Of a stretch of 64,000 nt of DNA, positions 1-64,000 are shown in pieces. A program made the translations under genes and the position numbers. Source of the DNA: Phytoseiulus persimilis (taxonomy: Eukaryota > Arthropoda > Arachnida > Mesostigmata > Phytoseiidae); the NCBI GenBank assembly GCA_037576195.1, contig CM075102.1, positions 13,326,745-13,390,744 of the forward strand, written 5' to 3'. A model generated the notes under the pieces. It had not been told where the DNA came from, made no database searches, and saw only the letters and a program-made list of their open reading frames with translations. Position 1 is the stretch's first letter. Each line of letters starts with the position of its first letter.

Positions 1-370
1 TGGTCCAGCATGGACCATGAGCTTGCAAACGGCAGGCTCAAATAGATCTGCATTTCAGAGGCATTCGAGTGCGAAAGACGTGATGCCGGCGGAAAAACGC
101 ACCGGAAGCTGGCTCATTCTTGTGAGCGAGGACGCCAGGCAAGCTTCCCTTAATGAGTAGCGGTCGCTACCCCTCAGCGTCCATCAGCCTGAGCCGTGAA
201 CCTCATCCATCCGGACTTTCTTGGCAGAATTACGGAAGTAAGGGACAGAAGTTCTCTTTATTCGATTCCATTCCGATCTCCGGCGTCCGGCAAAATTTTC
301 ATAATTCGCTCTCGTCAGTTTGTTTGTCAGTTCGGCCCTCCTAATCTATATATATAAAAATCCAGGGTCT

Positions 371-400
371 GTTTGTTTGTTTGTTTGTTTGTTTGTTTGT
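371..400. repeat. (GTTT)n microsatellite
   Basis: Seven and a half perfect GTTT units lie just inside the left end of the putative Helitron-like element. A C/T-rich tract follows at 484-530. Confidence 0.95.
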
Positions 401-700
401 CCTCAATAGGCTCCTCTGGGATTGATCGGATCGACTTGGAACAAACTGCATAATGTGGGGCGGCTCACCGGGAAGGACATAGGCCACCCACCCCTCCCCT
501 CCTCCCCCTCCCCTCCTCCACCCCTCGCGATTTACCCCAACTTTGACCCCCTCCATACTGTCACCCGCATCCAAATTCTGACGATAAGGTGCACCGCCCC
601 GTTATGACGCCAGCCAGACTCTTAGGCCTCATCCCATCGTCATCGGATATCCTTCCCTACCCCCTCTCTTATACATCTATCATAAAAATCTATCATGAAA

Positions 701-2190
701 ATATCTGGAGGGGTGATTCTGAGAACAATAAGGCCACTACTTCCCAACTCTGGAGGGGTGATTCCGAGACAAATCTGGCCATTAGTTTCCAACTCTGGAG
801 GGTTGATTACGAGACAAATCTGGCCATTACTTTCCAACTCTGGAGGGGTGATTACGAGACCAATCTGGACATTACTTTCCAACTCTGGAGAGGTGATTCC
901 GGTGCCAATCTGGCCATTACTTTCCAACTTTAGGGGGGTGATTCCGAGACCAATCCGGCCATTACTTTCCAACTCTGGAGGGGTGATTCCGAGACCAATC
1001 TGGACATTACTTTCCAACATTAGAGGGATGATTCCGAGACCAATCTGGCCATTACTTTCCAACTCTGGAGGAGTGATTCCGGGACCAATCTGGCCATTAC
1101 TTCCCAACTCTGGAGGGGTGATTCCGGGACCAATCTGGCCATTACTTTCCAACTCTGAAGGGGTGATTCCGGGACCAATCTGGCCATTACTTTCCAACTC
1201 TGGAGGGGTGATTCCGAGACCAATCTGGCCATTACTTTACAACTCTGGAGGGGTGATTCCGAGACCAATCTGGCCATTACTTTCCAACATTAGAGGGGTG
1301 ATTCCGAGACCTATAAGGCCATTACTTACCAACTCTGGAGGGTTGATTCCGAGACCAATCTGGCCATTACTTTCCAACTCTGGAGGGGTGATTCTGAGAC
1401 CAATCTGGCCATCACTTTCCAACTCTGGAGAGGTGATTCTGAGACCAATCTGGCCATCACTTTCCAACTCTGGAGGGGTGATTCCGGTATCAATCTGGCC
1501 ATTAGTTTCCAACTCTGGAGGGGTGATTCCGGTACCAATCTGGCCATTAGTTTCCAACTCTGGAGGGGTGATTCCGGTATCAATCTGGCCATTAGTTTCC
1601 AACTCTGGAGGGGTGATTCCGGTATCAATCTGGCCATTAGTTTCCAACTCTGGAGGGGTGATTCCGGTGCCAATCTGGCCATTAGTTTCCAACTCTGGAG
1701 GGGTGATTCCGGTATCAATCTGGCCATTAGTTTCCAACTCTGGAGGGGTGATTCCGGTACCAATCTGGCCATTACTTTCCAACTCTGGAGGGGGGATTCT
1801 GAGACCAATCTGGCCATTACTTTCCAACTCTGGAGGGGTGATTCCGGTATCAATCTGGCCATTAGTTTCCAACTCTGGAGGGGTGATTCCGGTACCAATC
1901 TGGCCATTACTTTCCAACTCTGGAGGGGGGATTCTGAGACCAATCTGGCCATTACTTTCCAACTCTGGAGGGGTGATTCCGAGACCAATCTGGCCATTGG
2001 TTTTCAACTCTGGAGGGGTGATTCCGGTGCCAATCTGGCCATTAGTTTCCAACTCTGGAGGGGTGATTCCGGTACCAATCTGGCCATTACTTTCCAACTC
2101 TGGAGGGGTGATTCTGAGACCAATCTGGCCATTACTTTCCAACTCTGGAGGGGTGATTCTGAGACCAATCTGGCCATTACTCTCCTACTC
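701..2190. repeat. 45-bp minisatellite, about 33 units
   Basis: The unit is 45 bp, built around TGGAGGGGTGATTCC, CAATCTGGCCATTA and TTTCCAACTC. Register is exact: the TGGAGGGG core recurs every 45 bases (for example 1561, 1606, 1651, 1696, 1741). Unit variants differ mainly after GATTCC (GGTATC, GGTACC, GAGACC) and in ATTAG/ATTAC, and these variants recur in blocks. That indicates repeated local amplification. Because 45 is divisible by 3, the array stays open in several frames on both strands (for example 695-2233 on plus, 1237-2142 on minus). The resulting 15-residue 'proteins' are by-products of the period and are not called as genes. The array ends in a run of about 14 G at 2191-2205. Confidence 0.95.
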
Positions 2191-2205
2191 TGGGGGGGGG
2201 GGGGG

Positions 2206-2520
2206 GAAGGGCTTGATTCCAGGACCAATCTGACAATACTTTTCTGAGTCCGGAGGGGTGCTTCCTAGACGAATCTGACCATACTTTCCAAAACCTGGAG
2301 GGGTGATTCCGTCTCCAATCTGAACATTACTTTCCGAGTTTGGAGGAGTGATACCGGGACCAATCTGAACATACTTTTCCAAGTCTGGAGGGGTGATCCC
2401 GAGACCAATTTGACTATCACTTTTCAAGTCTGGAGGGGTGATCCCGAGAAATGTCTAACCACACTTTTCAAAACCTGGAGGGGTGATTCCGGGACCAATC
2501 TGACCATACTTCTCGAAACC
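2206..2520. repeat. Degenerate tail of the 45-bp minisatellite
   Basis: About seven further units continue the same 45-bp motif (CTGGAGGGGTGATTCC, ACCAATCTGA, ATACTTTTC), with far more substitutions than the main array and CTGACCATAC in place of CTGGCCATTA. They probably represent older edge units that escaped later homogenisation. Beyond 2520 the period is lost. Confidence 0.85.
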
Positions 2521-2859
2521 ATGATGCTGGCCAAGTGAAGGAAGAGGAAAGTGCCTCGATTCCAGGTCAGGATCCTGTCGAGAATCGGTAGCCACTCCCG
2601 AAGGTCTCATGACACTACATGTAAGGCAATGTGTGTCTGTCAGCAGTAGACTCCCAAAGCAAGGGACGGGTCGGCCAGCGTAGTCGGCCGAAGGCCGGCT
2701 ATAGACTATAAATCATAGTATTATTATTATTAATAGACTATAAAGGAGGCCCCGGGATCGATCTGATCCGACATTCCGGGGACCACGAGGGTTCTGCCAG
2801 AACAGATCAGACCATACTTTTCAGAGTCTGAGGAATCAGTTTCTCAACATTTACTGACC

Positions 2860-3125
2860 GTAATTTTTGAACGTCGATTTGACGTCCTCCGGAGCTCATT
2901 AGACCGTTTACGATTGCAAGTTTCAAGGGAGCCTCAGAAAAATCCGAAAGAGCAGTTTGATGTCGGATCCAAGGAGCTGATACGCAATCCCCAAGACAGG
3001 CTTCAGGAACATCCGAAGAAACGATTCAACGTCGTTTTAGAGCAGCTGAAGCGCAAACCACAAAACGCGCTCCGCAAAAGCACGATGAAGCGAGTCAATT
3101 TCATGTGAATGCAGCTGGAGCAAAC
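2860..3125 (+). repeat. Degenerate ~70-bp tandem repeat with coding-like phase
   Basis: Read on plus, three to four imperfect units each carry an F-[DN]-V motif followed by a Leu/Arg-rich stretch and a Pro-Lys turn (FDVLRSSLDR, FDVGSKELIRNPQDR, FNVVLEQLKRKPQN, then a VNF remnant). Spacing is 23-26 codons. A 64-codon open frame (2914-3108) covers part of it. No family is recognised. It could be a remnant of a repetitive coding exon or a diverged satellite. Confidence 0.45.
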
Positions 3126-3514
3126 CTTCCGAAGAAGGATCCAGAAAAAGCCTAAGACATTTTCCGATCTGCTACGATACTCGCCGACGGCCTTCACCGA
3201 GCTCATCAACTGAAGAATTCCGCAGTCGAAGGACTGCTGAAAGTCTCGATGTCTGATCATCACTCCGGGCTATACGAGAAGTTCCGGAACCTCGAGGTTC
3301 CCCGCGTTCACCATTTTGGCCGTAAACCGCCATGCTGTCGCAGCTGAACGAATTTTCTTCGCCGGGGGCGGCGATATCACGTTATGCCCCGATGTTGGAT
3401 TCGGGTACGCCTCTTCGGAATCTTCTGCCCACTAGCATCGGAACGAGGACCTGCTTGCAACCATCGTCACATTCTCCGCCAATAACGATGACAAAACAAA
3501 AAACATGTAGTTGT

Positions 3515-3640
3515 TTGTTCAGTTCAGAACCATCGTTTAATGGTTGTTGATTGTTGTGGTTGCAGGTGATTCGAGAAGACGTTGAGTTGACAAGCACGTT
3601 CCCCTCGCTGAATGTTTGGGAAGCATGTCAGATCGAGCGG
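3515..3640 (+). repeat. Direct repeat, copy 1
   Basis: This matches a second copy at 3825-3945, offset by about 312 bp. The best block is GTTGAGTTGACAAGCACGTT followed by CCCTCGCTGAATG, with a flanking match around GGTTGTTGATTGTTGTG. Divergence is visible, so the duplication is not recent. No gene is evident in either copy. Confidence 0.7.
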
Positions 3641-3824
3641 AAAGCCTGGAGCTGTCTCAGAGATGGTTATCACGCAGTCCTTCCAGAGGAAAAGAGGAAG
3701 TCGCGCCGAGGATCTGTCACAAAATCGGTCAAGAAGGTGAGGCGACTACAATCGAAGGAAAAGTTGTGAAACCCTGCTTGCTAGACGCCGCTGCTAGATG
3801 CTGCAAGAGAAACGGATTGAACAG

Positions 3825-3945
3825 ATTCAGCTCGGAACCAGAACCGTGCGAAACGGTTATTAGTTGTTGTGAATGTGCTCGACGACGATTCAAGGAGGCG
3901 TTGAGTTGACAAGTACGTTTCCCTCGCTGGATGCTCTTAAACCAC
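3825..3945 (+). repeat. Direct repeat, copy 2
   Basis: Partner of the repeat at 3515-3640; it shares GTTGAGTTGACAAGTACGTT followed by CCCTCGCTGGATG. The pair may once have flanked or belonged to a tandem duplication of roughly 310 bp. Confidence 0.7.
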
Positions 3946-4418
3946 ATCACATCGAATGCTTTTACACGCGCTTTGAAGAGGACAGAACAGGGTCGAATGA
4001 GCGATCCCTCCTAAGCTGAAGATCCAGTGGAATGTTGACCAGTTCCAGGATTGGGTATTAGGGAAAGAAGAGAGGAACCGATCGATTCCAACGGGCCGCC
4101 CACGGATGGAATACGACTCGACGGAAAGAGAGAAATATCTGAACCGCCGAACGCTGGACGGATCGAGTCGGGTTTGATGATATGATACCGTGCCGAAGCC
4201 TCAGGCCCCACCGCGAATCATTTATGGGGCCTAGACTAATCCATGGGGCCTGCTATAATGTATGCTCCCCTGTCAATCTCGTTGCGCGCATCGTCTTATA
4301 AGAACCCGTCCGATCTACTCCGCGTTTCTCCCGCGATTTGACTTCGGTTCGAGCTGTGGCTCCATCTCGATATCATCTCGACTAGAGAGAAAAGTCATGG
4401 GGCCGTAGAAATATCTCA

Positions 4419-4424
4419 TTTATT
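4419..4424 (-). terminator. Poly(A) signal of the small basic protein gene
   Basis: A canonical AATAAA lies on the minus strand 55 nt past the stop codon at 4479, as expected for a short 3' UTR. Confidence 0.65.
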
Positions 4425-4478
4425 CCAAATGGGATTCAGCGGAAAGCACCAGGCCACGCTTGACTGGCAGTGAAGGAG

Positions 4479-4850
4479 TTAGTGATTCCATGGGGCGTCT
4501 CCTTTCAACGCATCGCCCCAGCCTATGAAATATAGGTCCTGGAGCGCCTCGTGTTCGCGTTGGCTAGCCTCGTCGTAAATTGGAGGGATCCTCCGAGGCT
4601 GGGAGGAATCAACCGGTCTGGAGTGCTCCTCGACCGTTGGCTGCTGTGCTCGCGGCAGGGTTTCTTCAGCGCGCTGGGATGCTTGCTGTGTCCTGAGCTC
4701 TTGTTGTCGCTTTTTCTGGGTCTTCTTAGCTTTCCGGGATGAGCGCTTGGTTTTCTTGGGGGCGGCTCGCTTGCAGTGGCGACTCTTCTTGCCACTCTTC
4801 AGGCAGTTCCCCGAGGGGACTCGACCCACGACTCGTTTTTGACCAGCCAT
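4479..4850 (-). CDS. Intronless small Lys/Arg-rich (nuclear-type) protein
   Basis: The predicted protein has 123 residues and is not a recognised family. Residues 1-52 are extremely basic, with Lys/Arg clusters such as KSGKKSRHCKRAAPKKTKRS and KAKKTQKKR, which resemble nuclear-localisation or DNA-binding tails of histone-like or protamine-like proteins. Residues 53-90 are Gln/Arg/Glu/Pro-rich and probably disordered. The C-terminal third (about 91-123) is acidic/aromatic, with YDEASQREHEALQDLYFIGW. The ATG is in the context AACATGG. A TATA box lies about 85 nt upstream and AATAAA 55 nt downstream, so promoter, frame and 3' end form one compact single-exon unit. It could be a chromatin or ribosome-associated protein; function is inference. 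The overlapping minus frame at 4523-4795 is a shadow. Confidence 0.6.
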   Translation of the reverse strand: MAGQKRVVGRVPSGNCLKSGKKSRHCKRAAPKKTKRSSRKAKKTQKKRQQELRTQQASQRAEETLPRAQQPTVEEHSRPVDSSQPRRIPPIYDEASQREHEALQDLYFIGWGDALKGDAPWNH

Positions 4851-4931
4851 GTTACTGAGACGAAAGACTTCTGGTTCTACAACGTGATTCTACAAGACAC
4901 CAAGTGATCTCGCGATCGTGTTCGGGCCAGT

Positions 4932-4939
4932 TTATATAA
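4932..4939 (-). promoter_or_regulatory. TATA box of the small basic protein gene
   Basis: On minus the sequence reads CCTTATATAAAC, a strong TATA element. A start site about 30 nt downstream would give a 5' UTR of roughly 55 nt before the ATG at 4850. Confidence 0.6.
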
Positions 4940-4950
4940 GGCTTCAGAGC

Positions 4951-6517
4951 GCCTATCCCTCGCTCTCTACAGTATCGAAATGCAAACGAGCTGTGATGAG
5001 TGGTGAGAACCGATCTTGGTGCGTCCACATCTCTTGCACGGAAGAGATGAGGATGTCCCCGTTCGATCGCGTCGCTGTTGTAGTTTTGGGCGTGGATCAC
5101 GTTCGCTCCCTGGCACTTGGGAGACCCCTGGAGGCGGCAGGGACAAAAGCTCTCGACGTGGACTGGGAAAGCCGAGGCCTCTCGTTAGAGACGTTGATGC
5201 AGGGAGATTTTCCGAACTTTTGTTAGCCGTGATGGGACCCTGTTGATTGATTAACACCGCGTTTACAGTCTCGAATGTGACCTTAAGTGTTGGAATTTCC
5301 CAAAATATTCACCCGGAAGCGCGGGCGTTTGCGTGAGGGGGGCAGGATTGCTCGCATAAATCTTTGGTCCCTGCGGGCTGAGGTGTGACTCGAGCGCGAC
5401 TTTCCAAGAATCCGGAAATAGTTCAAGGGTGCTTGTTGCCTCTTTAGGTCGGACCCACTGTGTAACCTGGTCGTCACGATTGCAAAGCACAGGCTCCAAA
5501 CCTCTTGCTACAAGACGACTAGCCATTTTCAAGCGGCGTCTGAATTCCGTCTTTCTTCACATTCTGAGTATCGACCGCCCTCATTGAATGCTCGAAGAGA
5601 GTGAAGGATTCCGTAGCCGAAGAACTCCGGGCTACACACGAAGTTTTGACGTGAAAATGTCTTCTCGGGAGCGAGAGATTCAGTTGTGTGATTCTTCGTC
5701 ATTCACGGAACGGAATCCAATGGAACTTGTAACTCATCTTTGCTGTTGAGCTTTGCTGGAGTCAGGCTCAGCCTGTTCTAGTAACCCCCGAAAGCCCGCG
5801 AATCCACGGGACGATAATCCACTGCGGACGAACCGTAAGTCGTGCGTGCCTATTCAGGATAGGAAAAGAAACAGAGCGTGAACTCTGCTCCCAGAGCAGC
5901 CGAGCTTGCTTCCGCAATCTCATTGCTGTCTTCTCTCTCATTCTGAGTCCTCCCTCCGTGCATCTCAGATTGAACAGGTTATCGATCGAGAGGTTCTGTC
6001 ATCATCCTTATCAAGAACCATGGGCCTTGAGATAAGGCTATCGCGTGCCGGGAAAGTTCGAGAACAAACTCGTGATGGTTCGTTACCGAGACAGTTCAGA
6101 CTGGATTACCAGCTAGAAGGAACACTCCAATAAACTGTCAGAACCAGTTCGCCTCAAATATTTGTTTGTCGTTTCCCGCTGGCGTTCCGAAAAATGTAAG
6201 CCAAGCCAAAGAGGGAATGAGAGATATCATTGCAACGCATACAGGACTCGGAGTCATTCTGGGGTCATTGATTCTGTGGTCGATCCGACCATATTATCTG
6301 CAGTCCGTGGACCCGGGCATTCGAAGCCCGACCCGGGTATTTGCGACCCCTAATCTTGGCTGCTTAGGAGATGTTCGACGCTCTGATGAACTCGGTTCTG
6401 ATGATCAGACGTCCGGTTACCCCCGATCCTTACTACCCATCGAGCATCCCCCTCCCGAAACTCCCGAAGGAATGATATTTCATCTAACGTTCGACTGACT
6501 CGATAATTCCTTTCCAG
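4951..6517. other. Intergenic region and unsolved 5' part of Fcp1
   Basis: No complete gene is recognised. Fcp1 needs N-terminal coding sequence upstream of 6518. One candidate is plus-strand 6021-6100, encoding EIRLSRAGKVREQTRDG, which resembles the 'R.G.V.E' lipoyl-like stretch preceding the Cys-rich segment in animal FCP1. A good donor after it was not found, so it is left uncalled. A GTAAGT donor-like site is at 5830. Confidence 0.4.
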
Positions 6518-8388
6518 GTGAAATCCAATGGAGTTACGAGTTGCGTGCACCCGGTCGAAACGGAGGATATGTGCGCCTCATGCGGAGCCGAATCAGAACC
6601 GTAAGTACTTCTGAGCCTTACTGACTTCATTTGATGGTGTATCGGATTTTCCTGAAACCCATTTGTCTCCTTCTCGGCAGACAAGATCCCGATTCTGCCG
6701 AGGTCGCAGCTTCTGTTTCGTTGGCCTACCAACGACCGGAGGTGCGAGTCAGCAGAGCACTGGCTCGCTCCGTCGGAAAGGTTGGTTGAGATAGATTCTC
6801 CGCCGATACTCGGCGTGTTGCGAGACTCATGAGTCGAGGAGATCGATATGAGTCCCAAATTGATATCCAAGGTCATTCCAGGAAGAAAAGTTGCGGTTGT
6901 TGGCACAGAGGAAGATGGTCCTCCTAATCGATCTGGACCAGACCCTCATACACACGACGGACAGGCTCGTGAGCAACAAAATCGAGGGCGTTCACCGCTT
7001 CCTTCTGCCCGGCGATGATTACTGCCTTCACACTCGAATCCGCCCGGGAACCGAAACCTTCCTGGAAAACGTGAGTTGCTCACTGCGGGGCCTGGTTTTG
7101 AATCCACAGATTCCTCGTCGGGATGTTTGGCAGTCGATCGCTCATCACGTGGGAAGAGAACGAAGTCATTCTAAGCTTCAAACCCTTCCAGGTCTCCCAG
7201 CTCTTCGAGCTACACGTAGTCACGTTCGGGGACCGTTCATACGCGGACAAGATAGTTTCGTTGCTCGATCCAACGAAGAAGTATTTCCAGTCTCGCGTTC
7301 TGTCTCGCGATGAAAGTTTAGACCAAACATCCAAGGCTGCAAACCTCGGGAACTTGTTCCCCGCTGGCGATGAAATGGTCTGTATCATCGATGATCGCGA
7401 AGATGTTTGGGAATACGCATCGAATCTCGTGGCGATGAAGCCATACGTCTTCTTCCGCGGAGCTGGGGATATCAATGCGCCTTCAACAGTCCTCGCGGAG
7501 TGTCATGCGATGCCTGCGAGCGAAGGAGGGTTCTGCAGTGCCGCTCTATCCCCCGAGAATCCTGAGGCCCTCCTCGCTGATCAGGATATAGTCGCATGCT
7601 TGGAGACCCTCATCGAGGTCACATCCGTGGAGGCTGACGGCGTCATCGACTTCCATGACAGTGATGATCATCTCACCCACCTCGAGAGGACTCTGCGGAA
7701 GGTGGGTGCTAAAGACTAAGTCTCAATCTGTATTTTGTGATCGCTGTCGGGTCGCGGGAAATATCGACGATGCATAGGGATTTCAGAATGACATTGCTTT
7801 CGCAGATTCACCGGGCGTACTTCAAGCGGTATGAGCGGAGGAGGAGCAAAAAGCCTGAGAGATCGGCTCCGATGTCCGGACTCCCCAATTCAAGGAAAGT
7901 CATTCCGCGTGTGCGGAGGAAAACCCTGAAGGGAGTGGTCGTCGTCTTCAGCGGCTGTTTTCCGATCAACCAGAGCCCGGAAAGCGTGAAAATCTGCTCT
8001 GTGGCTGCTGCGCTTTGCGCAGAAGTCCAGAACAAGATCACCCCGGCGACAACTCATCTCGTCGCGGCTCGGCCGGGCACAGCGAAGGTCTTCCAGGCTC
8101 GAGAGCTCGGAACAGTCGAGGTAGGCTCTCGGGGGGATGAAACCCGATTCACGATCAGTTCCACCTTTCACCAAGCTTGTTGATGACCTCGATCTCGGTT
8201 TGCAGGTGGTCTCGCCGCAATGGCTGTGGTCGTGCGCCGAACGATGGCAGAGGATGCCGGAGGCGTTGTTCCCGGTTGCGGATTTCTTCCCGTTCCTCGG
8301 TGTGGCGCAGTTCAGGGTACCTCCGCTCGATGTTGATGAACAGCGGGGGAATAATGGACCTCCGATGAAGAAGTCAAAGCGCGCCTGA
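6518..8388 (+). CDS. Fcp1: RNA polymerase II CTD phosphatase FCP1 (six exons, 5' end missing)
   Basis: FCP1 dephosphorylates Ser2/Ser5 of the Pol II C-terminal repeat and recycles polymerase in the nucleus. Exons: 6518-6600, 6681-6780, 6882-7070, 7192-7701, 7806-8120, 8206-8388. All introns are GT-AG, 80-121 bp, and phases join to 459 codons plus TGA. The first exon encodes the family's Cys segment (SCVHPVETEDMCASCGAE). Residues 62-124 carry the catalytic DxDxT motif (LIDLDQTLIHTT, both Asp present). Exon 4 has the second acidic motif IIDDREDVW and GAGDINAP of the FCPH domain. A BRCT domain spans about residues 333-435 across exons 5-6 (VVVVFSGCFP, THLVAA, WLWSCAERW). The protein stops about 25 residues after the BRCT fold, so the long acidic tail of fly and human FCP1 is absent. 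The start codon is not found. Confidence 0.93.
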
Positions 8389-9926
8389 GATGACGACCAA
8401 TGAGTGTCGTGATGTTTTCTCCGCAACTGACGCACAGCGGGAGGGAGAGATCAGGTACAGCAGAATCCATCTCACTGTTCCTCGTCGCTCTGACCGTAAG
8501 AATCCCAGCTTCAAGTCAAACGCACCTGTCATACATGTTATTCATCTCGTAACCCAGCATTGATATACTGGAAGCAAACAAAGATTTCGGATATTCAAAA
8601 TGGATTGGAAAATTGGAACGGTGCAATCTTTCCCCTATGAGAAAGCATTTTCGGCGTCACCGCCGGAGTTTATTCATGAGAGAATACGGACGAGGCTCCA
8701 CCCTACAGCGATCAGTCCGTGGCTCGTGTCCTTGGGGTACGTCTCGTGCAAGGTCGACTTCTGCGAGAGGCTTGCCAGCTCGCAATTCTCGCAGAATGGA
8801 GCGCGGAAAGGGAATCGCGAGAAGCCATGTTCCGCCGCTGCTAGAAACCGAAGGGCTCGAATATGATCTGACTGCGGGACCTGTCGTAAGATCCGCGGGA
8901 ACTAGGCGGAAAAGTCGGCAAAGACCGATCCAGCAAGGCCGGCGAGAGTTGCGTCGTCTACGAAGCAGGGCTCAAACGTTGAACAGAGAGTCGATGCGAA
9001 TCGGCTGGAAGCGATGCGAGAAACTGTGGAGCCACAGGGTTCACCCTGCTGAACCCTATTCCGCGAGGAGGCGACTCCGTTGTCCCGGAATAGCTCCGAG
9101 GGGCGACCTGTACTTCTGGTGGATTATGGGAAAGAGGGCAAGGAAGTTGGCTTGGACAGTGCTGGGGATCCGTTTTTCTCGGAGGGAGTTGAAAGCGTTG
9201 GCGGAGCTTCACGAAATCGCCAACTTGGCAGCAATGCAGATGTTGGGCCCCGTTGCCTTCCAGGTACCTGCCCCAGGGCCCAGAGCCTTCGGCGCGGCTG
9301 ATTTCGTTCGAGTCGCATCCGAATCCGTGGATTGATTCGCACGATCAACGGCATAGTCTCGAAAGAAATTCAACAGCGACGATTTCAATCGATTTCATGA
9401 GGCAAAATGAAGTCACTGAGCTGCTCTATGTGGAATTCCAGCCATGTTGAATTCTACCTCAATTCACCCTTTTGGACTCCTTCAGCTTTTGAACTGCACC
9501 ATATTGTTTCCATCGGCTTATACTAAGCCAAGGTCACTGATTTTATTGAATTCCTCTAAAACCATTTCATCACTCGTATTCAACACCGATAGCCGCGATA
9601 ACTTCTGCGTTCGGAACCCGACTTCTCGTTATTCCCATTTCATAGCGTAGAGCGTAACATAGGTTTTGTGGGGCGGCCTCATCCCAGCTCCCAACCTCAG
9701 ATCGAATTTTCCCCCGCAAAACCTCGCGGACCCGTTCCGAAAATACTGGGGGATCTTTGGAAGGCCTACTCCCACGAGATGATTGCTCTATCACAGTGAG
9801 TCATCGAAGGTGAACGCAAAGTTTCGCATCGCAGAACCGCTTCTTTTTTGCCCCCACAGACTCTTGAATCGAGCACCTTGATGGGTGATAGCTATAGTTT
9901 GTAGCCACTCCCTCTTTGTATTTCCC
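8389..9926. other. Fcp1 3' flank and unassigned open frames
   Basis: No canonical AATAAA was seen in the first 200 bp past the Fcp1 stop. A 240-codon plus frame (8613-9335) covers much of the stretch. It is very Arg-rich, has no recognised domain, and overlaps another open plus frame (8600-8866) and minus frames. It could be an unrecognised single-exon gene, an eroded element or chance. I do not call it a gene. Confidence 0.3.
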
Positions 9927-10095
9927 AGCCATCGCCCAGATAGATAACCAAAAACACACCCTGGGACAAGGGTCCCCCGGACGAGCTGCCGAAGAAGACT
10001 TGGATACCGGTGCTTGAGCCGCGGAGATAAGAGAAAGACTTGGGAGCGAACAGAATAAACTCTCTCTTCTCTTAAAAAAAAAGCCATCGCCCAGA
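9927..10095 (+). pseudogene. 5'-truncated processed retrocopy with 14-bp target-site duplication
   Basis: The insert (9941-10081) is bracketed by perfect direct copies of AGCCATCGCCCAGA at 9927-9940 and 10082-10095. It ends in a nine-A tail, has AATAAA at 10054-10059 (15 nt before the tail), and 28 codons of an open frame (9944-10027) ending PDELPKKTWIPVLEPRR followed by TAA. It therefore looks like the last codons plus a ~43-nt 3' UTR of a spliced, polyadenylated mRNA copied by a LINE machinery. The parent gene is not recognised and is not in the window. The short 3' UTR would fit a housekeeping gene. Confidence 0.8.
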
Positions 10096-10289
10096 GTTGG
10101 CAATAATGGCGAGCCCACGTCGCTCTGTTTCCTCGCGTATCTCGGAATATAGGATTTTTATCCTGATCCGAACCTCCACCGCTCTATCTCTCAAAACTAC
10201 CGGTTTCCAATATTGATTCCTTGACCCCATTCAATAGTTTTCCCGTTTCAGTTCATGGAATCTATTTGGAAGCTCCAAGCCGTTGCAGA

Positions 10290-10900
10290 CTCAGACTCAT
10301 CTGGGTGCTGGCACTTGGCTTCCGTCTCGCGGAATCGAGTCTCGAGAAACTCGACTCGCGCGACACATAACTCTTGATAGGTGGTACTCCGCGTATTTAC
10401 TCCGCGCATCTGCTCCTGGAGCTACATCAAAGCAGGATCCCCCTATCTTTCAGCCACTCCATTTCCACAAGTTCGTTGCTCCTCGTCGTTGAGCGGAGCT
10501 GCTCCCGGAGTCTCCGTTCCTCTCCCTGCAGGGCTGATCGCTTCTGATCGTCGGCGATGTGTTTCCTCAGTTTTTTTCCCGCGCAACCAACACGAAGACG
10601 CGACCGGGGGCGTCCAGAAATCGTCTCTCCCTCGTGATCGTCGGTTCCTCGAGCTCCTTACATCAGCGGCCAGAACCTGTCAGCCAGGATTTCTGCCTCG
10701 GTTTCTAACAGTCCATAATCTTCCCAAAGCTCCAGCTTCGACGCCAGGCATGACTTATCCGACATATTTCCTCGCATCTCTCTTCCGCTCAAGATTTGTC
10801 GCCGTATGAGATGAGGAAGCGATCCCGGGTGCTGACGTGTGCGTGTACAATCTACGCTCTCTGCGTGGGTCGTTGAGATGTGAGACGCTCTCCGCGATCG
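10290..10900 (-). pseudogene. Coiled-coil gene family, copy A (broken)
   Basis: On minus, starting near the ATG at 10777, this matches the coiled-coil gene at 15616-16200. Shared parts are the N-terminal segment (KLELWEDYGLLETEAEILADRFWPLM), the GCA/Lys-Arg segment and the end of the coiled coil. It has an in-frame TAA just after WPLM, shared with copy B, several length changes, and it lacks about 50 bp coding for the QLRFFQTRAETTW part. It is a decayed paralogue. No 5' exon like those of B, C and D was found next to it. Confidence 0.75.
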
Positions 10901-11863
10901 TATAGGGATTCGGCCATCTGCTTCAATGAATCTGTTCTTCAGACAGCCCTTCCAATGGATTGGCTACACTGGATTATGTCTCAAAATATAGCTCTGCCGT
11001 GCTCCCGCGTATCTGCGATGTCCGCCTGAACTCAAGATATCTGACAAGATCGCGTCTTCTTTGCATTTTGGCCCTTAACTCCTCGGGGAAGCCGATTTCG
11101 GAAAATTCTTCGATTGCGAAAAGTTCTTGGATTGTTCTGGACTACCCGACCAGGGAGTTGTCGGGTCGATCCGAGAAATTTTTCCCCCCCGAAAATCCCG
11201 CCTCTTCATAGCACAATCGTTAAATCATCATACCCATCGATGATTCACGGAGTTGGTTCAGTCCCTCCATCGAATTTTGAGTGGGAAACGGAGTCACGGA
11301 TTTGACGTTTGGAACAGAAGTTGCCGCTACATTTGTTCACGAGGGACCTTTAGAGCGAACTTTTCCGTTTCCAAGCGCTGTGTTTATCTTGGGGAATTTC
11401 GCCAAAGGCGCTGGTAGCCGCTTTTGAAGTTCGAAAACCGCACCCTGATCTTCTAGGAGAAGGAATTATCGACACGGGTCTGGGCCTTCGCGGATTGGGG
11501 TTCTTGTTCAGAATTCATACCGCTAGCTATTGAGCCAGATCATGGGGAACAGGGATCAGCTTGGTAGCCCCCTATTTCCAAGGCGAGACCGCCGGAGAAT
11601 GAGGGATCCTTCATCACAAGTAGAACGAAGCAATCGACATAGGAATCGTTGTTTATACGAAATTGAGATCTGAAGCGCTCTCACAGAGCACCGGTAAAAG
11701 TTCGAGGAAGAACCCTATGACTCATCTATATCGCATTCTCATGTCCTGGCCACAAAGCTGACGGTGCAAATCCCTAACGCAAACCTCATCCTCGAGAGCC
11801 ATTCAGGTGAGCAAAGTTACGCATAATAACGCATAAGCTACCAGAACATTCGTAAAACTCCGG

Positions 11864-12073
11864 TTATCGATGGCCAAGATGTCTGAAGCCAAAGTGACCG
11901 GCCCCAGTCGTGATCATGTGCATCAGCCTCATTTGACGAAAAGTCAGCTGAAAACCCCGAATTGGGAGTAAAGGGACGGCCAGAGGTACTCTTCTGAGTA
12001 AGTTATCGTTTGCTTTCTCGTCATCCAATTCCTCCTGCCGCTCCTCCTCGAGATTCTTCAATTCCGTGGACAT
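11864..12073 (-). other. 69-codon open frame, left-arm member of a mirrored pair
   Basis: The frame begins MSTELKNLEEERQEELDDEK and ends FGFRHLGHR. Its partner in the right arm (16704-16913) has the same length and starts MSAELKNLEEERQEELDDEK. Differences between the two are about as often replacement as silent, so there is no clear sign of purifying selection. It lies downstream of copy B in the same orientation and could be a second small gene of the unit or an incidental frame. Confidence 0.35.
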
Positions 12074-12558
12074 CGGAGAATGTCGTAGTCAGCTGCACCG
12101 CACTTTCTTCGAAAGAGCATCCTCGTCATCCGTTTCCCTGAAAGCAGCCCGATTTCCGAGCGATTCGGGAGATTATTCCGTGGCTCTTTGAAGCTCGGCT
12201 CATGCGGTCGGGCAGGGAATTCTCTTGGTTCCTCAGCTGGGCATAGGAGTTCCCCACTGAAAACATGACCGCCATCGAAATTTGGTTTGTGAGTTAGTTA
12301 CTGAACACTCGAGTACCGTTGGTCGGCGGTCGCAGTAACGACAGGCCAGAGTCGATCAAGCAGAGCAATATACTAATAGGAGAAAAACTGGCAATGGAAG
12401 GGGCTCGAAGCCGTGCCTCCAGAAAAGATGCAGTTCGAGTTGGGAAATCTCCAAGACCTTTATTGAGGAGTACTTCGAAGGACTCAGGAAGGCGGGTCGA
12501 GACCGAACGACCGATAGCAGTCATCGGTACCCGTTTTCAATCGGCACATTCGATTGGG

Positions 12559-13143
12559 AGGACATACAGCTCATGATATGTGGTGCTCCGCGAAACCACT
12601 TCGCGCATCTGCTCGTGGAGCTCATAGATCCGTCGAAGTAGATCCTCTCTCTCTGTCAGCCACTCCATTTCTTCCGTCCAAGTTGTTTCGGCTCGGGTTT
12701 GGAAGAACCGAAGTTGAACTTCCAGGAGCTCGTTGCTGAGCGTTGTTGAGCGAAGCTGCTCCTGGAGTCTTCTTGTCTCCTCCTGCAGGGCCTCCAATCG
12801 CTCCTCGGCGTCAGGCTTTTCATCGAGGATGCGTTCCCTCAGTTTTTTCCCGGCGCAACCAACACAGATTCGCCACCGGGGGTGTCCGGGAATCGTCTCA
12901 TCCTCGCGATCGTCGGTTCCTCGAGCTCCTTACATCAGCGGCCAGAACCTGTCAGCCAGGATTTCTGCCTTGATGTCTGACCGTTTGTAAATTTCCTCCA
13001 GCTCCATTCTCAACGAGCAGTATGACTCATCCGGCATATATCCTGAACGGTTTCTTTATTGCTCGAACTGGAGCGATCTTGGGCGCGGATATCTGCGTCA
13101 ACGATGTACGCTCTCGACGTGAGCCGCTGAGATTCGAGGGACT
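12559..13143 (-). pseudogene. Coiled-coil gene family, copy B (broken)
   Basis: This is nearly identical to copy C over the coiled coil (EALQEETRRLQEQL through HEQMREVVSRSTTYHELYV). The first ATG of C is lost; the second (13037 on minus, MPDESYCSLRMELEE) remains. A TAA replaces the Glu codon after WPLM, and a ~105-bp deletion after ELYV removes the end of the coiled coil. The upstream intron is preserved (GTAAGT donor at 13614-13609, TTCAG acceptor ending 13144). Copy A shares the TAA, so A and B may share ancestry after that change. Confidence 0.8.
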
Positions 13144-13757
13144 CTGAAGAAATACGGAGTTGAGTTAGATTCTCCTACCCGCTAGGTCGTAAAATCATGC
13201 GATGCATGATGAAACGACTGCAGAGTGGTACGTTAGCAGTTTAGCCCTCCCAGGAATGAGAGTTAGAGATTGAGCAGAACACCGCACGCGAGCAAAAATG
13301 GAAGGATTGTTAGTCGCATCTTCGGAGCGGGAGAATCCCGCCCAAGTTGAGCATCCTGAGCAGAAATAGCGAAGAGCGGATGGGTTTCCAAGCTAACCTC
13401 GAGGCGAAAGCAATGCACGCTTCACCAGCGGCGGCGGCCAAGCTCGGAATCTTACTTTGGATGCAGAGGGACCATGAGGGGGACTTCAATCAGTCAAGGA
13501 TCTCTGCATGGTTGACTCTTCATGATCACCACGATCCCTTTTTCGAATCGAAAGGGGAGTTCAAATTTCTTCCACAGTCTCACGGATTCGTTTGACTCGG
13601 AGTTCAGAACTTACTTGGGGCTGGATGGAGAGTTCGGTTCACCAGGTCTGATCCACGCTGAATGATGGCGCGTAAGTTGAGAAGCACACGCCAACGTGAA
13701 AATGGGAGAGGGAATCTCTGTCATATTCTCGGGGGAGGAGTATGAAGTCTGCGGTTT

Positions 13758-14904
13758 CATCACGCTCCTCAACCATACGAAATGCACCAAGTTTCAAGCA
13801 AAAAATGAGCTTTACTTGTGGGTCCGATTCCGGGCAGATCAGGGTGCAGCGACACAAGATACTGTTTCCTGCACGGTCTCGCGGCGGGCGGTTCGAAATG
13901 CCCCCAGCGTTAGATCCATTTTAACAGCCCAGAGAAGTCGAATATACGATTGAAAGCCCGGGGTGGTGAGAACTGACCCCACCAGGATATCAGCGAAGCG
14001 TGTGGGAACCGACCACATCCCACGACTCTCGAATTGTTGATGCGTCTTAAGATATTGTAGAACGAACTGCATTGAGATGTTCATCCTGGTCGGAGGCGCT
14101 GCTTCGATCTTTTAAAACAATTTCAGAACGGCTCGGAAGTTAGAGTGGAGAGTCTTATCAACTACTGTCTTCCAAGCGACATCCTTGTGGTTCACTCTGA
14201 AGACAGGCTAGATCGTAAAGAGAGCATTGCAGTTAGAAAGCTCTGTTACATGCCATGACTCAGTGGCGTAGCGACCCTCGGTGCTGCCCGGGGCGGACCC
14301 TCAGTCTGATGCCCCTCATGGCAAAGTATCCGATGCCAAGTCCGCCACCGGGTCTATGGAAGTTTCGGGACGAGAGGTTGGATTTGGCGAATGCCGTCGC
14401 CGGATTTGAGAAGGACGTCGCGATGCTCAGGCTGGGCGAGACGCTGCCCCAGGCCTAAGACCTTGATGCCCGGGCGGACCGCCTCCTCCGCCTTCCCTCA
14501 CTGCGCTGGTGCCATGACTCGGTTGTACTCTAATCAAGCCTGGTCTGAGCGAGCGACACCGTCGGAATTGATTGCTTACGACTCCACCGTCCTCCGTCTG
14601 CCTGAGGCACAGGCGCTGACAGACTTTGTTGCTGAGATGGGGAGACTTCGAGAGCGCGCTTGAGGGTGGAAATCAGGGAACCGGCCGCCCTGCGCAAAAT
14701 CTGCGACGCGGTCGGTGGGAGGTTATTTGCCGCTGTCGGCGAGGCCGGGTATCTCCCCGGACCCGCGGCTGGTGAAGACATTTACTCTGCAGATGACGAA
14801 ATCATCAAGAGCGCACGGTTATAACCTGATCTGGGGTATTGTTGATGCGATGGGGACGCTCGTCGGAATGCAGAGTCCATCGGGGAACTCTGTAGGAATG
14901 GGCG
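13758..14904. other. Spacer between the inverted arms
   Basis: About 1.15 kb with no match between its two halves that I can see. No recognisable gene; open frames (14391-14663 on plus, 14530-14781 on minus) are short and overlap in opposite frames. The stretch 14280-14800 is more GC-rich than its surroundings. Confidence 0.6.
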
Positions 14905-15050
14905 AACCTCAGACTTCACACTCCTCCCCCGAAAATAAAACAGAGATTCCCTCTCCGGTTCACTCTCCGGTTGGCGTATGCTTCTCAAGCCATGCGGCTT
15001 CATTTGGCGTTGATCAGACCTGGTGAACCGAACTCTTCATTCAGCCCCAA

Positions 15051-15500
15051 GTAAGTTCTGGACTCCAAGTCCAACGAATCCGTGAGCCTGTGGAAGAGCC
15101 CCCTTTCGATTCAAATAAGGAGTCAACTATGCAGAGATCCTTGGATGATTGAAGTCCCTCGCATGGTCCCTCTGCATCCAAAGTAGGATTCCGTGCACGC
15201 GCCGGCCCCGCTGGTCAAGCATCCGGTGCTCTTGCCTCGAGGTTATACCGGGAGCCTTCTTTTTCTACTCTTCGCTACTTCTCATCAGGGAGCTCAACTC
15301 AGGCGGGATTCTCCCACTCACGAGATGCGACTAGCAATCCTTGCATTTTCGCTCGCGTGCGATGGTCTGCTAAATCTTCAACTCTTACTCCTAGGAGGGC
15401 TGAACTGCTAACGTACCACTCTGCAGTCGTTTCATCATGCATCGCATGATTTTACGACCTAGCGGCTAGAAGAATCTAACTTAACTTCGTATTTTTTCAG
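15051..15500 (+). other. Predicted 5'-UTR intron of coiled-coil copy C
   Basis: The donor CAA|GTAAGT at 15051 and the acceptor ATTTTTTCAG ending at 15500 would splice a leader exon to the exon carrying the ATG at 15616/15628. The same donor and acceptor lie at equivalent places in copy B (13614 to 13144, minus) and copy D (18043 to 18391, plus). Conservation of both sites in three diverged copies supports a real transcription unit. Upstream, all three share GATTCCCTCTCC about 100 bp before the donor, preceded by an A/T-rich TATA-like stretch (AAAATAAAA, GAATATGAC, AAATATAAG). Confidence 0.5.
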
Positions 15501-15615
15501 AATCCCTCTAATCTCAGCGGCTCACGTCAAGAGCGTACATCGTATACGCACACGTCCGCAACCCGAGATCGCTCCTTCATCCTGTACAGCGATAAGTCTC
15601 CACTGAGAAAGAGAC

Positions 15616-16302
15616 ATGTCAGGAAATATGTCGAATGAGTCATACTGGGCGTTGAAGCTGGAGCTTGAGGAAATCTACGGACTGTCAGACACCAAGGCAG
15701 AAATCCTGGCTGACAGGTTCTGGTCGCTGATGGAAGGAGCGCGAGGAAACGACGATCGCGAGGATGAGACGATTACCGGACGCCCCCGGTGGCGTATCTG
15801 TGTTGGTTGCGCCGGGAGGAAACTGAGGAGACGCATCCCCGATGAGAAGCCTGACGCCGAGAAGCGATTGGAGGCCCTGCAGGAGGAGACAAGAAGACTC
15901 CAGGAGCAGCTCCGCTCAACAACGCTGAGCAACGAGCTCCTGGAAGTTCAACTTCGGTTCTTCCAAACCCGAGCCGAAACAACTTGGACGGAAGAAATGG
16001 AGTGGCTGAAAGAGAGGGAGGATCTACTTCGACGGATCTATGAGCTCCACGAGCAGATGCGCGAAGTGGTTTCGCGGAGCACCACATATCATGAGCTGTA
16101 TGTCGCGCGAGTCGAGTTCCTTGAGACTCGACTCCGCGTCAAAGAAGCCGAGGAGGGGACCCCGGCTGATCAGCATTCTCACTCTCCAGATCCAGAGTGC
16201 TCCTCCCTCCGAATGTGCCGATTGAAAACGGCTACCGATGACTGCTATCGGCCGTTCGGTCCCGACCCGCCCTCCGGAATCCCTCGAAGTACTCCTCGAT
16301 AA
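15616..16302 (+). CDS. Unrecognised coiled-coil protein, copy C (the intact copy)
   Basis: The protein has 228 residues and no family that I recognise. Residues 1-60 form a likely helical N-terminal segment (YWALKLELEEIYGL, AEILADRFWSLMEG), then comes a short basic stretch with a CxxC pair (RICVGCAGRKLRRR, Cys62/Cys65). Residues about 81-185 are a long Leu/Glu/Arg-rich coiled coil, probably oligomeric. The tail 186-228 is unlike the rest: copy D ends at the equivalent of ADR-stop, so the ancestral protein was likely about 187 residues and copy C reads through into downstream sequence. The start may be Met1 or Met5; Met5 is the one kept in copies A and B. It lies in the right arm of the inverted duplication behind a predicted 5'-UTR intron. 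It is either the functional member or the least decayed one. Confidence 0.55.
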   Translation: MSGNMSNESYWALKLELEEIYGLSDTKAEILADRFWSLMEGARGNDDREDETITGRPRWRICVGCAGRKLRRRIPDEKPDAEKRLEALQEETRRLQEQLRSTTLSNELLEVQLRFFQTRAETTWTEEMEWLKEREDLLRRIYELHEQMREVVSRSTTYHELYVARVEFLETRLRVKEAEEGTPADQHSHSPDPECSSLRMCRLKTATDDCYRPFGPDPPSGIPRSTPR

Positions 16303-16470
16303 ATGTCTTGGTGATTTCCGAACTCGATCTGCATCTTCCCTGGAGGCACGGCTTCGAGCCCCTTCGATTGCCAGTTTTTTCCCTATTAGTATATTGCTCT
16401 GCTTGATCGACTCTGGCCTGTATTTCCTGCGACCGCCGACAACCGGGATTCGAGTGTTCAGTAGCTAACT
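16290..16470 (-). repeat. Antisense segment shared with the left arm and with 19.44-19.68 kb
   Basis: On minus this matches 12330-12520 (plus, left arm) and the region left of the LINE fragment. Shared blocks are GAAAA(A)CTGGCA...GGGGCTCGAAG and TTTATTGAGGAGTACTT (TTTATCGAGGAGTACTT here). In the 19.4-kb copy the two blocks are separated by about 100 bp more. The same opposite-facing order (coiled-coil gene, then this segment) occurs in units B, C and D, so the segment belongs to the duplicated unit. Confidence 0.55.
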
Positions 16471-16703
16471 CACATACACGTTTCGCGGCTTCCGAATTTC
16501 GATGGCGGTCATGTTTTCAGTGGGGAACTCCTATTTCCAGCTGAGGAACCAAGAGAATTCCCTGCCCGACCGCATGAGCCGAGCTTCAAAGAGCCACGGA
16601 ATAATCTCCCGAATCGCTCGGAAATCGGGCTGCTTTCAGGGAAACGGATGACGAGGATGCTCTTTCGAAGAAAGTGCGGTGCAGCTGACTACGACATTCT
16701 CCG

Positions 16704-16913
16704 ATGTCCGCGGAATTGAAGAATCTCGAGGAGGAGCGGCAGGAGGAATTGGATGACGAGAAAGCAAACGATAACTTACTCAGAAGAGTACCTTTGGCTG
16801 TCCCTTCACTCCCAATTCAGGGATCCCAGCCGAATTTTCGTCAAATGAGGCTTATGCACTTGATCACGACTGGAGCCGGTAACTTTGGCTTCAGACATTT
16901 TGGACATCGATAA
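16704..16913 (+). other. 69-codon open frame, right-arm member of a mirrored pair
   Basis: Same length and about 85% identical residues to the frame at 11864-12073. It begins MSAELKNLEEERQEELDDEK, a charged possibly helical start. No domain is recognised and no promoter is evident. It follows copy C by about 400 bp in the same direction. Confidence 0.35.
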
Positions 16914-17929
16914 CCGGAGTTTTACGAATGTTTTGGTAGCTTATGCGTTATTATGCGTAACTTTGCTCACCTGAATGGCTCTCGAGGATGAGGTTTGCGT
17001 TAGGGATTTGCACCGTCAGCTTTGTGGCCAGGACATGAGAATGCGATAAAGATGAGTCATGGGGTTCTTCCTCGAACTTTCACCGGTGCTCTGTGAGAGC
17101 GCTTCAGATCTCAAGAGCAGCCAAGAATAAACGATAATTCCGATTTCGTATAAATAAAGATTCCCAAGTCGATGGCTTCGGTTTACTTCTAACGAAGGAT
17201 CTCTCATTCTCCGGTGGTCTCGCCTTGGGAAGAGGGGGCTACCCAGCTGATCCCTGCTCCCCGTGTTCTGGCTCAATAGCTAGCGGTATGAATTCTGAAC
17301 ACGAACCCGAATCCGCGAGGGCTCAGACGCGTGTTGATGATTCCTTCTCCTGGAGAATAAAGATACGGCTTCCCAGCTTAGAAACCGGCTCCCAACGCCC
17401 CCGGATGCCACGGAGACCCGGGGTTCGAGTCCTGCTCACAACTTGAAGAGTTTGAACACAGATCCCCCAGACCCTTTCACAAATTTACGAAGCTAGCCTC
17501 ATGAGTTCCGCGGATTACGAGCCTTCAGCTGGGGAATTCTCCTGCTGGTCATGCTACTGACATGTGAACCTTTTCCTTGACTTGGGAGGGATGCGGCCGT
17601 CGGAGGCGACCAATTTGTCCAGCCGGATGGGAGGCCTTATGTGGCGCATCTCGGCAAATCTTTCTCTAGTCAGCAGGAACGAATTCCCTTTGTGGGAAAA
17701 AGAAGTTTTCGCGAATATTTGACCCCTCCCGTTCACTTGGGACCACAGTCATTCGCTCTCATTCACAATGGCTCTTTGAACCTTCATTACCGAGCGTAAA
17801 CTCGATGTCGCCGTATCTCGAGAACCGCTGGACGCACAGCGTCGAAAGACATCTTCCCAAAGAGAGTATCCTCACGGGCTATCATTTCCCACAGTCTGTG
17901 ATGACATCGCATGACTTCCAAAGCATGAA

Positions 17930-19020
17930 AAATATAAGTGTGATTCCCTCTCCGCGCGCTCGTTGGCGAATGTTCCTCAACCTATTAGACATCACTCAGG
18001 GGCGATCAGAACTGACGAACCGAGCTCCTCTTCCAGCCCCACGTAAGTACTGGACTCTGGGCCCTATGAATCCGTGAGTCTGTGAACGAATTTTGGATAT
18101 TCCTCTTGCTCCATGAAAGGTGTGAAGGTGTCCATAAGATCCACGATACGGTACGATTCGATACGGTCATATTATGGCGGTGAAAAAGCAACCGAACCCT
18201 GGCGACGGGCCTCGATGAGAAGACTGATGGCCGAGAAGACGCCAACTGTCGATACTAATATCCGCTTTTACTTAGTATGGCGCCACTCGCGGCGCAATCG
18301 CCGATGATTGGATTTCTTGGCGTTCAAGATTTCTCAACCGACAACGGACCCTAGCGGATATGGAATCTGACTCAATTCAGGATTTCTTCAGAGTCTCTGT
18401 AATCTCAGCCGCTCGCGTCGAGCTTCCTCATCTTGTACGGCGCGAAATTCTCAGCGAGAGAGAGACATGTCAGGCAAAGTCACACTGGGCGTTGAAGACG
18501 GAGCTGGACGAAATTTATGGACTGTTAAACACCTAGGCAGAAATCTTGGCGGACATGTTTTCGCCGCTGTAGGAGGGCGCGCGAGGAATCGACGTTCGCG
18601 AGGATTAGACGATTCTCGGGCGCCCCTGGTGGCGTTTTTGTGTTGGTTGCGCCGAGAACAGATTGAGAAAACGCATCCCCGACGACAAGTTGGGATGGCG
18701 CTGGGAAGCGATAAGCGGCCTCACAGGAAGAGACAAGAAGACTGCAGGAGCAGCTCCGTTCAACGAGGATGAGAAACGGGCTGCTAGGAGTTCAACTCCG
18801 ATTCTTCCAAACTCGAGCTGAAATCACTTGGTATATGAAAATGGAGTGGCTAAAGGAGAGGGAGAATTGACTCCGACGGATCCATGAGCTCCAGGAGCAG
18901 ATGCGCGAAGTGGTTTCGCGGCGCACCACCTCTAATGAGCTATATGTCGCGCAAGTCGAGTTCCTCAAGAGACTCAACTCCGCGTGAAGGAAGCCGAGGA
19001 GGCGACCCTGGCTGATCGGT
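17930..19020 (+). pseudogene. Coiled-coil gene family, copy D (broken)
   Basis: A third, more diverged unit in the same direction as C. It keeps the leader-exon region (17930-18042, GATTCCCTCTCC), the donor GTAAGT at 18043, the acceptor CTTCAG ending 18391 and most of the body: SHWALKTELDEIYGLLNT, the Val-Gly-Cys-like region and the coiled-coil end up to ATLADR-stop at about 19013. Its ATG at 18467 is out of frame with the body, and several in-frame stops are present. It shows that the family's normal end is shortly after the coiled coil. Its downstream neighbour is the antisense segment and LINE at 19.2 kb and beyond. Confidence 0.75.
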
Positions 19021-19233
19021 AAACTTGCTTTCCTGATCTACGGTACTCTTCCGTCCCTCGACTTGCACTTCGAAACCAAATTCAATTCGAAACCTCCTTC
19101 ATTCAAAGGGGGGGGGAAATGCAAGAGAGCTGTTTACACTGGGGTAGAGGTGCTGTCATCTAGAGGGGGGAGGCATCCAGATAAGGTGGAATAGTTCCCA
19201 TGGTATACGGTTTTCGGCGACCGCTGTGCTGAC

Positions 19234-19677
19234 TCACCAAGACAACGTGTATTTTATAGTGTCCCTGCGGTGGAGAGCCTTCGGCCGGACCATATGGCCG
19301 CTTCGGCGGTTAGTTGCGGTCACGACGAATAATTTATTACGAAGTCCGAGCGCAAGCACACGGCAGGGCATTGCCCTGTCTTGTCTCTCGAGGAGGGGGA
19401 TGATGGGTGGTAGCATTGCAAGTTCCACGATGAACGGAATGTTCACCAAGTACTCCTCAATAAGGGCCTTCGTTACAACCTGAACCAAACGCTCTCGCTG
19501 AATCATGGATCGCTTTCTTGCGATCGATTTTGGAAGCCGGATTCCCGGCGAATATTTTCTCAAGTTGTTTACGAAAAGCAGCTCTCGGAGGTTCCCCAAC
19601 TTAATCCGCAACCATTCTGAAAGCACGACTTCGAGCCCCTGCCAGTTTTCTCCTTGCTTGCGTTGGACTGCTGTCAT
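19234..19677 (-). other. 147-codon minus frame at the LINE 3' side, related to arm segments
   Basis: The frame begins MTAVQRKQGENWQGLEVVL and has no domain that I recognise. Its first half matches segments in both arms of the inverted duplication. It lies just past the LINE C-terminal coding remnant in the same orientation, so it may be LINE 3' UTR or a separate repeat. It is not called as a host gene. Confidence 0.35.
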
Positions 19678-19689
19678 TTCCTCCGAGTC

Positions 19690-21390
19690 ACCTAGGGCTC
19701 TACTTCAGGGGACCTGCGTTACCATCCTGCGTGTTCGATGTACTTCGTTGTATGGTCGGCGCTTTCTTCAGGTTGCCGCTCGGAGTCTTGCAGGTCGGCT
19801 TCTACCCAGATCTTCTCTCCTGGTGAGTATTCTACCGATGGTTTTGGTGATAATTTTCCAAATTTACTCATTCTCTAGCATATCGTTGACCATCTCCGGG
19901 ATTCCCCTGAAGGCGAGGGTTCCTCGGGCTTGATTGAACGCCTCGAACTTCACTATCGTGTGTTCTACGGAGTCGGGCCCCCCGCGTCGCGGTGGACGCA
20001 GGTTGTTGAGGGTGCCTTACCTATCCTGCACAGGAACTCATGGAAATCCCCATTAGAGGAGAGCACCTGAGTCGTGTGATATGGGCGTAGCCTCAGATGC
20101 CAGAAACTCAGGTGCCAGAATAAAACACTCTCCCGACTCCGGATGGGTCCCCGCTGATTCAGCGGGTTATTGGAGGCCGCGAATGAAGCTAGGCAGAACC
20201 GGGGAGCTCAATGGGGAAAGCTCCAGCTCCGAAGGCTCTAGCACAGACTACCTCTGTCACCCTCCTTGGGCCAACAGGATCAGCTTGAGAACCACCCCGT
20301 ACATGTGATTATTGTCGATCGACGTGGAAAACTCAACGACGGCCTGAATCCTGCACTCTCTCCTTCACCGGCAGTGATGATTCGCTAGCGACGAGTAGAA
20401 CGGAAGGTAGTTCCTCCCCTAACTCCTTGCATTGAGTGAGGAATCGCCGAGCTAGCGGCCCAAAAGCCAAGTTGAGGCCAAGCGAGCTTTCGGCGAAGGG
20501 GGTTGCGACCGCTCGGAATGCGCGAAGGATCGCTTTTCTATTTCCCCGCAGCTCGAGTCCCCGAACGTCCGCGCTGATCGAGATTGGAGACATGCATCGA
20601 ATGTCCCATCCATTCATCATGATTGATTCATTGCCATCATCAGCAAACCATCAATAAATCGCAGGGGGTGCGATGCAGCGTGTACCATACGTACGGTGTG
20701 GTGGAGTGTCTGTCGCATGACTTGGGCTCGTTTCAGACGTCGGAGACGCTTTGCTCCCAAATCCGCTTAATTAGCGGGTATCTATCCGGAATCGAGAGAG
20801 GGTTTCATTCTGGCATCTGAGTTTCTGGCATCTGAGGCAAAACCGTAAGGTCACCGAAGTCCCTCATGATCCACTTTCTGATGTCGATTATGCATTCGTG
20901 TGTCCACCTTCCGCGCCTTCCGGAGTCCCACTCGGACTGCCATTCCGAGAGAGTCTTTCCTTTATTGTCTCATCGTCGACTCTGTTATCCTCATCCTCTG
21001 AGTTGTAGGGCTTGCTTCTCTTCTTGTTTTCTCCCCATAGACGTGATTTTTCTGTCGCATGGAGTCTCCATGGCGGCGTGCTAGTACCATGAGCGCCGCC
21101 GTTGATACTATTCGGTACGCTCGCGTGATTCGTATGGTCGTTCCTCTTTGTGCCCTGTCGATTGCTTCCCCGTTGTGAGCTTCTCTGAGTGCTAGTTTTG
21201 TCCATACTGGTGAGGCGTACAGCATCATTGACTCTGCGACTTTGGCCAGCATGCGTCGTTGTGCTTCCGACGTGCGTGGGAGTATCTTCGCTATATTCGC
21301 GGCTGCCTTCGATGCTCTCAGAGCTGCTGCTTGCGCATGTGCGCCACCTCCGCATCATTCTGCGAAAATTCATTGTTATCAGGAAACTCT
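19690..21390 (-). mobile_element. R1-clade-type LINE, 3' part of ORF2 (degenerate)
   Basis: Read on minus: reverse-transcriptase thumb/connection (RRMLAKVAESMMLYASPVW, ITRAYRTVSTAALMVLARRP), then WQSEWDSGRRGRWTHECI, HTTQVLSSNGDFHEFLCRIG and the C-terminal zinc-knuckle region (VEHTIVKFEAFNQARG, GIPEMVNDMLENE, ILTRRED). These are the C-terminal signatures of R1/LOA-like LINEs. The copy is 5'-truncated, carries frameshifts and stops (for example TAA after MLENE), has lost at least one knuckle Cys and holds a 747-bp insertion. The 5' limit is blurred by a G/C homopolymer near 21440. Not mobile. Confidence 0.8.
20091..20837. mobile_element. 747-bp terminal-inverted-repeat element inserted in the LINE
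   Basis: Both ends carry the same ~80-bp sequence in inverted orientation, beginning CCTCAGATGCCAGAAACTCA, with about 13 mismatches. The terminal ~30 bp is itself a tandem doublet (CTCAGATGCCAGAAA). The LINE frame reads on cleanly across the site (GDLTVL before, LRPYHTTQ after). No target-site duplication is apparent: flanks are GGGCGTAG and CAAAACCG. No transposase is seen; the 95-codon minus frame 20333-20620 has no recognised domain. Non-autonomous DNA-transposon type, superfamily unknown. Confidence 0.75.
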
Positions 21391-21649
21391 TCACAGGTTT
21401 GAAGACCATGTTGAAGACCATCATAACATCCTTCCCCCTCCCCCCCCCCCCCAAAAAAGAAAGCTGGGGACGCCTCTGGTGTCCTCCCGCATATCGGGAA
21501 CGAGAAAGGAGGAGTTCAGGTACGCCGTGTCCGTCTACATGATCTGCGGTACGCGATGCAGGATAGTCCATCCCGATCAGACTCTTGGCATTGGAACCTG
21601 TCGCCGAAATACCGATGGGCAGGCATACGATTGACGTTCATTCTTATAC

Positions 21650-21934
21650 AGGGTGGTCAAGGAAAGTCGAGAAATTCTTACGCATCGTTCTTGTGGTCAC
21701 AGTTAGGTTAACAGGCTGAGAATTCCACTTTCCTAGTTTTCCTTTCCGTGAGGAAAAACTGAATGAGCTCGATTTCTTGAAGAAGTTCTAAAAAAATTGG
21801 CATTCTCCGATTCACGAAAATGAAGCGAGAGAAGATGCTTCGTTCTCTCGGATATCGATCACAGGGAGAATTCCTAGCATCGGGACCAAAAGAAAGAAAG
21901 GTCAGAAAGTTCCCGAATAACGTTGACCACCCTT
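21650..21934. mobile_element. ~285-bp miniature element with mariner-like ends
   Basis: The ends are inverted: AGGGTGGTCAA at 21650-21660 and TTGACCACCCT at 21923-21933. The left end reads TA-CAGGGTGG, as in Tc1/mariner-type elements inserted at TA; the right TA is not preserved. It encodes nothing recognisable and lies 5' of the LINE fragment. Confidence 0.5.
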
Positions 21935-24900
21935 TTGATTGATTTGTTTCATTTATTGGCACTATCACAGGAGGAACGGTATGTTAACTGGACTCGGTCT
22001 CTGGGCTGTCGAGAATAACAACGGACTGGCTGCATGTATGTATTCCACTGCGTAGGGCAGGCGATCGAGGAGAGGCAGCTTAGGGGTGCTACAGGTGTAG
22101 ATTGAAGGGAACGCCCACCCGAATTTCTTCTAGCTTATGCTGATAGGTGATTTGCGGTCGTTTGTGGTCGCGCTGTAATTGAGCGGCGCTGATGTCTCAC
22201 CACGATTGCACTGAAGAGGGACGAAGTATCCGTAGACATATCATGGTAACACAAATTCGGAAGTCCGGGGAAGCTTGTGGTGAATGACTCTCGATGCCAG
22301 AGACAAACGTGAGGGCGACCGAGAAGGGCGAACAGGCCCTGGATCAAATGCACGGTTGGTGCTTCCTTCGTCGGGATCAGGAGCATTTCTCTTCTCAAGA
22401 GCTGTCTATAACTCATTTGTTTCAATGTATTCCCTGATTTCATAAGTTCCGCACAGGGAGCAATGAACTCCCGAAGGCATTGCTGAGCTTCACTCCGTTC
22501 TACTATACCTTTTCTGTGCTGCGAAGGCGGTAGAAATGTTTCCGGGAACCAGAACCTCGTATGTCTCGATCCTATGTGAACTCCACGAAACTGTCAGATA
22601 ACTCTCCTGCGCTGCCGTAGCCTGCCAAGGAAACGCTCAAATCGATCCAATCCGCGACTCAATCGCAACCGTTCCTCCATAACAACTCCGGTTCCTCTGA
22701 TGTGTCCGAAATTCAAACTCGCGCAACCTCCTCTGATTTCTCGTGGTCGATCGGAGGAGATTTCAGAACTTGGTTGATATGAGTGTCTCCGGGATGACAG
22801 CTTCTCAAGAATAATTCACCAGGTGATAAAAAGACAGAACCGTGTATCCAGCTTGTCGGTGAGGACTATCCGTTGACACTCATCCCCTCCTGTAACTTCC
22901 CTCTGCCGTCAACCGTTCGCGAGCCAGGGGATGACAATGAGTTCCACGAAGCTTGGTCAATGGTTCATACCCGAGGTGCCGAAACCGATTGCAACGGAGA
23001 GCGGGGGGTCTAAAAAAGTCCCGTTGCAACGAAGACCCGTATGGCCGAGATAGAATCCCCTAGGGCCGAAAACTCCTCCTCACGTTTCGATGGTCAAGCG
23101 GATCCAGCTAAGCTTCTATGCACAGCACAGGTTCTGAGAGACTGCACTTGGATGAAGAACAAGAGACCAAGTAAATCATGATAAACTCGGGAGCTGTAAA
23201 TCCAAATCGATGCCCGACTTGATCCTGACTTCCAGAAGTGCCCTTGAAGGTCCTAAATTGAAAGCCGTATACTGAGTACATTATGCTGCCAGCTCGTCGT
23301 ATGGTCTTCCCTCGCGAAAGACGCTCCACAGTCCATACTTGACAAATACGTGATCGTGCAACGCGTCGAATCTGTACAGATTCGTACCAACTGGCGGGAT
23401 CGATATGACGAAATCTGTCCTCGTGGACTTCTCTCTGCGCTTCCCGGAAAAACATGGGGAATTCGCTCGACGATGAACTTTCTCCACGAAGAAGCTCCGC
23501 GGGTGATAACGGCTCACCGATAAGAAGCTTTGTTGGCCTTTCGGAAAACCAGAAAAACTCGGGGTGTTTCCAATCCTTGTTTTCTAGGGAGTGGTCGACC
23601 TGGCCGAACGGGGACCTGGATTGCCCTGAAAATCTTGTGATTCACCACGAGTGTCTCCGTTCCTGAGTTATCCTGTAGCCGGAAATAATAGCCGAGATGA
23701 CAACTTTCGGAGCCGACTCAAACCAAATGCTTGATTAAGGCCAAAAAGATGAGATCCTCGCTATATATAGCTCGTATTTTCGATCTCCGATATAAGCTAG
23801 CTCTCTGAAGCGTATCATTAGAGAATTATGAAGAGATCGGAATGAGAGCAATAGGATATGGTGAGAATGAATGGTTTGTAAAGAGTTTGCAACGGTTTCC
23901 ATTAACTCCATCTCTGATTACGGAAATTATGCTATATTCCGAAATAGTTAATGCAAAGAGCTTCCGTGTCACCGCACCGGCGTCCTAAGCCGCACTCTGA
24001 ACAAAGTCAACGCAGCCAATTTTTCGGGAAAAATAATTTTACTGTTCGTAGACTTATCGACTCGACGAAACTGAGGTCGAATATATAATTATGGGACGTC
24101 TCTCTTTTGATCAGTACGTGTGAAGTCATCTCACACTGCTCTTTTCGTATTGTGACAATCTTGGCTGTGAATGATCCCTGATGCCTTTTCCGAACCGCCT
24201 CCGCCCGTCAATTCTCTCACCAATCACTGAGTGCTTCGCGGGATTACGAGCCATCTCGAGAGCCGGAAAGCTCGGGAACCGGATCATGCAGGTTGGGCAA
24301 CGGCTCCCGAGCGGAGGAGAACCCGACATGGCAACTCAGCCGGTGAGCCCTCATTCATGAATTACGCGAACCATTTCTTACTGAGAATCCGAGGCGCACG
24401 CCAGGTGACACGGCTTTTCTCTCAACTCTCCGAGGCAGTAGCTCCGCGTCCTGTTGCCTCGGTGCTATAATCAATCTGGACTTTCGCACGGACTCGAGGC
24501 ATCATTCACGAGTTGTGCTCTGGGCGGAGAAAATACACTGTGCGGATCTGGAGGCTCAAAATTTCCCAACGACGAGAAATCATCCTGGACCAGATTCCAC
24601 GATCTCAGACTGCTGCGGAACATACGGGACGCCCACAATCCCGACTCCTGGCAAACAGACGGCTGATCGAGCTAGCCGGAGCTCCTCCCTGCTTCGATAG
24701 TCCACATAAGAGAGGAGAAAATTGTTCCACTTGTCAGCCGCGAGCAATGTGATTTTCCGTCTCATACCGGGATATCCTCTGTGCGCTTGTTCATTGCCTA
24801 GCGAAAACCCTCACCTCCCCATCAGCTGAGAGAACGGATGAATTTCCTGTGATTTAAGTGAAGCCTGTTGCTTAGCAATAATAATAATAATAATAATAAG

Positions 24901-25600
24901 AGGACCTCGATTCTGGAAGAATTTTATCGTCACGGTCGATCACAAAGTATCTTATCTTGTAGGCTCCTGCACGCTCGGAGACTGTCTGGTCGGAATTCGG
25001 CTCCATGTCCAGCAAATAACCTTCACATGCGCGACACCTTGCTAGCTTTCTTTTCGATCCGTTCTGGTACCGTTCGAGCGGGAGCCGAATAGAGGAAGAT
25101 TAATGATCGTGAATGCCTGCATGAACTAGCATGAGGGTTCTTGTCACCGGAGGGAACAGACTGGTGACATTTTTCGAGCAAACGGGCTCAAAGCAGAATC
25201 CCAAAAACGTTTTAGAGAAATCGTTGCAGAATCCCAACCGAAGTCAAGCTCATCTGGGGTTCATCCCGGTCTTCCGAGGCACACGTGGGTTCGGAGCCTC
25301 TCGGAGCCAATCATAAGACCACATCCAACAAGTTTCACGAACAACAGCTCATCCCGATTCCCAAGGTCAGTCGAGTGCAGAGAGACTCTAAACGGAAGAG
25401 TGTCAGATCAAAACACTACGCTCTGATCTCGGAGCAGCGCAAACGCTTCGTGGATTGCGACAATCGCTTGCGCAGGGCCTCTCAAAGAACCACCAAATGC
25501 CTTGCGGCACCTCCTCTCAGAGGTCCAGTTAGTCCCACAGAAGTCAAGTCAGCTCCAGTTCGCTCTGGAGCTCTAACCCCCAGATTCCTCCAACTCGATG
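21935..25600. other. Region without a recognised gene
   Basis: Nothing conserved was recognised. A minus frame 23281-23517 ends with a protein-like stretch (IPPVGTNLYRFDALHDHVF) that could be a terminal exon, but no partner exons were found. An (AAT)8 microsatellite is at 24877-24899. Confidence 0.5.
24877..24899. repeat. (AAT)n microsatellite
   Basis: Nearly eight perfect AAT units. Confidence 0.95.
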
Positions 25601-25670
25601 TGGGGCCACTTTATTTTTGTCAGTGTTCGGAGTGTCTCCTGTCGGGAGAGTTTTTGACTTGCCGGTCATG

Positions 25671-26867
25671 TGGAAGTTCACGTTGATCCTGGCGTCGGCC
25701 GCAAATGTCGCCTTCTCTGCAGAACTCACGGCAAGGAAAGCTGGTGGCTCCAGCACGTCCATGTTCAACCCGTTCCCTTTCTTGCAAATCGTGCGTTTCG
25801 CCAACGACGAATGCGAGACCGACTCTGGTTCGGCCGGGACATGCTACACCGCCCAGGAATGCGATGACCTGAAAGGTTTCATACAGGGGGATTGCGCGAA
25901 CGGCTACGGTGTTTGCTGCGTGTTAACGTACACCTGCCGCGAGACCATGCGCCACAACGTCTCCTACTTTGTGCCTCCGTCCTATCCCGAGAAAGAGGTG
26001 GAAGCGAACGTTTGCCCCTTAAAAATCGCATTCGAGCCTAAGATTTGTCAAATTCGACTGGACTTCGAACGTTTCGACATCCTGGGGCCAAAAGGTGGAG
26101 ACTGCTTGGATGACTTGTTCGTTGTGATGGGGGCGAACGCAAACCATAAAGTGCCCGTGATATGTGGCCACAACGACAATCAGCACATCTACATCAACGT
26201 CGATACGGTTGAAGGACCTGTGGAGGTGCAGATGATAACCGGCATCACCCCGTTCTCGCGGGACTGGAAGATCAGAGTGTCCATGGTGCCTTGCGATTCT
26301 CCCTTCAGGATACCGAATGGCTGTCTCCAGTACTTCACAGGTGCCTCGGGAAATTTCCGCAGTTTCAACTTCGATCAACGTGACAAAAGTCGGTCTGGCT
26401 ACCTGAATGCCGTAGACTACGCCATGTGTCTCCGACGAGAACGGGATATGTGCTCCGTGACGTATTCTGTCGCACGCGGAACAGAAGATTCGGATATTTC
26501 GGCGAGCCTCAGTGATGACGTGGCTTCGAGCGCGTCAACCACCACACCCAGAGGACTTCGGGAACAATCGTTCATCAAATCTGCTGCGTTTGGCATCGCG
26601 ACATCCAGCGAGAAGTCTCTGGATTACCAGACCGATTCGAAGAGCGCTCCGACTAAATGCACTGGTGATTACTTGGCAATTTTCGGCTTGGAGCGCTTCT
26701 GCGGCGGTGTGTTCGGCCTGACTTCAGGCAGCAGAGAGAGTCAGTCGATCACCCTGAAAGACTCTGGACCTCTGATGGTTCTTTTCAAGACCGACAAAGT
26801 GTTCAATGGTCGCGGTTTCGACATAAATTTCGTCCAGGGACCGTGCATGCCTGTCACCTTTTTCTAG
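25671..26867 (+). CDS. Secreted clip-like / CUB domain protein (paralogue 1)
   Basis: 398 residues, intronless within the coding region. The ATG at 25671 (MWKFTLILASAANVAFSAEL) gives a signal peptide and matches the start of the paralogue; the open frame reaches 25617 but those 18 codons are unlikely to be used. A Cys-rich clip-like module follows (Cys49, 59, 65, 76, 83, 84), then a CUB domain (about 113-212, Cys116, 127, 146, 166; CQIRLDF, DDLFVVMG, VPVICG). A second conserved block (about 218-268, GCLQYFTGASGNFRSFNF, DYAMCLRRERDMCSV), a Ser/Thr linker and a third CUB-like segment (about 333-391, CTGDYLAI, FCGGVFG) complete it. The architecture is that of an arthropod secreted family of unknown biochemical role. 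The neighbour is a tail-to-tail paralogue. Confidence 0.9.
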   Translation, partial: WKFTLILASAANVAFSAELTARKAGGSSTSMFNPFPFLQIVRFANDECETDSGSAGTCYTAQECDDLKGFIQGDCANGYGVCCVLTYTCRETMRHNVSYFVPPSYPEKEVEANVCPLKIAFEPKICQIRLDFERFDILGPKGGDCLDDLFVVMGANANHKVPVICGHNDNQHIYINVDTVEGPVEVQMITGITPFSRDWKIRVSMVPCDSPFRIPNGCLQYFTGASGNFRSFNFDQRDKSRSGYLNAVDYAMCLRRERDMCSVTYSVARGTEDSDISASLSDDVASSASTTTPRGLREQSFIKSAAFGIATSSEKSLDYQTDSKSAPTKCTGDYLAIFGLERFCGGVFGLTSGSRESQSITLKDSGPLMVLFKTDKVFNGRGFDINFVQGPCMPVTFF

Positions 26868-26995
26868 GGCCGGCTGATTCTCCAGTGGGTGTCATTCTAC
26901 GTACTTCTTGAATTTCAATAGAGGAAACAATGAATGTAAATAACGACGGGAGCAAATCAGAGTCTCTGTGAGGTCACAAAATATTCTAATGTGTA

Positions 26996-27001
26996 AATAA
27001 A
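26996..27001 (+). terminator. Poly(A) signal of CUB paralogue 1
   Basis: AATAAA 129 nt past the TAG stop of the gene ending at 26867. Confidence 0.65.
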
Positions 27002-27472
27002 CCGAACTCTCGAGAATACGTAGGTGTCTTCCATTTCATCGAGTATACATAACTATGCGTTCGAACACGATGACAAGCTTCGGCACGATGGACACCGCTA
27101 GAGCAGCTATGACGAGCTTGAACGCACCCCGTCAGTTCATGCGCGCATGTTAAATACGATGTGCAGAGGGTGTCTGGCTAATGCGCAACGCTCGCGTGCA
27201 TCGATGGGTCATGTTGACCGCTGCAGTCAACGTTCTCGGCCCGTTCCTCGGTCTTGAATCGAGAACGTGCATCGGGGCCACAGCATGACTTCTCTTGCAG
27301 GGCAGCAGCTCTGACTCTCAAGCCGCACAGACCTTGTGTTCTCACTGTTTTGAATTCCAAGATGCGGGGTCATTCAAGTGCAGGAAAGGAGCGAACTTCT
27401 TCTGGACGAGTCCAGCTTTGTCGCAATCATCACGGCTGTGAATGAGGAATGCATTCGCGATACAAGTAGAGC

Positions 27473-27478
27473 TTTATT
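27473..27478 (-). terminator. Poly(A) signal of CUB paralogue 2
   Basis: AATAAA on minus, about 205 nt past the stop at 27684. Together with the signal at 26996 it leaves about 470 bp between the two convergent 3' ends. Confidence 0.6.
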
Positions 27479-27683
27479 CCACACAAATTTGATCATCTAA
27501 GATAGAGTGAACAGTCGGCACAACATTCGGGAAACAATCATGGTCCGACCACCAATTGCTCGCAACTTCGGAAACTCTTGGAGATCTTCAAACAATTATT
27601 CTGTGAGGATGGGGGATTTCTCTGGGAGACTAACAGAAATGATGACGCAATCTCGAACTGCGGTCGGATCGCACGTCCAACGT

Positions 27684-29018
27684 TCAATCCGAATGCCTGA
27701 ACTCGGCCTCCGGCGCCGAGCTTCGGAAGAAGGACGGCAGCGAGAAATCGAATTGCCACGTGTAACTGGTCTCATGCCTTGCTTCGGTTATGAAGCCGTC
27801 TCGAGTTCGATTCCAAAAGAAAGACTGAGCAACTAACGGCGTGCAAGGTCCCTGCTGGAAGTTGATCTTGAAACCGCGACCATTGGAACTTTTATCCGAT
27901 TTGAACAGGATCATGAGGGGGCCTGAGTTTTTCACGGTTATGGACTGAGTGTCTCGGCTCCCCGAGCTCAGACCGAAAACGCCCCCACAAAAGCGGTCCA
28001 AACCCGGAATCGCCAAGTAATCACCGGTGCATTTCGATGCTCCCGCGGCCGTCTGCGACTCCATCGATTTGCCCTCCGACGTGGCAATCCCAAACGCGGG
28101 CGCCTTGGTTGCCTGCTGGTCTCGCGGCGCTTTCATCAATGCTTCAGGAGCACCGTAAGGCGTCGTGTCATTGCCGTCGGGCAGAATTTCGAAATCGTCC
28201 TTCTCGGTTCCAACCGAATACGTCACCGAGCACATGTCCCTCTCTCGACGGAGACAAATGGCGTAATCCGCTCCGTTCACATAACCTAGACGAGACCCAT
28301 CGCGTTGATTGAAGTTGAAGCTCCGGAGACTCCCGGCGATACCACTGACGAATTGTAGACATCCAACAGGTGCCTTGTACTGCGAGTCACAAGCGATCAT
28401 GGAGACTTTGATTCTCCAGTCTCTCCCGAACGAGGCGATCCCAGTTATCATCTGCAGCTCGACCGGACCCTCTACCGTGTCCACGTTGACGTACAGATGC
28501 TGGTTGGTATTTTCGCCGCAAATCACGGGGATCTTATGATTTGAATTCCCTCCCATGACGACGAACAAGTCATCCAGGCAATCGCCGTCTTTCGGTCCGA
28601 GGATCTCGAAGCGTGTGAAGTCCAGACGTATCTGACAGATGTTTGGCTCGTAAGCGATCTTCAGAGGACACACGTTCGCCTGGTTCTCTTTCCCCGGGTA
28701 TGACGGCGGCACGAAATAGGAGATGTTGTGATGCACGGTCTCGCGGCAGCTGTACGTCATGAAACAGCACACCCCGTAGCCGTCTGCGCACTCTCCGTGA
28801 CCGAGTCCGTCAAGTTCGTCACACTCTTGGGAGGTGTAACATGTTCCCGCGAATCCAGACTCGGTCTCGCACTCATCGTTGGCGAAACGCACCGCTTGGA
28901 TGTAGGGAAACGGTCGCAAAATCGAGGTACTTGAGTCGCGACGAAGCCTCGCGATCTCCGCTGGCGTTGCCGCTGTGAGCGCGACTGACAAGACCGGAAT
29001 CGCAAGCTGCCACAACAT
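27684..29018 (-). CDS. Secreted clip-like / CUB domain protein (paralogue 2)
   Basis: 444 residues, intronless. A signal peptide (MLWQLAIPVLSVALTAATPA), the same six-Cys clip-like module, the CUB domain (CQIRLDFTRFEILGP, DDLFVVMGGN, IPVICG), the GCLQFVSG/SFNFNQRD block and the C-terminal CTGDYLAIPGLDRFCGGVFG segment are all kept. By eye about three quarters of residues match paralogue 1 through the CUB domain, with the linker most changed. Paralogue 1 ends at GPCMPVTFF; here the frame runs on about 45 residues past GPCTP in a sequence with no Cys and no family likeness, which suggests loss of an ancestral stop. It converges with paralogue 1, so the pair arose by inverted duplication. Confidence 0.9.
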   Translation of the reverse strand: MLWQLAIPVLSVALTAATPAEIARLRRDSSTSILRPFPYIQAVRFANDECETESGFAGTCYTSQECDELDGLGHGECADGYGVCCFMTYSCRETVHHNISYFVPPSYPGKENQANVCPLKIAYEPNICQIRLDFTRFEILGPKDGDCLDDLFVVMGGNSNHKIPVICGENTNQHLYVNVDTVEGPVELQMITGIASFGRDWRIKVSMIACDSQYKAPVGCLQFVSGIAGSLRSFNFNQRDGSRLGYVNGADYAICLRRERDMCSVTYSVGTEKDDFEILPDGNDTTPYGAPEALMKAPRDQQATKAPAFGIATSEGKSMESQTAAGASKCTGDYLAIPGLDRFCGGVFGLSSGSRDTQSITVKNSGPLMILFKSDKSSNGRGFKINFQQGPCTPLVAQSFFWNRTRDGFITEARHETSYTWQFDFSLPSFFRSSAPEAEFRHSD

Positions 29019-29049
29019 GGCGTTGAATAGGTGGAAGAGTCACTTTGCA

Positions 29050-32000
29050 CACTTCTTTCCCTAGTTGCGGATCCGAGTAGATGTCGAACTCTGTGGTTTT
29101 GAAGGGAGTGTGAATTTCAACAGAATCGGATGACCCGGGCAGGTCAGGCTTCAGACTACGCTGCGCCAGACAGAATGCTCGGGAGGTTCAGCTGCTTTCG
29201 TCCAGTCTGGTGATTGTCTCGTGGGTCCGCTCGAAGGTTCTGGGATGGTTTCGTTCCTCATGATTTCGGCTCCGCACCAGGCCATAGCTCACAAAATCCC
29301 TCCTCGATTTCTCGTGCATGAGCTCTTCAAAGAACCTGCAATCAGCTCCGGGCGTGTTTGCCACACAAGCCTTCAAGCAAGTCTCACTCTCGAATCGTAG
29401 TTCTTCTCCCTTTCTCGTCCGCGCGCGCATGCGATCCGAGCTCCCGTGACGGGACAATCGTTTCCTCCCTCGGATTAGCAAGATTCGATGTACTGCGATT
29501 CCTGACTCTCCTACTCGGTGGAAATATTCTCCGGACCTTTTCGCGACGAACGAAGCTTGAATTCGACTTCATGCACGGACAGAGTTTTTCACTCACCCGA
29601 TCTCCCGGCACTTGTGACCTATCGAAGTGCATCAATGATCCGATAATTAATTACCCGCAGCCAGGATGATTGCCAGCGTGGATTCGACACAGAATGAAGA
29701 TTCTCCACGAGTCGCGACTCGCCAACTGGCCATCAGAACGGCGACGGCGGGATGTTTCGAGGTTGGTGAGCGGTACTGGACTAAGGAAAACTGGCTTGGG
29801 TGAAGTATAAGAAGGACTCGATTTCACTTATGTCTCGGAATTTGGCCCCAGTCCACTCGACGATAAGAGGGGAAAGGTTTGGGCCATTATCGATACGGAT
29901 CAGGATTACTCTGAGGATATGCGTGCGGCCAACATGACGCGGAACATACTTCCATCAGATTCGATCTGAAGGCGGAAGCCGCCACTCACTCTTCTTTTCC
30001 ACTCAGTGATGAGTCGGGGAAAGTTTTCGGGCCGCTGTTATCGGAATTCGAACAGACTCGGGCATCCAACATTCACGCCTGAGGTCAGAAGGGCGCATTA
30101 TAGACCTTGCGTGGGGCGAGCAGGAGGCAACGGAGAACGAGCAAGACGTCAGAATCCACGGCGAGACGTCTCAGTTTTTTCCCATGCCCGGTTCGCGGTC
30201 TCCAAATCTCGCGCGACGTTCCCTCCATCGAAATCCGCCCGGTGGGTTTCAAGAGCAAGTGGTGGCGGAGTTCGGTTTGAGGTTTTCTCAGATAATTCGA
30301 GCTACTTGGCCGCTATTCCAAATGGGGCACCATGGGGCCGCTTTGCGTATTCTCGGGGCGATTTATGATCGTTTTTGCCGACGTCGGAGTGCCTTGTAGG
30401 TTGGTAGCTGTCGAACTATGACGTTCAGAAGTGACGCTCGACGAGCCCAGAGCTGTTCGGTGACACCCCGTGGGTATCGTGAAACAAGCGGAAACTCTAG
30501 ATCCGGAGCTCAACTTGACCCCTCGAGCAATGGCAGGCGTTTCTATCAAGAATTTATGTCTGAGAAAATCAGAAAGCAACGGATCGAGCCGGCAACTTGA
30601 TACTCGGATTAGTCGGCCATTTCTGAGTGATTTTTCCAAGAGAAGATACCTCCGATCCGCCTCCTTGAGGAGTTACGAGAGGAAATGCAAGGAGAACGAG
30701 ATCGGCCGAATTGCGGGGCCCTAAAATGGGTGGATACGATCGCTCGCCCTGTTCCGATGCGTCAGGATAACTCCAATCAGTTTTCCGGCTCGTTACCGGT
30801 CGCAATTTTCATCGTATCTACCGTCGACCACTCCTTCGTTTTTAAGGAAAAATCCAAGGATCGTCCATGCGTCACCGGTCGAGGTTGTTACCGCCTTTGT
30901 CTTCTCCCTGGAGCTCTGAAACTACGGATCTGAAAAAAACTAGTATGATAGCAGAAGTGACTCATTTGAGTTTGTCGACCCAAAAGTTTTTTTAGAGTTC
31001 CGACAACGACTGATAATGCTGCTCGGACCGATCACAGAATCAGAGCCCTGGAACAATCAGAAATGTTGAAATTTCGAGAAGTTGGAAAGTCGTCGAATCG
31101 TTCTGAAAAGTGCTCACGTGGGTGGAGAACCTCAGACTCAGCAACTTCCGCCATCGTACTTTCTCTCGCTAGACCCGTAAATCCGAAGCGACAAGCCATC
31201 GTGGGAGATAGGTCACATCCTCATATCCCAGCGACGCATGAACAGTTCGGTCCGGTGAACTGCTCCGAATGGAAACTCGAGCGATTTTTTTTTCGAGGGG
31301 GGGGGGCGGGGCCGGCGGAATCGGATGACACTCTCAGACAGAGGCGGCTGGGTCTTTCTCTGTTCACCTGCTACCCGACGCTCTTCGATCTTCGAAAATC
31401 TGTTGCAATTCGGCCGAGCTATGGCTTCCCGGAGATGGATGAAAAAAAATTCCCATTCCAGCTGGGACACTCCGTGTAACCGCTGTCTACACCCTTCGGC
31501 GCCAGGCGGGGGCTCCTCTGCTTGATATTGGGCCCCTTGGTCTATCGATTGCTTCTCCCGACCGCTCAAGAATCTAACCGAATCTCCGCGAACCATGTAT
31601 CCGAATCTTTTTTGTACCCACCAGTTTCTATCATTTGAATGTAGTTCATCATCGGACAACATGTCAAAGGTTCTGCTCTCCCCGAGTGCGATCGTAACAC
31701 TCGCGTCACGAAGCAAGTTGGAAAACTCGAAGTCTACAAACGCGTACGCGAGACACCGGATGGAGAGTGATAATCTGCTGACAGTCCCCAGCGTCGCCAT
31801 CGATTGTGACCGAACGGACGAGACCATTGACATATCCACCACATTGAGATCACTAGTGAAAGTCGGCCCCAGACATGATGAGCCGCGAATCGAACAATGA
31901 AATCCGGCCTGCTCGTACTCTCCATTTCCGTGACCGCTCTTCCGGACTACTTTTAGATTCCAGAGCCGAGACTAGTTCTCAATCGAGGATCACATTAAAC

Positions 32001-35000
32001 GCAAGCTCCGCGTGAGTCAATCCCTTCGTTCGGCAAACCTTGGACACTGGGGCACGAACCCAACAAGGCCGACTCTATCCCGCACCTTTTCTGCGAGGCC
32101 GACGGGGGTGATCGGACGTCCCGATACCCAGGGCGTGCGAATCAAGAGACCTCTAGCAGGTCCTTCGTCGGCCTTTCATCGAGGGAGAAATACGAGAAGA
32201 TGCTCAGGGCTCAGAAAGCTGAAGTTTTCTAAGTTCGCGTCTGGAGTCTAGCTTGCTGCTTCTCGATGCGCAGCACGCGTTGGGACCTGAAGAGCCGCTT
32301 GTTCTTTGAGGCATACACTCTCCCGCGTGATCGAGCGCATTATAGAATGTAGCGCTCCCGACCTTAATTGCACCGCCGCTTTTCCGAGGCACATTTGAGC
32401 TCTTTGGGCCGAGACGTTTAGAGCCCATAGTCGATTCGATTGAATAAAACATCTTCTCAGAGCCGCCGCGGTCGAGAGATACGGAGCTCGAATGGTCTGA
32501 ATGTATTCGACAATAAGAATTCCTCTGTGTTTTGAACGGGCAGAGTTTCAGAGACGAAGCCAAGAGAGAATTCGAGGCTATTGAATGGCTGAGGAAGCTC
32601 AACGGAAGGAGTCGTAAGGAACCCTCGAGCTTGACGGGATCCGCAGGAAAGGGCTGCGAGGAGCTTGTTCCGGGTACCAAGTCGTTGAAACAAGAAGGCA
32701 TCAGATGCCGAAGAGGTTCATGTTCGATTTCGTCTCCGATTTTCCCATCGTTCTCGACAGGTCGTCGTTCCAGCAGCAGCAGCTTGGAAGCACTCAAGAG
32801 CAAGCTCGGATTGCCCTCGAAACGAAGAAGAAGCGAGGAGTAATTAGGGATGGAATCATAGTTCGACGCTATCTATTGATGCCATGAAGGTGAAGAACCC
32901 CATACGGGACATTAGACCGGATCAGAGTATCCGAGCTCTAAGAGCTCATCTGAAAAAGCGGTGACAGAGACTCTTCTCCAACAGAAATCGGCCTGCTTCA
33001 AATTTTATAGCTGTCTGAGCGCTTCAATCATTCGAAGACTAAGGATTCGAGTATGGGCATGCCTCGACGTCCACGGAACGGGGGCCCAGGGGGAAACGAG
33101 GATTCAGGAGGACGAAGTCCGAGCCCGATGGAGCCACGGAATCCCACGTTGGTCACGAAACGCCGCGATTCGGCAGAGCATCGGATACTTAGGTTGACCG
33201 CTTCAGACCGATGGACGGTGAAATTATCCACGTTCAGAGACCGCGGAGATTCTTCGATCAGATGGCTCATTGGTGAGCGCTGTGTTTCTTGGAGAAGATT
33301 CGCGTGCGCTTCTAGAGCTACCGTGACGGTGTTGAAGTTGACTCTCGGGCACGCAAATAACATTCCATGCCAATCTGAAATCTATCCTCCTGAAAAGTTG
33401 AGGAGTATTTCTCTTCCTCAGAACTCGTCATCGGAATATACAACTCCAACATATTTTAGCATTGTAGGCGAGCATCTCGCTGAGGATCTATGAGTGGGAG
33501 ATTCAATCTTCCTCGGAGTACGATTTCAAATGTTCTCATTCTACTTTGGTATCGAGACGTTCGCCTCCGCTCATGCATGAAGATAAAAGCCGCACGGATC
33601 CTGATCGCCCCGCAGGACGTCTCCGCCCTGCTCAGAACCACGTCCGGATGTTCCGGAGGATATCGAAGGAAAATCAGGTCGCCGCATGATGTCTACGATG
33701 AGATACACATCGCGGTGGAAGTCACGAGACGAGAGAACCCTGGTTAGACTGTTCTCGGCATTGGAGTGATTGATCGAGAACTGATCGGGAGCGATATCAG
33801 CTATGCCAGCGACATGACTGGATGAAATACGAGGGCCTCTTATCATCCTGCCGCAGGGTTTTTTCTTCAAACGTTATATACGATGTAGATCAATCACTGA
33901 ACTACAGTCATGGGGCTCTCATCTCAGTCGAGGAATGTTCTCGAATGTGGTGATGGTGGTATATGTTCGGTTCATGGGGAGATAGGTCACACATTCCGGT
34001 GGAAAACGGTTCCGGTTTACCCCTTGCGATATACAGCCAGACAGCGATTCTTGCGGATATTGCAGCGGAGTGCCCTTTTTTCCTGTTCACATCGATCAGC
34101 GTTCACTACATCCTCTTGCTGAACTCATCGAGACTCAGTTCTCATAACTGCGACAAGTTCTCCTGGGATTCCCCACGGAATCGCCGCCACAGTGTTACCT
34201 GGGGGGAAAATGAATTCAGCAGGTGATAGTCATTCGGAGACGCCAACGCTCGAACATTTCTGACAGAACGTCTGGGAGCGTGCGAGCATGCTAATTTTGG
34301 ATTCCATCAGCGGAATACAAGGACCAGTAGCCGTCGGCTTTGTTTATGAACGGACCGATATATACAATCTGATTGTAAAACTATGTAAGGGTTGATGCTA
34401 TACCCCCAATTTTCGGAGCGAATTGGTAAAAGATGGTAATGATCGTACAGAAAGTTCTAACTTTTGGCAGAATATGCAATGCATATGACCTGCGCTCAGT
34501 TAGGGAATGAGTTCGATTCAAGGTCTGCCTCTTTTGGAACTGTTATCGAACAGAATCTTGACTCCGTCCCTGCGTATTCAGGAATATCTTTGTTTTGACA
34601 TTCACAATATCTTTGTGACGTTGAGAGCTGCGACGTTCGAAAACGTTGTACAGAAAGCTCGTCGTTTCTCGGTTCTCCTCAAACTCCTTCATTCTCGGGA
34701 AAAGAGGAACAAATCATTGACTCTATCATCCATCAGGAAAAGCTACCGAAAGGAATGCGAAAATCTCGTTCACTTTTATGTGACCGATTTGATACTTGTG
34801 CTCCCAAGTTCTAAGACCAGCCCACGCAGCACTCCAAACGGCTCCCAACTTCGACCTGTCGGGATTGCAAGCGACAGCCCGCTCACCTCCCGCGCAAGCC
34901 CTTGGGATGCACGGCACCAGCTGGAATTGATGCGCGCGCCAGTGCCTGTTCCCTCACCGATGCTGCTACCAGGGATTCCTCTCTTTGTGCCTTCTCAGTT

Positions 35001-38000
35001 TGTTCTCGATTGAGCTAGTTGCGGAGTCCCTTGATTGCAGATGGATTCCAAAAACAATCCTGATTCGTGGAAAGCGCTCGATTCCAGATCTCCCAGACCG
35101 CGAGAATGTTTCCCGACGTCATCTGAGTCTCAAATCGTTCTGTCCGGAACTGAGAGTCGATTGAGGGATTCCCCAACCAATGTGGTGATCTGTCCTCGAG
35201 TGGGGCTTCCAGCCTAGCGATAGATCACCGGAATAGACATCCAGGAAGTCGAGTGCTTTGGCGGGAACTTCACATACTTGCAGTCCATTCGATTTCCTGA
35301 CCGAACTGCCCGGGCGTCTGCGAGACCACATCGAAAGCCCGCACGATCCGCTGAGCTTCGGGAAGCTCCTAGCCTTTCGGAGAAGATCGAGTTCGCTCCG
35401 TCGCCGTTCGCTCCGCATTTTCTTCGCAACCGGATACGACGAAATGTGTTATTGAATTTTTCCGCGCAGAAGATGTGGAAACGTCAGCAAGCGAGATGAG
35501 TCTGGATTTCCATACCAAGCTAACGAAATCAGAGAGCACGACTGAGGGCTCGCACTGTCGACTTCCGTCCGTTCCAATTCCTCCGCCCGAAAGAACGCTC
35601 TGCTCTTCGCTAATAAGGCACAACAAAGTTCTTTTTTTTTTTTCTCGCAACGGACCTCTCCGTCTGATTCACTGAAATAGCATCGGCTTCCCTTTCATCC
35701 TCAAATCCCATTCGGATGTTTTGCTCCCCCATCTTCCCTCCCTCGAATCAGGACGATTTCGAACATCCCGACTCCGATGCCGATTCCCCTAACCGGACGT
35801 CGCCCTACCCTGAGCGGTCACCTGACGCACCGGCGGTCGAGATTGACGTGCACCTGTCGCTCCGATGTCCAGCTCGTGGAATGAATTCCAGGGTTGAGGA
35901 GATTATGAAATGGAAAATGAAAATGTCATCCATACAGTCGTTTGAAGGACCCAGAGCCTCTCTCCCGATGGACTCGCTCGTGTTTCAATCAAGAGGATGC
36001 TCTCGCTCGGAAACGATAATCGTCTTCGTTCTTGTACTCCCTATAGAAACATAGTTCGGGGTGAGGTGTGTTGTCATCTTTGTCGTTCCGAAGACGAACT
36101 GCTGCACTTTAGATAAGATTCCAGGAATCCAATCAGCTCATTGTTATTCAAAGCTTGTTGCAGCGCAGCTATTGAATTGGAACTAGCGCAGCTATCTCAC
36201 GAGGCTCTATGTTCATTATGCTGCAAAGTCTCGTCGCCAGGGGTTCACGTCACTACTACGATTCCGACTGAGCAGGGTTCACCAAGAAAGCATACCCGGT
36301 TTGGTTAGTCCACGTCGAAAAGACCTCATCCCACCTCTGGGGTTTTTCGAGGAGCTTCTAGACATCGATCTACTCCGGAAGGAAGGGAGCAAACTTTACG
36401 AAGCGAGCTCCAGACGATGCGGAGGCTTCCGGATCATTGCGATCGCGCGTCATTGCCAGTTTCAGGCCGTTAGACTAGTTATGGTCGACTGAGCAGATAT
36501 GGGCCACCAACCAGTTACGGGCCGAGCGCTGACTTGTGTTCGCCGCTGTGTTTTGTTTTGGTATATCGCCTGGAACGTCTGTCAGGTCAGAACTCCATTC
36601 AGGTCTACGAAACGTGCGGCAGACTTCATTGAATCGAGATTGAGGTCCATCCAGAGTGTAGGAGGTCGGCCCCGGAAGGCTCTTTCTGTGAGGTCTTTGA
36701 GGCGCGGCCCGTTTCCGGGCGTGCATATTCTTTTTTCTGCTGTCCATCGCAGCGAGCCAACGTTGGGGTGGCATTTTCAGAAATCCGCCTCGGGGAGCTC
36801 ATTGCCGACTTACGCCACTGGTCCGCCGTTTCATTCCGATACCAAAATACAAGTTCCTCCGACATGGCGAGAGCGGGATTGGAATCCACAAATGCGAGTC
36901 CTGTTTCGCGAGGTGTTCCAAGTGAAGACATCGCATAGTTCCAAGACTGTTTCAACCGCGCACAAGAAATGAGTTCCCGGGGAGAGATGTTGTCTCCAAG
37001 CAGTACCTCGGAACTCGTCAGTGGGCCATGGTTGGACCTTCCGGCCTGCTGTGTGGAATAAGCCATTGCTTTCCGTCTCTGGACCTATCCTTTTTATCGA
37101 GAAAAATAGTTAATATGTAGTTTTGCTGCTTCCGCATGGGCCCTTACGGCAGGCAACACCTCAATTGATGCCCATGCCAGCTGGAAACATGCGAGCAAAA
37201 TGGCGGCAACCACAAGGCATTCAAAAACGCTTGATACGATATTTCAATGAAAGAAGGAGGTGACCATCGGCTTGGGAGTGGCCAAGAACAGCGGAAGAAG
37301 ACGATTTGAACATTCATAATCTTTCTTCTATGGTGTATATGTACAATACATAGTTGGCAAGGTTTTCTTCGCGTCTGTCTTCGAGTCGATCCTCCCCTGC
37401 GTGCGTTCGCTAGGCCAATCGTTAACTTCCAAGAGTTCTGTGCCGCATGAGCTTCGAACAAACCAGCGGTGGAGTAAATATAGAGAATACGGAGACAATG
37501 ACGCTAATAAAGCGGTCGAGCGGAGCCAGGCCCCTGGCTCACCACACCCTGGCTCCGGAAGGTTGGACATTCGGAGCGAAAAAAATGAAGAAAGAGAAAA
37601 CGATCGCGACACAGTCATTTGTGGTCAGCCAGTGAATCAGTTAGCTACATCCGCTACCAGTTGGCATCGCCTACGATGGAAACTCTTTCCTTCGGATCGA
37701 TTCAGGCGTAAGAAAAACACACGCGATAGGTTCCGTTCATTCGCTCGTAGGAAGGAATCGATCTTCCTTAGAAGACGTATCTCTCGCGAACGGAATATCA
37801 GCAATGTCCGCTTCCAGATTACGCGTCTCGGTCGCTTCGAACCATCTATGCTTCCGTGGATAAAACATTTTTGGAAACTTAATCCACTGTACGCTACAGT
37901 TGTCCAACAGGCTCTAATCAGTTTCGACTTCAAACGGCAACGCCCACTTTTCTCGTAGATTTTTGACCCATTGATAACAGTTTGCGCTCAACTTCATTTA

Positions 38001-38800
38001 TCGGGTGCTGGATAATTACGAAGAGCACCGTTGGACAGAGGTTGAGTTCCGATGACGAACCATTAGCGGGGCCCTTCATATGTAGATGTGCCCTTCATAT
38101 AATTCCACCTTTGGTGACGGGGGGACTCACCAGGTTCGAAGGGACTCGACGTTGTGGGAATCGAACATTCAGTCAGCAGCCCAAGGTGCGGTACTCTGTG
38201 CCGGTAGTGGGAACCCGAGTTCTCATCCCGATCTTGGGCTTCGAAGTCTCGTTTCCGACCCCATCGACGCAGTTCGATCCTTGGAACCGATACCATTTCT
38301 CTAATCAAGAACCGACTTCATGCGCTTGCCAGACTCGAAAGTGAAGAGCTTCCTCGTATATCCGTGATTTCTCGCGATGTCGACTCGCCCGCGAATATCC
38401 AAGGTGCCAATCAACAATCGCGGAGAATTCGGCTCGTCAAGCCCGCCGTATCTCATCATGCAAAAATGGTGGTCAACAAACATCGAGGTCTCTCGAGCTT
38501 GGTATCCCTTTGATGGTCCCAAGGCATTGTGTTTCACTTCATTCACTTATCAATCCCTTCATTCTGCTTTTATGTAAGGAATTGAGTGTGATCGATGATC
38601 AATTCACACCGATTTCGTGCCATCCGCAAACTTGGGAAACGTTCCTCAAGAAGATTTTTGACGATTTTCGTTCAATACGGAAGTCCTTGTGTCATCATTC
38701 CTGAGATGAAAGACTGCTTCAGAGACGTGCCCGCTCGAGAAACAATAAACCTATTGATCTGATTTGTTGAACACTCGGCCGCTGTCATTCTGTCTTGTCT
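29050..38800. other. Gene-poor region; no gene recognised
   Basis: Many open frames of 60-210 codons exist but none has a recognisable domain, and their lengths fit chance for this base composition. The longest are 31213-31842 (minus, 209 codons), 32204-32803 (minus, 199) and 37401-37958 (plus, 185). A protein-like plus frame ends at about 32843 with SLEALKSKLGLPSKRRRSEE. A minus frame at 29188-29481 contains FESETCLKAC, faintly like a Kunitz end. Homopolymer runs of T or G occur at 31285-31312 and 35631-35643. Confidence 0.5.
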
Positions 38801-39144
38801 AACGGCCTGTCACCCTGAGATTGAAGTCAGGGTGTCTGTCGGACGCTTCGTCGGCGGGTCGGTCGAGTTGTCCCGGTGCACGGGGTAGAGGGAGGGAGAG
38901 ATCGAAGGCAAAGAAAACCATAGATGATGGACACCGAGAGAAATACCGGCTGCGGAGGGAGAGAGACCAGTCGTCGTTTGTTCGAGGCTTTTGGTGGTAG
39001 TGCTGGCTGCGGTGGTGGTGATGGCGGCGCGCTCACCCGCCCTGGCACTCGCTCGAGAATGACGTTGGGAGGGAAGGACGACGCTTTTTCTTCTCGTATT
39101 GTTCGCTGTTGATCCTGCAGCAGCTGGCGGTCGGCTGGATGGCT

Positions 39145-39164
39145 GGCTGGCCGGCCGGCCAGCC
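39145..39164. repeat. Perfect 20-bp GC palindrome
   Basis: GGCTGGCCGGCCGGCCAGCC is exactly self-complementary. It lies 36 bp before a second hairpin. Confidence 0.9.
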
Positions 39165-39200
39165 GAGGAACCACCGAACGAATACAATAGAATGTCCTGG

Positions 39201-39224
39201 AGCTGGCAGATCTATCTGCCAGCT
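39201..39224. repeat. Perfect 11-bp stem, 2-base loop
   Basis: AGCTGGCAGAT, then CT, then ATCTGCCAGCT. It could be a hairpin or a binding site for a dimeric protein; no neighbouring gene gives it a role. Confidence 0.9.
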
Positions 39225-39479
39225 TCGCTCGCTGCTCGGTTGACTATCCTTCGTCCGCTCTCGCACTCACTTGGCGGTTCTCCTGTTCGCTCCGGTTCGA
39301 ATCCTCCTTTTTCACTGGCGAACTCGCTCACTCTTCCTCCAGCTCAGGACTCATTCACCATTCAGGACAACGGAGGAGCAGCGGCGCGCATTGAATGAGG
39401 AAGGAGAGAACAGAGACGATCAAAAAAAGAGAACTCCGGTGGAAAAGGAGTTGATGAGAAAAAAATTGACCTCGATTCC

Positions 39480-39667
39480 CCGTGATCGCTTCTTGCGATC
39501 TCTACTTCACTCTCGCATCGAGTTATCCGTCCGGGATCACTGGAAGCTCAACATCGAAGGAAATTCACGGATATCGAGAGCGAAGCTGTGATTGGAATGG
39601 TGAGAGACTTCAAAACGAGCTTGAGCTCGCCGCCGGGAACTTCTGCGGCATTGCCGTAACCGCTCAG
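39480..39667 (+). other. Possible 5' exon ending in a consensus splice donor
   Basis: A CAG|GTAAGT donor lies at 39668. The preceding frame (ERLQNELELAAGNFCGIAVTAQ) is open for about 60 codons from 39482. GC-rich sequence with hairpins precedes it from 38.8 kb, as in many promoter regions. No following exon was identified, so this may be a non-coding leader exon or chance. Confidence 0.25.
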
Positions 39668-39993
39668 GTAAGTGCTCAATCATGACATGATTATGCCATT
39701 TATACGCCTTTATGTTATGTCATTGGTGGTCGGTTTCACAGAGAACGTTTTTTAGAGGCATCATCAAATGACATAACGCCCGTCGGTCAGCGAAGCCGAA
39801 ACCGTTGAGCCAACTCCGTCCTCCCATGGGAAGGCAGATACGACCCTTTCGGTGAGTGATAAACCATCGCCGGTACTTTCAGAGAAGTTCTGTTCGAATC
39901 GAAGTCATGATAAACATATTCTCCACACGGTCCTTCTCCCCGTCGCTGACGGGGGCCGGCTTGGATTCTATCCCGACAGGTCCGGAGGATTTC

Positions 39994-40070
39994 GAGCTAT
40001 CCAGAAGCCCCGGATAGCTCTTGAGAACAAAACGTGAACAGCGACGAGAATCACGAGTCTCGTCGTGATT
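39994..40070. repeat. Two adjacent small hairpins
   Basis: GAGCTATCC (39994-40002) pairs with GGATAGCTC (40012-40020); AATCACGA (40049-40056) pairs with TCGTGATT (40063-40070). No gene is adjacent. Confidence 0.6.
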
Positions 40071-43000
40071 TCTTTTGAAATTTATTTCTCTGCTCTCGAC
40101 GAACTGAATCAAGGCGAGCGCTGAGCTTGGCTGTTTCCGTTTTTTCTAAAAAGCGTCTGACCAAACAGGAGAAAGGCAGCAGTGGATCGATCGAACCCTT
40201 CGACTGCTCGTGCTCGCAAGTAGTCGATACGAAAAAATTCAATCTTGTTCCGGGAGTGCGCGGCATGGATGCCGATGGACTTCGGGCTTCAAAATGGAGT
40301 CGCTCGCAGAGACGTCGAGGCCGCGGCCATGCAACCGTGGAAAGCAGGTGGAGCCGTGACTCCGTGTCCCGAAGATGGCAGAATATGCTCGAGTTGTTAG
40401 TTGCGGAGGCCTCCCAAGAGAGAGTGATCACCCTCCTTTGATTGGGATGCACGTTTTGGGTGTCCGTCCTCGGATTCGAGCTCACGGAGCCGCAGCGCGC
40501 ATCGATTGGGTGGTGCGCAGAGTCCACTCGACCCTCAAAAATCATCATCCTCGTGATTGTAAGGCCGTTAAATCGCCATCGAGAGCCGCAATCTTGTGCG
40601 GGCACCATCTTATTCACATCCGCCCCCTGACGAACAGACACCCAACGGCAGAGTTGCATGATAGACGGGCGCACCTTCCGACGTCTATGGTTGTCCACTG
40701 CTGCTCGTTTTCGCCGATGGAGCACCGAATCTGAAGCTCCATTCTGAGTTGGAGTCAATGTCTCATTATCTGATTAACCGATCATCATCTCAATGGCTGG
40801 GAATTGTGTTGGAGAGTAATGTCGTCGTTGCCTCATAGAGTTGATACAGAATGAGATAGGGCGACGACTACAAACATCATCAACAGACCCGGCTCAGGGG
40901 TCGAACTCAGTTGAAAATGTTCGCTTCCCATGGAGGAGGAATGTCGCTCGAACGCAAAAAGAACGCAACCGTGATATGGGGTCCTTGTTAGCTCCAGTTT
41001 CCGTCCTTCGAGTCACACCCATCTCTAAACATGATTTGCGGCCCTTCCGGGAGAACTTTTGGAATCGGGAAATTCTCTATTACTGGCCAACTCGTATAAC
41101 GTCTCCCCCAGGTTTCTGCTGTCGGTGGAGCCCTGGCTCAGGTTGAATTCGACTTTCTTCATTCTCCGAACTATCCAGCGCAATGACGCCAACGGCACCG
41201 TCCGATTGAGTCAAGAGTGCGAAGGTAATGGTTGTATCGTACGGTTGATGGTATTTACAGAGAAAAAACGTCACCGAAGCTGTTGCTAATCGATGTCGGG
41301 AATCAAACTTGTTGCAAAATGTGCAATTATTCGGAAAATCTACAAAAAAAACATCTGACCAGACTGACGATCGATTCCGCGCACAGGTGACCGTTATCAT
41401 CGAACCGGCTCTTTGAATCGCTCTGGGCGATCTGTGGGCTGAGCAGTGAAGTACGAAGCGATTCGGTGACTGACTGCTTGCTGTTCCAACTCGGTTTGCC
41501 TGTTCGCTCGTCCGCCTGTTCGGACGTGTCGTTAGCTTCCGATGAATCGAAGAATCGTTCGCGTGGACATATGATCAAGCTCGACAGGTCCGAGATGTTC
41601 ACGCATCTCAACCATCGCTGTACTCGTTAGCAGAAGCGATGAACTAGGAAGAATACAACAACTCGAAGGCGTTCGAATGTTCGCTAGCGCGCTGGGAGGT
41701 CAGGCAGTGGATACGATTCGCAAACTGACCATCGAACGATAATCGGGCACGAGCTCTATCAGCTGAATCCCCTGTTCTGTTTCGGATGAAAAATATGAGG
41801 CATGTCGCAGAAAAAAGTGCTCACCAGTCAGAGAAATACAGCATCTGGATTCGCTTCCATTGTACTGGAGATATACGCTGAATGGTCCATCAACATCTGG
41901 AATTCATAAAGGTTAGATAACCCTTTCAATCTTACATCGGTGGTGGCTGAAGACTTTTCTTACCGGCTCTGTCATGAGAGAACCCCGTTATTTCGGATGA
42001 TGTCACGCCCGATACAGAGTTCCAGTATTACTCAATGCTGACAAGGTGAAGCTATTGACTTATGTTCAGGAGAGCTTCCCTGATCAGATGGATCGTTTGC
42101 GCAGGATCAGAGCTAGCGTCATTGGCATGGAGTTGGAAGTGAATGTTGAGGTTTTTGGAGCCCATTTCGAGACGGATGGCCATTCTGATAGAGAGAAGCT
42201 GATGCGAGTGAAGTCTGACCAACGTGTTCGAATCAATCCGCTGGTAAGAATCAACTCGGGGCATGGAGCCTTCGGAACCCAATATGACGTTATTTCTTGG
42301 AGAGATTCTTCGTCCCAAATCGCAAAATTCGGATGATTTCCGGGGTATTGGGCATGACTCCGTATCGGTTTGGGTGGCGTTGAACTCAGAAGACGGATAT
42401 ATATCATCCAGCTCTTATAGCTTGAGAGCAAGGTTCATGGAGATACACTGAAGTTTTGGAAGCCTGTTTTGACGGGATTTTCTACATTCCGATTCATCCA
42501 CGGCCATGTTCCATTCAATAATCCTGTTAGCCGCTCGATCGGCTGTCACGGTTTGAAATTCAGGAAATAAATTCACTATCGTTTCGGAAGTCCTAAAAAA
42601 GTCTGTCAAAACCGGATACCGATCAGGAGGAGCTAATTGTACCCTTATTTTTCGGTGAATTTCAATGAAGTGTTTCCTGGTCGCTTCCTGACAATTTGGT
42701 GCTCGAGATGACCTGCGATGCAGTGCGAAACCCGCAAAAGGCGAATATGCACGAAACTTGTCATGAGCACGGCGTATTCAATGATCAGGGTTGGAATGAT
42801 GCACCGGTAAAATCGAGTCACAGCGATCGAGGAACTTTCCTCTGGCTGCAGCATGAGGGAGAACGAGAATCTACAAGAGGACTCCGAGCCCTGTAGGCTG
42901 TGATTCGTTAATTTGACGCCAAGTGAAGGAATGACAGCTGCGCTTACCAAACTCCTCAGAACCATTTCTGATCGATGTCATTTCAAATTCTAGCACGCGT

Positions 43001-46000
43001 GGCACTGATCCACAAGCAGGAGAACCGGGGCCGCTCGTTCCCAGTGTTCTTGATTCGTCACACTCGGCTGGGGTCTCCAGCCCCCTTGATACGGATTTTT
43101 GACCGTAGTTAGGAACGAAGCTTTGCGTTTCATGGGGCCCAAGCAGGAATTCTCGTTTCGGGGGTCTCGCATGTTAGAATATTTCCTTCATGCCGACCGA
43201 GCTTTCTGCTTGAGCTCGATAAATCATCAGGAAGCAGGTTCGCCTGGATCGATGTCCCGGTAAATTCGGAGTCAACCAAACATGGTTCCATCTGCCAGCG
43301 CTTCCACCGTCAATATAGATCCTTGGATTCCTCAATACGACCATCCAACTAGCCTTCCGTCCGTTCTCCCAGCTGGGCGACGAACGGGCGGCCCGCGACC
43401 ATCAAAAGCATTCAATTGCCCTTTGTATTTGGCTATGACAAAGAGAACCTTTGTCGTCGAATCATGTCCCCCATTTTCGGTTCAACTCTCATGCTTGATG
43501 AAATATTAATGACCTACTGTCATTATGATTCTCACAGAAAACTTCGCTCCTTTCATCAAAAGTCGTCAACTCGCCCGTTCTCTTCCTCTAACATTTACCT
43601 CCATCACCTGACCTGACCCTCCCAGATGGAGAACACATCTCACCTGATGGTGGTTCCGTTTTTTGAGAGATGTCCTGCAATCCTGTACAGCTCGAACGAT
43701 TCCCTGACCACTACGTCCGGTTTCCTAGTTTTGTTGGAAGCGCACACTCGATATAGCATCACTAGCACCACGGCGCACCGGAATCTCAAACGAATTCCAA
43801 TACTGAAATTGTAGCCGTAGTCGGCGCTCCACTTGAGGATTGGAACGAGCGATGCTGCATCATCGATGGTCCCGTTTACGGAACCTCAGGCTTGAAGAGG
43901 AGCATCTCTTCGACTTCGAGCTACGGACTCGGGCCCGAAAGTGAGCGTATGGCGCTTGCCTAGAGGATGACTTGGATTTGTCCGCCTGGCGGTCAATACC
44001 CGAAGAACTGGAATATTCTGCTATAGGCAGGTCTCAGAAGCTAGGGAAAATCGGTGCGCACTCTCCGAAGGTTATTGCTTCTAGCCTTCGGAAGACCGTG
44101 ACAGAGGACGGATCATCCAGAGCTGAATCGTGGGAATAAACGGACAGTCTCTGAGAGACAGGCAGCTTTCAAACACTCGAGACAAGAACGAGAAGTCCGA
44201 CGAATAGAGATTTCACGGTATACATGTCGGTCGAAGTGAAAATTTTGCGAACATCTCCAATAGCTTTCATCCACGCAGAGTCATTTGGCACCTCTGCAAG
44301 CTGGTGTTAACGCTTCACTTTGAGGATATCACCAGCGCATCAAGCACCCTGAAAGCAGACGCAGCTCAAAGCGGACCAGAGTTCGTGGGCAGGTTTTTGT
44401 TGTTATTCTCGGTAACGTCTCCGAATAATCCGCACTTCTCTCCCGAAACCGATCCTATAGATTGTTCCGATCTGTACCAGGATCTTGAGCAACCAATCGG
44501 ACTGACTTGTCAGTTGGTATCTCATTCCTGGACCGCCTAATTGTTAGGAAACCCGCTGTAATAATTGATGGCTAAAACACGAAATTAACATCCGCTCAAA
44601 TGTCGGCGAGGTGACACATTTCGAAGGCCTCCAAAGGCTCGAACGGGGAAATCAAGGTGAGCTGTGGAACGAGGAGAAGATAGAACTGGAATCTTGCAAA
44701 AGGTACTGTCGCGTCAGATCGGTTGATCACAAATCTAAGCAAACAAAAGCCGTCGACGGACCGAATAAATGGCCAGCAAACAAACAGATCCACGCTTTGG
44801 CTCCATGTTTCACAGCCCCTGATTGGTTTTGGGGCTGAATACAGCTGCAGAGGAGAGCTCGTTTCATCTGTATACAAACTGATTGTCAAACAAGTCACCG
44901 AATGATTGACTGCCCCAAGGCGAACGGCAACCGTTTGACAATTCCCACTTCAACCCAGTTTGCCGGCTGCGCCACGGACTGAACGGCTGGCCGGCCGCTA
45001 TCGGTGCGACTAGATAATGATGCTAAACGGTTATGACTTGATAAATCGGGATCTTACGATTTTAATCGTCCCGAACATTGGGAGATATGATGCTTTGTTT
45101 CATCTCGATGAGATAAACTCGTGTTGAGACACGAGATACGCGATAATCGTCGGTCCCCCCTCCAGTGTACTGCTGCGCAAACCTTGCGGAGAATAATACA
45201 CTGGAAGCGCGAGCCGCCTTTGTCACTCGGATCGAGAATTCAGCTAACCGGCTTACGATGACCAACAACTTTTTCCGTATCTCAGCCTCCTTTTGAATTC
45301 ATTCTTTCAATTTTCAAACGTCACCCGAGTGTGAGCTACCGCCAACGCGTATCAGATTCAGGAGTAGAAACTTCAGAATTCAGAATGCTGTGGCGCATTC
45401 GAGTTGATGTTTTTCCTCGTTTTTGTGTCGTGACCCCTGTATAGACGACGAATTCGCATCAAAGTGAGCGTAACTAGTTAGAACGAGGAGGTATATCTGC
45501 ATAAAACGCCATCGTCTAGATCGGACGTGGCTGAATTTATCGGAAGCGCGATCAGCTTTTCGTAGCACTAAGACCCAGTGCCCTTATTGCGCTGGTCTCG
45601 TCGGCAGCCTTGACTCGAGAAGGCAAGTTTGCTTCTGTATTTTCCAGGAGACGACCCGCTGCAGGCCTTGGCGGAATCTCTGCACGTTCCTAAGACTCTC
45701 GGACAGCTGCCAGTATTCTACGCTCAAGGTTGGGGAAGACACCGAGACAACTAAGCACGCGAACACACAAACTACTTCAACTATTTCGTGACCAAGTCAG
45801 TTGTCTCACTGTGTCACCAGTGACCTTTTGAACAGATTCCAAGACTTCTCCAACGCAATTTCCATCGTGGCAATCTGACAAAAATAAAAAGCTGCTTCGA
45901 GGTGCGGATTCAATTCGATTCGAATTCGGCCCATATACGATCTCGCAAGTTGATCGAAGAAGATGCCAACCCGTCAGCCGGAGACTCCGGGAGGGGGAGA

Positions 46001-49000
46001 CCCACAGAGAGTATGTCACTCGAGGAGGAGCACCCGTCCAGCCGAAGCGACAGTTCTCCGGAATCGTCGCAGAACAAGCGCATCTTGCTTGTTCCCTCCA
46101 CCTTCCCTTCGAATCCTGAATCATTGGAGAGTCATCAGACTCTCACTGTGAAGTTTATTTTCCAAGAATCCAGAAGTTGGATGAACGTCGCGACACAACA
46201 CGCGATCACGATCAGTGTCGTAACATTCAGCGGTGAACAAGAACGCCCCTGGAACAATGGGGCACGGAATTGTATGAAGACACGGAAGGCGAGGAGTGGT
46301 GCATTGTTAAATGGATTCTCCAAGAGCGCAGTTCTTGTAAGACTTCGATCGCTCCCACAGCTTCCGAAATCGCGGTTGTTTCTTTCTGATGCACGAATTC
46401 ATGTCCTGGAGAGTTCAGACGTATCCTTAAATCGTCCAGGAGATGAGAATGAGATCGATTCTGCAGCGAGTCAGACAGACTCGTCATTTCCGCCTCTAGG
46501 ATGGGACAGATTACTGTGCCCGATTTGTGAACCGCCGACGACGTTATTTGTAGGGGAAGCGGATCGATCCTCGAGGAAAGCTTGCGAGCCGGTTGTCACG
46601 ACAAGCTGGCGGCGAGCAATGCAATCGACTCACTCTCCACACGAATAAACTCACTTTAAGCGGCTGCAAAACCGCGGAGTGCGTGAATAACCTGTTCCGT
46701 CTGCTCTCTGATATGAGGACCTGTCCGTCTTGCACCCAATCTTCTCGAAACCGCCCGTTCACCAGACGTAACCTCTCTATTTTGGATTCCAATGGTAGTA
46801 GGGCATGCCTGTCTGTTCACTCAAACCCCCCAAAACGTTACCGCCTTCCGGAGAGCTCCCTTCACTCATAAAAAAAAAACGGTACCTACAGCTCTGTTCG
46901 ACGAGGAATATCCCGATTTCACTACCCGTGAGAGCCATATTTGTTGTCATCGATCTCAAAGGGGGGCTATCATTCAGGATGAAAAAGCTATATTCTGATT
47001 GACCAGCCTTCAATACCGCTAATTGTTCAGCAGGCGAGCGCTTCTGCAACAAGGAGCCTGGCCCCCACTGGTCACGAGGTCCATGTTTAAGTTTGGATCA
47101 TTCACCAGAGTCTGGAGGCCGGAGATCTTTTCTGGGGATACTGGGAACTCAGGAAAACATTTTCCAACGAAGAGCGCGAGCGGTTGGTTTCCAGCCCACC
47201 ATCTGAGCGCTGACTTTCAGCTCAAGACTGGGATCATCACGAGTCAACTTGGCGGTCACTGAAGCACCCGACTGAAGCATAGATACACAAACACCTCGCT
47301 GATAAGTGGTAGCGAATGCACATAGGGGCATTGCGGGCGTATCAGTGAGGGAAGAAGAACGAGTAAGATCATATTAGCGATCAGGTCTGTGTCGTTTATT
47401 CGATTCGCACCAGAACAGCTCGCGGTCGGGGAACGCATTCTTGAATCTCACTATTGCCGAACATTTCAGTGGACTACGGTAGTGGACTGCGTTCTGAAGA
47501 GACCCTGGCAAATGGGCTGTTTTTACTCTTCTTTTCAAAAGCAAGGGAACGGAGTGAACTATTTACCGTTTTTCTTCTTTGCCGAAAAGCAGCTTCTGAA
47601 AACCGTCAAATTCCACACAGAACGATTTTCCTCGTTTTTCTTCTGTCCTCCTCCCACTGTTGCGGTTTCACGCCGACTATTACTTCCGAAGTGGGAGCGG
47701 GGAGTCACCCCTTTTCCTAGCTTGCATAACTGCTGCCGCTTGTATTCCACCGTTTGGACAGCAGCGCTTCATGCCGAGCTTGCGTATCGATGAGAATTCA
47801 GCGTTGATTGCCAACAAGCCCATGGTAGATGCGTTTTTGATCTCCTCCTCAGTGAACGCATCCAACGTCGTGTGTCAGAAATTTAAACTCAATCGATCCC
47901 AAAGTATACACGTTACCAACGAAATTCCAAGAAGAAGGTTAGATGGGTCCCTCATCAGTGATAGCTTGGAACTTCCGTTTGCTAGATTTCCGTCGAATTC
48001 ACAGTCCTGTGACAGAAGTCCGTGTTTACTGCAATGCATCAGCTGAGGAACATCAGTGGAGTACTTTTCATGAAGGTCGTTTGTGTAACGTCTTCCCGGA
48101 AGCTAAGAATTGATAGGAAGAGAAACGACAAAAACTGCATAATCGACTGCATTTAGAGAAGCTTCTCCAAAAAGAAGAACTGCTTTTCGGAATCAACACT
48201 CCCGGCGAATGATCCCGTCCTGTCTCGGATCCGTGCTTCGCACAACTCGAGTCCCACGAGGATTCTTCGAGTCCCGTTTCAAATCTCCTGCTCTGTTCTC
48301 CTCACTGCCGTTGCCGGTGAAGCTGCACAAATGCTGCTGACTTTTTGACCTGATCACAGCTTGCAGACAATCCTTCAGCGGAGTCCGGCTGAACCATAAA
48401 CGAGCATCAGTTGCAAAGCGCTACGCTGCTTCGATTGATTGCATTGAACCTATAGTTTTCTGACCTCCTCATTGGACTCCTGCTCGCTCTTCCTTCGGTC
48501 AGTAATACATTTCCTGCACGACAAGTGTTTTTTTTTTCTCCTGTGGCGAGTTTGTACCTCGAGACGTTTAGATTCTTCCCCTTTTAATGGGACTCTTCCA
48601 TCGTGAACATCGGAAGAAATGCACAAGAGCAGGCATCGCTTATTGGTCTGAGCCTCCATGTTCGTCGGAGAATCCACGCTGTTCGGGAATCGCGGGACAT
48701 GAGCCATGAGAGAGGGATATTTTGCAGCCAGCCAGGCCGAAGATGCATGATGCACAGTTATTTTGATTTCGTGAAGATAAGAAAACAGCTCGGGAACTTT
48801 CGTCATGTCCTGCGCACGACAATGACATTTCAGAGAACGGCGTTGAAAAAAAAAAAACTCTTGGGCAACACTGCGACCACAAGCATTGGCATGCGAAGAC
48901 GCCTTCCCGAACAACACTGGGTATACGCAGTGTATGAACAAGGCCGAGGATCGATGCCGCCGGCGTGGAATGGCTCTCATTTGACAATACAATGCCATCA

Positions 49001-51723
49001 GTATCTCCGACATATTTGGAATAGAGGTCGAAAGGGTTCCAGCATCAACTGCGTTCCACTCAGGCAGTTTGAATCGCTCGAGCGGTGGAGCTTCAGATCG
49101 ATCATGTACCGTTGCTCCGACTGCCGTCGTCGATGATTTCAGCGACGGCGATTACAGCATGACAACGACGACGGCGAAACCGAACTGAGCCGACGGCCTC
49201 TCATGAGAATATCATCGGATGCAACATAATACAGATTGATACACCAAATGAGGGTTCCGGGGAATGCATGGAGCGAGTATGACAGGTCACTGAAAACAAG
49301 AGAAATGTCAAGGAACAGAATCGGATGGATCACTGGACCACCGAACGACGAACAGTGCTGAACGACAACGATTCAGCATAACATTGCTAATCGTCTGGCG
49401 TAACACGGCGATGGGAACCATTTTAAGAGAATCTGTTCTTTGAAGGGTCGATGATTCGCTGCTAGCTCACTCACAGACTGCGAGCCGCGGTTGAAAACTT
49501 GACCTCCGGCATGCTAGACAGGACGAGTACTTACAACAGAGCCGAACATTGTTTGTCTCATTCACAATTAAAATGAAAATGAACTACAGACAACTTATCA
49601 TTGATCGCCTTGAGAACACCGAAGACCGGACCTGCTCATTCTGTAGTACTCATTGACTTGATGGATGGATGACTTCAGCTTGATGGACGACACCGGCTCA
49701 CTCAATCAAAGTCCGCAGTCTTGAGGGATAGGCCGCCAGCCGGCTACGGTTGCTCCCTGATTAATCAGATGGACGAGCGCGGATGGATTCTAACTTGTGT
49801 TCAAGACTGCGCGCAAACGTAGATAGCAAGGCTCGTCCCCCTCGGTTATGGGATTCAGTGTTCCATTATATTACCGAAAGGCCCGTTACCTCGGATGGTC
49901 ACGCGCACGCAGCCGTGATTAGATTTTGTCTACTTTCCAGTTGGGCTGCATACGCGGCCATAACTACCAATGATAGGAACGAAGTTTGAGATATACACGA
50001 TCAATCGCTCGCTTCCCGGCTCGCGGCGACCACAAGGCAAACTAGTTGCTTCAGATCCGCTGCGAAACCCGTTAGCACGTATTAGCGGCGAGCGTGATCA
50101 GATCGATCTCTCACGTACCCTCTCTGATGGTTCGTGTTATGAATTCCGCGAGCCTCGGAAATTCGTCCGTGTCCAGCCCCGATCGAGAATTCACGAGCAA
50201 TTGAAGCTTCTATCGGAATCCGGTCAATCGAGGACGGAGGAACTCCGAATCGGCGGGGCCTTGAGAGTCCCTGGCCAGCGATCTCAAAAAGATTGGCAGC
50301 GCTGCACCGAATCCCGGAGCTCCACTGAATCAATTTCCTCTTCGCAGAGGGAGCTGGGACTCTGTTATCCAACTGTCCAGGATTAGCTGGAGGAGGTACG
50401 ACATCAACTCTCCACAAGAAATGACTGCTAGCGCACGGTCCTGGTGGTTCTTAAAACTGGGTTCAACGGGGCTCCATCAGAAACGTTCCGATAGTATTTC
50501 TCGAAAACAGGATTGTTCAGACAGGATATCGGTTCGCTGGGTCAATTGGCTCCACAAACGGATTAGAATATTGATTATATTCTAGTAAATGAGAATCCAA
50601 ATGTCAGATGCTTGTTCGACGAGATCGATACAGAATTTTCGCAACATTGGGTTTAACGGAATGCCACAATTAATAAACTTCCGCCGCAGACGGTAGTCGC
50701 TCATTACCGTTCGAAGTGCACCAAGCCTGTACAGAAATGATTGTTTATCGAAGTCTCCCAATATTTCGTTTCGGATAAAGCGCTTAGCGAGTCAGCTGGT
50801 AGCTCTACTTCGGCGGCGCAACAGTTTGTCTTGCTCCCCAAAAAATTCTGGTCAAGCGCTACAATTGAACGCGATATCTTTCCACCGAGGTTCACGATAC
50901 CAGGTAGAGTATTTGACGTTCCTGGCATGAATCCTGGCATACGAACAAAGGATGGATCTGTGTGTCCTGATTGCGATGAGTTGAGCTGGACAACCAGGGC
51001 TGACTACGTCCTATGAACACCCAGGTGACATACCTCACCTTGGTTCAGGAATAGGATTATCATTTTGCTTTCAATCGCCGAGAACTAAATTCCCGTCACT
51101 TATTTGAGGAACATCCTCCTCCAGCTCTGTCATCCTGTTCGGAATTCGATTGCCTCATCCGGAGATCGCAAAACGTAATCGTTGGCTGCAGGACTCTGAA
51201 GGATAAGAATGACGCGGGGTGATCGGGAAACAAACATCATAAAGTTTCCTGAGAACAGGGCTCTCGACCACGGACCAAGTGAGGATCTCTAGGGTCAGTA
51301 ATCGGTTTTGAAATGATCAGAGTTCTTGATCCACAACACGTGGAGGTGATTGCAATGGAAGCTTCCGTCGAGAGCCGTGGTGGTAGAGACGTTCTCCAAC
51401 CGAACAGGAGCTCTCCACTTCGACCATGATTGATCCCAACATTCGACAGTCGGTGAAGGCGATGGAACTCCGGTCCGACAATTCAAAAAGAACGACGGTG
51501 AACCCCGCTCAACTTCTGTGCGAATCGTCGCCCACTTGTGTGAATGACCTCAGAACACTAACGAGTCGGTGTCTCCCATGGGAACTTCGTTACGTGTGCG
51601 AACGTCTGTTTACTTTAAAAAGTGTGTGAGAAGTATCTGATTCTACCCGCTGAAGCGGATAGCTAGTTGTACCGTTGCGTTGTAATGAAATAACGATTCG
51701 GGTACGTTTTTTCCTCATTCCAG
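40071..51723. other. Gene-poor region; no gene recognised
   Basis: No domain was recognised. The longest frame is 45902-46648 (plus, 248 codons), with an acidic/Ser-rich stretch MSLEEEHPSSRSDSSPESSQ. It has no ATG at its start, overlaps a 115-codon minus frame and shows no convincing splice borders. A 98-codon plus frame (41998-42339) ends near a GTAAGA donor at 42244 and reads fairly protein-like (SVIGMELEVNVEVFGAHF). Either could be an exon of a long gene. Confidence 0.45.
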
Positions 51724-52039
51724 AAGCATTGACAGGCGAGACGATCACGGTCGTCATTGATTCTAGTTCCTCCTCAAACCTGTCCTCCGCGGTGACCTTG
51801 GTCGAGGATTCCAATTCTGAATCGGCGGCGACGTTTCGTCCGATCTCGGGAGTTCCGAGACCAATCCGTAGAGACGAACATCATCAAAGATTCCCAGTAT
51901 CAGTTACACAGCTCGAACCCTCACGGAGTCTTCGAATAACTCATCATCCAAGGTCACCGGACTCAGATCCGGAATCTCGAGAGCCCAGCATTTGCTCACG
52001 AACTTTGTTAGTCTCTCATGATACCGAATCACGAGCCAG
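51724..52039 (+). other. Exon-like open segment with acceptor and donor
   Basis: A pyrimidine-rich acceptor (GTTTTTTCCTCATTCCAG) ends at 51723. The frame EALTGETITVVIDSSSSS...SHDTESRA is open for 105 codons and ends at CCAG|GTGAAG (donor at 52040). Composition is Ser/Pro/Arg-rich (PISGVPRPIRRDEHHQRFPV), with no known domain. Length 316 nt. The linking exons are not identified. Confidence 0.35.
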
Positions 52040-54759
52040 GTGAAGCTCGAGTCCATCTCCGGACGCATGCCAGAATGACGTTCGCCAATTTTGACAGCGT
52101 CCTTTCCCGAATTCGAGACATCCGATTCAGAGACGCGAGAGTAGTTGGTTGGAGCGGGAGTCTGATTGTAAGAGTCGGGCGAGTGATACCTGACCGGCGC
52201 GAGAATCCCAAGAATCCCACCCCCAAACTGAACTGGATTCCATCAGATTCGTTTGGAAGGAGTAGGCTGAGCCCTCCTTCCGGAGAACGTAGTGGCTAAT
52301 GACTCGAAATATCCGTTCTGAGAATATTCGCGCATCAGAGCAATCAGCTAAAACTGCGGTGTTGATGAGCTCGACGGTGGAATAGTAGTGGTTGATGGAA
52401 GAAATGCTTCCGACAAGAGTCCATCCGACACGAGTCTCGCAGCAGACACGCTTATAGAAGTTCAAAAAATAGACCTTATCCGAAGCCTCCAACAAACCCT
52501 TGCTCATGAGGGCTTTCCCCCCATAGAAACACAGGCGATAAAAACAATACTCTCAGAAACTTGATGCGCCGGAAAAATATTCCGCGGAGTTCCGTCTCGT
52601 TCAGTTTCCACTCCCATTCTTCCAGATCAGATGCTTACTTCAGCCCTAATGCAATCTTTGTAGTTCACTTGGGAATCCGATAGCGCTGCTAGTGCTTTCT
52701 TATCTCGACGAACAGGTATGGACGGGAATGATTCCTCCGGATCGTCGTTTTCGAGCGCTCGTTGCCGACTTGACGAAAATTTCGGCGATCAAGCGGTGGG
52801 AAAGAGAGACAACCTTTTCTCTATAGTGACAGCTCATTAACAACCCTAACGCCACCTGAATCACGAAATCGTGAACCGCTCGGTCGTTTCACAACGAACT
52901 CGAGCGCCCTGCGACGAGCCCCAGGACGAGTTCGGCATCGATCGCCTACTCTCCGTAACGAACTCATGCAAATCGCTGAACAAGAGGGGTATTCCGACCA
53001 GGGAGGATTTGCCATCGAAGTGGAACAAGGTCATTCGCGCTCCAAGGTACGGATCGCGATTCACAGTCTGCTTTGGGGGAGTCTCTCCGCAACATTTTAC
53101 CTTCGCAGCCCAGCAAAGTGTCAAGTCTCAGACAAATTATCGTGAATCATCGCCAACAAGGATGAAGTCAGTGTTGACACACGAAGACACTGGTCGTCGT
53201 TGCGCTAACAACGTCGATCAGCTATCGTTGTTGTAATAAAGCCGGGTGAAAATGTTTCCCTGCTGGCACCTTCCACAGACTGTCATCGCATTGTTCCTTC
53301 GCTAAGGTTTTTCTCTCACGCAGTTCTCGGGGCTGTTCCATTTCTTTCCCGACGAGTTTTTTTTTTGGTCTCCCAGCCCAAGCACTAATTAATCAAGGGT
53401 TGTCCGTCCGGGGTAGAGCACAAGACTATGAGATTTTGTTTTGTTTTCGTTTGGATGGAGTCGCTTTCGACACTGATTTCCTAAGCCAATGGTCCACCAA
53501 ATATTCAACTTTTAGGGTGGTAGTTCGCCAGCAACTGAATCCTAGCCCAGTCTGGAGAATACTTCTGGATTCTAGAACCAGTTAGCCAGAACAGACGCGA
53601 CTTTAGATATGCCGCGGGCACTATTGTTCCGCCACTGGTTTTTGATCTGATATTAATCTGGAATTCTGCAGTTATGCAGCAACTAGATTCCTCGAGTTAG
53701 GGAATCGATGCAGGTCGCTCGGTCGTCGAAGCAGATCCTCGGAGAGCATTTCCGTTCTGTTTCCAAGAGACCGAATCGACCTGAGACTCCTCCTTCCTTG
53801 AGGCCTTGTCCAAGGCAATAACACACTCGATCAGAGATTGATGTGGAGACCCCTCCCAGCTCAAAGTCATATACGGTGCGATCCCGACGGTTGCGGATGG
53901 AGACTGTTCCATCGGAGTTCGGCTTAGAATGGGTTGATGAAGGCTTGCTGTAGGATCAAGAGCTGGCGTTCTCCGAGTATTTCAGCTTACATGGGAGACA
54001 ACTCCAGAGACTTTGAATGAGTCGCTTAGTGAATTCCCGTCGGAGCTCGCCTTGCTGAAGACCTCGTTGGAGCTCGAATACCGATCACGGCGATTCATGA
54101 AACGGCGGTTCATGCCTGCATCGGAACTCGAGAAAGTTGCTCACGCAACCAGAGTCGGAGTGAGGCCTCTCCTCGATAGGATACAGTGATGAGCAGCAGA
54201 GCTCAGACAAACTTCTTCTTGTTTGCCGACCAGGGTCCCTTCCTGTATGAACTCGAGTTTGAGAGCCTTCATGTGGTATTTCACAACCGCTGTGAAAACG
54301 GCGAAGCTGACAGCCGATTTCGCAGCAGTCTATTCGTCGACGCTTTGTCGCGTGGGAAAGGCGAGAAGGTCTTCAGTTAGCGGCGAGGGTTCGCGCGTTT
54401 CCTCCCGTCAAGCGCTCACGATGAAAAACAACTCGATTCAGACTTCTGTTAGAGCTCTTACTATTAGGAAGCAACTTCTGTGCGTGCTTTAACGAGCGTT
54501 CTCGCGGAGTCAGTAGTGCGAAGGGTTGGCAGCAAGATTGAACTGTTCCCACTGAGAACCCCCCCCCCCCCATCAAGTGTCTAACTCCTGAGGTTCGAGA
54601 AACCTCACGCTGAGGACGACGGTCCTGACTGCTGCGATTTCCCGGAATACATTTTGTGCTGTGTCCTCATCAAGTGCACTGTCTCTGGTTGCTCTCTCCG
54701 GTTCCTCCTCCGTGTTACGTTTGGATTGAGTTGTGTGGTCTCCTAGCCTGAGGTGAAGA

Positions 54760-54808
54760 TGAGGCTGTTTGTAATCGTGGTCGTCTCGGCCGTTGTTGCC
54801 ATCGCCGG
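54760..54808 (+). CDS. Signal-peptide first exon of an unidentified secreted protein
   Basis: The ATG at 54760 opens MRLFVIVVVSAVVAIA, a textbook signal peptide, and the exon ends in phase 1 at CCG|GTGAGT (donor at 54809). Arthropod cuticle and other secreted protein genes commonly place the signal peptide on a tiny first exon like this. The sequence before it has no clear TATA box. No second exon with a cuticle (R&R) or other known domain was found to the window end, so the intron would be long or the call is fortuitous. Confidence 0.42.
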
Positions 54809-57800
54809 TGAGTACGGAAAATCTCTTCTCGATCTGACGAGACCATTGACAAGTAGGTTGGTTTGGGCCTTCCGTGAATCGAGTTTTCCCTCGATGGAGT
54901 CTCGTCTCTTGCAATAGCCACCTCTGACCTGATCGCTGTGATAATGGCTCGGTTATGGATCTCACGGAGCTCGATTGAAGGACGTCTGTTGCGTAGTGGT
55001 CTTCGATATTTTGCATGTTCGATCGTAAAAATGACGCCCTCTTGATTTGACCGGATAGAATTTTTCTCGCCCTAAGTAATTTTCATTGCGTACGATGCCG
55101 CACAAGCCGCATTCGAACGACTCATACGCAGGGTTCTCCACGGAAAATGACCGTCGGAGCATCGGAATTCTTAGTTGGAGTTATTCAAACGAGCTTGCTA
55201 CCGCTCTCTACCGGATAAGGATACTATCAGCTTTGGATGAGGGGAGAAAGTGAACGGATGAGCGGAATCGATTTCGAATCGTACAGCCAAAGATCGATCT
55301 CGGGACGGATATTTTGAGGGTTTTCAAGCATTAATCGAGATGCTGAGCTCAAGTTTTGTTGGTGACTGCCCACAAGTTATCCATCGGTGGGAGAGTATCC
55401 TGGGAAAATATTGGGAAAAATGTTCAGAACGAACTCTGAAATGAGCTGGAGAGATACAGTGAAGTCGTGCATGGACATCCACCGTGACATTTCGCATGTC
55501 GAGTTTTCTTCGAGTGAAAATGTCTTGGGCTCGTTTCTTCGTAACGACAGCTTGCTCAACACAATCCGAGAGTCAAACGAGCTCACTTGTAGCAACAGAG
55601 TGAATAGCGAACTGGAGGTTATTGCATCTGTTTACAATTTTTTTCCCACAACGCTGCAGTGAGGGAAGAGTCGAATCAAGGCGATTGCTTTACAGGACGG
55701 GGTTCTTCTTTCCAAAGTTCGTCCGATGACTCGTTTTGCATTCAAATTCTATTAGTTTTCGCCAACCCTGTTGGCGAACAGCTCCTCGCTCGTGCCAAGC
55801 AAGTTTTCGTGATCACCCAACAGAGAGAATCGGCTCCGTGATCAGATAAAAACTCGAATGATCGTAAATATTCATGAACATTTGAGTTTCGACGCAATCG
55901 GATGACCACATCGGACCCGTTCCGGAGACCACCTCCGAAGTAGGTCTGCCAAACGGTATCGTAGAAGTCTGGAATTGGTAGTTTCTGGCTCTACCCGATC
56001 CTGCACTCGAGAATAAGTTCAGGCTTGCTGAGGCACGGTTAACGGCTTATATCCATGTTCCGCGATGATCGCAGCATGACCCCGAGCCGACCTTTCGAAT
56101 CTCCGGCCACCACTCGTCCCATTCTTTCTCCTCCACCCATATTCGAAGAAGTCTTAAATTTTGAAACTTTCGAGTCGAAATTTCATTGTGGAACCCATCC
56201 GCACGATATCGTTGCCGCTGACGTCGCTATCCGTTGTTGCCGTCTGTCTCCGTTTGTTGTTCTTGGTTGCCGGCACCGCTCGATTATTTCGCCGAATGAC
56301 AGGGGAGCTCACCAAGCACGAAGAAGCCCAGTGTTGTAGTCGTTCAGTGACGACAGTGCGATAATCTTCAGGAACTCATTGACGTGGAGAGAAATGTGAC
56401 TCTTTGTTTCCCAGCTGCGCACCCCCGGTTCAACGGTCTGATAGACCAGTGGGCGCACGAAAAACCTATAATATAAGCCAGTCGAGCAAGTGATGGGTGA
56501 CTTTTGCAAACTGCGAGAAAACGCCAAAAATCCGCGGACCTTTTCCCCCCGCTATCGCCGGATGAAAGTTGTGATGAAACTTTGAAAGTGCGATTATGGC
56601 TGCCTGGGACAGATTTAGATAGCATGGCCGACATAGTAGAGACGAAAAGAATAGAGTTCACGCAAAAAAAACAACAAGAGAGGGGAAATGCGGAGGAAAA
56701 TGGACCGAATCTTTGAACGATAGTCCTTTGTGGGTTTGAGTCATTGAAGTTATGATTGCTCAAATCATACGGAATCAAGTGCCGTTGAGGCAGACCCTCC
56801 ACTTTATCAGCTAACTGACCGACCGGCCCAGAGCTCGAGGAAGCATAACAGGGAGGCGAAACGTAAACGAGGCTGTCAGGCTGTGATTTGGACCTGGTCG
56901 GCGATGTCTGTGTTTACATGATATTATTCTGAAAGGGTAACGTTTCATTTTCCAAGGGGACATGGGTGATTTCTCCTCAGAAGAAAACAGCTTTCAAACT
57001 TCGGCGCGAGTAGTGATTCCGGACTCATATTGGCGCACTGAATCACAAGAATCCCACTTCAGCAGCCTGATTTCCAAAGTTCGACGTTCTAGTCCTTCTC
57101 TTTCACGCATCCAATAGGCAGTTTCGTCCCGTCAATGAACGGTCAGATGATCGTGATGACGTTCAGGGGCTGATTCCGAGCTCCCGCCGACGAACAGGTC
57201 GGGTGGTCGTCCTTTTCTCAGGGAACTGGCTTCAAAGTCCCGCGAATATCCAGCGAGGATACTTCCCTGGAACCTGAATCGAACGAGCGGCTCTACCCTC
57301 GTCACTGCCCTCGTTGAGGATCTCCTTCGGATGCTCTCGGCAGGCCCGAACAGGTTGAATGGAATTCGAGAATGATACATATTTACCGGTGTGAGGGGAA
57401 CTTCGATGCATATAATTAGATGGATGAACTATCAGAGCCATCTATCTAGCTTGATTGGTAGATAGACGAGTATTGGATGCTCGGATAAACGCGACAAACA
57501 AGCGTTGGTTGAGCATCCCTCACTGATACGCACATGCACCTATCCATGATAGTCACCAACGCAGTTGGGAACTTTGAATCGGTTCCGATGTGTCACTTAT
57601 CCCTAATTTGGGTTATATCTGTGAGTAGATTCTGTACCCTCCTTAAGCTAGCGTGTCGGAACGGATTTGAACGGGTGGCGAACAGACAGAACTAATTGAA
57701 ATAGATCCCAGCAGACACAATTCTCGTAGCAGTTTAGGATCCACGATCAGGAGCCGGCTCCGATGTTACTGCGGGACGCTTGCTGCTATTCGAATTGAGT

Positions 57801-58002
57801 GCAACTCTTATAGAAACATTCGGGAGAACAATTATCCTCCTTTGCCCCATTTGCTGAGCTGATTCGAACACAATCGTCACTGAACGGAGAAACCTGCAAA
57901 GCTACGAGCGAAAACACGAACGTTTGATGTGCTAATGCGGATCAATGTCATTCTAACAGAGAGGAATGTAGTATCGAATGAGGTGAACGCGGTAAGATGT
58001 CT

Positions 58003-58310
58003 GCCTTGGTTTCGTTCCATATTCATCCATACCCACATAATAGTAATGATCATGTTGCAAAGACTCTTGCGCGAATTCCTTTTTTCGATCTGCACGTCTG
58101 CAAGAGCAGCGACAGCAACTACAGAAGCTGTAGATTTCGTTCCGACGACAAGGACAGTATCGAGAGAAAGAACGTGAACCACGGACTCCAGCGTGGCTTG
58201 TCGCTGTCCCATAGTTCACGTTTCACCAGTGATTGGTCATAGGAATAACTGGTCATCGGCCCGGAGCGAAACGGAATAAAATTCATGCCTTCGGATGTAG
58301 AGGTCTCCTG
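58003..58310 (+). repeat. Inverted repeat, left arm
   Basis: Pairs in reverse complement with about 58500-58770. Shared landmarks, read on minus from here, are AAGGAATTCGCGCAAGAG, ACATGATCATTACTATTATG and, nearer the loop, AACTGGTCATCGGCCCGGAG. Both arms encode a similar peptide in one frame (FAQESLQHDHYYYVGMDEYG here, FAQEPKEHDHHYNLDMDAYY in the other arm), so the duplicated unit may derive from coding sequence. Confidence 0.7.
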
Positions 58311-58499
58311 AATTCTGTACTCATCGTGCTAAGAGTGTGGCATTTCGCTGGACGTTTTTTGGATAACTCGTCTTCAGGCTTCTCTGTGGGATCCTTCCTC
58401 TGTGAACGCGTTTCAATAACGAACACGAGGTCGGATTTGTTGAATGTGCGAGATATAATCTGAGGAACCACGTTCGACTGACTTGGAACTTCCATGTCG

Positions 58500-58770
58500 T
58501 AAGCTCTACATTTGGACGCGTGAATTTTCTCCCGATTTGCTCCAGGCCGATAATTGGTCATTTTCATCAGCTATCACCTATCAAATGCAAATTACGGGGC
58601 AACGATGAAACCACGCTAGAATACGTGTTGACGTCTTTTTTGACACTGTCCTTGTCGCTTAATATTTTCGAATCACTGGTAGGAATTCGCGCAAGAGCCA
58701 AAGGAGCATGATCATCACTATAATTTGGATATGGACGCATACTATCGGGTTCCGCTCCATCATCTGCCCG
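58500..58770 (-). repeat. Inverted repeat, right arm
   Basis: Partner of 58003-58310, about 75-80% identical by eye; the loop is roughly 190 bp. Landmarks are GGAATTCGCGCAAGAGCC and GAGCATGATCATCACTAT. A stop directly precedes the peptide-like frame in this arm. Confidence 0.7.
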
Positions 58771-61700
58771 ACGAGAATGGGAGCTATTGAGATCTGTCTC
58801 GAGTTGTCAGCAGTGAGGCGGCAAGCTCGAATCCGGTGTGAATCTGCTCTCGTGCCTCAGATCTCACCAACGAGAAGGCTTTCTGACGGCTGTGTGCTGG
58901 AAAACGCGCCATGGTGCGGATGGGGATAGGCATCGAGTCTAGAATGTACACAGAAGAGGGACTTCCGCTCCGAACGCATCGGGCTCATGGGATACGCAAA
59001 CAGACCGAGACGAAACCTGAAATGGAGTTCGCCTCAGATTGAAGGGGCCTGGCAGGTGGTCAAATTTACCGAGAGTGGTCAACGCACGCGACCGTGCTAC
59101 GTGCAACGAACAATCAAAACTCGCGCACTTGGACTCAGCGGCATTTTCGTTTCTCTCCTAACCATCGCCGCCCGTTTCTCTCGCCCGTTGTCCCCATTCT
59201 TCCTTCAGTGCTCCCAGCCAGGTTGTGCTCTCATTGTTATGGCTCGCTGTGATGCGAGTGGTTTGATTGAATGCGCGGGCAGCCGACCATAGGGACTGTC
59301 TGAAACTTTCCTCTTGTTGCTAATTCAACAACAGCTGCTCTCGGAAGTCCGCTGAACGCGCCGACTCCGGTCATAGACACATGAACGAACGTCAGTTTCA
59401 CAGTACCACAGTATGTTCTGTGAAGTCATCTTTCGCTGTCGTTGATCAGCGCGATCGAGTCCTTGACTTGGGTTTTCATCGATCCGTTCGTTACTGTCTT
59501 GCATGTTGTTCCTGCTCACACCGCGGCCGGCATTGCTGTTGCTAATGTGAGAGATAATGAAATTTCGACTGTCTACGGACCACCGAGCAAACAGGCTTCC
59601 ACGCACGCACCACAGAAATGCACTAAAAAGTCAGTGCAGCCGTCCGCGCTTGTGTGGAGAGGAAGGCCAATCGATGGGTGTACTACAAATTATTATTAAC
59701 GGCATCGGCAGATTCGGTCTCGGTAATCAACCAGTCGTCGACTCCGGAATCGTTGTCAGAATCATATTCAAAACCAGCTGGGATTTTTTTTCTGACGCGA
59801 TTCTTGTCGTCGTTCCTTTCTCGCCGCTATGGGGATAGCATGAGCATCAGTTTCGAAAACAGCTCAAGAAGTGATGAATGAAGCTCGGAAGTTTAGGCAT
59901 TCATCATTTATTAACTCTCATCAATCCATATGAGGAGATTGATAAACGAGTCTCTGATGGATGAGTTTATCAGTTCTCATGGCAATGATGCATCATTATC
60001 AGATCACCCATGTATGTAACAATAGGTCCATGGATTGATTGATGATGATTGATGATCAGTGCCTGAACTCCCAAGCTCCAGTGATGGAAGTTCCGTGGTG
60101 GTACTGACTGCTCTGAAGAGCTGATTGACAACTCGCAGAGCATCTTCGAACATGGCTCTGGAGAGTCGAATCTCTGAGCATAAGAGCTCTTCCCAAGCTA
60201 ACCAGATAACCGATCATTGCTCTCAGTTATTCACTGTCGAGTCGTGAATATTTCGAGATCAGAAAATTCCACAAAGTCGCGCATTTGGTGAACGGAAGAC
60301 ACGACCCGGTCTCGGAGCATTCGCGTGGCATTCAATGCAGTCCACAGAAACCGACGGTTTTCGCCGGATTTCATTCTCACATCAGACTATCGATTGCAGC
60401 CGTTTGATTTCGTTTCATTTCATTCTGTTTCACAACTGCATCTGTCTTGAAGGGGTAGAACATCATTTCAAGAAGGCGATGCTTATGGAAGCCGCCGGCG
60501 CTGTGAAGTTTTTTGTGCGGCGGTAGCGAACGGCGGGAGAAGATTTTTGATTCCATCAATCTGAACTGAGTTACGAACGTTTCTTCTCCGCGCTGGGGAG
60601 CTGACACTATGCTTATTGCTGCCACTGCAAGTGGGGAAATTAGGAAGATATTTCATAATCCAACTTTTGCACCGGCTCCGGTGGTGCTATGGGCTTTTGC
60701 TACCCTATCCCCATTATTGTCATTTTCTTCTTCGGGAATCCAATTTTCGCGGTATGCATCCAGATAACTCCCATTAGAAATTCATTTCAATGAAACAGTT
60801 TCTCCCCGCTCCGCGCCGAAAGTGGAAGCCGCCCAAGGTTCGGAACCCTGGACCTTCGAATTCCAGGTACGCATGGCTCCGCACTCGCGTGAAGCGGTTC
60901 TCCAACACTTGATTCTGTCACTCAGATCAACCGAACATTGATCCAATCGATCTGATTTTTCCCGAGTCTTCCCGCCCATTTCTCTCATCTGATCAACTGA
61001 CAACTAGACCAGCGAGAAATCGAAGTCGAAAGTTTGTCGCGCTTGTCGTTCTGACCGGTCATAAAAATTTCGCGGCTACTGTCCCCTGTCATAGGTGGCG
61101 AAAATCAAGAGCGATCACTACGTATCTGATTTCGGAACCCTCTGATCGAATTCCGGTCGCGATCCTATCTTTTGTAGCGCACCAGTTGATCAGCTCAACG
61201 ATGGGTGGGTCCCTACATCGATATTCTGATCGCTCACAGTGGGAAGTTGCGCAAAATCCGATGAGGGCGCTTGCACTTTCGTCGCCGCGTGCAGCATGAA
61301 GTAACACTGAACGAGCGTGAAGTAGAACTACTCAATGAAGCCATCCGCGAATGACCAGCTCCCGGCGAGAATGATTGTAAGATTGCAGTAAATTGCCGAA
61401 GAATATATACCATGATGACAGCTGCTGTGCATACCGGTTCCATCACATCTTCGATAGTGCTTTTAGGTTATGTATCCAGAATATATCTTGTACCAATTGT
61501 ATGATACTACGGGTTTCAGTGGAAGGATTGATGGATATTGCTGGGGGGTACTGGCCGCAATGGACGTTCACCGTCAGAATCAAGCGACGATTGACAGCTC
61601 TGAGCGGCAGATATGAGCTTTTTCGAGTCAGAGGAATTTTCAGCTCCCGATTGTCGAAGCCAGAAAGCTAGGCCTTGAGATTCACCATGTGCGCTCAAAG

Positions 61701-63011
61701 TCTCGGATCTGACCGCCGCACAACCTTGATGAGCGTCACCCCAATGACAGGACGCACCCTTAGTGCGAACTCCGGCTACTCGGCGTTCATCGACCGAATT
61801 CCCGATCGGAGCCTATCGATCTCACTCTCGAACTATCCTCGACGGGATTCAATTGCTCTCCCGGATTCATGCAATGGGCTGTAATCTGATCCACTCAGCA
61901 GATGTTGATGCGAAATATCTATTTTTATTCACGAGGCTAGGGATGTAAAAGGCAACAGCCTGTTCTGAAATGTTAATCGAAGTTCTCGATCGCCCCTTCG
62001 GGAGTCGCGAGCGCCGGCGCCGGAGCGCCCGCACGGATTCGACATAGAGGCGAAAGTTACAAAGTCTCTGCCGATCACATTCGTTCATACATCCTTCGCT
62101 CAATCCAAACTGTTACTATGATCCCGTGATGCTGCCGATGAGTCGTCTTCGAGTAGTTCGACGCGCTGGACGAAACGATGGATGTCGCGGCTCGTGTGGC
62201 TCTGTGTCCGCGGTGTTGGTCCTGGTGACACTCACATTCGTCGGTTCGCCGGCTGGCGGGCAGTCTAACAGACTGATTCTTTCACTTTTCCTTTCTTTCT
62301 TCTCCGCTTTCACTTCTCGTTTCGGCAAACGTTGACACGTGCCAAATCAAAACTGAAGGATTGCTTGCTTGCTTGTTCGCTCACCTTTGCCGCTTGTCGC
62401 CATCGTCGTAGTCATTGGGTCCGGAAGAGAAGTCGCGATTGTAGCCTTCGACTTCGCTTACGTCGTACAAAGATACTTCATCCTCGACGAGCAGAAAGGG
62501 AAGACTTTGAAAAAGAGTTCTCCGTGCATGAGGCCTCGTCCACGTTGACGAATGGATCCGTTTTCGGCAGCTTCGATTGGCGTTTTGGCTAGGAAGCATG
62601 TGTTCTACCTGGAGCGCGCCGTTAGTCGGTTACGCGGGTTCTCTTGCCGTGCAGCAAAACTTCCGGCCGACATTGGCAAGGTCGGCTGATTGTCAACAGA
62701 AGATGTCGATGCATCAGCCGAGTGGAACGCTCCAGTTTTTTATTACTCAGCACAGTTCTCGTTCTCGCAATCGCTTTTCAACAAAGCTGAGCGACCAAGC
62801 TTGTATGGAGCTGAATCGTCGACGTCGTTTGTTCAACAACCCCATCATTTATTTACTCTGTTTTGACTGTTGGAAATAAGCCTAAAAATATAGCTCGTAG
62901 CTCAGTAGAAGTCTCTTTCTTTCTTGATGCGTGACCATCCAATGACAGCGTACATCAGAGGACCTCAGAAACCATCGATCGAATAACTAACCGATTGTTA
63001 TTCGTCTCTTC

Positions 63012-63033
63012 AATCCATATTCCAATATGGATT
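63012..63033. repeat. Perfect 10-bp stem hairpin, A/T-rich
   Basis: AATCCATATT, CC, AATATGGATT, followed by an ATT-rich tract (63031-63041). Confidence 0.85.
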
Positions 63034-63193
63034 ATTATTATTCATCTCTATTATCATCATTTCAATCCTTTCCACGAACTTTTTGCTAAGAGGGCGATCC
63101 CGATAGTGGCTGTGCGAATGTCTTGGAAAAGCTCGTCCACCTTCCTCGCAGAAAATACACGCTCGGGTGGAGAAATCAGTCCTGATTTTCGAG

Positions 63194-63357
63194 CAGAGAT
63201 GGGCACCATTCGAGGACAAATCCGGCCAGCCTAGGATTCTGGAGTCCGGATCCACCGGTTCGCCGAATCCGAATCCGTATCTGCTCTCGAGCCCGGAATT
63301 GCCGGAGGCTTATGGATCCGGGTTCGGATCGTCGAATCCGAATCATGCCCATTCCTG
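63194..63357. mobile_element. ~164-bp hAT-like miniature element
   Basis: The left end CAGAGATGGGCACCATTCG resembles the CAGAGATGGGCA termini common in animal hAT elements. The right end, read inverted, is CAGGAATGGGCATGATTCGG. The interior is rich in GGATTCGG-type motifs. The eight bases outside each end (TTTTCGAG and TCTTCCAC) agree at 5 of 8 positions, consistent with a decayed 8-bp target duplication. No transposase. Confidence 0.45.
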
Positions 63358-64000
63358 TCTTCCACACGAGTTGACCGAACAGTACGATTGAGAGGAGGTA
63401 TGGCGTCCCGGCCCAGTCGGGTTTCGAGCAAGTTTGCCTTGGTGTCAATATCACATGACTCTCCGCTTTCGGTGCCCGAATGTTTTCCTGTGCCTTATAA
63501 TTCACCAGGTATTCGTTCGTGTATTTGTGTATAGCAACAACTATACGGGCTGACACTGAGTACAGACCGATTCGTGAAGAACCGACTGGGTCGGATTTCG
63601 AGGTCTACAGGGCGAACGCATCACTCCCAACAGCCGATTTTCCACGAAAGCAGTGGCATTGAGCATGAAGACTGATCATGCAATGCGTTGACTCTTGCGA
63701 GCCGAGGTTCATTATCGTGGAGAATACGTTTGAGGGGACCGCTAGAGAGATTCACAAAAAATCAAACGCGAATCGATTGACGCTGGCTGCTGAGCTAGGG
63801 GCGCTATCGTCTAGGATTCCAATGCAAAAGTCGTCACAGTGGACCTGGGAATGCTTCCTCGTGAGCCGAACGAAGAATATTTTTTTCTCTATTTTTTTCT
63901 CTCGTTCTGACATCAGAGCTAGCGACGCCGGACCTCAATCACGTGTGCGTAGAACGGGATTCCATCGACTAACAAGCTGTCGGCTCAAGGTTTTGTGGAC

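What the first reader, a model, noticed from the sequence alone, without database searches (positions are those of the whole stretch)
10290..19020. Mirrored four-copy array of an undescribed coiled-coil gene
Copies run minus, minus, plus, plus (A, B | C, D) around a 1.15-kb spacer. Only C keeps a long frame; A, B and D are broken. A/B share a premature stop, while B/C share whole arms, so history includes both tandem and inverted duplication. No known family matches the CxxC-plus-coiled-coil protein. This is the best candidate for a new locus type in the window.
Basis: partly seen in the sequence, partly recalled or inferred. Interest (0 to 1): 0.72.

Follow-up and report, generated by a model that had tools for sequence, protein, structure and literature searches.

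The report
Decaying mirrored cluster of orphan gene
A small gene with no other match found in this genome was copied several times within one stretch of a chromosome, partly as a mirror-image pair, and nearly every copy is now broken, so this looks like an ordinary dying local gene family rather than a new kind of locus.

Summary
Four copies lie minus, minus, plus, plus; B and C sit in inverted arms (11407-13756, 14905-17399; 89.7% identical) around a 1.15-kb spacer, and only C keeps a long frame. Arm divergence, and a second, differently rearranged version about 190 kb away, argue against an assembly artefact. It is not a dispersed transposon: 13 of 13 genome-wide matches at E<=0.001 fall in one 194-kb stretch that also holds a tandem array of FCP1-like phosphatase genes. 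I count nine copies or remnants. Deep copies (A, E3a, E3b, E4) continue into a coiled-coil tail that C lacks, so C looks like a truncated derivative. C-specific changes fall evenly over codon positions (5/5/5; 4 synonymous, 8 not), as without selection, and 39-49% of substitution-only neutral simulations keep such a frame open. The CxxC is absent from 3 of 7 aligned copies. A flipped spacer, a 63-nt A/B identity tract and mosaic arm ancestry point to arm recombination and conversion. Best reading: a once-coding orphan gene decaying inside a recombining palindrome. A hairpin-siRNA role or a working C protein is not excluded.

The parts
10287..10777 (-). copy A, broken (stop at codon 40, frame change, internal deletions); continues into the start of the longer tail
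12463..13046 (-). copy B, broken (stop at codon 40 shared with A, first start codon lost, 97-nt deletion relative to C)
15616..16302 (+). copy C, open frame of 228 codons; about codons 1-179 homologous to the whole family, the rest a tail not shared with A, E3a or E4
18477..19073 (+). copy D, broken (several stops and frame changes)
11407..13756 (-). left palindrome arm (contains B)
14905..17399 (+). right palindrome arm (contains C)
13757..14904 (.). palindrome spacer, 1,148 bp; most of it lies in the opposite orientation in the paralogous cluster about 190 kb away
14262..14509. 248-bp dispersed element inserted in the spacer, flanked by an 11-bp direct repeat (14251-14261 / 14510-14520, read); absent from the paralogous spacer
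16671..16870 (+). old piece of a dispersed inverted-repeat element (mirrored at 11907-12106)
6864..8180 (+). nearest member of the linked FCP1-like (NIF + BRCT) tandem array

Best explanation
This is a decaying, locally amplified orphan gene. The ancestor was probably a protein-coding gene for two short helices followed by a long coiled coil, longer than the C frame, near an FCP1-like phosphatase gene. Segmental, tandem and inverted duplications produced about nine copies within 194 kb, and one pair (B|C) forms a palindrome. Recombination between the arms flips the spacer, and gene conversion patches the copies, also spreading broken states such as the A/B stop. Most copies have lost their frame; C's frame is open but shows no sign of current selection. 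Shown here: copy map, confinement to one region, arm divergence, flipped spacer, mosaic ancestry, broken frames, and a tail of C that differs from the deep copies. Inferred: past coding constraint, the direction of the tail change, the recombination mechanism, and lack of present function.
For: All 13 of 13 matches at E<=0.001 lie at C2:13,151,827-13,345,713; at E<=10, 15 of 18, the other three at E 0.5 to 2; with a deep copy as query 12 of 13, the other at E 0.09. A second cluster is collinear with the window outside but has most of the spacer inverted and one arm reduced to about 180 bp. Tree: C' groups with B (95/93), D' with D (80/87). Arm ancestry is a mosaic (chi2 41.4, permutation P 0.0002); A/B 63-nt tract. 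C-specific changes 5/5/5 by codon position, 4 synonymous and 8 nonsynonymous codons, against 26% synonymous expected. A third-position excess appears in deep comparisons (C vs E3a 37/34/60, P 0.002; C vs D 24/28/41, P 0.02) and not in recent ones (C vs B 12/11/12, C vs C' 15/14/17), which fits past rather than present constraint. With substitutions only, the frame stays open in 0.49 of simulations with 15 neutral changes and 0.39 with 20.
Against: C has only 15 lineage-specific changes in the 199 codons compared with B and C', so weak constraint cannot be excluded. NG86 dN/dS is below 1 in 28 of 28 pairs (0.27-0.77), C vs C' 0.45 and C vs B 0.65; past constraint and protein-guided alignment may explain this (inference), but it is not what a purely neutral family would give. 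Several deep pairs show no third-position excess (C vs A P 0.23, C vs D' 0.22, A vs E3a 0.23), so the case for an ancestral gene rests on few branches. No expression data and no related genomes.
Confidence: 0.72

Rival explanations
1. Copy C is a working lineage-specific coiled-coil protein, shortened and given a new tail by the rearrangement, and A, B and D are its dead sisters.
For: Open frame of 228 codons with a start codon shared by C, D', A and D; helix 78-179 predicted with pLDDT 77-95 in blocks of ten from 81 to 180; dN/dS 0.45 against C'.
Against: C-specific changes look neutral, and one falls at a well-kept site (Ser37, where 5 of the other 6 aligned copies have Pro). The tail is low-confidence (pLDDT under 50 at 183-217 and 221-228) and not shared with the deep copies.
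Confidence: 0.12
2. The B|C palindrome is transcribed through as a long hairpin and diced into siRNAs that silence members of this family, as at hpRNA loci of Drosophila.
For: 19 perfect arm-to-arm tracts of 21 nt or more, 1,003 nt in all, longest 173 nt; a second mirrored pair E3a|E3b; hpRNA loci arise as inverted copies of gene pieces, some near their progenitors or in amplified clusters (PMC10317233, passages).
Against: No intact target gene was found in the assembly; 1.15-kb spacer; arms only 89.7% alike; no small-RNA or transcript data. Long inverted repeats pair by construction.
Confidence: 0.1
3. The unit is a transposon or foldback element.
For: The arms hold a 200-bp piece of a dispersed inverted-repeat element (28 of the 32 out-of-region rows) and the spacer a 248-bp dispersed element (51 of 58 rows lie elsewhere, a lower bound as 40 of 143 candidates were scored).
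Against: Those pieces look like passengers: the coding unit has no copies outside the region, and the rest of the arm piece and spacer tested gave only 4 short rows at 69-79% elsewhere. Matches to a transposase were not searched for over the whole arm.
Confidence: 0.04
4. The palindrome is an assembly artefact.
For: Mirror-image joins are a known artefact (recalled, no call).
Against: The arms differ at about 10% of sites with many indels; a related palindrome remnant lies about 190 kb away, though in the same assembly.
Confidence: 0.02

Closest known systems
Gene-bearing palindromes with arm conversion, arm deletion and rebirth (human Y P8/VCY, PMC6790999; abstract and outline seen)
   Same: Multi-copy gene in inverted arms, copy-number turnover, loss of nearly one whole arm in a sister structure, duplication of neighbouring sequence
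   Different: Arms here are about 90% identical (X-palindrome arms exceed 99% by the abstract of PMC8981503, seen in the listing); sex linkage was not tested; nearly all copies are dead
Inverted-repeat arm homogenisation and spacer inversion (template switching, PMC8604942; abstract and introduction read)
   Same: Patchy arm homogenisation plus an inverted spacer
   Different: That paper treats short repeats in yeast genes; here the arms are 2.3-2.5 kb
Drosophila hpRNA loci / Dox-Nmy system (PMC10317233; passages read)
   Same: Inverted copies of gene pieces, some in local clusters with paralogues
   Different: No intact target found and no small-RNA evidence here

Membership tests
Palindromic (ampliconic) gene cluster | inverted gene copies around a spacer | tested here: met
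Palindromic (ampliconic) gene cluster | arm-to-arm gene conversion or recombination | tested here: met
   mosaic ancestry P 0.0002, flipped spacer, A/B tract; inferred from a single assembly
Palindromic (ampliconic) gene cluster | functional gene copies maintained | tested here: not met
   one open frame among nine copies or remnants, without sign of constraint, at low power
hpRNA locus | inverted repeat able to form a long duplex | tested here: met
hpRNA locus | Dicer-dependent small RNAs from a hairpin transcript | not testable with these tools
   no small-RNA or RNA-seq data
hpRNA locus | intact target gene elsewhere | tested here: not met
   within the limits of a six-frame search that can miss genes cut by introns
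Transposon / foldback element | dispersed copies of the unit in the genome | tested here: not met
Known protein domain family (ERM_helical, APG6_N, Striatin as weak hits) | score above the curated Pfam cut-off | tested here: not met
   C: best 21.6 bits against a cut-off of 40. Among the 7 members scanned the best E is 4.9e-5 (ERM_helical, 3 of 7 members); bit scores are shown there for C only

The most novel reading that the evidence does not exclude
The mirrored copies are a lineage-specific RNAi source: a fast-evolving, locally amplified orphan gene (perhaps a selfish or conflict gene) was silenced by hairpin siRNAs made from its own inverted copies (B|C, and E3a|E3b), after which the gene itself decayed and left the suppressor behind.
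Probability: 0.07. Interest if true: 0.65.

Novelty: new member of a known kind. Interest (0 to 1): 0.3.

Why it matters
In one stretch of one genome it shows the likely course of a gene palindrome: duplication near a linked gene array, arm recombination that flips the spacer, conversion that spreads a premature stop, loss of one arm in the sister cluster, and decay of the gene. It also warns that the one long open frame in such a cluster can be a truncated survivor by chance rather than the functional gene.

Tried and rejected
Rejected: high-copy transposon; foldback element; assembly hairpin artefact; membership in the ERM, Apg6 or Striatin families, which are sub-threshold coiled-coil hits; PDB relatives (best E 0.54 and 0.71). 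Led nowhere: Rfam (0 matches at gathering threshold); tRNAs (0); the sigma-70 promoter scan (not suited to a eukaryote); a literature search meant to place the organism (4 papers, none fitting from the listing) and one for FCP1 duplication in mites (1 paper, unrelated from the listing). Searches were used for comparators (10 of 52 and 5 of 7 papers listed). I ran no literature search for this protein itself, which has no name to search by. No fold search was run: the model is a low-confidence single coiled coil (pTM 0.27). That the genome is a phytoseiid mite is a recalled guess from size, GC and four large contigs; no call tests it.

Full report
Where it is. The window is C2:13,326,745-13,390,744 of a 181-Mb, 127-contig eukaryote assembly whose contigs C1 to C4 are 54.7, 52.0, 38.9 and 28.1 Mb long. 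I fetched the 190 kb to its left and analysed both as one 254-kb stretch. Below, 'r' means position in that stretch; window position = r minus 190,000, and C2 position = r plus 13,136,744.

Observation. Four copies are present in the order and orientation claimed. A gapped inverted alignment gives arms 11407-13756 and 14905-17399 and a spacer of 1,148 bp. Identity is 89.7% over 2,327 sites with 239 gap columns. It varies from 0.73 to 1.00 in 100-column windows with at least 70 compared sites, leaving out the windows that run past the outer end of the arm. First-order Markov resampling of the region, 20 times, gave no inverted match above 33.7 bits, against 1574 and 1355.

How many copies, and where. 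The C protein matches 13 places at E<=0.001, 13 of 13 within C2:13,151,827-13,345,713. Raising the cut-off to 10 gives 18 places, 15 of them in that region and three elsewhere at E 0.5 to 2. A deep copy (E3a) as query gives 13 places, 12 in the region and one elsewhere at E 0.09. Grouped by place these are nine copies or remnants: A, B, C, D; C' (r15,030-15,705) and D' (r29,226-29,627); a mirrored pair E3a (r154,781-155,277, minus) and E3b (r155,595-156,036, plus); and E4 (r164,531-164,657 and on, its middle deleted).

Linked genes. Left of the four copies is a tandem array of FCP1-like genes: NIF phosphatase domain (43.3 bits, cut-off 21.8) and BRCT domain (21.6 bits, cut-off 21.3). The NIF query finds five places in the array at 91-100% identity and one elsewhere, on C1, at 66%. 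Four of the five have the BRCT part, one of these with a stop inside. The coiled-coil copies sit before the first unit (E3), between the first and second (E4) and after the fifth (A-D); none was found beside the third and fourth.

A sister cluster with a flipped spacer. At r12,325-13,548 the sequence matches window 8664-9856. About 4 nt on follow about 180 bp of the inner left arm, then most of the spacer in the opposite orientation (with gaps, the largest beyond window 14,630), then a right arm, interrupted by a retroelement-like insertion, then D'. So the outer parts are collinear and the spacer is inverted, and window 9857-13566 (copy A and nearly all of arm B) has no counterpart at that place. 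The sister right arm agrees with B rather than C at its inner end (30 to 12 sites in 14901-15200) and with C further out (22 to 7 in 15201-15350). At its outer end it matches B for 564 bp (r25,637-26,199) but C for only 396. The left piece is slightly nearer C (17 to 13, 11 undecided), which is not decisive. The three possible pairings change along the arm more than chance allows (chi2 41.4, permutation P 0.0002). In the tree, C' joins B (95/93) and D' joins D (80/87); one deep fork is unsupported. This is what inversion by crossing-over between the arms, plus conversion, would leave. It is inferred from one assembly.

Order of events. The insertion in the sister arm has 315-bp terminal direct repeats 97.5% alike, so it seems younger than the 12-15% divergence of the clusters. 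That it is an LTR retroelement is read from its structure; no family library was asked. The window's spacer gained a 248-bp dispersed element, flanked by an 11-bp direct repeat, that the sister spacer lacks.

Is C a gene? (1) The deep copies A, E3a, E3b and E4 continue past about codon 179 with a shared sequence (E3b only its start), with in-frame indels between A and E4 at first and a frame change in A later. C, C' and D share the start of a different tail, and B has a 97-nt deletion there. On a midpoint-rooted tree the longer tail is ancestral (inference). (2) C-specific changes: 5, 5, 5 by codon position, 4 synonymous and 8 nonsynonymous codons, against 26% synonymous expected. (3) Third-position excess on the DNA alignment: present for C against E3a (37/34/60, P 0.002) and D (24/28/41, P 0.02), absent for C against B (12/11/12), C' (15/14/17), A (26/27/32) and D' (43/43/50; this one includes sequence past the end of its homology). 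The comparisons are not independent. NG86 on protein-guided alignments gave 0.27-0.77 for 28 of 28 pairs, which leans towards constraint at some time. (4) Simulated neutral change leaves the frame open in 0.49 of trials after 15 changes and 0.39 after 20; indels were not simulated, so these are upper bounds. Together: probably coding in the past, no evidence of selection on C now, low power.

The protein. No Pfam family passes its cut-off for C; the best E among seven copies is 4.9e-5, for a generic helical domain. There is no PDB relative. AlphaFold on a four-row alignment predicts helices 7-21, 25-41, 66-73 and 78-179 and a low-confidence tail; mean pLDDT 64.7, pTM 0.27. The first Cys of the 'CxxC' is Arg in 3 of 7 copies.

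Known comparators. Palindromes with arm conversion and death by loss of one arm are described for human Y P8 (PMC6790999, abstract and outline); arm homogenisation with spacer inversion in yeast inverted repeats (PMC8604942, abstract and introduction); hairpin-RNA loci made from inverted copies of gene pieces in Drosophila (PMC10317233, passages). The hairpin reading stays open here: 19 perfect arm-to-arm tracts of at least 21 nt total 1,003 nt, but there are no small-RNA data and no intact target was found.

Verdict. The description is accurate, and the two stated refutations (dispersed transposon, artefact) find no support, but the locus is best seen as a decaying member of a known kind.

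Noticed in passing
window 6864-8180 and r162,056-198,180 (C2:13.299-13.335 Mb): Tandem array of five FCP1-like (NIF, BRCT) phosphatase gene copies, 91-100% alike over the NIF query, with a single more distant relative (66%) on C1.
   Followed up: partly
window 25533-26864 (+) and 27687-29039 (-): A second mirrored pair: two long ORFs in opposite orientation, each matching the CUB domain, about 70% alike over 1.09 kb of DNA.
   Followed up: no
window 704-2511: 45-bp minisatellite (also read as a 135-bp period); related arrays lie elsewhere in the fetched 190 kb and next to a dispersed inverted-repeat element on C1 (L045).
   Followed up: no
L041-L047: Dispersed element of about 1.63 kb with about 200-bp terminal inverted repeats, copies roughly 82-92% alike; a piece of its end lies in both palindrome arms.
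   Followed up: partly
r16,420-25,637 (L018-L019): Retroelement-like insertion with 315-bp terminal direct repeats (97.5% alike) in the sister palindrome arm; described only.
   Followed up: partly
r91,393-117,690: Large segmental repeats about 96% alike whose ORFs look by eye like a protein kinase; not tested against a family library.
   Followed up: no
window 20090-20168 and 20760-20838: Short inverted pair (79 nt, 86%) just outside the cluster, containing 15-bp tandem units.
   Followed up: no
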